The notes beneath the pieces are model-generated. The model made no database searches. It had not been told where the DNA came from and saw only the letters and a program-made list of their open reading frames with translations. From Beroe ovata (taxonomy: Eukaryota; Ctenophora; Nuda; Beroida; Beroidae): a stretch of DNA of 43,759 bases. Where the stretch lies: positions 3,720 to 47,478 of the forward strand of contig CAMPET010000322.1 in the NCBI GenBank assembly GCA_946803715.1, read 5' to 3'. A program made the position numbers and the translations under genes. Positions 1 through 43,759 of this stretch are shown here, piece by piece. Each line of letters begins with the position of its first letter. The first letter of the stretch is position 1.

Positions 1-169
1 TGTAAGGAAGTTAAGAACACGGTAGAAGCAGTGACACACCGGTTGCAATATATAGAACTTCCTAAAGGCAAATAGTATTAGCAATAAATAACATTAGGTA
101 ATTCAATAAATTAAATGATTATTTAAATATCAATCATCACATAGAAATTGGGGGTGAACCCTAATACCA
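1..169 (-). repeat. gypsy 3' LTR
   Basis: This is a 169-bp direct repeat of 4592-4758. Read on the minus strand it begins TGGTATTAGG and ends CCTTACA, so it has the TG...CA termini of LTRs. It is AT-rich and unusually short for a gypsy LTR. Confidence 0.93.
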
Positions 170-183
170 CTCCCCCCTAAAAA
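170..183 (-). promoter_or_regulatory. gypsy polypurine tract
   Basis: Immediately inside the 3' LTR the minus strand reads TTTTTAGGGGGGAG, ending one base before the LTR TG. This is the expected position and composition of the plus-strand primer for reverse transcription. Confidence 0.8.
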
Positions 184-371
184 TGTTTTTCCAAAAGTAC
201 GTAAACCCTGTCAAAAATATACATACATCCTTTAAAAACAAGAATAGTGAATACCAAAAACAAATAAATCCGTCACGTAAAAATTTAAAATTTAGCCATA
301 AATCTATTTTGATAAATCGATCTCTGAAATTTTACATCTGGTACCACCTGATAACTCGAAAATTTTGTCAA

Positions 372-3300
372 TTACTGTTCATCAACATACAATCTCGATC
401 CCACTACTGGTTTGGATATCCTGCCGTACCGAGTTTTGACCACTCCAGGCCCAGCATCTCCGGATGCTGGGACTTCAGCCCGATCAGCACCCCCCCTAAG
501 TACATTCTCCGCAAAAGCAGCTCGATCCATGGTCCTTCCCTGCCTGGCAGTGACGGGTGCAGGAGGCGATGCTACGTTATCTGCTCCCTCATGCTCGCCT
601 GGGTTCAGCATAACTGTGCTGTAAGTCTGTTGGTGAAGATCTCGTACGTGATCGCTCCCTGCTGGCTTCAGGTTATTATGATGTAAGACTTTTGTCTCCC
701 CTCTGGCGTTCTGAACACCGAAATTAACCGGTCCGATCTTCCTTACGATCCGGTAAGGACCTTCCTTCCACTTCACGTTTAACTTGGGGTATTCTCCGAA
801 GTTGCGCTTTATGAGAACTTCCTGCCCCACCTGAAGATCAGAAACATGTGCTGTCTTGTCGTGCTGCACTTTGTAGTTGTTTGCCGCTTCCAGACGGTTT
901 TTGCGGGCGTTTCCCTTCACTAACTCCAAGTCCATCCGTTCTCCATCTCCTGCAAGACCAAGACAATTGTCTATCGGTAAGTTAGGGCCTCTGCCGAAGA
1001 CACATTCGAATGGGCTGAACCCTGTTGACTTGTTTTTATAGCCGTTGGTATGCAGAACGGCTTCACCCAGTACTGTATCCCAGACCGTGACGGGAAGTTT
1101 CCTAGTCTCTAGTATAGCTCTCACTGCTGTTTTCACTGTTTTTATTGTTCTCTCCGAGTGGCTATTCCCTTCGGGGTGAAAGGGTGAGCATCTCCGCTTC
1201 TTTATCCCCAGGCCCTGGCACATATCGGCGAATTTACCACTCTCGAAATTCCTTCCCTGATCCGAGATTATTTCTTTTGGTATTCCCAACACCGAAAACC
1301 AGTTTGTCCATAGCGCTTGAATAATGGTTTCTGCCCGCTGATCTCTACAAGGTACGGTAACGTGAAACTTCGTTGACACATCAACAATAACAAGAAAACA
1401 CACATTCCCGGAGGGTGACGGTGGCATTGCAGCGATATCCACTGATATCCTGTCATTGGAGTCAAACTGATTTTCTTCATCGATTGCCATCTCTGCCTTG
1501 GGTAGCCGAGAGTTTTTGCACTTCAAACAAGTTCGACAGTCCCTTACCATAGCTTCAACCATTTTATCCATACCAACCCAGTAGAATCTACTCTTCAGCA
1601 ACAGCAACGTATTTCTTGCCCCGGGATGGCTTTGGCAGTGGTAAGCCACCATAACTTTCTTCTGAAGGGCTTGAGGAACAACTATTCTCTGTCCTTTCTG
1701 GAGTAGCCCATTGTTAACTTGGAGGTTATTGAGTCGTTTAAGTTTTCCTTTCCTCACTTGACCTCCCTTGCTGATACGCTGGATAGCCTCCTGAATGTCA
1801 GGGTCGTTAAGCTGCTCTTGCTTAATCTCCTCAAGAGTAACCAGCTCCCTAGCCGTCAGCTCCGCACTAAACAAGTCCAGCGGTGATTGGGTTCCATCCT
1901 CCTCAGTACCTGGTAGCTCTATCCGACTAAGGTAATCAGCGGCGTGGTTTCTCGCCCCCTCTATATATCTGATATGGTAGTCGTAGTTCTCAAGTTCCAG
2001 CAGCCAGCGAGCATGCTTCCCTTTAACCTTGGAGTTGTCCTTGATGTACGTTAAGGGTTTGTGGTCAGTATGAAATGTTATGCCCTGACTGCAAAACAGG
2101 GGCCACTTCCTTGCGGCCGACACAATGGCATACATCTCTTTGTCTGTAGCGCTCCATCGTTTCTCCGTACCTGAAAGGGTTTTTGAGTGGTAAGCTACCA
2201 CTCGTTTACGACCTGTTTCATCTCTCTGAAACAATACTGCTCCTACTGCCAAATCGGAGGCATCTGTTTCGATTTCGAACGGCTGGGACCAATCTGGTAA
2301 CTGAAGGGCTGGCGCGTTACACAAACACTCCTTAATCTGAGAAAAAGCCCTGTTCTCCTTGTCCCCCCAAACAAAATCCACCTTGTCAGATGTTAAGCGG
2401 GCCAGAGGGGAAGTAATCCCGGCGTAATCCTTGATAAACTGCCTATTAAAGTTGGCCAGCCCCAAAAATTTCTGCACCATTTTCCTACTGTTTGGTATTG
2501 GGAACTTGTTTACCTTAAGGACATTGCTGGGACTTGTTTTGACCTCTTTACCGTTGATCTGGAACCCCAAGAACTCTATTTCCTGAAACAGAAACTCACA
2601 TTTGTCTTCACGCAAGGAGAAGTTTTGTTCATCTAAGATTTCTAGAACCACTTGAAGAATCTTAAAATGTGTTTTAAGGTCAGTTGAGTGGATCAGAATA
2701 TTGTCCACGTAAACTTCAAGGCCCTTATTCACCCCTTTCTCTCCGGCTCGTTCCACAATCTTGTCCATTATCCTTTGAAGTGTCGCCTGCGCGTTTACCA
2801 GCCCGTATGGCATTCTGACAAATTCCCATTTACCGTTAGGAACTGAGAAGGCTGTCTTTTGCTGATCTTCTTCCCGGATGGGTACTGTCCAGTAGCCTGA
2901 AGCGAGATCCAACTGAGTGAATATCTCAGAACCGTACGTGGAGCAAAACAATTCTTGGACATTCGGGAGAGGGTAAGCATCTTTGATTGTCTTTCTATTC
3001 AAAGATCTAAAATCCACACAAAATCTCTTACCTTTTCCCTCCTTTTTGTCCGCCATGATAATGTTCTGATTGTAAGGAGAGACCGACTGTTTGATAATGC
3101 CATGATCCTGCATTTCCTCAATCTGTCTCCGTATCTCCTTTTCCCACTTTTTAGCTATCGGCCAGATTTTGTCCTTCACCACCTGATCCGTGGTGGTTTC
3201 GATAACGTGGCTGCCCATTGAGCAGACCCTAGGCCCCCTCGGTGATTCGGGAAAGAGAGAGTTGTGCTTTTGTAACAATGCCAGTAACCTCTCCTTGGCA

Positions 3301-3722
3301 TCTGGATCCTGTGTTCCGAGCTTAATCTTAAAGCCTGTCTTGTTCTCCGCTGCATCCGTGATTTCCCAGATCAGATGGGGACCCAGCACTACCTCCTCCT
3401 TTTTCCAGTTGAATGCTGTCATGCCGAACCTTGACAAGAAATCCCGCCCCAGGATTACCAAATCTTCGCTGCGGTTCAGCTGCATGGGATGCAGGCTATG
3501 TTCAAATCTTTCCTCTGGTTTACAGTCAAAGTGTATAACACACCCAGTCTTCTTTCCCACTGCCTGCTTTCCGCCTACCCCACTTACTGATTCCTTGCTC
3601 ACGAGGGCGTCTGGATGGGAGTCAAGATATGCCCCAACCGAAAACACTGATGTGCTAGCACCTGTATCTAGCAAAATTTTCACCGGATATTGCACGCCTT
3701 CCGCCTTTAACATACCCGGCAT
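372..3722 (-). CDS. pol: gypsy Pol polyprotein (PR-RT-RNase H-IN)
   Basis: Retrotransposon polyprotein of about 1,116 residues from the first Met. Seen in order: aspartic protease ILLDTGAS near residues 17-24; reverse transcriptase with LDLASGYW near 270 and the catalytic box near 337 reading YVDN; RNase H with TDASD near 487 and TDHKPL; integrase with an HHCC zinc finger, then catalytic Asp near 760, Asp in SDQGRNF near 820 and Glu in HSERTIK near 856; and a C-terminal GPY/F module (KWKEGPYRIV). The frame is that of gag. Five codons separate the gag UGA (3740-3738) from the Met at 3722, and no stop lies between. Pol is therefore probably made by readthrough as Gag-Pol and not from its own start. 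The usual active-site YxDD has Asn in place of the second Asp, through a single GAT-to-AAT difference, which may cripple this copy. Confidence 0.95.
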   Translation of the reverse strand: MPGMLKAEGVQYPVKILLDTGASTSVFSVGAYLDSHPDALVSKESVSGVGGKQAVGKKTGCVIHFDCKPEERFEHSLHPMQLNRSEDLVILGRDFLSRFGMTAFNWKKEEVVLGPHLIWEITDAAENKTGFKIKLGTQDPDAKERLLALLQKHNSLFPESPRGPRVCSMGSHVIETTTDQVVKDKIWPIAKKWEKEIRRQIEEMQDHGIIKQSVSPYNQNIIMADKKEGKGKRFCVDFRSLNRKTIKDAYPLPNVQELFCSTYGSEIFTQLDLASGYWTVPIREEDQQKTAFSVPNGKWEFVRMPYGLVNAQATLQRIMDKIVERAGEKGVNKGLEVYVDNILIHSTDLKTHFKILQVVLEILDEQNFSLREDKCEFLFQEIEFLGFQINGKEVKTSPSNVLKVNKFPIPNSRKMVQKFLGLANFNRQFIKDYAGITSPLARLTSDKVDFVWGDKENRAFSQIKECLCNAPALQLPDWSQPFEIETDASDLAVGAVLFQRDETGRKRVVAYHSKTLSGTEKRWSATDKEMYAIVSAARKWPLFCSQGITFHTDHKPLTYIKDNSKVKGKHARWLLELENYDYHIRYIEGARNHAADYLSRIELPGTEEDGTQSPLDLFSAELTARELVTLEEIKQEQLNDPDIQEAIQRISKGGQVRKGKLKRLNNLQVNNGLLQKGQRIVVPQALQKKVMVAYHCQSHPGARNTLLLLKSRFYWVGMDKMVEAMVRDCRTCLKCKNSRLPKAEMAIDEENQFDSNDRISVDIAAMPPSPSGNVCFLVIVDVSTKFHVTVPCRDQRAETIIQALWTNWFSVLGIPKEIISDQGRNFESGKFADMCQGLGIKKRRCSPFHPEGNSHSERTIKTVKTAVRAILETRKLPVTVWDTVLGEAVLHTNGYKNKSTGFSPFECVFGRGPNLPIDNCLGLAGDGERMDLELVKGNARKNRLEAANNYKVQHDKTAHVSDLQVGQEVLIKRNFGEYPKLNVKWKEGPYRIVRKIGPVNFGVQNARGETKVLHHNNLKPAGSDHVRDLHQQTYSTVMLNPGEHEGADNVASPPAPVTARQGRTMDRAAFAENVLRGGADRAEVPASGDAGPGVVKTRYGRISKPVVGSRLYVDEQ

Positions 3723-3731
3723 TCTTGCTAT

Positions 3732-3740
3732 GTCTAGTCA
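3732..3740 (-). promoter_or_regulatory. UGA CUAG stop-codon readthrough motif between gag and pol
   Basis: The gag ORF ends at UGA (3740-3738), followed directly by CUA GAC. UGA CUAG is the best-characterised leaky stop context in animal cells and viruses. Pol continues in the same frame with no further stop. That the motif works here is inference from its exact match and from the frame relation. Confidence 0.75.
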
Positions 3741-4577
3741 CAACTTCTTGGGCTTTGTTTTCTTCCCCCAAGATTTCTTGTTTGCTTTGGAAGGGCATAC
3801 CTCGAGATCGTGACCCTTTCCCCCGCAGAATTTGCACAGTCTCTGCCAACAGGACTCCTTGGCGTGGCCCTTTTTCTTACAGATTTCACATCTCTCCCTT
3901 TTGGTCTCAAACACCTCCAGTGGTCCTGTCCCTTCGGATGAAGAAGATGTCCGACTAGTATCACTGCCACTATCTATCACTTTCCTGATAGCATGCAAGT
4001 CCATAAAGAGCTCATTAACCCAACTTGGCCTCTCCTCTTCACGCAACTTCTCTGTAACAAACATCTCCTGTTTCACTGCTGCGGAGACCTGGGGTTTTAG
4101 TTTATCTTGTACCGCTATTAGGAGGTTTACAAAGTCGGCCTCATTCATGTCCGCTTTCACACTCTCTTTGTTGAGCTCATAGAGTTTACTCCCACTCGGT
4201 ATTTCTGAGAAGTACTTCTTGCATATCACATCAGTAGGCACGTTGGCATCCTTTCCCTTCTGGATCAACTCAAATAACAAAGCTTTCTGAGCTGCCACCT
4301 CTTTACTGACCAGCTTGATACCCATAAAATCCATGAAGTCTGCAATATCATCTGTCGTTCCGTCAATGAGTTTGGACAGCTCCTTGAATGCTGCCTCGAC
4401 CGTGTCCTTCTTGGCTGCCAGCTTAGCAAGCTCTGCTTCCCCTGCATAACGGTTGATGTAGACCGGGAGGATTTCTAGCCGTTGCTTGTCATTGAGCGTT
4501 ACCGTACTGGCTAGGAAAGACTTTTTCCAATCCAACACCGCTTCCCCCACTCTAAGATGAGGTACCATAAGATTCAT
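3738..4577 (-). CDS. gag: gypsy Gag
   Basis: A 279-residue capsid/nucleocapsid protein that packages the element RNA in virus-like particles. The C-terminal part carries two CCHC zinc knuckles in tandem: CEICKKKGHAKESC and CKFCGGKGHDLEVC, both C-x2-C-x4-H-x4-C. A basic tail (KKSWGKKTKPKKL) precedes the UGA. The N-terminal two thirds are helical and Lys/Glu-rich, as in capsid regions, without a motif I can name. The ATG lies only 14 nt inside the 5' LTR, so there is almost no leader. It is in frame with pol across the stop. Confidence 0.92.
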   Translation of the reverse strand: MNLMVPHLRVGEAVLDWKKSFLASTVTLNDKQRLEILPVYINRYAGEAELAKLAAKKDTVEAAFKELSKLIDGTTDDIADFMDFMGIKLVSKEVAAQKALLFELIQKGKDANVPTDVICKKYFSEIPSGSKLYELNKESVKADMNEADFVNLLIAVQDKLKPQVSAAVKQEMFVTEKLREEERPSWVNELFMDLHAIRKVIDSGSDTSRTSSSSEGTGPLEVFETKRERCEICKKKGHAKESCWQRLCKFCGGKGHDLEVCPSKANKKSWGKKTKPKKL

Positions 4578-4591
4578 AGTTGAGGAAGTAA

Positions 4592-4758
4592 TGTAAGGAA
4601 GTTAAGAACACGGTAGAAGCAGTGACACACCGGTTGCAATATATAGAACTTCCTAAAGGCAAATAGTATTAGCAATAAATAACATTAGGTAATTCAATAA
4701 ATTAAATGATTATTTAAATATCAATCATCACATAGAAATTGGGGGTGAACCCTAATAC
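4592..4758 (-). repeat. gypsy 5' LTR, clipped at an assembly gap
   Basis: Same sequence as 1-167 with no difference noticed by eye. The last two bases expected (CA on the plus strand, the TG end of the LTR) are replaced by the N at 4759 and unrelated sequence. Just inside the LTR the minus strand reads TTACTTCCTCAACT; this does not begin TGG and so is not a standard tRNA primer-binding site. Confidence 0.92.
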
Positions 4759-4759
4759 N
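4759..4759. other. assembly gap (single N) at gypsy LTR end
   Basis: A single N sits two bases before the predicted end of the gypsy LTR. It probably marks a contig join of unknown size, not one ambiguous base. Confidence 0.8.
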
Positions 4760-4886
4760 GTTTCGTTTTGAGCGAGATATGTGCGTTTGCATATTCGGTG
4801 TGGGTCGTGGGAAATACTTGAAAAACGATTCACCAAGCTTTGTGTTATGATAGGTGGTGGTAAGGTGTGTCAGCGAAAATACTCAC

Positions 4887-4974
4887 CGCTGTATTCAGGC
4901 ATGTAGATTCTAAGGTGGCGTTTCGTATACATAACTTTCTCCCGAAACAGATCGACTTTGTTCAGGAATAGAAT
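4887..4974 (-). CDS. one internal exon of a heterotrimeric G protein alpha subunit
   Basis: On the minus strand, an acceptor (TTTCAG) is followed by an open 88-nt exon and a strong donor GTGAGT at 4886-4881. It encodes ILFLNKVDLFREKV followed by LRIYMPEYSG. FLNKxDLF is the G4 guanine-specificity NKxD motif of G-alpha proteins, and the PEY-G stretch about 15-20 residues later is the usual sequel in that family. The exon ends in phase 1. No other G-alpha exon is visible: 127 bp downstream is the N at 4759 and then the gypsy element; about 210 bp upstream is the copia 5' LTR. Either two retrotransposons flank it in adjacent introns, or contigs were wrongly joined. The subclass (i/o, q, s, 12) cannot be decided from 30 residues. 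Confidence 0.7.
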
Positions 4975-5182
4975 CTGAAATGAACGAGAGTGTAACACAT
5001 TTTGATGTCTATAATGTATCATGAATGAAAATATTGTGCAGTTTGATACCTAAAATAGGCATTGTGATGATTATTACTAATGAAAACGTCCTATGTGATT
5101 GAGATGGTTTTATATCGGTGATAATCTATCTGAATTCTCGATGAGATTATAATAACCAAGTTCCATCCTACATTGGGGAGAG

Positions 5183-5955
5183 TGTTTTTATATTCCATTT
5201 TGTATTCCATGTAATAAACTACTATATTACGATACTAACACCTTTAACCATAATAGGAAATGACTTAATGATGATATATAGAAGAAGAGAAGTTTGTGGT
5301 AGAACTAGCTAACTAGAGGAAGAAGTTCAAGTTGTGTTTTTAACTCCAGCTTAACCTAGAGGTTGAGTTGTCTTGTTTGGTTGGACTATGTTACCGAAGT
5401 TCTGGTCGTAGTGGAAGTCGTCAGAGGAATTACCAAGAGATCCGATTATCAGTCTATTGTGGAAGGACAATAGGAAATAATTCCAGTTGTATTCTCAAAT
5501 CCAACTTGCTCAGAATCAAGTTGACTGACATAATCAAACTTTGTTACCAAAGTTCTAATCCGAGCTCAAGTCAATTTGTACTGGAGGGTTCGCTGTGCCG
5601 GAGTTCCCAAAGATACTGTGGAAGAAGATTGTTCCAAAGAGAGTGTCAAAAGATATTGTTTGGGCGTAGAACGAAATCATAGTTTGTTTCTGATAGTAAC
5701 TATATAGGTGATCAAATTCTTGATATTTCTCAGATATTGTGATATAAGTAATTTATACACACATTGGTTTGAAATAGTCCCGTGACTGTGAGTAGAGAGT
5801 AGCCAGTTATCCAGATAATTCCAACCACTATACAATATACTATAGATCCGGATAAATTTCGTTGAATTCAACTTATTTGTCAATAGAACTCGTATCTTTG
5901 AAATTTGAAATACATCTATTATTCTTACGTGTTCGAGTACTGTACCAGGANATCA
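5183..5955 (+). repeat. copia 5' LTR
   Basis: Begins TGTTTTTATATTCC and ends ATCA, giving TG...CA, just before the primer-binding site. It matches 11536-12282 along its length with indels. An N at 5951 lies four bases before the inferred end; the 3' LTR has extra bases at that point. Confidence 0.85.
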
Positions 5956-5956
5956 T

Positions 5957-5965
5957 TGGTAGCAG
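5957..5965 (+). promoter_or_regulatory. primer-binding site, initiator Met tRNA type
   Basis: TGGTAGCAG lies one base after the 5' LTR. It is complementary to the 3' end (CTGCTACCA) of animal initiator methionine tRNA, a common primer for reverse transcription of copia elements. The following bases (TGCAAAG) do not continue the match, so the pairing is nine bases. Confidence 0.7.
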
Positions 5966-6010
5966 TGCAAAGTGAATTACGACCATCGTTAACTTTTCTT
6001 CAGTCAGTTT

Positions 6011-9000
6011 GTGGTATATTCATCGTCAGGAATCAGTATGGGAGGCATGGACAAGCCACCAAAGCTGCTTGAGGGTGCAGACTATCGTAAATGGAAGAGG
6101 GAAATAGAGCTCTGGCAAATTGCTACTTCAATTGATGCTGTCAAACAAGCTGCTTCAGCAGTACTAGCCATACAGGATACTAAGGCGCGAGATTTTGCTC
6201 TAAGACTCGACCAGGAACAAATGAAAAAGGCTGATGGCATGAGGTATTTGTTGATTGAGCTCGATGAATATTTCAAGGAAGATAATACGCAATGTATTTT
6301 CATCGCTATCGAGGCGTTAGAAACTTTTGTTAGACCTGCGAACATGCATATGTTGGAATACATTTCAGAATTCGGCAGGAGATTTAATCGGGTGAAAGAA
6401 CTGCTTGACGATGACAGAGATGTATATCATGAAGGAATTGTATCTTACAGACTGATTTCACAGGCGAACCTATCTAAGGAACAGAAAGTTCTTATCAAAG
6501 CTGCTATGGGAACTCAGAAGCTGTCTCGTGCAGTCGTAGAAGAATCATTGAAACGGTGTTTTGGTGATGTTGTGGTGCATGGGAAACCTAGCACATATAA
6601 TTCTCAGGGGGCAAATAATGATCCGGTTAAGATCAAAGTTGAGCCTCAAGATGCCTTTTATCAAAATGATCAGCGCGAGAATTATGAAAACGAACTCTGG
6701 AATGAGACAAGTGGAAATCTATATGAAGATGGATATGAAACTGACGTCACTCAGGATTATACGGGGCAACAGTCGTTTTATCAAGGAAATATGAATCAAG
6801 CCAAGTGGAAGGGTCCAAGTCAACAGGGTTTTGGTAGGAATCAGTTCTCTAATTTGAGGGGACGAGGATACGGTTACCGTGGATACCGACCCGGGAATCA
6901 ATATGACCAGAAGCCCAGAGGTGGAAATTTTTCCACAAACCAACGAGGTGGTCACAACGTTGGCGGACGTCCATTTCAACGGTGTAGAATATGTGATTCG
7001 ACCATGCATTTTGCCAAAGATTGCCAACATAGACAAGGCAGTTCAGTGATGTTATCAGATCTAGATCATCAAGACGTCTTCAATGTTGACCATGATTACA
7101 GTGAAACAGTATTATTGATGAGCGAAACCTTTAACAAAGCATTGATAGACACGGGTGCTGTAAGCAATGTTTGTGGTGAAATATGGCTTAAGACTTTTAT
7201 GGACACTCTACCTACAAGTCTCACAAGTAAATGTGAAGAACTGGAAAAGTCGATGTCTTTTAGATTTGGTGATGGTTGTGCAGTACAGTCCATAGCATGT
7301 TTTAGATTACCAGAATACATGTGTGGGCAATATCTGACTATAGAGACTTATGTTGTTCCTGGAGAATTGCCGCTACTGTTTTCCAAAGAGGCTATGAAAA
7401 GCCTGGGAATGTCCTTGAATATCCTTGAAGACAGTATCAACATGGACGGAGTCGTACAAGATTTGCAAGTGACAGCATCAGGCCATTATGTGGCGGATTT
7501 AAGAAAACCCGATATTGTACACTCTGACATAATGTATACAGCTCAGAAAGATCCTAAGAAGATAGCCACTAAGCTGCATCGGTATTTTGGTCATCCTAGA
7601 TCAAGCAGATTGATAGACATGCTGGAAAAATCTGACCACAATTCTAAAGAACTGAGGGATGAATTGATAAAGCTCGATAGTACATGTGAACACTGTTTAC
7701 TATACAAGCGAGAGCCATCAAGACCCCGGGTAGCTATATATACAGCAAGCAAGGTTAACGAGGCAATATCTATGGATTTAAGTTACCTAGATGATGGGAA
7801 CATCATGTTCCATGTTATCGACATGTTCAGTAGATTTTCAGGAACCCGTATAATCAAAGACAAGACCAAAGAATCTGTTCTGGGCGCTTTATTTGATTGT
7901 TGGATAAGTATATTGGGAAGGCCTTTAAGGGCTCGGTCAGACAATGGGGGAGAATTTGTTAATCAAGAATTTCAGGAAATGTGTGAAAGACTAGGAATAG
8001 AGTTTGAAACCACAGCTGCTAACTCTCCGTTCTCAAACGGAATATGTGAGCGACACAATGGGCTGATCAAGGAGACCTACAGCCAACTGAAAGATGACTT
8101 TCCGGATTGTCATCCAGGCATTCTTTTAGCCTGGGCTACTAATGCCAAGAATAGTCTAGCAAACAGTTTCGGCTTTTCACCCTACATGCTGGTCTTCGGT
8201 AGAAATCCAAGCATCCCTGGCTTGGATAATCTTGAATCAATCACCACTATGAATGACACCACAGTCAGCAAGATCTTAGCTGATCAACTTAATAGCATGT
8301 ATCAGTCAAGAAGTTCATTCATCAGGGCTAATAACTCAGATAAAGTGAAGAGAGCTCTCCGAGGATATGTTCCTAAAGTAGAAGAAGAATATTTCACTGG
8401 AGATAGGGTATATTTCAAGAAAAAGAATCAGAAAAAATGGTGTGGTCCAGCTACAGTAATTGGCAAAGACGGGAAACAAGTTTTCATTAGACAAGGGGGT
8501 TCTATGTTCAGAGTGCATGTTACTAAAGTAGTACTTAAGGATAGGTGGGCCCAAGAAGTGGACACACAAGATGTGAATAAGAAACGTGTCAAGTTACCAG
8601 AGGATCAGCCACAGACTGAGAAGCAGATTGAGCCCGAAAACAGTTCTGAAAGTGATTCGGACAACAATTCGGATGATGACAGTCCAGATGACGAAACAGA
8701 ACAGGTATCAGAGATACAAGAAATTGAAAAAGACGATGATGAACATGAGGTATGGCATGAGACCGAGGAAATACACGAAAATGAGAATCAGGATGAAATA
8801 GAGAGGAGGAATGTATCTGATGTTGACGACTGGGTTGATGTTGAAACCAAGAAAAATGGAATACTGGATCTTAAAAAAGGTGAAGAAATCAGATATAAAA
8901 CCAGCCTTAATGAAGAAAAATGGCACAACGCAAAAATCATAGGACCAGCCTGGAAAATTAAGAATACTGCCAGTGAGCATAAAAACACCTGGAATCTGGA

Positions 9001-10633
9001 GAAAGATGGGGATCATTCATGGATGAAGCTGACTGGTAATGATATTGTTGTTCAGAAAAGATGGAATGAGGAGGCAGATGACAAAATTTTGTATGTCGAG
9101 GGGGAAGATTGCAAGAAGGGCGCGGTTCTAGTTGTGAATGTTCCAAAAGAGAGATATGATGAAGAAAAGGTCCAGGAAGCAATGGAAACCGAGCTTGGAG
9201 TATGGAAGAAATATGGAGTTTATAAAGAAGTCAAGGACACTGGACAGGTCACTGTTAGTACCAGATGGGTAGTAACTGACTTGGGTAAAGATAAATTTAA
9301 AGCACGTTTGGTAGTCCGAGGATTTGAAGAATCAGAGTACACTAGTGCTGATTCCCCAACTGGAGAAAAATCATCTATGAGAGCATTCATGTGCTTAGCG
9401 GGTAGTATGAATTGGAAGATAGAAAGCATGGATATTAAAGCTGCGTTTCTCCAATCTCGAAAACTAGACAGGGATGTTTTTGTTAAACCACCACGAAACC
9501 TCAAGAAAGTGGGAATCATATGGCAGCTGGAAAAACCGGCGTATGGACTGGCCGACAGCTCTCGGAATTGGTATGACTCAATCAGTGAATTCCTGATGAG
9601 TATTGGATGCAAAAAATGCAAATATGATCCTGCACTGTTTTACTATAACATCAACAACAAACTTTGTGGAATGATTTTGTTACATGTTGATGACTTCTTG
9701 CTATGTGGTAACATTCATTTCAAAAACTCTGTAGTCAAGAAAATCCTATCCAAGTATGACATCAGCAAACGTACTCAGTCGAACATGTTTAAGTACATTG
9801 GAATAAACATTTCTCAAGAAGATGAATGGATTACACTAGATCAGTATGAGTATGCAAAGAACATCAGACCTGCAAATATCGAGGCCGGCAGAAGAATGCA
9901 GAGAGAATCAGATCTTACTGCTGAAGAAAAGACGCAGTATCTCTCATTACTGGGAAAACTATCCTGGATGGCATACATTACTAGACCTGATTTGAAATGG
10001 GATGTATATAATGCTTCTAGAAAAAACAGAAAGCCGACAATTCAAGATTTGATGGAATTGAATAAAGTTGTCTCAAAAGCTGCTCAAAACAAATGCATCA
10101 AGTTCCCGAGACTGAATTTGAAAGAAAACATCAAAATTGTTGTGTTCAGCGATGCTAGTTTTGGAAATATAGATGATAAAGTAAACAGTGCTAGAGGTTA
10201 CGTAGTATTCCTTCATTCAGAAGACAAAGCTGGTGTTCTTACCTGGGCAACAAATAAAATAACCAGGGTTGTCTCCTCGACACTGGAAAGTGAAACTCTT
10301 GCTCTCTTGGACGCTTTGAATCATGCAGTTTGGATCAGGGGAATAATTGTTGAAATGCTGTTTGGATTATGTAGCAATGAAAAATTATTGAACATTGTGG
10401 CTTTAACTGACTCAAGACAGTTATACAGTGCAATCCACTCTACCAAGCCAGTGGATAATCACAGATTGAGGAGAGACATAGCCAATCTAAAGGAAATGCT
10501 ACAATGTGGGGAAGTCAGTGAAGTTCGATGGGTCTCTAATACTGAGATGCTGGCTGATTCACTCACCAAACAGGGGGCAGACTCGAGAAAGCTGGACTAT
10601 GTACTGCAAACAGGAGAGCTGAATAGCATATAA
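6011..10633 (+). CDS. copia Gag-Pol polyprotein
   Basis: Single 1,540-residue ORF with no internal stop. Gag occupies about residues 1-340 and ends in one CCHC knuckle, CRICDSTMHFAKDC (near 325). Protease LIDTGA is near 379. Integrase has a zinc-binding HRYFGHP...CEHC segment near 523-565 and catalytic Asp in SMDLSY (near 587), Asp in SDNGGEF (near 642) and Glu in ICERHNG (near 679). An acidic Ser/Asp/Glu-rich linker follows. Reverse transcriptase has DIKAAFLQ near 1140 and the catalytic box HVDDFLLC near 1226. RNase H has FSDASFG near 1380, ESE and LTDS. All catalytic residues I looked for are present, so this copy could be active. Three in-frame ATGs lie close together (residues 1, 10 and 13); I kept the first. 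Confidence 0.96.
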   Translation: MVYSSSGISMGGMDKPPKLLEGADYRKWKREIELWQIATSIDAVKQAASAVLAIQDTKARDFALRLDQEQMKKADGMRYLLIELDEYFKEDNTQCIFIAIEALETFVRPANMHMLEYISEFGRRFNRVKELLDDDRDVYHEGIVSYRLISQANLSKEQKVLIKAAMGTQKLSRAVVEESLKRCFGDVVVHGKPSTYNSQGANNDPVKIKVEPQDAFYQNDQRENYENELWNETSGNLYEDGYETDVTQDYTGQQSFYQGNMNQAKWKGPSQQGFGRNQFSNLRGRGYGYRGYRPGNQYDQKPRGGNFSTNQRGGHNVGGRPFQRCRICDSTMHFAKDCQHRQGSSVMLSDLDHQDVFNVDHDYSETVLLMSETFNKALIDTGAVSNVCGEIWLKTFMDTLPTSLTSKCEELEKSMSFRFGDGCAVQSIACFRLPEYMCGQYLTIETYVVPGELPLLFSKEAMKSLGMSLNILEDSINMDGVVQDLQVTASGHYVADLRKPDIVHSDIMYTAQKDPKKIATKLHRYFGHPRSSRLIDMLEKSDHNSKELRDELIKLDSTCEHCLLYKREPSRPRVAIYTASKVNEAISMDLSYLDDGNIMFHVIDMFSRFSGTRIIKDKTKESVLGALFDCWISILGRPLRARSDNGGEFVNQEFQEMCERLGIEFETTAANSPFSNGICERHNGLIKETYSQLKDDFPDCHPGILLAWATNAKNSLANSFGFSPYMLVFGRNPSIPGLDNLESITTMNDTTVSKILADQLNSMYQSRSSFIRANNSDKVKRALRGYVPKVEEEYFTGDRVYFKKKNQKKWCGPATVIGKDGKQVFIRQGGSMFRVHVTKVVLKDRWAQEVDTQDVNKKRVKLPEDQPQTEKQIEPENSSESDSDNNSDDDSPDDETEQVSEIQEIEKDDDEHEVWHETEEIHENENQDEIERRNVSDVDDWVDVETKKNGILDLKKGEEIRYKTSLNEEKWHNAKIIGPAWKIKNTASEHKNTWNLEKDGDHSWMKLTGNDIVVQKRWNEEADDKILYVEGEDCKKGAVLVVNVPKERYDEEKVQEAMETELGVWKKYGVYKEVKDTGQVTVSTRWVVTDLGKDKFKARLVVRGFEESEYTSADSPTGEKSSMRAFMCLAGSMNWKIESMDIKAAFLQSRKLDRDVFVKPPRNLKKVGIIWQLEKPAYGLADSSRNWYDSISEFLMSIGCKKCKYDPALFYYNINNKLCGMILLHVDDFLLCGNIHFKNSVVKKILSKYDISKRTQSNMFKYIGINISQEDEWITLDQYEYAKNIRPANIEAGRRMQRESDLTAEEKTQYLSLLGKLSWMAYITRPDLKWDVYNASRKNRKPTIQDLMELNKVVSKAAQNKCIKFPRLNLKENIKIVVFSDASFGNIDDKVNSARGYVVFLHSEDKAGVLTWATNKITRVVSSTLESETLALLDALNHAVWIRGIIVEMLFGLCSNEKLLNIVALTDSRQLYSAIHSTKPVDNHRLRRDIANLKEMLQCGEVSEVRWVSNTEMLADSLTKQGADSRKLDYVLQTGELNSI

Positions 10634-11535
10634 TCAGATGTTTTGAAATGTCTTTAGGCTGGATGGACAGTTCATAGTGTTGTAAAAAATGAACTATTTT
10701 TTTAAATTTTTCACACGAGTTTTATATTGTGCTTTTGTAATAAGTCATTTTCTCAGATTTGACCTTAGGATTTTGATTGAATTTTGCTCTGGCTTGTATA
10801 TTGGTCTAGTGGAGTAGTCGCATTTCCTGAGCATTGTCGAACTCTCTTGCAATGCTCAGAAAAATGGGTACCTTTCCGATGAGTTGCCACCGGGAGCAGC
10901 CGTGAGGCCTCCGGTCGAATGCAGGTTCCGTCCCTGCAGCCAGGGTGGTCGGCAGACGACATAATGTCCTGAGAGGGTCTGCTTGATCCATGATTTGTGT
11001 ATTACTCTCAACAACTGGAAAAATATTCGAGCTCAGACTGTTTTGCTACATTGATGAATTACTGAAGTGATAATTTATTATGTAAATGTATTATTTTTTT
11101 TGGGTTTGAAATTGTTAATTGTTTGTCAATCATATATTTGTAATTGATCTTGCGATGTTATGCCTGTTAACATATCTTGGTTTTGTTGTGTCAATGTTTC
11201 TTGAATCCCTAGGATGAAATGGATTATGATATATGACATGGTACCTACCTATGGTATGGCATGTTATGGCATGGCATGGTATGTTATGACTCATCTTGAT
11301 GTAAGGATATCAGGTGAGTTTCCATCCTACAATAGATCGGTTGTTAGAGCTTTGTTTTTAAGCTTTATACATTTATACCATGGAATTTACCCCATGATAT
11401 TATAGAGTGTGCATGGATTGTTTCTTTTTACATTTTTTGGGGATTTTGATTGGGCATGACCGCTTAGTTTTGAAAAGGCGGTGGATTAACCTTGCATGAT
11501 ATTATGTACCATCTATTTTTGAAAAGGCGGAAGAT
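10634..11535 (+). other. copia 3' untranslated region with hairpin, tRNA-like boxes and two polypurine tracts
   Basis: Non-coding sequence between the pol stop and the 3' LTR. It contains a perfect 10-bp inverted repeat (10827-10836 with 10850-10859, 13-nt loop); TGGTCTAGTGG at 10802-10812, which fits the A box of tRNA promoters; a T-arm-like GCAGG-7nt-CCTGC at 10921-10937; degenerate TATGGCATG repeats near 11250-11290; and the polypurine tract GAAAAGGCGGAAGA at 11521-11534, preceded by a second copy of its core, TGAAAAGGCGG, at 11471-11481. Confidence 0.6.
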
Positions 11536-12282
11536 TGTTATTATATTCCATTTAGTGTTTCATATAATAAGCTAGTTATGTTACGATACTAACACCTTTA
11601 ACCATAATAGGAAATGACTTAATGATGATATAGAAGGAAGAGTAATTTGTGGCAGAACAAGAGGAAGAAGTTCAAGTTGTGTTTTTAACTCCAGCTTAAC
11701 CTAAAGGTTGAGTTGTCTTGTTTGGCTGGACTTTGTTATCAAAGTTCTGGTCGTAGTGGAAGTCGTCAGAGGAATTACCAAGAGATCTGATTATCAGTCT
11801 ATTGTGGAAGGACAATAGGAAATAATTCCAGTTGTGTTCTCTAGTCCAACTGGCCTAAGATCAAGTTGTCTGACAGTTTCAAACTTTGTTACCAAAGTTC
11901 TAATCCGAGCTCAAGTCAATCTGTACTGGAGGGTTTGCTGTGCCGGAGTTCCTAAAGATACTGAGGAAGAAGATTGTTCCAAAGAGAGTGTCACAAAGAA
12001 ATCATTGTTTGTTTCTGATAGTAACTATATAGGTGATCATATTCTTGATATTTCTCAGGTATTGTGATATAGATAATTTATACACACAGTGGTTTGAAAT
12101 AGTCTCGTGAGTGTGAGTAGAGAGTAGCCAGTTACCCAGATAATTCCAACCACTATACAATATACTATAGATACGAATATAGTTCGTTGAATTGAATTTA
12201 TTTGTCAAGTGAACTCGTGTCTTTGAAATTTGAAATACATCTATTTATTTACGTGTTTGATTACTGTACCTGGATTGATCTA
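11536..12282 (+). repeat. copia 3' LTR
   Basis: Starts TGTTATTATATTCC directly after the polypurine tract and runs to the gap at 12283. It is homologous throughout to 5183-5955 but lacks a block of 20 bases and some shorter stretches found there. The end reads GATCTA where the 5' copy has ATCA. Confidence 0.85.
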
Positions 12283-12338
12283 NNNNNNNNNNNNNNNNNN
12301 NNNNNNNNNNNNNNNNNNNNNNNNNNNNNNNNNNNNNN
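12283..12338. other. assembly gap (56 N)
   Basis: A run of Ns begins exactly where the copia 3' LTR should end. Sequence on the right is unrelated to the element, so adjacency is not proven. Confidence 0.95.
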
Positions 12339-12446
12339 CTTCCTCCAGTAGGGAAGCCTTCAATACGCATCACCAGCCATATCAGCACAAACAAGAAGTA
12401 TCTCAGGGTCCTGCCCAAGGATAAAGCTTACTCAGCACAGGACAAA

Positions 12447-12900
12447 ATGGCGCATATCCTCAGAATAGGTCAAAATTTTGTACTCAAGACTCCTCTAAGG
12501 AGGGAGTACAGTGAACCAAGATCAGGGGACTACGATATAGTGTGTTATACTGATGGGTCCAGACAGAACGATAGAACTGGTGCAGGTATGGTGATCAAGT
12601 GTAGCTCCGTCTGGAGATACATCAATCACCAAGAATCACTCCACCTGGGAACCCACACTCCACAGCACGGTATTTCAAGGAGAAATTCTTGCTGTGGCCA
12701 AAGCAGCAGAGATTCTGATTGGCCACCACCCAAGCCCAACAAATATTTTGATAAACTGCGATAGTTTATCAGCCATCAAGGCGATGAAATCCTCAGCTGT
12801 AATCAAAAGAAGCATCACCCACAGAAGTGCGGAAGCCCTAAATACGCTACAACGGATCAACGAAGTAACTCTCACTTGGATACAACGGTTATGAGGGAAG
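12447..12900 (+). pseudogene. RNase H domain remnant of a non-LTR retrotransposon (LINE)
   Basis: Two overlapping frames together encode an RNase H domain. The first has VCYTDGSRQNDRTGAG (catalytic Asp and the following Gly-rich turn). After a frameshift near 12655 the second frame has VFQGEILAVAKAAEIL, with the conserved Glu, and INCDSLSAIKAM, with the next Asp. A stop after LTWIQRL ends the frame where LTWIPGH is usual. YTDGS and C-DS-SAI are typical of the RNase H that follows reverse transcriptase in I-like LINEs. No endonuclease or RT is visible, so this is a 5'-truncated, frameshifted copy or its left part lies in the gap. Confidence 0.65.
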
Positions 12901-13399
12901 CAAGCAAGCTGACCTTTAACAAGAACAATAACGCAAACGAGAACAATGCCGCAACCAGCATCCTGCCCTGCTCTGAGCAACACTTGGGTGTACTACTTCA
13001 ATACCTACTGTCACGGGACTGACATTAAGGACATGTTCAGTCTAACCAAATAGTAAGCTACGCTCATCACAATAAACACCTCAAGCCAGTGAAAATGAGC
13101 ATTCCCCTGCTTGCCGATGATCCAGGTGAGGTAGGAATCCCTGAACCTCCATATACAATCAGTATAAATAGAGGATCCTGCACCTTCTTTAGAGAGCACT
13201 GGTCCACCCAGAGACCCTCTGGAGTCTGGAGGTTGATTCATCATCAGTCTGCTGTAGGAGAGACTTCTGCCCTGTAGTGAGGCTCTCTGTGGGAGGTAAG
13301 GGACTTGTGCAGCTAGGGTAGAGCTCACTCTTTACCCTAGTGTGGCTGTGTGGACCTTTTGAGTCCATCTCCCTATTAGTAGTAATATGTAGTGATATT

Positions 13400-13860
13400 A
13401 ACATGGCCATTGCACTTCTTTTAAGCTATAATTTGCCTTCCTGGTACCTTTAAAAGCCGAATTATGATGCTCCAATAGGGTAATATTGATGCCCGCTGGA
13501 GACAAAAATGGGTTTTTTGATCACAACTCACAAAGTAAACGGTTTGGAGCTTATAGTTATGTCAACACTAATATAAACATGGCCATTGCGCGTCTTTTAA
13601 GCTATTATTTGCCTCCCTAGGACCTTCAGAAGCCGATATATCATGGGACACAGAAATATCATAACCGCAGGTGCTAAAAATCGGTTTTTTGCTTATATCT
13701 CAAAAAGTTAAGGGTTTGGAGCTTAGAGTTACAGTACATACTCATATAAACATGTCCATTGCGCTTCTTTTGAGCCATAATTTATCTTCCTGTGACCTTC
13801 AGAAGCTGAGATATGGACATTTGCGTTTGTGCGCTTTGCGCTAAAAATGGGCGTGGCCCT
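13400..13860. repeat. degenerate tandem repeat, unit about 175 bp, about 2.6 copies
   Basis: Units begin at 13400, 13576 and 13749, each with a variant of AACATGGCCATTGCGCTTCT followed by TTTTAAGC, CCTTCAGAAGCCGA and, further on, GGTTTTTTG and GGTTTGGAGCTTA. Spacing is 176 and 173 bp. The last unit breaks off near 13860. It has no coding potential and may be part of a satellite or the tail of the neighbouring LINE. Confidence 0.75.
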
Positions 13861-14298
13861 AGCACCCCCCAGGACGTCGATTCATCAAACGGCAGTTAAC
13901 TACTTTGATTAGGGACACTTAGAACTACCAAAAACCGTTGAGAAACTTTGTCCACTCGGATGTTGCATACTGACTATGGCTGGGCTACTGGAATAGTAGG
14001 AGTTTTGCCTCCCGTAAAGAGAGTGAAAATCAGCCACATCCTTCACTACACCTCGGCCACTGGTCACCTGCTGCATCTCTCTTATTCACAGTATGTCTCT
14101 GTATTCTTTGCTGCACGTCTCCAATGAGAACAGTCGTGTCTAGTGAAGCGTCTCTGAGTGACGCTCTCAGAGTGACACTTTCTGCTGGACTGACCATCAC
14201 GTCAACGTAGTTTTGAGCGGGACTAGCTTCCAGCCATTCCTCAGTCTGAGAGGCATGTGTGCAATCATATGGTGGAGTCATATAGTGGTCCGTCATAC

Positions 14299-14425
14299 AT
14301 GCTGGTGTCAGAGATACTGGTGTCAGGGCAACTGGTGTCAGCGATACTGGTGTCAGCAATACTGGTGTCAGCAATACTGGTCTCAGCTGAAGTGTTGTCA
14401 GAGAAACTGGTGTCGCTGCTATTGG
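14299..14425. repeat. 15-bp tandem repeat (ACTGGTGTCAGCAAT type)
   Basis: About eight imperfect copies of a 15-bp unit. Because 15 is a multiple of three the array is open on both strands; minus-strand frames give LTPVS or SIADT pentapeptides. Whether it is translated is unknown. Confidence 0.75.
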
Positions 14426-14427
14426 CG

Positions 14428-14670
14428 TCAGCAATAATGTGGTACCTGAATATGACGCCTAGCTATGTCCACCACATCCATAACGTCCTGTTCCCCTGCA
14501 TGGATACGGAGGACCTGGTAACCGGACCTGTCCTTGTTACCATGGTAACCGGACCTGTCCTTGTTACCATGGCTACCGGCCCTCAGAGAGGAAACTGCAG
14601 AGGCAAGGGCTGCTAGTAGAATTAGAAGTAGTACAACTGTTGTTACCAGCCCATTGGAGACTTTTTGCAT
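14428..14670 (-). CDS. hypothetical membrane-anchored N-terminus (first exon?)
   Basis: Starts MQKVSNG, then a strongly hydrophobic stretch LVTTVVLLLILLAALASAV (residues 8-26), then a polar region with a 10-residue tandem repeat containing HGNKDRSGY, caused by a 25-bp DNA duplication near 14530-14580. The layout (short cytoplasmic end, one membrane segment, repetitive stem) resembles exon 1 of the sulfotransferase at 42-43 kb, but I see no catalytic exon nearby. CAG|GTACCA at the end of the ORF could be a donor. Beyond it, 14300-14425 carries 15-bp repeats that stay open in two other frames. The function is not recognised and it may not be a real gene. Confidence 0.3.
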   Translation of the reverse strand: MQKVSNGLVTTVVLLLILLAALASAVSSLRAGSHGNKDRSGYHGNKDRSGYQVLRIHAGEQDVMDVVDIARRHIQVPHYC

Positions 14671-17173
14671 GCTGATATGTGACAGAAATCCGTCAAATCC
14701 TTCAATATAAGTGTGATCTCAGAAAATGTGCAATTTTGAGAACCATCGGCAGCAAAATTATTCTGGTTCTCAAAAAGTCTAAATTTGAGACTTTTCCAGA
14801 CTATTGATAATGATAACTTTGGCTGGGGAATACTCTAGCGTGGCATATGAGCTTATTAAAGAAAGCACTCTGGGTAGACAGTAGGTACGTTCCGTGTACA
14901 ATACCCAACAATACGATACAACTGAAGGGGAGTTACTCAGCATAGAAACGATTTCAGACATGATTGTAATGGTTGCGGTACTCTCATGAGGTAGGTACGT
15001 GACGTCGTCAGGGTGGTAGCATAAGAGCATCGAGCTCCTGCTTGTTGCTGTGCGTGGGAATTATGTCAAATTTCAATCAAATGTCATACACAAACACAAT
15101 GATATCTGTTACCGGTGGATTTTATAATAGCTGTAGGGACGTAGGGTATGTAATAATGCGTGATACTATAGTGGTGTTGCTCCTTCATAATGTTGCCACA
15201 CCCTTCCCACAGCTCGAGATAAAAGGGTCGGAAATAGTCGAATTTGTAACCTCCTAGCTACTGTTACTTTGTAGGTACTTATATCAGATCGTGATTATTG
15301 ACGAGGTAGATAGGTGATCTCATATATTATTGGGTCACATGACAAGGTGTGTTTCTTGGTTCTGGGTAACGTTCATGGCAATATGTTCATTTCGCTATGA
15401 CAATGAACATGAAACTGCGGTTGCGCAGCTTATCGGATTATAGCGCTCTGATTAAGCACTTATTGCTTGGTAGTTGGTGGAAGTAATATGCATACACTGA
15501 GCAGTGGGCGCGTGCAGGCGGAAATTTCTAACTGTTGGTGGGTTTTCTCGTTACACAATGCCGTCTGCCGTTGATCATGGCGCAACCCACCAGCACACCT
15601 TTCAATTTCATGAAAATTTGCCAATTCAAAAAACTTATCTGGCTACGTTTGGACAAATACAACTCACATAAAAAGTGAAGTTCTAAAAATGGGGCCAGCT
15701 GTTGAACAAATTTTTGAAATTATTTTATTTGATCAAGCTACGGGTGGAGTTGTAATCATATTACTATCTCGCAAACAGTTTAGCACCTACATCACACATT
15801 TTAGCACCTGTACCTATCGAGGAAGAGTTGGTTGCGAAATAATATCGGTGAATCAGGGCGACGCACCATGGTGTTTACAGAAATCAATTTAGATTCATCA
15901 AGAATTCAAAATCAATTCCCAATTCAACAGCGAAATTTAATTGAAGCTTGAAACGCGTAGCGGCTCTTATGAAGAGTGCTGACCCATGTCTCTTATGGAG
16001 CGGCCAGCAATTGGAGCGCACATAATATGATCGATCCGTGACGATGATTATAGTTCACTGCAAGGTCTTTTCATCCCTTATTCCATAATGAGCTATGTAT
16101 CGGCCCGGTCCAGAACGGCTGTCTCTGTGTCTATGCTAACAATGCAATATCATTAATTAAACCCATAATCAATCGCATAATTAGTCATTATTCATTGTGA
16201 AACCAGGGGCTTGTCATGCAGCTTGACCATAACATCACGGAAACTGTCATCATAATACTGGGTACGGTCGGTAATTGCAGATGGTGATGCGCTAGACACT
16301 ACCAGGTTTCCCGCTGCAGCATAGCTTCTGTTTCTGAGCGTTATAAGACGATATCGCGAAGACGAGATTATCAGAGCGAGAATTATCGTTGCAAGGTATC
16401 ATGGGTGGCAGCATCTAGGAGGCTTGTAACTTGTAAAATTCTCTCGACTCCAACGGACACGCATACATGCAATATCGCTACAACCAGTGTAAATTGAATG
16501 TCTTGTGATTATGGATATTATCTAATTTTGACATGCTAAATTTGACGATAGTTATCCAACAATTATATAATTATCCAGTTTTGCACCCCAAATGCCCAAA
16601 GATTGCAGCCGTTTCACTTCCCTGAATCCTGATGCAACCTTTGAAGACAAACAGCCTCTTCGCTATATCACAAAATTGATTTATATATATAAGCTACAAA
16701 CCTAAGCTGCAAATCTAAACCAAAAAGATACAAACTGTTGACTGATAGTTGATAGGTACATGACTATCTATCGTTTCATGCAGATATGATCTACTGTATG
16801 CAAATTTCACCATGGAATAATTCACACTAAACAAAGCATCCCATTGTTTTCAATAATAACAGAACAAAACATATCTCTAATTAGCTTATTAGTGGAAACA
16901 GGTCGACAGTCTGGAAGTCGACGTTTTCAAAAGCAGACGTCCGATTTTGGCACAAAAATACCACTCTCTGACGATACAGGAATATCAAGCAATTTTGAAT
17001 TCAAAACAAGTATCTGAATTCTGAGGCATGCATCCGTATTACCGCGTGTGTCTGTACCCCAGAATATTCCTTTTCAGTCCAATAACCAATTTGGTTTCAA
17101 TTCATTGTCCGAAAAGTAAGGTACAACCTAACTGTTATAGTCACTGTAACCTGTGGTGCCGATAGAGTCCGAT
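14671..17173. other. no recognisable gene
   Basis: Only short ORFs without family resemblance were found. I looked on both strands for exons flanked by plausible splice sites and found none that join in phase. AT-rich with no long tandem repeat. Confidence 0.5.
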
Positions 17174-19043
17174 CTATAGTGGGTTCAAGATGCTGGTATG
17201 TGGGTTCGGAGAGGAAGTGAACGCACTGAACGGGGTCGTTAGCAGAGGAGGTGGTGTTGCTGAAATGTTTTTTGATCAGCTGGGAACATTTTGATAGTGA
17301 GAATCAGGCTTTAAATTTATTCTTGATCTTTTATGTAAAAAAATGGGATTGATCTGTTCCTGAATTAACATGATATTCACATTCAAAGAATGAAAAACAA
17401 ACTCACATATCTCCGCAAAACCGTCCTTCGTGCAGCCTAGACACCTACACTTGGCTATGTACGGTATGTCCATTGTCTGTAATAGATATAGAAGAGTGGT
17501 GTCAGAGAGTGGCAAGTGGTGTCAGTGATTTGTGAGTGGTGTCAGCAAGTAATGATTAGTCACTGCTACTCACATCAGAGTATTGAAGAGTGGTGTTGTG
17601 GTTAACACAAGTAACTGCTGCACTGGGGTAATACTTAATGATGGGCGTACAGCACTGACATATCGTCTCTAGCCGGCCCTACGAGTGCAGAGGTGAGGAT
17701 AATATGTGGATCCAACAATCACGATCATAGCACGATCAGTTTGGTTTAATTGATTTGATAGTCAATTTTGATAGTTAATTTTGATAGTTTAATTGATAAT
17801 GGTCAGTACCTATGGTCAGTACCTATGTGGACCTAACACTGTCCGCGCATTTAATATTTCGTGGCCTTTCTTATATTCTAGGACAACCAATTCATTGTCA
17901 TGGCAACTCACGTAAATGTTTCTGTTCTGCTGCTTCTTGCACACACCACCAATATCAGCACAAACTCTTTTCACAAACGGCGAATCCTGTGAAAGATAAC
18001 CAGGTTTTAACTCTTTACAAGGACATGTTGACAACATAGCTGATATAGTACTTAATACGCAACCAATCAACCACAATTAGTCCACCTCGCAGCTCTGTTG
18101 CCTCACCGTGATGCATGCCCTGGTATCATTCCGCAAGGTGACATACTCCGGATCCATCGCCAGGTGTTCACACCTCACCCCCGATTGAGGACTAATCTCG
18201 GGTGTGCGTGTGGGTGTGATTGTAGTTGGGCGGGGTGTGCTTGTTGCAGGTGCCGTTGATGGGGATTGGGGTGGTGCTGAGCAGAGCGTCAACATTGGCT
18301 GTGTGCCAGGGAAGGTGGAGTGGCGGTCAAAGAAGGTGAAAAGGTTTGGTGTCAGGTAGTCTTCGTTTGTCAGTAACACGCCGTGGTTGGGGGCACCGAA
18401 TTTCAGCCAGTTTACCACCACAGAGTACATTGGAATCTGGGAGAGGATTTGGCGAATCACAACTCATCAGGGGGTGGATAAAGAAAAACCCACTTGATGA
18501 ATATCAGTGATTAGTTTCGTTTCTATGTAACTTCACATATTATACAACATCCATACCTACCTGTATTCGAGTGAATCGCAGTCTATCCTTTGTGGAGTTG
18601 AAAGCGTCTGGTTCTATCTCATCTCGGAGTATATTCTCCAATCCACTCCATGTGCCAGTAGTTTCGTTAAATGGCTCGAGGAGCTTTGTGAAAAGATAAT
18701 TAGTACCTACATTATAAAATTGTGTCCAAAGTAGCTGTGATCAGAGTTCAATAAAACTGCAAAGTCTAACCTGATGAAGGATGAATGATCTTTCAGACTC
18801 AGGATTCAATTGTCTTGTTTCCCACTGTAAGATAGACCAAGCTTTGTTATACTTCATCTTAGGACTGGTTGATAGTCTTCTCTAATCTATTTGTAGGGTA
18901 TATTATACTTATCAATATTAATCTTACCTCCAGTATCGACCGTTTTCCATGCTCTGTCCCGTTATCAACGAGCGAGCTATCGACATATAGGTCCAGCCAC
19001 GAGTTAGAAGGGTATTCGTCATGCCCCCGTCGGATTACATATT
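17174..19043 (-). CDS. part 7: last DNRLRE module and Cys-rich tail (exons 38-44)
   Basis: Exons 18928-19043, 18771-18857, 18561-18683, 18107-18436, 17912-17986, 17407-17476, 17174-17259. The module is clear: [26 protein letters not shown], then [12 protein letters not shown], then [19 protein letters not shown] and TQPMLTLC. A Pro/Thr linker ([15 protein letters not shown]) follows. The end has two readings. If exon 41 is not spliced at the donor GTGAGG (18106-18101), the protein stops at 18079-18077 after QQSCEVD. If it is spliced, exons 42-44 join in phase and add [14 protein letters not shown], then IAKCRCLGC, then a Pro/Thr tail ending at the stop 17176-17174. The Cys pattern of the longer form recalls a C-terminal cystine knot. 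Confidence 0.6.
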
Positions 19044-22000
19044 CTGAAAGAGACAAGACTTGAAATGTATGATGAAACCAATCTTGATATAATATGAGAA
19101 TATGGAGAAAATGGATCTTCAAATCAAGAACCTAACTCACAAGGGTTATAATCCCCATAATATATTATGGGTTCTTGTTGTATTGTTTTTTGGAACAGTG
19201 ATTTCAGATGTGCTGATCTTTCCTGTAACTCTCATGTGAGAACGAATCTAACAATCTTAGCATGTTCAGTTATACTTCACTGCCAAGTCGACATGCATCG
19301 CGGTCACAATGTTTGACAATAAACAATTAATAGATCTATTGATTGCAATTGTGCTAAGAGAGGTAGAAAAGATAATCTACTTGATTTGGAATCAAAAACT
19401 TGTTCTATACATTGTACATCTGAGTGATAATCAGTGCTTGTTATACACAACTCTAATACTCGTTTTTGCTTTCCACAATCGGAGCTGTGTATTTGTGAAC
19501 TATATATTACACTGGTGGACGACTGCAGCTTCTCCAGCTACAGCCACCCTGACAGAACACTCATATTGATGGAGTGGAGTGAAGCGATCAGTCGTGGACT
19601 GCTCCTCATCCTGGACTCAGGATCTGAGACGGACTTTGTGTTGTCGTGTACTGATGGCAATGTACGGTGTCACAGGGCCGTGCTGATGGCACAGGGAGGT
19701 GTTCTTGCTAAGAAGGTGGAGGAAAGACTAGCGGATAATGTTTCCCGACTTGACATTTCCAGACTTCACATTAACCAGAAGACGGCTATGCTCATCCTAC
19801 AGGTGCTGTACGGTGGTCTGAAGGAGCAGTTTAAGGAGGGAACCGCCCTTCAGTTCCTGCAGTTTGCACATCATTTCGATGTCCATTGGATGAAACATCA
19901 ACTAATGAAGAAGTTTGGCGATGTTTTATCCCCGAAAAACTGCCTTCAATTGTATGGGAGTCCTGAAGTCAAGCAGTCAACCCAACTGACGCAAATTATT
20001 GAGGAGTATTACTCTTCGCAATTCTCCCAAATCGTCGAGCAAGGTAATTTATCCTCCGCATCACTGGAGGGAGTTACCATGGTAACGAAACTCGCAGGGC
20101 AACAAGATTCATTCAACTGTTTCAAACTTTTCAGCGATATAGTCAACTGGTTACTGGCAAACGATGAGAACACCAAGTCTGCTGCGCAGCTCCTTGGCGA
20201 ATTACCCCTCAAGAAGATTGAAGTTTCCAAGCTCCAGAATGAAGTTTATGACATGATCTTCAACCTGCTTATCATAGGAAAAGGTGATGTTCTCACTCAG
20301 GAGGATAAGGTGAAGTTGTCCGGACTGTATCAGGCTGCAGTGAGAGACTCTCAACAAGTCCCTCAGAAGTCAGCTGAACCGGAGGTAAAGGTTGAAATAC
20401 TTGATCCGGAGGTCATGGAGAAGAAGACGAAGAATGGGAAGGGAGAATTGGAGAATCGACCTGAGACCGTAGTTGAAACATCTACCAAAAAATCAGTTAT
20501 TAACGGGGATTGCAATGATGATGGGAGGAAACAGTGGACTGCAGGGGGTCAGACGGTTAGATGGGATATCCCAGTACCGGGCAAAGAGAGTATCATCTCA
20601 CACATTCAATCCGGGGAGTGGCCCAATATGGAGTACCCTGCTGTGAGGAGCATCATCAGCCACGAGAATATTCTGGAAACAGAATTCGTGGCTGTGGAGA
20701 GCATTTTCCTGTGGATTGCAGCAGACAACTATAGAAAGCAGCACTGTGAAGATCTTCTGAGAGCGTGCCGATTTTCAGATGTCTGTCCGGTTTATATCCG
20801 GTGTGTCCTGACAACATTTGTGACCGAGAAGATGGTTGGATCTGCCCGCCTTGCGAACAACATCCTCCGATCCCCGTCCGGACCAAGATCCGGATCTGCG
20901 GCTCCAGGGCGTCTTGCTGGTGTCGTGGACGATGTGCCGTTGTCAGTTCAGAGACTCCAGCTGGGTGAGCATGCCCTCACTGCTAAATGCTCAAAGTGTG
21001 GCTCACGGTGTCAAGTGGTGCTCAGGGTGTCACGATCGCTGCCCACAGCAGTGGTGTCACAACTACCCTGTATCAACTGTGGACCTCAGCGGATAGTTCA
21101 CACTGCCTGTGCATCTACACTGACACCAGATGTCTTCCCGAGTATGCATCTTCTTCCCTTCCATCACCTTTCAAGATTACTGTCAAGTATGGATGATATG
21201 AGGATATATCTGTTCAAGCTCCAGCAATCGTGATGGAATTTAAGAACTCTCAAATAGCTCTAGAAACTTTTTATAATTGTATTGAACAATAGAACAAGCG
21301 TCAAGTAGGATTAAGTACATTCAGTAGGAGGAATGAGGACATGAACGAGTAGTCATGATTTTGTAAATGACAGAATGGACTTTTAAGTTTGAATACCTAT
21401 CAAGACCATTTTTTTGTTCTTTTGTAGTGTCCATGCAGGAAGATCGATTTATTTTTTCGCAGTAATTCATGATATTGCTATAAACTCAACTTTTGTCTGA
21501 TAGGTTGATAATTCATTGCGCCACGCGCTTACCTTCTTCATATTCGTCAAGATTGGCATACAAAAGGGCACGGTACTTGTTACCATCCTCGTCTACCCCA
21601 ACCTTTAAACCATTCATGTTCCTGTTACCACTGTGAGATTCAGTCACGGTAAGATCCATATCCAGAGGGATCTTTACCTGCAATGATTATGCGTCATTGC
21701 AGACCTCTCCTTTTGCCGATGTCGATGCAGCAATAGGACAGCAATTATAACACAACAATAGGACAACAGTAACGAAAAATAGTGTGAAATAATTGTATCC
21801 CTACCGCGGTAGTTCCAGGAGAACATGTTTTGATGACATGTTTTTTGTAGCAGACCTCCACAATTGGAGTCCTGTCTTCACTTGGAATAGAAACATTTTC
21901 GTAGTTGTAATACCTGTGATGACAAATGAATATAATGTGTTTTAGTGAGTGGGTAATTAATCACTTAAACTCTATTGAATAAAATGAGGACAGGATCTAC

Positions 22001-24516
22001 AGCTGGTCTCCTACCTAAAAGGCTTGCCATCAGTATATTCCGGGATATTGTCAGCATACTCGTTCACCAGTGCGACTCCATAGTTGTCCTTGTAATACTC
22101 CCGTCCTCGGAGGTCGAACCAGTACCGGATTGTAGTTAAGAATTCAGCAGAGAGTGGCTTGTCAAAGTCCGGCTGTTGCCGCAGCACCCTAAGTGCATCT
22201 GTTGTGTTCTGAGGGTGATATATTTTATACTGACCCAATAAAACTCTGGGAAACAAAGGAGTGCAGATAAATGATCTCAGTGTTACCTCCAAGTTTGTGT
22301 CAGATGTCAACATTCCAGATGCAGTAGATATACTACCCCATGTTTTCTTTATTGGTCTGAATGCTGAGCGTTGGGGAATCCACTGACCCGGATAGCCCGA
22401 CACATCCGCTGCTTCCATGTGTATGACTGAGTCGTACACTATCAGGTCCTGAAATGTAACGATGATTATAAGCTTTTTATTTGAATGATTCAGACCAGAC
22501 TATCAACAACTGCTAACTTTAAAACTAGGCAACATGCTAAACTTAATTAAGATATTATAATACCGTGATAACCAAATTGATAAGCGATTATAGATTTACC
22601 TCATTTATCTCCTGTGTCAAGTCTGTAAAATCAAACGTCATTAAGGATATTTTTAAGCCAGAGTCTGCTTCTTTCCCAGATACAAGGAACTTCTGAAATC
22701 CCCTGTCACTATCGTAAGGAGCTTCCATGACGTTCTTTCCAGCTCGTCTAGATTCCAATTTAAATAATGCTCTGTGTCCCCCTTAGAATCGAAAAAGTGT
22801 CAAGATTATGAAATGCGTGACAATTCAACGCACATTTGCTGTAAGTATAATTGTTAAATTATGTGTACCTTACTCTTAAATAAAGTTGTGATACCTGGAG
22901 GAATAGTGCACGGTTGTCCAGGAGGCAAAATTGGTGGAGAGGAAGTGAAAGATGGAGTAGTTGTGCTGGATGAACTCGGTGTTGATGTGGAAGATGGAGT
23001 AGTAGAGCTGGATGAACTTGTTGTTGATGTGGAAGATGGAGTAGTGGAGCTAGATGAACTTGTTGTGGAAGATGGAGTNNNACATAGTTGTCTGTAGTTG
23101 AGACGTGTTATCTTCCGATCTAGTGGTTGTGCTGGATGTATTTGATGTGGACGATGGAGTAGTTGTGCTGGATGAACTTGTTGTGGAAGATGGAGTAGTG
23201 GAGCTGGATGAACTTGTTGTTGTTGTGGAAGATTGAGTAGTGGAGCTGGATGAACTTGTTGTTGATGTGGAAGATGGAGAAGTTGTGCTTGTTGTTGAGA
23301 ATGGACTAGTAGATGTTATTGAAGACGATGTAGATGTTATTGTTGTTGGTCCACTGCTTGATGATGATTTCGTTGTCGTAATCACTGAAAATTCGGCGAT
23401 CAATGTTCTTGATCGCATAGGTAACGTTGTTTGATCTTGGTTTACTCATATAGGTATAATCGTTCGCCCATATCTTTATGAACCTGACGTTGTACTGGTG
23501 TGGATTGGACTTGTCGTGAAAGTTGTTGAAGTTGATGATGTTATTGGTGGACTGGTAGAAGTACTTGTCCCTGGAGCGATGAAGTCTTGTAGTTTTTTAA
23601 AATTTTGATTATGCTTACAAGTTTGAATAAACTATTGCAGACTTCTCTGAAGAATTTTTTGATGATATACACTACCTACCGACACAAGGTGGTTCAACGC
23701 AAGTTCCCTCTTCGTTCTCAACCAGTCCTTCGGGGCAGGCACATTGTTCAAAACACTCTCCCGTTGTGTAATTTTTACACGTCTTCTCTCCACAGATGTC
23801 ATGACATGCAGGTCCACACTCAACGTAGTGCTTCGGCCACTCGCACATAACCTCTGGATAGAAAAATCAGATGCATCGACATTTTATCCCTCTCCTTGTA
23901 TACTGTATAGATGACATGTATCCGAATCCATATCAGAATTTGCATAGATGATTGGTAATCACTCACGACATTCATGAGTCTTAATCCTCCAGCTGATTAT
24001 AATCCCCTGATTTGAACACTGTTTTGCGTATGTCTCAATGGCCTCACAGTAACACATACAGTCCCCTCCCATGTCACACCCACACGCATCAAACACACAA
24101 TTCTGGTAGTATGGGATTGGCGGAACTGCGATGTGACAACTTGAGAATAGGTCGTCGTTCAGGATGCTGAAATAGCGAAGAATTGCTATTTGTGATTGGG
24201 AAATCGTGATATTATTAGACGATAGCTGGTCATGCGTCTCTTTTATAAGACGGTATCTAGAGCATGACTTACGAGCACATGGTTTCTGCAAATGTCTTCC
24301 TAAGAGGATGGATATCACAGGGCGTCTGGAGATTCTTTTCTACATCAGGACAGGACTCCAGCATTTTCCAGCTGTTAGCGAAGGGGTAAGGTGTGGACTC
24401 TGTGATACCTGTCTGAGACAGAAAGTCGTCCTGTTTGTTCTGGTTGTAGTTGCCACAAAGTCCGTGAACCTTGCCTACCCATCCCGGGCTCAGTCTCACG
24501 TAAACCTGTGAGTGTT

Positions 24517-24574
<58 letters not shown>

Positions 24575-27500
24575 TGTGTGTGTGTGAGTGCGATGGTTAC
24601 TTTGATTATGCAGACTCTGTGGATCGATTATGTCTGCCTAAGTTATATGGAGACGAAAACTGGATTGGGCATTTGATTGCAGCTGATTTGTGATGAATGC
24701 TATGATGTTGTTATAGACCTGTGTTCCCCCATTCCATAGCACTCTCAGTCCATGAGACCATCCGACCATGACATAGAAACCAACACGGTCAACCAGGACA
24801 CCTGGGCGTGGTAGTATAATGGACTTTGCTATAATAAGTAATCGCCGTAAAAACCAATACAATTTTCAATGACACTTCCTAGTTAGAATAACACTTTGTT
24901 CTGGAGCATCCCCCTCAACATCTCTTTACCCACCTACAGTACTGTCTTTGAAGGGCAGTCCTAGGCTTTTCTCCGCGTTTCCCACTATCCTAGTTACACG
25001 TGTATCCTTTACCAGGTTATAGGTAACGGTGTGGGAATTCTGTGTGATTGTCACCGTCACGCTCTTCGTACACGTGACACCTGAAGAACCACATGCCTCG
25101 TTCTGAGAGCTAACCTGTGGTGGGAGACTATAGTTAAGAGGGGGTCCTGTTTGATCTAGTAGAATCTAGTGTTTTGATGGTAGACTACACTAAGCTTGAT
25201 AGAATCTCCATGATTCCATGATTTATACTTACTGTGAAAGAATTCCCGTCAACGGATTCAGTGGATTGTGTGAGAGTGTACCCACATGATCCCTGGAACT
25301 CGTACATTTTCCCATCAAATGTCCGGTAGTGAGGGTCCCCGGAAGCGAAACATTCACCAGGGCAGATAGCGTCCTCGCACGTGACCGCACCTTCGTGGCA
25401 CGTGCACAGATTGCAGTCCTGGGTGCGAGTATCACGTGCTCGTTATTGCTTATTTTGATTGGAGACGGCCTTCAATCTAGTTTAAATGGTGATAATTTTG
25501 TGATAACGGTATTCCACATTATCTTACTCGCTTGATAGTCTGCCCAGATGCTAGGGGTTGTCCATTGTATGAGCAAGGTGCATTCCTTACGATTTCCGTA
25601 CCACTAAGAGGCATCAACTGGGGCAGGTGACATATGTTGGTGCACGTCACTATTCCCGCTTTACACTGACATTCCTCACATGATACTGTGAACCGTTCAT
25701 TTGCTTCCTGAAATAGAAATGCTAAAACCAAATAAAAATATCTTTCTATGTGAGAGTTGGTGCAGTTTTTAGAGTTATTTGAAAACTTCATAAATCAATG
25801 TGTTTCATTCGACTCTATTTAGATTGATTTATGATACCTCCCACCTTCAATAATCCGTATGCTAACCAGCTCACCCTATGTTTTAGGTCCCTATGACTAT
25901 ACACATGCAAAGCTATGTACTCACGTAGAGAGATCCTTTGTACGTGCACGGACAAGCAGCAGGTTCAACACACGCTCCGTCCAACTCTACCAGCCCCTGC
26001 GGAGATACCCTCACGCGTGAGATAGTCACGTGTTATGATGAGTCACGTGATTCACACAGGAGTCACGTGTTATGATGAATCACGTGATTCACACAGGAGT
26101 CACTTGTTATGATGAATCACGTGATTCACACAGGAGTCACGTGTTATGATGAGTCACGTGATTCACACAGGAGTCACGTGTTATGATGAGTCACGTCATT
26201 CACAGCAAGAACTGTAATAGGATGATGGATAAACCACAGCAACAGCGATCTTGACACAGGTCAGTCACTTCTTCCATCATCTTTAAATTACTCTCAAATT
26301 TCCTCTCAACGTTATCTCGAGCAGCAAATATTTTTTCTCTCTTTTACTTGTTCATCTACTCACATTCCTTATCGACACTACGTATCACAATTAAATTTGA
26401 GCCTGACGATGTCGTTGAACGACGAAATTGATCGCAATTAAAAAGACGCATTTTCATTTGTAAACAGAGTCAAGAGATAATTTACTATCTCTCATCGTAC
26501 TCACATTCTGACAAGCGCAACCCTGCACACAACTGCCATCACAGTTTGTGTGGGTAGCCAGCTGACCACATGTCATTGCACACGTGTTACACAGCTCGAA
26601 CTCTTGTCCAGGTATGGGGCAGATAACAGCTGCGAAATGTCAGGTGCTGTCATCAGCACGTGATTAGTCGTGATTAGCACGTGATAAGTCGTGCTGTCAT
26701 AGATGTTGTCACGGTGTTAGAATTTGTCATGGTGATAGAGGTTGTCAGAGTTCTGACGATTGTCATAGTGATAACGGTTGTCATAGCGATTATTGAAGGT
26801 GTCATGCTGTCATGAATCATACTTACGACAGTTTGTTGACTGTCGCCAGGCTAGTGGTTTATCCATGTGCTCAGCACACACATCTTCGTAGTGTGACAGA
26901 GCCTCACAGTAGCACTGTCTATTGTTACCCACACAGTGTGTCATAGACTTGACACATACCTGGAAAAAAGCTTGCGGTGGGAACCGGGTCTTTTAGTAGA
27001 GATAAGGGGTGTGGCTTGATCAGTGTGAGTTTTGAAATAGACTGAAGATAACCTGTTACAGGTCTCAACAATTGGACATGGGTATAGTACCTTTTTTCCA
27101 TTTTTGTTCGGACTGAGTTTGGATTGAGTTATTCTTGAGTCGGATAAATCTCAGCAAAAGTACTTATGGCAGACAGTGTTACATACTTGACACCCCTGAC
27201 ACCTCTATAACTTTTGAATAACTCACACTGTAGTACTCATTGGGTGGAACTATGCTGTGACACCTCGTCAACTCCTCATCTTGGTATAGCACTCGACACA
27301 TCTCTTCTGCTTGGTACTCAGCTGCCTGTGCACGTGTGTTGCGATGGTAACGTGTCAATATTATAGTAGCACGTGCTTCAGCTATCATGATTTTTCATGA
27401 ATCGTTAACGGTTAGGCACTCACCACTGTTACATCTTTAGTAAACCAGGCGTCGTCTTGACAACCACTGTTCTCCCAACTCTTTATGAATGTTTCTATAC

Positions 27501-30500
27501 CAGAGCTTATCATCTGGTTAGCTGCCGTGAAGTCGTTCGACCTGCAAGTTAAGATTGTGTGTGTGTCTGTTTGTATGAGTCTGTTTGTGTGAGTGTATGT
27601 GCTCAGATTCTTTAGTTCATTGCCAAAATTGCATGTGGCGGGTGGCCTGATCAGCATCTCGTCATCTGTTTCTCGAAAAGATAAACATCGTTTCCTAGGT
27701 ATTTTGGGCCGTTTAACCTCTAAATTGCTCCCCTGGTGTGTTACCGCTACACAGTACACATCGGTCTAGCCGTCAGCCATTTCAATATTACCTTAGATCA
27801 TCAAAGTTCCCGCAGAGCCCACAGGTTTTTGACTGTAGTTGTTGTGGGAAGGCCAGCACAATGTCCCCAGTAGATGTCCATTGCACCTGTAAAACCACAA
27901 TATCATACTTGTTTGGAGCTCAGGAGATGAAAATGCGTAGCAAACGCATATTGTGTTGTAAGCCACTATCTCGAATCTGGGCCCGCTAGCACAGATTTTT
28001 CCATATCTTATGATTCGTAATATAATTGACTGGTAAAATGTTCCATCACCTGGGTATCACTTGTAGATGAGTGAAGACTGGTTAGTCTGACCACGCCCCA
28101 ACCTGGCCTCTCAACTGTCACGTGACTATTACCAAACGGTATGGTCTTCGTCTCTGGTAGGATTCAGAGGTTATAGGGTTAAATTGGGTTATAGGGTATT
28201 AATAGGGCAATAGAATCTCTCCTATATGTGCTATGGTGTCAGAATCATATTCTAGACGTGTGATAAGCATTGCTTATAGACACAATATGACTCACCATTG
28301 TAAACCCCAGTAATGGTATCAGTCACGGTGATGTACACATCGTTATCAATGGTAACAGTCCATGTTCCTATGGTAACAGTTACCGCTCGTGCAGGGCAGT
28401 GGGAAGCGGAGGAACACGATTCTAGGTCTCTGTGGGTATTCCAGAGATGTAATTTCTTGGAAAATTGCCAAATTCTAGTCCGAAAGTCTCAGCTAAAACG
28501 GGAAGTTTGAGCTCACCTCTGTGCTGATATGGTGAATTGTGGTTCATCTGGTATGACGTTGTTGACAGAGCTGCACTGTGTAGCTAATGTGTAGTGGCAC
28601 GAGCTGAAGAACGAGTAGAACTTCTTGTCGAATGTTCTGTAGAAACCTTGACCTGCGTCAGTTCAAACTCAGGACTTACTAGTTCAGAGTTCAGTACTTG
28701 TTAGTATCAAGTTGTGATCGCTGGCACTGGTTTCCTTGTCAAACACAGTCTAACAAACCTGTAAGATAGCAATGTCCGGGGCAGGGTCTTTCCTTGCAGT
28801 TCCACTTCCCATACTCACACGTGCTGCGCAGATGTTATAATGGACAATGTTTCGACTTGGAATGAGTTACATATTGCGATGGTTTTTTCAATAACCTCTA
28901 GGCTTTCATTTTGTATTCACTCAGATCCTGGAATCTTATTTTGAACCCAGCACGGTTTTTAATTTCCTGAATTACCAAGTTCTGCAGGGTGTGTCCCTAG
29001 TTTCTCCCGACACGTAGACAGTGTTGTCATGGAGACACGTGCAATCTGCAGCCTCTACGCAGTCTCCATACGCATCGCGTACCTGATTAGGTGAGGGGGT
29101 AAAGAGCGGTTCTCCTGATCCCTCAAGAATAACTTAATTGCGAATAATGCAGTGTAGTTATCGTAGATGGGGGGTGGAGGGGGCAATGCCATATCCTGAC
29201 ACTTGGATACTCCTGGTTTCCATGACAACAGCAGGTACCGCAGTCACCATGACAGTAGCTTCGCGGATCATTAACCATGTAGCTTCATTGCAACGTCACA
29301 TACTGTGTAGCAGTACTACTACCGTAACATGCACCTTTACCATAGCAGAAGCGCAAAATCACCTAGTACTTCGTTACCATGACAAAAGCTGACGGTCACT
29401 TTGACATACCTTGTTACCATGACAGTAGCACCCATCTGACTCATGAGCACAGTCCAGGTTAAGATGGTAGTTGGAGCAAGTCTGTTCACAACCAGGGTAT
29501 CTCGCGTGGTACTCTGATCCACTGGGACATGAATCTGCAGGCGAAGGACATATTATGTGATGCCAACAATTGGACATCATTTCTTTACTAGATGATTTTA
29601 CTAGTAAAGGTATAGTCTTGGACCGCTTAGGCAACCGCAAAGGTTCGTTTATACAGTTCCATTCCTAAGCTTACATGACTTCTTGCAGGTTTTCCCTAAC
29701 TTACAAAACTGTGAACAAGGCGTGGCCGGCATCCACTCAGTATCCATGCGACAGTCGTCAGTGAGCGCTGCTTTGAGAGCGACGCACGTGCATTTTAACA
29801 GTTCATGGTCGTTGTCACAGCTACACACAGCGGATATGCACATGTTGTACATGTCACGTGATCCGGCACACTGACTCTCATAATCCTGCAGTGGGGAGAG
29901 GGTGGAGTCAGGGGTGAATGAATCAAGTCCACCCTGTTTATAGGTTGACGAGATGAAGTCCCACTATTTCCACTATCCTCTCCAGTATACCTTGATTATC
30001 TGACAATCATGTCGAGCTATAGCTAGTCTCTCCTCTGAGCAGGCTGGTGGTACCATGGCAACGCTTGTACACGTGTGCTGGAATAATATGAACACAATGT
30101 GAGAATTGCACGTGTCAGTTGTCACATGTAAGTGAACTAGTATAGAACAGGAAGTGAGATGCCATGCTGGTGGTACCATGGCAACGCTTGTACACGTGTA
30201 CATTATATGAACACAATATGTGAGAATTGCACGTGTCAGTTGTCACATGTGAGTGAACTAGTATACAAGAAGTGAGAAGTGCCTTTCGGCTAGATTACTG
30301 CATATGATTGAATGCTGTAGCCAAATAGTTGGAGTAGCCCATTAGTTAGATATTATCGCTTAACATTGAGATTTGCTTTTCCCGACCCTTGATATACCCT
30401 TGATATATAGTTCTCCAATCTTCTGACAACAGACAATTCATTAATCAGTTTCATACTGTACTCGCCAACAAGTCTCATGGGTGAGGTTTTATGGTAGCTG

Positions 30501-33500
30501 TCAATTCGTGACTGTTGTTTGGGACTATAAATGGCTATTATAAATGCTGACACCGTGTTGACAATCAAACCAGGAAGATGAATCCGACCCATTATAAGTA
30601 GCTATTTCATTATCAACTGTGTTTGACATTGATATGTTTGAAGTTTGTAGAACTTATTGTTTAGTGTCATGAGAACGGTGACACTCACATCCACATTCCA
30701 GCTCTGCCCGACCACGCCCACATCGTCAGTCACGCCCCAGTAGGCATCCCTCAGGTCGTTGTCAGGGTTACCGTCATAGTCACCACACATACCGCACGTG
30801 TGTGACTCCATAGCTGGGGGAACTGTTACCACTAGAATACCAGCCCCATCCCAACTCACACTGATCTCTGAGACAGGGTATAGTTTTTGAGTCACACTTT
30901 CATGATCGTTTAAGATAGTTAGATTGAATCCCATGTTAACTGTTAAGGTAAGTTTTAAGGTACGTTAAGTTTGACTTATATATCAACTAACCTCCCACGT
31001 GAAGGTAAAGGCTGTACCCTGCGGTAACCATGACGACACTCCCAAAACTATGCTGCCCCTTCACATCCCTTACCACAGTTTCCTTGACCTGAGCGAGGGG
31101 GAATCTTTCATGGAATCATTTAAATGTGTCGCAGGAATTGCGGATTGCAGCAGAGAGTGCGGCATGTCGTGCTGTAATTGGGTGAGGCAGCGGGAAGCTT
31201 GTGATGGCATAACTGGAATCAGCGTCTTAGTTTAGGATGACACGTCGCACTTTTTATGTTTTAAGCTCTTAAAGTTAAATATTCTGCGACACTTAAATAT
31301 TTATTCACTTCTTAACTCGCTGTCAAATAACTCGCATCGCAATGTTCTAGCACCCTCATATTGCAGTGACCTTTGCAGCGTCTTGCAGCGCCACTTTAAG
31401 ACTGCGTGTTTCTGTCTTTGAGTGGTGCAGTGTCTTACCGTAATATGATCTTGAACCCTGACAGAGAACTGATTTTCCCTCCTGATGTAGATAGTGTAGG
31501 TGTCCGCTACCCTCATTTCTATCATGTCTACACGTGGCAAGTGGTCTGCAGATTGTTGTCCCATATGTGTGATCACCTGGCAAAGTGGTATCATAGTGGA
31601 AGCGTTTGACATATATTAGGTGACCGATAACTCTCCCGAAGAAGAGATCTTAGAGCCAGGCCTGATCTATCCTATCTTCATGACGATACCGCAGTAGATG
31701 ATTGTGGAAAGTCCAAGCCATGTGCCTATATATACCTGGAAAGAGTGTGCTGCACTGCAATCCTTAGCTATGACATAGCTGCATGCCCCAGAGTAATCAT
31801 ACTGGTGTCCGTCAAATGTCACGAATCTGCGGTCAGCATAGAGCGAGCAAACACCTGCATTGGGGGGTAACCTGGTGTGAACCATCACTTATAGCACCGC
31901 GCCCTAAATCACTTAGCAACGCACCCTAAATCACTTAGCAACGCCAAGCATCACTTCGAATCACTTAAATAATCTGACTTCCGCACAGGAAATATAAACT
32001 GATGAACTGTGATGACTGATGATGTACCATGTCTGCGTTATGCAATGAACTCAATTTCATAATGATGTCATTTTCCTAGTTATTAGGGAACTCTAACTCA
32101 AGCCATTGGGTCGCATAAGCTGCACGGATCTTGCGTTCACCATATATAGTCATTATAGAATTCGCACTTTGCTTAGATGATTTACACATGCGATAGGGTT
32201 AAAAGCCTTTCGATCCGATACTATAATATCTAGGGAGAATTTCCAGGCTCGTTTTTTTCTGAATTCCATATTCAACGATTCAGTTATTAAACTAAGATAG
32301 GTAACTTTTTCATTTTTATAACGCACAACGGCTCGCAAACGTCCAATAATCAACCCCGTTTCGGTCACTCAATTGTCGCGCGTCAGTGCGTTACCTGGAC
32401 AGTCGAAGGAATGACACTCCCATATCCCATCCACACAGGAGCAATGACTGCACCCCGAGCTCGTGTCCTTATCGACTCCACTGACGCAGCCCGTTCCTAG
32501 AGATAATATGTAGATTTATGGGGAGGGCCAGGGTTATAATTCTATCGGGAGGGGCCTTGTTTCATGTCGTAAGTACTTAAGTAGATTTATCGGCCGTTAA
32601 TATCAGTGAACACGAAGTATTAAACCGGTAAATATAGTATGTTACGAATATTTGACTTGGAATACGTAGGTTTATGCCGTGAATATCTTATTCGTGTAGC
32701 TATTGTACCGTGTTGAAGTGGTGCAGATCTTTTGATTCTCGATCTGAGCATTATCGAGTCGATATGCTTCTTGCTGTCCTCCGTCATTGCTCCTATTATC
32801 GATGGGGGAATTCACTAGATTTCAAACTTCGCATTAGAAAGATAAACGATATGTTCAACGTCGCATACTCAACCAAAATGACAGTCAAATCACGGTTGAA
32901 TGTCATGTTTGGAATATAAATTTTGGGTTGATATTGACCTGCTGATTTCTTCCGTTGGCACCTCTGCCCGGTGAAGTGTGGCGGGCAGGAGCACACGTCA
33001 GGCTCCTCACAATGTCCTCCGTTCTCACACTCAGGCTTACACACAGCTGGGGAGACGCGATGCATGATTGAGTCAACTCGGAACTAAAAAGTTGATAATT
33101 ATAGGCAGGATTAATATCGTAGTCTTTTAGAGCAGCAATATAACATTATGTATCCCTGGGAAAGGAGGTTTGCCAATTCATATTACCGTTATTGCACCTT
33201 TTCCCCTCCCATCCTCGACAGCACTCCTGTCTCTCCACTTTCACTCTCTTCAGAACAATTACCGGAGTCTCGATAACTGATCTCCTGTCAATTACAGAGC
33301 TGGGGTAGGCCAAGCAGGGAGACGAATAATATACTTCTTCTCTAGTTGGGATCTACAGATACTATAGGGACTACAGATACTTCTCGAGTTGGGAGTTGCT
33401 AGTGATAAGCTACTTCTCGAGTTGGGAGTTGCTAAATGCTAGTGATACTAGCTTTCTCGAGTTGGGAACTGCTAGTGGTACTAGTTCTCGAGTTGGGAGC

Positions 33501-33908
33501 ATCAGCAAGAGCTATAGTTACCTGATTCTCCTACAGGGAACTGAAACTCCTAGCCCCTCCTGACACCTATCTATGACCAGTTTCTTCACACTTCTCTTTT
33601 CCTTGGTCACTGTCTCTTCCATCCGGTCCTCTACTCTCTGACACCAGTGTCCATTGGTAACGCCCCTCTTCCTCAGGATGGGTACTATTTCCATGGGGAT
33701 GGAAACCAGTTCTGGCTGCGTGTCAGCATGGGTCGTAACAGCACTGCCATGGGGATTGGGGAAATGGTATTGTAATTGTGTTAATGGAAAAGGCGAATAT
33801 ATTCTCTCTTCTTCCATCGATTGAAAACAGCTCTATCGAGGACAGCGAAACTCTTGAGTGCCTCTTTTCATACCTGTTGGACAAAACGAATGCTAGTAGA
33901 ACTAGCAT
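17174..33908 (-). CDS. large secreted EMI-EGF-VWC-(VWD-C8-TIL)x3-mucin-DNRLRE protein (whole gene)
   Basis: A reconstructed gene of about 44 exons, about 2,070 residues, probably a gel- or matrix-forming extracellular glycoprotein of the mucin/VWF/hemocytin type. Each proposed exon has an AG acceptor and a GT donor, and the reading frame is preserved across all joins except where a gap falls in exon 32. Approximate residues: signal peptide 1-18, EMI 42-122, EGF 124-158, VWC-like 160-193, VWD1 194-371, C8/TIL to 560, VWD2 560-715, C8/TIL to 898, VWC-like 899-985, VWD3 985-1160, C8/TIL to 1319, Ser/Thr-rich 1320-1511, DNRLRE modules 1513-1930, Cys-rich tail to 2070. Exons are listed in the part entries. 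The join across 21533-19043, where a BTB gene is nested, and the last three exons are the least certain. The segment right of 19 kb could instead be a separate gene's 3' part. Confidence 0.8.
19569..21233 (+). CDS. BTB/POZ-BACK protein, single exon, nested in the intron of the opposite-strand gene
   Basis: A 554-residue protein from ATG 19569 ([10 protein letters not shown]). The same frame is open 45 codons further up to an ATG at 19434, but that part looks unlike coding sequence. The BTB domain (about 15-115) has [20 protein letters not shown], the usual D-x-x-F/V-H-x-x-L core. A BACK-like helical region spans about 120-230 and a second one about 350-410 ([23 protein letters not shown]). 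Near 470-510 are CSKCGSRC and CINCG...HTAC, which could bind zinc. BTB-BACK proteins often act as Cullin-3 substrate adaptors or protein-interaction hubs. No Kelch, MATH or zinc-finger array is present. The gene lies wholly between exons 37 and 38 of the large minus-strand gene, and lack of introns fits a retrocopy. Confidence 0.82.
   Translation: MEWSEAISRGLLLILDSGSETDFVLSCTDGNVRCHRAVLMAQGGVLAKKVEERLADNVSRLDISRLHINQKTAMLILQVLYGGLKEQFKEGTALQFLQFAHHFDVHWMKHQLMKKFGDVLSPKNCLQLYGSPEVKQSTQLTQIIEEYYSSQFSQIVEQGNLSSASLEGVTMVTKLAGQQDSFNCFKLFSDIVNWLLANDENTKSAAQLLGELPLKKIEVSKLQNEVYDMIFNLLIIGKGDVLTQEDKVKLSGLYQAAVRDSQQVPQKSAEPEVKVEILDPEVMEKKTKNGKGELENRPETVVETSTKKSVINGDCNDDGRKQWTAGGQTVRWDIPVPGKESIISHIQSGEWPNMEYPAVRSIISHENILETEFVAVESIFLWIAADNYRKQHCEDLLRACRFSDVCPVYIRCVLTTFVTEKMVGSARLANNILRSPSGPRSGSAAPGRLAGVVDDVPLSVQRLQLGEHALTAKCSKCGSRCQVVLRVSRSLPTAVVSQLPCINCGPQRIVHTACASTLTPDVFPSMHLLPFHHLSRLLSSMDDMRIYLFKLQQS
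21533..22781 (-). CDS. part 6: DNRLRE (CBM96-like) module 1 and start of module 2 (exons 33-37)
   Basis: Exons 22600-22781, 22287-22448, 22015-22208, 21805-21913, 21533-21677. Module 1 follows the DNRLRE/CBM96 outline: a strand with [10 protein letters not shown], then [13 protein letters not shown], then a KTWGSI segment, then [12 protein letters not shown] with [10 protein letters not shown], and a closing TPIVEVCYK strand. These correspond to the family's FDL, A-L-L, tW, W-N-GNYGLLL and P-L-V positions. Module 2 begins in exon 37 (MDLTVTES...[10 protein letters not shown]...RALLYANL) but is cut off: the intron that follows contains the BTB gene and the next exon starts a fresh module. DNRLRE domains bind polysaccharide in bacteria and algae; binding here is inference. 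The assignment rests on pattern, not on a profile search. Confidence 0.6.
22895..23570 (-). CDS. part 5: Ser/Thr-rich mucin-type region (exons 31-32)
   Basis: Exons 23484-23570 and 22895-23384. They encode almost only Ser, Thr and Pro, for example repeats of [14 protein letters not shown], the pattern of O-glycosylated mucin stalks, between the last TIL and the first DNRLRE module. The DNA is a degenerate tandem array with unit near 48 bp. Exon 32 contains the NNN gap at 23079-23081 and a 34-bp adapter-like sequence at 23088-23121, so the residues around [10 protein letters not shown] are not genuine and the repeat number is unknown. Confidence 0.8.
23079..23081. other. assembly gap (NNN) in mucin repeat
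   Basis: Three Ns interrupt the Ser/Thr-coding repeat. Contig ends in such repeats are expected; true gap size is unknown. Confidence 0.9.
23088..23121. other. degenerate Illumina TruSeq adapter remnant (contamination)
   Basis: This stretch matches the reverse form of the TruSeq read-2 adapter at 28 of 34 aligned positions by hand count, including TCTTCCGATCT and GAGACGTGT. It lies seven bases from the NNN gap and breaks the otherwise regular Ser/Thr repeat. It is best read as untrimmed adapter with sequencing errors built into a contig end. Confidence 0.8.
23680..25707 (-). CDS. part 4: VWC-like region and third VWD-C8-TIL assembly (exons 24-30)
   Basis: Exons 25528-25707, 25233-25418, 24934-25114, 24719-24828, 24273-24505, 23967-24166, 23680-23853. 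Exon 24 and the start of exon 25 are Cys-rich and VWC-like ([32 protein letters not shown]). VWD3 opens with [20 protein letters not shown] and closes with [17 protein letters not shown]: the first Cys of the usual CGLCG is His. C8 has [22 protein letters not shown]3 has [14 protein letters not shown]...[10 protein letters not shown]. The donor of exon 27 (GTCTAT) is weak, but the join restores [12 protein letters not shown], as expected for VWD. The intron before exon 28 ends in a CA repeat in place of a normal pyrimidine tract. Confidence 0.83.
24511..24587. repeat. (GT)n microsatellite
   Basis: An almost pure GT run with a few TTT interruptions. On the minus strand it is a CA tract directly upstream of the acceptor of exon 28 at 24505, where a pyrimidine tract would be expected. 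Confidence 0.95.
25925..28652 (-). CDS. part 3: second VWD-C8-TIL assembly (exons 15-23)
   Basis: Exons 28517-28652, 28296-28429, 28050-28153, 27792-27886, 27424-27541, 27227-27325, 26827-26959, 26505-26629, 25925-25996. VWD2 opens with [19 protein letters not shown] and closes with [11 protein letters not shown]8 is spread over exons 19-21 ([41 protein letters not shown]). TIL2 is [18 protein letters not shown]...CVQGCACQN, and the short exon 23 ([17 protein letters not shown]) closes it. All joins keep phase. The intron between exons 22 and 23 contains the 37-bp minisatellite at 26024-26205. Confidence 0.85.
26024..26205. repeat. 37-bp minisatellite, five copies, with CACGTG and TGAGTCA sites
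   Basis: Unit starts at 26024, 26061, 26098, 26135 and 26172, spaced exactly 37 bp. Each has variants of AGTCACGTG, TTATGATG, RTCACGTGATTCACACAGG. It lies in an intron of the large minus-strand gene. Most units hold two CACGTG palindromes and a TGAGTCA or TGAATCA. Confidence 0.92.
28759..31854 (-). CDS. part 2: first VWD-C8-TIL assembly (exons 6-14)
   Basis: Exons 31736-31854, 31439-31576, 30992-31088, 30689-30867, 29991-30077, 29705-29885, 29410-29534, 28976-29082, 28759-28823. VWD1 opens with [20 protein letters not shown] and closes with [15 protein letters not shown], equivalent to the CGLCG and calcium-binding loop of VWF D domains. C8 follows ([14 protein letters not shown], then CISAVCSC...CTCVAL), then a TIL domain ([18 protein letters not shown]...GCYCHGNK). 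Exons 13-14 finish it with [14 protein letters not shown] and [10 protein letters not shown]. Part of exon 10 and its intron are duplicated nearby at 30166-30290. VWD assemblies form disulfide-linked multimers. Confidence 0.85.
30042..30290. repeat. tandem duplication of about 125 bp including part of exon 10
   Basis: The block starting GCTGGTGGTACCATGGCAAC recurs at about 30165, followed in both copies by CGTGTCAGTTGTCACATG and GAACTAGTATA. The first 36 bases are exon 10 coding sequence. The second copy has lost the CAG acceptor and cannot act as an exon. Confidence 0.85.
32395..33908 (-). CDS. part 1: signal peptide, EMI, EGF, VWC-like (exons 1-5)
   Basis: Exons 33874-33908, 33522-33743, 33187-33299, 32939-33046, 32395-32496. 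Exon 1 starts at ATG 33908 ([11 protein letters not shown]) and joins exon 2 in phase to give a short secretory signal. The EMI domain runs from HWCQRVED to [11 protein letters not shown], with the WC start and CC-GW-G-C end of that family; EMI domains mediate multimer formation. Exon 4 encodes one EGF-like domain (CENGGHC...[12 protein letters not shown]). Exon 5 encodes a short CxxCxC VWC-like segment (CSHCSCVDG...FDCPG). The symmetric phase 1-1 exons 4 and 5 are typical of shuffled modules. No promoter element is claimed upstream of 33908. Confidence 0.82.
33360..33500. repeat. short direct repeats with CTCGAGTTGGGAGTTGCTAG
   Basis: Four imperfect copies of TTCTCGAGTTGGGA plus a GCTAGTGATACTAG tail, spaced about 30-45 bp, in intron 2 of the large gene. 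No coding role. Confidence 0.8.
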
Positions 33909-35040
33909 ACCAGTATGTGTCTTTCACCACTGCAGTTGCCTTGATTTCTGCTTGCAATATGGGCTTTGAACTGTAGTCCTGTCTCAAAGATATAATTTGG
34001 TCAATAGGACGATCAGAAGTCTAACAGATACATATTATGAAGGAGCAAAATATGGATGTTACCATCGTGTGAGGGGCATAGCGGCACTGGAGCATTCTCT
34101 TTCCAGCATTTAAAACCTCCCTCTCGCCCACTCAAATGTCGTCCTTGAACTATCGTCTATCACCTGACCCGAGTACTATGTCCTTCCCCAAACACTGGGA
34201 TTTTCATGAGGCATCTCTTGCTGTTAAAACATTGGTGAAATATTGTGTTTATTCCATAGCGCATACATCATACCGTTCCATGAATTTCTGGGATCAATGG
34301 ATGTTAGGTATTTGCTTTATCATGGCTTTTCTGAAAGAAATCTTCTCAAAGATTCGGATTAAACCTCAACCTTCCTCCGCCACCTTCCTCCGCCATCTTC
34401 CTCCGCCGCCACGGTGACCTGCTGTAAAAGAATGGGTGGGGTAATGCAGGTCCATTACTCAGCCACTGCTTACCGCTATACACCAATATATGAGCAGATG
34501 ATACTGAAATAAACTTTGCGAGGAGGCTTGAAATTTCAGATCCACGTGGTTTGAATTTCTCTCATATTGACAAAAATTCTCTGAGTTATTCTGTCTCTCT
34601 CTACAATTTGTCTTCACGTGGCACGTATTATATGCGATTTTAATTCTACAAACCCGATATTCCAATCCGTCTAGTTCCCATGGTGACAAATGCATGCTAT
34701 AGCGATATTCCAATCTGTCCCTGAAATCAACATGAAATAATTCGCTCATGGATTCAGACTGAAAATACGAGGCGTATCTGAGATTCTATTCTGTCAAAAT
34801 GTGGACACTGGAAAGTATGATAATTGCTAAAAGTATAATTCATACCGAATCGATGCGTGGATCTTTATCCATGTCTTCTTTTCGCCACCATACGGAGATG
34901 TTTCCCATTCACGCACTCGAAAATTCATCCCTACATCCGCGATTTACAACGGATAATTAACATTCTACCTGCTTCATTACATAGCTTGCTATGACGTGCA
35001 TAGCTCCGTTATATGATAGCAGCTATACCTACTAGATATT
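33909..35040. other. intergenic region between divergent genes
   Basis: Separates the start of the minus-strand VWD gene and the start of the plus-strand GPCR, so it should hold both promoters. A 96-codon minus ORF at 34459-34749 shows no family resemblance. A phrase, GATATTCCAATCYGTC, occurs twice near 34655 and 34705. No TATA box is claimed. Confidence 0.5.
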
Positions 35041-36339
35041 ATGACATCCGTTGAAGAACAAGACCTCATGCGACACATGGATATTCTCCAAGTTGCTGCC
35101 TCGCCCCTCGAGCGAGGTCTCCTGGGTACCTGGTGCTCCGTGGCTTGCATCTCCTCCGTTTGCGGGAATTGTCTCCTTCTCTACGCTATAGTCCAGCATA
35201 ACGCCGTCAAACTGGATAAGATATCCTCTGCCCTCATCAAGAACATTGCTGTTGCTGATCTGGGATATTCGCTCTACATAGCCATGACACTGGTTAGCAT
35301 TATTGCCAATGGGTGGGTCTTTGGGGATTTCATGTGCGATATGGCAAACAACATGCACCTCTTCTTCGCCATTTCTGAGATTTACCTCATTTGTGCCCTG
35401 AACATCAGTAAGCTTCACTGTCTGTGGTTCCCATTAAGGTCAAGGCTGAGAGAGGCTAGGACTGGGTATATTATTGGAGCTGCCATGTGGATGGTCGGTC
35501 CAGTCATCTATTTCCTCCCAACCTCAGTGGTAGGCAGGAAGATTGTCTTCAAGCTAGCATACTACAAATGTGAGAACTTCCTCCAAGCGCAGACTAAGCT
35601 TGTTGCCATGGTGATTCCGATATTTAATTCACTGATGTTATTGTTCCTTCCACTCTTGACAATCCTGGTGACGGTGATCATCCTTATTGGGCACATCAGG
35701 AAAGCAGCTGGTGTCAGCAAACAGAGCATCATAACACTTGTTCTCATATCCACTTCATATCTTGTATCTTATCTTCCATTTGGGATTTATCATGTCATTA
35801 CCAATGCGAAGCCCGAAATTGAAGCTCATCCAGCGATATCACTGTATTTCTACAGATTTGCCAATATGATCATTTTCCTCAACTACTCCGCCAACCCTGT
35901 TATATACGTCCTGTCGATCAAGAGTTACAAGGAATTCGTGTTGGGGTCGATGTCAAAGCTGAGGAACAGAGTCGTGACGCTAAGCCAGCCGAGCACTGAG
36001 TCATCTGGAGCCTCGTATCCCAAGACAGTGCAGGTGCGTGGGAGTCAGAAAGTGGTTAAAGTCACTGCCCTCACCAGATCTGGACGGGTTTATTCTACCA
36101 GCAGTCTGAGAGAGAAATCTGAGGGAAGCTGCATGAAGAGAGGGTCTGAAAAATCCGCAACGTCCAGGAGCACCAAGATGAATCGAAGTAGCAGGGGGAG
36201 TGGTTCAAACAAAGATGATCCTGAGTGTGCAGGTGCAAGTGTGGCCAAGAACCCATTATTCGAGGCATACAATGAGGAAGATGAGGAAGTTTTTTCCCCA
36301 AATCTGGTGCAGGATTCTGCAGACACTGGTGGGTGGTGA
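35041..36339 (+). CDS. class A (rhodopsin-like) GPCR, intronless, paralog 1
   Basis: A 432-residue seven-helix receptor in the plasma membrane. TM1 has GNCLLLY (about 42-48), TM2 AVADLGY (70-76), TM3 ends ALNISKLHCLW (119-129), TM4 AAMWMVGP, TM5 near 190-215, TM6 ISTSYLVSYLPF (236-247), TM7 NYSANPVIYV (281-290) with the NPxxY signature. Cys99 and Cys177 can form the usual TM3-ECL2 disulfide. The DRY motif is missing: SKL stands in its place. TM6 lacks the CWxP Trp. A long Ser/Lys-rich cytoplasmic tail (about 300-432) ends in an acidic cluster and could take phosphorylation. The ligand is unknown. It is about 0.9 kb from a paralog on the same strand. Confidence 0.88.
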   Translation: MTSVEEQDLMRHMDILQVAASPLERGLLGTWCSVACISSVCGNCLLLYAIVQHNAVKLDKISSALIKNIAVADLGYSLYIAMTLVSIIANGWVFGDFMCDMANNMHLFFAISEIYLICALNISKLHCLWFPLRSRLREARTGYIIGAAMWMVGPVIYFLPTSVVGRKIVFKLAYYKCENFLQAQTKLVAMVIPIFNSLMLLFLPLLTILVTVIILIGHIRKAAGVSKQSIITLVLISTSYLVSYLPFGIYHVITNAKPEIEAHPAISLYFYRFANMIIFLNYSANPVIYVLSIKSYKEFVLGSMSKLRNRVVTLSQPSTESSGASYPKTVQVRGSQKVVKVTALTRSGRVYSTSSLREKSEGSCMKRGSEKSATSRSTKMNRSSRGSGSNKDDPECAGASVAKNPLFEAYNEEDEEVFSPNLVQDSADTGGW

Positions 36340-37202
36340 TACATGAACTACATCATGTTTATTCTAGCATGATGAAGCTGGAATTTTTGACATCTTTGCA
36401 TTATTCATATTGTAAACTGCTGATTCACCATATTATTCACTTGATTCATTCTTATGATAGGGTATGATAATTTGCTATTAGGAATTATGTTTTAGGTGTT
36501 TATAAAATGAGTATTACTCCCATTTTAGTTTCCTACTTTGGCTTTAAGTAGTTTGAGGTGATTGGTGAACAATCCTACACGTGATTGAGTGATTCGCAAG
36601 ACACGGGTTACACCCAGGCTACCATTCTACCAATATAATTCATCAGCGTGATCGGCCTCAGCCTGATGATCTCTCAAGCGAAAGCTTTATCCCGTGTGAA
36701 TACAGATCTATTGATGCGTGGTGAACCCGAGAGTTACCAAGTACCACACTACAACGACATGATGATTTGAATGAAAGAGACATTGCTTACGCGTGTTATA
36801 CCAGTGACCTATAAATTTGTCTCACTTTAAGAGTACTATAAGAGTCGCACTATATGAGCTAATAAGGAGATATAAGGAGGTAGAACAGTCGTCTCCTTTT
36901 ATTTTACGGAGGTAGAAAAGTTGTGGTGTGGTGACTGATGATTGTTCCCTTACGACTAATTGCAATTGAAAGCAAATAAGCGATCTTCCATTGTTCTTCA
37001 GATGGTTCCATTCCTCGATACTCGATAGAGTCGTACTCAACAGAAAAGTATTGCTCTACTGATAAAACCCCTTTTAACATAAGTCATGCTGAGGCACCGC
37101 TCAGTATGACTAGGATTGATTAAGTTTTATTGAGTGAAGTTCTGTTCCAAATGATCCTTTGCCCGCACCCTAATTCATCCACCTATCTCCCAGGCTGATA
37201 AA
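36340..37202. other. intergenic region between the two GPCR genes
   Basis: AT-rich with only shadow ORFs. A TATAAAA-like word and AAAACCCCTTTT near 37060 precede the second receptor, but I do not claim a promoter. Confidence 0.4.
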
Positions 37203-38282
37203 ATGAATGCGAGTCTGGTAGGGGAGAAGCTCAACAGAACAGAACTGTTCAACACCCCTCCACCCTTGTTAGAGAGGATTTTCCTAGGGATGTGGTGCTC
37301 CGTTGCCTCATTCAACTCCTTTGCTGGAAACATTCTGCTGCTCCATGCAAGTTACCACTACAACGTTATCAACAAAGTTGACAGGATTTCTGCACGGCTG
37401 ATCAAGCACATTGCCGTGGCAGATCTTGGATACGCTTGCTTCATGTTTGCTACTCTTATCATTATCATCGAAAATGAGTGGCCATTTGGAGACATGCCAT
37501 GCCTAGTACTCGACCTATGGCAGCTATACTTTGGTATCACTGAAATCTATCTGATCTGTGCCCTGAACAGCTCTAAGATGTATACACTCATGTTTCCTTT
37601 CCGAGCTCGCACTCTATCTGGCTGGAATGGGCGAATTATAGCTCTCTCTGTGTGGTTTGTGGTACCGATATTCCATTTCATTCCAACAGCTGTCAGCGGG
37701 AGAATATCTCTGTTTAAACTGACATACTACAGGTGCTCAGGGTACTTTGCAGCTCGCAGCAAAGCGATCCAACTCTATGCGAATGTATTGTTCCTATTCT
37801 TCCCCAATCTCCTCATTATATTCACCACCATCTCAATTTATCTTAGTGCCACACGATCCAAGAGATTGAAACTCAAAAGTGTACTCACTTTGATCTTCAT
37901 CTCCACTTCCTATCTCATTTCATATCTCCCATTTGCATTCCTCTTCTTGGCCTCTACATTCCGACCAGGCTTGAATGAGAGCTACATTTTCCAGTCCTAT
38001 GGAAAGAGGACCGTCTTTTATCTCACATTCGTAAATTTCTCAATCAATCCCTTAGTTTATGTCATTACCATAGCCAGTTATAAAGATTTTTTGAGTAATG
38101 TCTTGTCAACAGTTAGAACTAAAATCACATTTAGCAAAGACTCAGTTTCAAGGACTACTAGCAGGAACACAGAGGCTCACTCAAGAACATTCAAGAAGAC
38201 TATCCCAAAATCCGATGTCCAGGTTAACAAAGTTGCCTTGAGTCCAGAAAACATTGTTCCTCAAAGTAACACAAACTTGTGA
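37203..38282 (+). CDS. class A (rhodopsin-like) GPCR, intronless, paralog 2
   Basis: A 359-residue receptor clearly related to its upstream neighbour: both share LERxxLGxWCSVA, RISARLIKHIAVADLGY-type TM2, TEIYLICALN at the end of TM3, STSYLxSYLPF in TM6 and NPxVYV-type TM7. Here TM7 is NFSINPLVYVIT (278-289), and Cys100/Cys178 provide the extracellular disulfide. N-terminal NAS and NRT are possible N-glycosylation sites. Again SKM replaces the DRY Arg-bearing triplet. The cytoplasmic tail is shorter. Tandem orientation, single-exon structure and shared oddities indicate a local duplication. The start at 37203 is the first Met and gives an N-terminus of normal length. Confidence 0.88.
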   Translation: MNASLVGEKLNRTELFNTPPPLLERIFLGMWCSVASFNSFAGNILLLHASYHYNVINKVDRISARLIKHIAVADLGYACFMFATLIIIIENEWPFGDMPCLVLDLWQLYFGITEIYLICALNSSKMYTLMFPFRARTLSGWNGRIIALSVWFVVPIFHFIPTAVSGRISLFKLTYYRCSGYFAARSKAIQLYANVLFLFFPNLLIIFTTISIYLSATRSKRLKLKSVLTLIFISTSYLISYLPFAFLFLASTFRPGLNESYIFQSYGKRTVFYLTFVNFSINPLVYVITIASYKDFLSNVLSTVRTKITFSKDSVSRTTSRNTEAHSRTFKKTIPKSDVQVNKVALSPENIVPQSNTNL

Positions 38283-38762
38283 GTCACACAACTGCACCGA
38301 CTTAACCTGGGAGTGTGGACAATATTGAATATTTAACCAAGATCTTCTAAGCCCAACAACAGTGAATTGGACAACTCGTGGATTTGCAACTTGATCGTCA
38401 TAAACAATGAGCAAGCTGATTATTATAATATGTTGCATTTTTGTTAATTTGGGCTTAAGCTGTCCATGTTTTTTTTCATGTAGGTCGAAGATAGATTGCC
38501 CCTTGTTCCAGTTTCCGATAATATTGCTGATACTCGAAGCTCACTGATTTCAAGTTCTTGCATCCTTTTGTTCATTAGTTCATTAGACAAAAACAATACC
38601 CACTTGAAAAGGAAAGTAACACGATTAAATTAAAATAGTAAAGACAAATCATTTCATCATAAATAACCCATAACCAACCCCTGATTAATAACTTAAAACA
38701 GGACAATAAATCTGATCATTACTAATACAACGCTATACAGTATACAAACTATAATTATACAA
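38283..38762. other. region between convergent GPCR and sulfotransferase genes
   Basis: 480 bp of AT-rich sequence between two stop codons; presumably both 3' untranslated regions. No gene seen and no clear polyadenylation signal assigned. Confidence 0.5.
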
Positions 38763-41700
38763 CTAGAAACTAATATCTTCATAACCAAACATGTCAAAGT
38801 CGTTCCTATAAAAATCATTCATATACTGTTTCAAAGTACCCGAAAGCTGTGAGGTATAGAATTCGATATCCGTTTCCTTGCTATCCCCAGCAGAGTTGGT
38901 AAGCTTGAGAAAACCAGCACGATCCTCCCACAATCCAAGTGTCTCCAGAAGGTACCACAGCTCCCAGGGCTCCTCCTCCAGTTTGATGATGTAATCCAGC
39001 TGCTGAACACAGACATTACACCACTCAGAGGCCGGCGCCCAATGGCCTTCCCAGTCTTGGGTTCCTAACTCAGCTCTCTGCCTGCAGAGATGTTTGGAAA
39101 TGGTGGGCGCAATCTAGATATTGGCAGTCTCTGTAGCAGTGGTGCAAATCCGTGTTTTTCAATGGGGGGTATAATTCGTTCTCAGGGGCATATTTTTGAC
39201 TTTGGGGGGATGGTAGTAAAAATTGTTAATTAGATAATTGAGTTAGGATCGAAAATGACCGTTCACATGAAGTCGAACTCATGGGACATATCATAAGAGT
39301 AGCACAAAGACTTTGGGGAAAATGGCATTGACCATAGTGTCGCGAAATTGATATCAAAATGGGCAAAATTTCTACCGAGCGATCACAATTCCAACGTTTG
39401 AAAATGTGAGAGAACGATCAAAAACTAGAATATACTAGTACCAACTTTAGTAGCAACACCGTACGGCTACCATCTACAGTAGGTTTAAAGGTGAAAACGT
39501 CATTAGCCTGTAGCGCAAGTGGTTGGGAGTGGTTAGCTTTGGAAAAGATTAAAGATGACAGATGTTTTGCACTGTACCAATTTGCTTGTTTCAGAGGCAT
39601 GCCGTGAGCTTAGCTGGTTTGTCCACTTGGGCGTTNAACACAGACATTACACCACTCAGAGGCCGGGGCCCAATGGCCTTCCCAGTCTTGGGTTCCTAAC
39701 TCAGCTCTCTGCCTGCAGAGATGTTTGGTGGTGGTGGGCGCTATCTAGATATTGGCAGTCTTTGTAGAAATGAGTCATGTTGCTTTGTACTTTCTCAATT
39801 ATGCTATGTGGCAACGACTTTCTCTGAAGAGCGTTATTAAAGTGACAGGTCTTCATAATATTCAGGAAGACCGTTCTATAGTGACGAAAATGAATCTAAA
39901 CTCACCGTTTTATTTTTCCGACTAGCTCAGGGAATGTAGTATGTGGAGGATCGAGGTATGGATTGCCTGGTACTGGTTTGATAGTGGCATACTTGTTACC
40001 CAGTTCGATCTGCCGTCTACACTGAATATTTGGGAGGGGGGTACGTTATTCCTGATTGGTAGCCTTTAGTGCACTTAATCAGAGTTGCAATTTGCATGGC
40101 TAGAGGGTAACACTCTACGATTTCAGTTTGTGCGATGTTGAATCAATTTGCTAAAAACATATTCCGAGCTTATGTGAGACACTCCTTACCCAGTCTAAGG
40201 CCGCGTTGAATTCCGCAACAAATTCGGATCGCTTCTCTTGTTGTAAGGAAGTCAAAGTCCGAGCTAGGATGAGATCCTTGTGCATTCCTACTTGTATCAT
40301 CTCCCAACATGTCTGCGACATCTTCCAGAAACTTATCTGTCGTTACATGTGTGATCATTGTAGCTGCTATACTAAGCGAAAGTGTTCTTACCCCTAGTGT
40401 TAATACAGCCTGATTTTCGGGGAAAATGTCGCGAAAATGTAGAGCACAACTTCTGATATTATCACACCCAGTAAGCCCGTTGTCCCTAAAACTTGACAGC
40501 TGTCAAATTGTCACACTTACCACTCTAACGATCGGATTGCGAACAACTGTAAATCGTGTGGAACCTTCCCGCTCCTTCCTATACTCTGCCCTCTTTCCAG
40601 CACTGTAACTGGTAGGGTTCTGAGGTTGATGTAATATATGGTGTGGAGTGGAGCCGTGGTCAAGCATGATTTCGGCGAATCAAAGTTTCACTATTTTTCA
40701 AATTGGAACACACTCGCAGGGCGTATTTCCCGAGAAGATTCAAATGTGGGTGTTCAGCGTTTGGGTCAACGAATCTGTGAACCCAATAGTTTTTCCATGT
40801 TGTACTGCTAGCTTTGTACGTTGGGCACCATGTCACCCCTCTGTGGATGTAGTGTGAATAATTGTGATTCATGATGGACATTAACTGAACAGTATTCAGT
40901 TCATGATGGGGGTCACATACTGGATTTTGTTTTTTACAGTCATCACGTCGTGATCATACGTAGCATATATTGGTGACATATATATTGGTGTCAACATTGA
41001 ACAGATAGAAATACTAGTGTTGACACCATTATATTGATCCCCTCAAATATTGAAACATTGGACAGCTCACGCATATTATCTACAACTGGCTATAGATTAT
41101 ACTAACACAGGACTGTTTGGTAGATTTAACTAACACAGGACTGAAGTTGTAAAGCCAGTGTCTGTTGGTGTTCCTGATGTGCCTTCTCTCACAGAAACTT
41201 TGTATATACTCACGGCGCAAGTACAGGGTTTGCCCTATTTCCTGCGATAGATGGAAGACGTTATAATAGTTCTATCACGTGACTGATTGATATGATTATG
41301 ACATCGTAGACTGTCCATATATTATCAGGTAAACCCTGAGCACTAAGCAGGGGATTGTTCATGGAAGTGAGAGATGGACGTTTAATGAGTAAGATACATA
41401 AGCAGAGGGGAGGATTTGATAATTAGGAAATTTTTCGCAGATGATCATTGATTATGGGTGGTTACAGAGTGAAGCACGGTCTTGGTAGCAGAGGTGGGGT
41501 AATCGTGTCACGCGATAGTAGGCACACACAAGTACAGACAAACAAACACACACACACACAAGTACAGACAAACAAACACACACAAACAATTATTTTCTTC
41601 TCCACACCTACAACAAGTGTCTATAATCTATATTGTGTACCTCTTTGTGTTTCCTGTAAATTCTATCGATGTCTTCTATTCTTAGTGATCTCCATGCTAT

Positions 41701-43029
41701 ATTTTTCCATTCTTGATCTGAAACAACAGTGGACTTGAGTAGCAATCACGTGGCTTCCCGTAGCACGTATTGTTCGCGAGAAAAAAAAATGAATTTTTAT
41801 TTCATGACCTACATGTGCCCCTGATAAATGCATCAGACGTTATTGTTGGGGTCAAGGGAGAGTTGGTCACGATCATATAGTTAAGATATGATATTTATCA
41901 TATTTAATTAGGAAACTCAATATTATGAGTGTAGCTATGATAAACAGGTCATTAGTGTTGCCCAATTTCGAGGTTTCTGTGGAAAATGAAATGGTGTAAC
42001 CGAAATTTGTGTGGTATGGACGAAATCTTTCAAAAAAACGGCGATGCATGACATACGCCGTGCAAGTGAAGGGAAAGGCGTGGAATCTATCATCAAGTAC
42101 AGTATGATCTGATCTTACTCATCCATGATCCATCATAACTCACGTTTTTCACCAATGTAGTTTTGTTCTTCTTTGACAGTGTACCCACTTGTATCACCAG
42201 TCTCACCACTCTTGTCATCAGTATCACCACTCCTGTCATCAGTGTCATCACTTTTGTCATCAGTGTCATCACTTTTGTAATCAGTGTCGTCAGTAGATTG
42301 CGTTGCATCATCGCTAGGGTCGGCTTCAGCGTCATGGTTCAAGTCATCATTGTCAAAAGTAGGATCTGTGTCATCTTTTCCATTGTTCGGGTTATCCGTT
42401 TCATCATGCTGTGTGTCAACAGGACCGCTGCCAGCATTGGTAATGTTATTGACTGGACCTGTATCAGCGTTAGTCATAGTGTTAACAGGACTTTTATCAG
42501 CGTTATTGTTTACAGGGGTGGGGTCAGCGTAATTGTTAATAGGACTGGTGTCAGCGTTGGTGTCGACAAGACTTCTGTTAGTATTCACAGGGTTGGTGAC
42601 AGCGTTGACAGTTCTGTTGGTGTCAGTTATGGACTTGCTGATGATCATGGTCAATCTATCGCCCGTGTTCCTAGCATATTGTTGCCCCACAATTGATATC
42701 GAATTTCGGCTCACGACCACTGAAAGGGGGAGAGTGTTACGCAGTTTCCGTGGTAATATGCAGTTTCCATGGCAACATTTCTTGGAATTGTGGATTATTG
42801 AAGTGGCTATTGATTTAATTATTGAAAATGTGACTAGAGAAATGACACTTGTAAATGAAAAACCGGAGGTAGGGTTCGGATCAGTGTGTAAAAATAGGTC
42901 AACTGTGTGACATTCCCGGTCCTGACTCCTGTACAACCCACCTATCAGGACTAGAAGACAGGCCGCCACAAATACCAATTTCCGTCTCTTGAGGAGTGCT
43001 CCGAACATACCCGAGCGTGCGGGCGACAC
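38763..43029 (-). CDS. carbohydrate sulfotransferase, type II Golgi membrane protein (six exons)
   Basis: Reconstructed exons: 42144-43029, 40714-40919, 40521-40619, 40392-40499, 40190-40336, 38763-39113; about 598 residues, all joins in phase. Family: Sulfotransfer_2 (HNK-1 and chondroitin/dermatan sulfotransferase type), which transfers sulfate from PAPS to glycans in the Golgi. Residues 1-17 are cytoplasmic and basic (ALLKRRK); 18-33 are the membrane anchor; 40-295 a stem rich in Asn/Asp/Thr repeats. The 5'-phosphosulfate-binding motif is WCPTYKASSTTWK (326-338), the 3'-phosphate motif FTVVRNPIVRV then LSSFRDN (387-404). The C-terminal conserved block is HWAPASEWCNVC then DYIIKLE (506-528), ending in FYRNDFDMFGYEDISF. 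The exon 2 start and donor are the weakest calls. The intron between exons 3 and 4 would be only 21 nt. It is convergent with the GPCR pair. Confidence 0.82.
39137..39635. mobile_element. possible hAT-like insertion, right end lost at the gap
   Basis: Sequence absent from the second copy of this locus begins exactly at CAGTGGTGCAAATC, a start typical of hAT terminal inverted repeats. The preceding 8 bases, CTCTGTAG, fit the nTnnnnAn target-site preference; the other copy (39760-39767) reads straight on as an empty site. The far end is cut by the N at 39636, so no second terminal repeat can be checked, and no transposase ORF is present. Confidence 0.4.
39636..39636. other. assembly gap (single N) next to duplicated exon piece
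   Basis: The N lies between unrelated sequence on the left and the exact start of a 131-bp duplicate on the right, the signature of a failed contig merge. Confidence 0.8.
39637..39767 (-). pseudogene. second copy of the 5' half of the sulfotransferase last exon
   Basis: 131 bp corresponding base for base to 39006-39136, with six differences by hand count. It includes the acceptor ATCTAG and about 36 codons (KHLCRQRAELGTQDWEGHW) and ends at the N at 39636. It is probably the other allele left unmerged at a contig end, or a local duplication. Confidence 0.75.
40500..40520 (-). other. predicted 21-nt intron in the sulfotransferase
   Basis: Minus strand: donor GTAAGT (40520-40515) and acceptor TTTGACAG ending at 40500. 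The 21 bases include an in-frame TGA. Removing them joins VVRNPIVRV to LSSFRDN exactly as in the family's RDPFxRLxSAYRDK. The acceptor lies in a perfect 14-bp palindrome, TTGACAGCTGTCAA (40493-40506). Confidence 0.55.
40920..42137 (-). other. intron 1 of the sulfotransferase
   Basis: About 1.2 kb with no coding signal. Contains a repeated CACACACAAGTACAGACAAA microsatellite at about 41521-41590 and an ATATATTGGTGTCAACATTG direct/inverted region near 40975-41030. Confidence 0.55.
42144..43029 (-). CDS. sulfotransferase exon 1: cytoplasmic end, membrane anchor, repetitive stem
   Basis: ATG at 43029; ends at a strong donor AAC|GTGAGT (42143-42138) in phase 1. The stem has two repeat blocks: NADTxPVNN-type units coded at about 42400-42560, and DDTDDKSDDTDDRSGDTDD coded at about 42170-42290. 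The acidic block is highly charged. Repeats of this kind tend to vary in length between individuals. Confidence 0.8.
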
Positions 43030-43645
43030 GCTTGAAGAATTATGTTACATTTCAAACGCGGAGTGGCGAGCGACTCAGTGTTACAAGGTGGTTAGTTCTA
43101 TACTTATTATTCCTGACGACGTGCATTCACTGAATATGTCTGTGAGTATTGAGTGGGCATATAGGACGTTAACAGTGTGTGCTGAACATGTCTAACGCTG
43201 ATATGACTAAGAGATTTAGCAATGCGATCAGTACATATATCCGGGTATTAGAGAACTTCAGTGATCATCTAAATTGACATGATTAACCTTACAACATGGT
43301 AAACTTGTCAACGTGGTCAGCTCTCGACAGCGTGGTAAATTCTTGGCAACATGGCAAACTTTTATCAACAGTGAACAAATGATTTTTCTTGTAGTTGCGC
43401 AAGTAAAAGGCAGAAAAAAATCGAAATTAAGGACGGTTAATGATATGATTGCTGAGGGGAACGATATTTGTGAGGAATACTCATGAGATCGTGTCAAGAT
43501 GTCAGGAGAGATTCCCGAAAAGAAGACTAATGTCAGAGGTATGCGAAAGCTGTACAAGGAAAGAGTGTTGTCAATGTAGAAGGATACCAATCGATAGTGG
43601 CTGTTTCAAGGTAAAGAAATGTAGCACCAGCGTCGTTTGAACGGT
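43030..43645. other. no recognisable gene
   Basis: Upstream of the sulfotransferase start, so it should contain its promoter. The short ORFs on both strands show no family resemblance. Near 43280-43370 several AACATGGTAAACTTG-like phrases repeat loosely. Confidence 0.4.
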
Positions 43646-43759
43646 GTCAACTAGTCATAACTGAGGTAGTGCCTGGTGTTGTAGTAGTGCCTGGTATTGT
43701 AGTAGTGCCTGGTATTGTAGTAGTGCCTGGTATTGTAGTAGTGCCTGGTATTGTAGTAG
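43646..43759 (-). repeat. 18-bp tandem repeat, possible Thr/Pro mucin repeat, cut by window end
   Basis: Five copies of TGCCTGGTATTGTAGTAG run to the last base. The minus strand reads the hexapeptide TTTIPG repeatedly, then TTSVMTS and a stop near 43644. This is the composition of a mucin O-glycosylation repeat. It may be the C-terminal end or an exon of another minus-strand gene extending beyond the window. Confidence 0.6.

Follow-up and report, generated by a model that had tools for sequence, protein, structure and literature searches.

The window analyzed here, a stretch of 43,759 nucleotides forming part of contig C322 of the Beroe ovata genome (77.8 Mb in 534 contigs), carries on its minus strand a predicted gene for a mucin-like protein (33908..17174). 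Its 44 exons join in phase and encode 2140 amino acids; all 43 introns are of the GT-AG type and measure 52 to 2489 bases, and the chain is free of stop codons on both flanks of an NNN gap. The coordinates, the strand, and the count of about 44 exons in the initial annotation are the same in our curated model, and the in-phase joining of exons that it had proposed was borne out by the introns (43 of 43 GT-AG) and by the absence of a stop on either side of the gap. The final chain was curated by hand, with an exon structure predicted from DNA alone. The gene finder, which takes codon usage from long open frames in the window and at other loci of the genome and applies simple splice-site weights, recovered most of the minus-strand exons, missed some, and added spurious ones, and it split the chain near the Ser/Thr stalk, into 32 plus 18 exons in one pass and 31 plus 15 in another. 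Since it would also splice out part of the exon at 22448-22015, splicing inside this exon is less certain. Whole-frame Pfam scans, in which stops were treated as residues, listed VWD alone, in one of three frames, and left the tail empty.

Several other features share the window. An open reading frame for a BTB-BACK protein (19569..21233, plus strand; PF00651 and PF07707, both above the cut-off) is separate from the mucin-like protein and lies nested, on the opposite strand, in the 2.5-kb intron (21532-19044) that splits the DNRLRE-like domain described below. Two tandem frames for rhodopsin-family (7tm_1) receptors (35020-36339 and 37155-38282, plus strand) score above the Pfam cut-off; like VWD-C8-TIL and EMI in the mucin-like protein, they point to animal DNA. 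A gene with a Sulfotransfer_2 match (rough model at 43008-37920, minus strand; 30.4 bits, cut-off 22) puts a potential glycan-sulfating neighbor near the mucin-like gene, which could be coincidence, and directly downstream of the mucin-like gene another gene begins, with a match to the carboxypeptidase activation peptide (Propep_M14; ~14670-14030, minus strand; 28.2 bits, cut-off 22.1). Pfam further identified Ty1/copia-type and Ty3-type retroelement open frames at 5993-10633 (plus strand) and 372-4601 (minus strand). CACGTG-like motifs abound in a short tandem repeat located in one intron of the mucin-like gene (about 26030-26220).

The predicted protein begins in exon 1 (33874..33908, minus strand) with 11 residues whose hydrophobic character, judged by eye, resembles a signal peptide. 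An EMI domain with six cysteines follows in exons 2 and 3 (33187..33743, minus strand) and then an EGF-like domain (32939..33046, minus strand). Both had been claimed before, and both hold in isolated pieces only: EMI scored exactly at the Pfam cut-off of 25 bits (PF07546, 25.0 bits, E = 3.3e-5) in a scan restricted to the 109 residues that follow the start, and EGF_2 (PF07974) reached 24.8 bits, above its cut-off of 22.1. Neither was listed at E ≤ 1 in the Pfam scan of the full 1340-residue head. EGF matches in the PDB span residues 107-158. A short cysteine-rich piece resembling VWC/TILa (32395..32496, minus strand; PF12714, 15.8 bits) lies below the cut-off of 27.

Three assemblies, all on the minus strand, make up most of the head. 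D1 (29410..31854) comprises VWD, C8-like, and TIL-like parts, with inner borders set by eye, two VWD exon matches in the genome search, and a CGMC motif at residue 355. D2 (25925..28652) comprises VWD, C8-like, and TIL parts, with a VWD exon match, its best TIL stretch at residues 868-918, and CGLC at residue 735. Between D2 and D3 are two VWC/E-like pieces (25365..25707, minus strand), the first recognized by eye and the best PF00093 stretch covering residues 972-1010. D3 (23680..25364) comprises VWD (residues 1010-1170), C8 (residues 1213-1281), and TIL, with HGLC as its CGxC-type motif. Over residues 1-1340, Pfam listed VWD in three stretches (263.4 bits, E = 1.1e-78), TIL in three (43.6 bits), VWC in three (32 bits), and C8 in two (100.6 bits). 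Of the three complete VWD assemblies that had been described, the threefold VWD and TIL were confirmed, but C8 was found in just two stretches.

In the PDB, 36 sequences match the head at E ≤ 0.001, with FCGBP, VWF, MUC2, MUC5B, and MUC5AC at the top. The best MUC2 and MUC5AC stretches sit, by our naming from position, at the place of D3, and D3 alone scored 194.1 bits against the second VWF assembly versus 134.6 bits against the third. A GDPH site, at which some mucins cleave themselves, is found in D3 at residue 1014. As for the D3 cysteines that we take to link mucin chains, DCxCxC is present in C8, and a second loop of the CEW type, as in the fish protein P0072, seems by eye to be absent; a CEW in D3 was considered as the chain-linking cysteine and dropped, its loop being shorter.

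Behind the head lies a short Ser/Thr/Pro stalk (22895..23570, minus strand), delimited by composition and repeat comparison. With 162 of 192 residues being S, T, or P, it agrees with the Ser/Thr stalk of the initial annotation. It contains the assembly gap (NNN at 23079-23081), across which the reading frame shifts by one base; the real length of the gap must therefore differ from 3 bases. The gap is flanked by 42-nt repeats, and the two flanks are 86% alike over 142 nt, which argues that one locus spans the gap, an argument weakened by the low complexity of the repeat.

The tail opens with a module to which no family could be assigned (module 1, residues 1532-1773; 21805..22781, minus strand) and continues with a second one (module 2, residues 1774-1985; 18239..21677, minus strand), the one split by the 2.5-kb intron. 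Profile support for CBM96 in the tail exons had been named beforehand as a check, and Pfam gave none: PF24517 had no match in the spliced tail pieces at E ≤ 10, nor did Pfam list any family at all after the stalk. The evidence for module 2 comes from the NCBIfam profile NF033679 (DNRLRE_dom), which it matches in two stretches with 32.6 bits (E = 7.8e-8), 1.4 bits short of the curated cut-off of 34; the better stretch spans positions 65-163 of the 164 in the profile. The score fell to 29.9 bits when the rest of the tail, the cystine-knot-like block, was included. Without the first exon of module 2 it was 23.6 bits and with it 32.6, while the first exon alone gave nothing; this rise suggests that the two sides of the intron build one domain.

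For an independent test, we built a profile of our own from 25 DNRLRE domains encoded in the genomes of seven actinobacteria, chosen out of 39 places that NF033679 had listed; it is independent of NF033679 in its sequences and not in how they were found, all having come through that profile. Module 2 scored 11.8 bits with it (E = 1.2e-5), a value that none of 1000 shuffles attained (HMMER listed 786 of them). Module 1 scored −1.5 bits, as high as or lower than 285 of 1000 shuffles (707 listed), and had no match to NF033679 either. In hhalign against this narrow bacterial profile of our own, the probabilities were 5.8% for module 2 and 0.5% for module 1. Direct comparison of the two modules (best 16.9 bits, E = 0.25) gave no evidence of kinship, a lookalike stretch (NYGVALVNE in module 1, NHGVLLTNE in module 2) included. 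A profile of both modules found nothing in the PDB at E ≤ 10, and a structure model of the single exon at 22017-22448 had a mean pLDDT of 36.9. The sequence evidence thus supports one DNRLRE-like domain in the tail, at residues 1774-1985, and not two: where at least two DNRLRE modules had been annotated, just one is left, below the cut-off, and module 1 failed every profile test. Because the curated cut-offs are not reached, we file module 2 as DNRLRE-like and not as DNRLRE or CBM96.

Searches for further such domains in the genome were made exon by exon with CBM96 and DNRLRE and missed the window's own domain too; exon-split domains escape them, and their negative results are therefore weak. 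A match to the DNRLRE family at C425:4396-4575 (plus strand, locus L021; 15.3 bits, E = 0.68) is most likely due to chance. A bacterial DNRLRE piece searched against genome contigs, and likewise a phage search, yielded no match.

A Thr/Pro-rich linker of ~20 residues separates the DNRLRE-like domain from the last block of the protein (17407..18181, minus strand), whose cysteines (residues 2008-2104) are spaced like those of a CTCK cystine knot. The intervals are 18,10,6,15,1,0,13,20,1,2, compared to 13,10,3,14,1,0,13,15,1,2 in the mucin CTCK of the lancelet protein P0080 and 13,10,3,15,1,0,13,15,1,2 in that of the acorn-worm protein P0081. We tested a spacing pattern covering the last nine intervals, its ranges having been set in knowledge of this sequence and wide enough to admit all three. 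None of 200000 shuffles of the block matched it, and of the 120 proteins fetched (360,481 residues with 27,499 cysteines, mostly FCGBP and zonadhesin), P0080 and P0081 alone did. Other tests were negative. The block scored −0.6 bits with a profile from the two CTCKs of P0080 and P0081, and 764 of 1000 cysteine-fixed shuffles and 213 of 1000 full shuffles scored as high; neither Pfam nor the PDB search found a cystine knot in it. The PROSITE CTCK pattern holds in P0080 and fails in both the block and P0081, and a genome-wide search with the Cys_knot family had no match anywhere, controls included. From its cysteine spacing, the last block is likely, though not proven, to be a CTCK.

The gene is apparently not alone. 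The last TIL exon has matches in at least three places of the same genome, namely, the window gene and two on contig C198, which points to a gene family of at least three members. The two paralogues (loci L080-L082), one on the minus strand (C198:113121-123977) and one on the plus strand (~C198:122459-136482), have rough models, each with three VWD stretches, C8, and TIL, and a clear Ser/Thr stalk is present in one of the two. EMI (19.1 bits, cut-off 25) and EGF_2 (19.2 bits, cut-off 22.1) stay below their cut-offs in the minus-strand paralogue and were not listed by Pfam in the plus-strand one, where the cysteine pattern looks alike by eye. To the stalk of the minus-strand paralogue, that of the window gene is less similar (71% across 150 nt, 78% across 85 nt) than its own two flanks of the gap are to each other, and its alignments with the stretch after D3 of the plus-strand paralogue cover just 25-40 nt. 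As the minus-strand paralogue is interrupted within its stalk by 11,069 bases of N (101848-112916) and the plus-strand one runs off the contig end, comparison is limited to heads and stalk. Beyond the N run, at C198 95001-101847, the search for tail exons of the minus-strand paralogue gave nothing better than E = 14, and the tail of the window gene had no match in its own genome outside its own exons at E ≤ 0.1.

In a collection of 5.8 billion proteins, the search for relatives of the tail covered 4856 candidates of ~1177-3745 residues without a hit at E ≤ 1e-3, and the tail alone had none at E ≤ 10 among 6025 candidates of ~320-1017 residues. The head matched 1117 proteins among 3417 candidates. 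The best 120 of these are mostly vertebrate FCGBP and zonadhesin, and the search therefore tells little of the nearest architecture; PF24517 and PF07546 were not seen in the Pfam annotation of these 120, inspected by eye. Searches of open-licence PubMed Central listed no paper on an animal protein combining mucin with DNRLRE; the one listed paper with both words appears from its title to concern bacteria.

Taken together, these observations are best explained by one secreted polymer of the gel-forming-mucin/SCO-spondin type that has a DNRLRE-like domain where D4-VWC often sits, a reading to which we assign a probability of about 0.6. The multimerizing mucus or matrix component envisaged in the initial annotation is well supported by the three VWD, the CGMC and CGLC motifs, the stalk, the EMI domain, and the CTCK-like end, and we infer secretion, polymer formation, glycosylation, and sugar binding. 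According to PMC9169620, in mucins and VWF the CTCK joins two chains in the ER, after which acidity aligns the N termini and the D3 assemblies are disulfide linked into polymers. In our model, chains would likewise pair at their tails, via the CTCK-like block, in an early step of secretion; alignment of the D1-D2-D3 heads would follow and link the pairs by disulfides into long chains, with EMI helping. The Ser/Thr stalk would be O-glycosylated and retain water. Module 1 and one DNRLRE-like β domain would come to lie beside each dimer joint, replacing the D4-VWC of mucins, and the DNRLRE-like domain may bind glycans, either those in the matrix of the animal itself or those of microbes and algae.

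What module 2 does may be approached through its presumed family. CBM96 is a CAZy family founded on a DNRLRE relative and named for the binding of alginate by TM6-N4, whose closest folds include entries of the TGF-β family (PMC9971899). Alginate binding and the TGF-β-like folds suggest two candidate roles, glycan binding and a prodomain-like function, and we favor the former by analogy with the known use of the family.

In the second of these roles, the DNRLRE-like domain would serve the adjacent cystine-knot dimer as a prodomain-like clasp, folding it or holding it as TGF-β prodomains do, in what would still be a mucin-type polymer. We consider this unlikely: the sequence match of module 2 is to DNRLRE, no TGF-β propeptide family was listed for the pieces, and the Thr/Pro-rich linker of ~20 residues keeps the domain apart from the knot-like block. 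A slightly more serious objection, though still a doubtful one, is that the DNRLRE likeness reflects a general β-sandwich pattern and that both modules are lineage specific. The sub-threshold NF033679 score, the empty Pfam result, the hhalign probability of 5.8%, and the protein searches, in which no homologue turned up within the limits applied, are in line with it. On the other hand, the region and its order are the same with two profiles built on separate sets of sequences, and the score of module 2 with our own profile was reached by none of the 1000 shuffles.

Doubt may also be directed at the unity of the gene or at the nature of the polymer. If an assembly error in the repeat stalk had fused two genes, a SCO-spondin- or mucin-like head would be joined to an unrelated tail gene. 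The NNN at 23079-23081 with its change of frame, the splitting of the chain there by the automatic passes, and the breakdown of the assembly at the paralogues too, within their stalks or behind them, would fit such a fusion, but the 42-nt repeat is present on both flanks of the gap with 86% similarity across 142 nt, the frame stays open up to the gap from either side, and the tail supplies the CTCK-like end expected of such proteins; a fusion is the least probable of the explanations considered here. With EMI, three VWD stretches, and a CTCK-like end, as in SCO-spondin, the protein could instead be an invertebrate fibre protein of the SCO-spondin type and not a mucus gel former. This, too, is improbable in our view, since LDL-receptor A and thrombospondin repeats were not listed in the head (E ≤ 1) or in the tail and a mucin-like stalk is present.

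The mucin-type polymer with a DNRLRE-like domain, the reading that we prefer, invites a bolder one. Mucin polymers are usually thought to hold microbes through their O-glycans and bound lectins. It is imaginable, though we would rather bet against it, that this animal has a mucin polymer in which every dimer joint bears a polysaccharide-binding domain of microbial type, a self-assembling net whose protein domains, and not its glycans alone, would grip polysaccharide of bacteria or algae or else acidic glycans of the animal itself. Exon shuffling could be the route by which a DNRLRE domain from microbes entered the mucin. If the preferred reading is true, a mucin-type polymer can bear a carbohydrate-binding-module-like domain in its own chain, and the plans of mucins and SCO-spondin are linked by a single protein that combines the EMI head with a mucin stalk. 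The gene offers a concrete target for asking whether animals have DNRLRE domains and what role these play.

Compared to known systems, the predicted protein resembles gel-forming mucins (MUC2, MUC5AC, MUC5B, and P0081 of the acorn worm Saccoglossus) in its three N-terminal VWD assemblies with CGxC in D1 and D2, its Ser/Thr/Pro stalk, and its CTCK-like end. It differs from them by the EMI and EGF domains in front and by what follows the stalk, where gel-forming mucins often have D4-VWC; none was found here, and module 1 and the DNRLRE-like domain take its place. PMC9169620 describes gel-forming mucins as having three VWD assemblies, a PTS region, and a CTCK, with a fourth assembly present "often," and on this wording we do not take D4 as a defining feature of mucins. 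P0081 has CGLC, CGLC, and EGLC and shares DCxCxC in the C8 of D3 with the window protein, whereas all five matches in fish P0072 read CGLC, so the pattern of two CGxC motifs followed by another is not general; P0080 has just two motifs of this type, KGLC and CGLC.

According to PMC8487547, SCO-spondin has one EMI domain at its N terminus, three VWD-TIL assemblies, and a CTCK at its C terminus, and in zebrafish no Reissner fibre forms when the EMI domain is mutated. A single N-terminal EMI, three VWD-TIL assemblies, and a CTCK-like end occur in the same order in the window protein, but in place of the LDLrA and TSR repeats of SCO-spondin it has a Ser/Thr stalk and the DNRLRE-like domain. Pfam listed no family of LDL-receptor A or thrombospondin repeats in the head (E ≤ 1) or the tail, and for this reason we do not regard the protein as a SCO-spondin. 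FCGBP and zonadhesin have the best-scoring VWD assemblies by sequence, and the GDPH of D3 falls within an aligned CxASGDPHY stretch of FCGBP; they differ in having longer VWD arrays (six matching stretches in one FCGBP chain), whereas the window protein has three assemblies, a stalk, and another tail.

With bacterial and archaeal DNRLRE/CBM96 domains, finally, module 2 shares the match to NF033679, with which our own profile agrees, and it differs from them by a score below the curated cut-off and by its context in an animal mucin-like protein. The initial annotation knew of no described animal protein with this order of domains; the order of the head is familiar from SCO-spondin and mucins, and the DNRLRE-like part is what makes the protein unusual. 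Judged from its sequence, the protein appears to follow a known building plan, and what is new would be the sub-threshold DNRLRE-like domain and its place in the chain.
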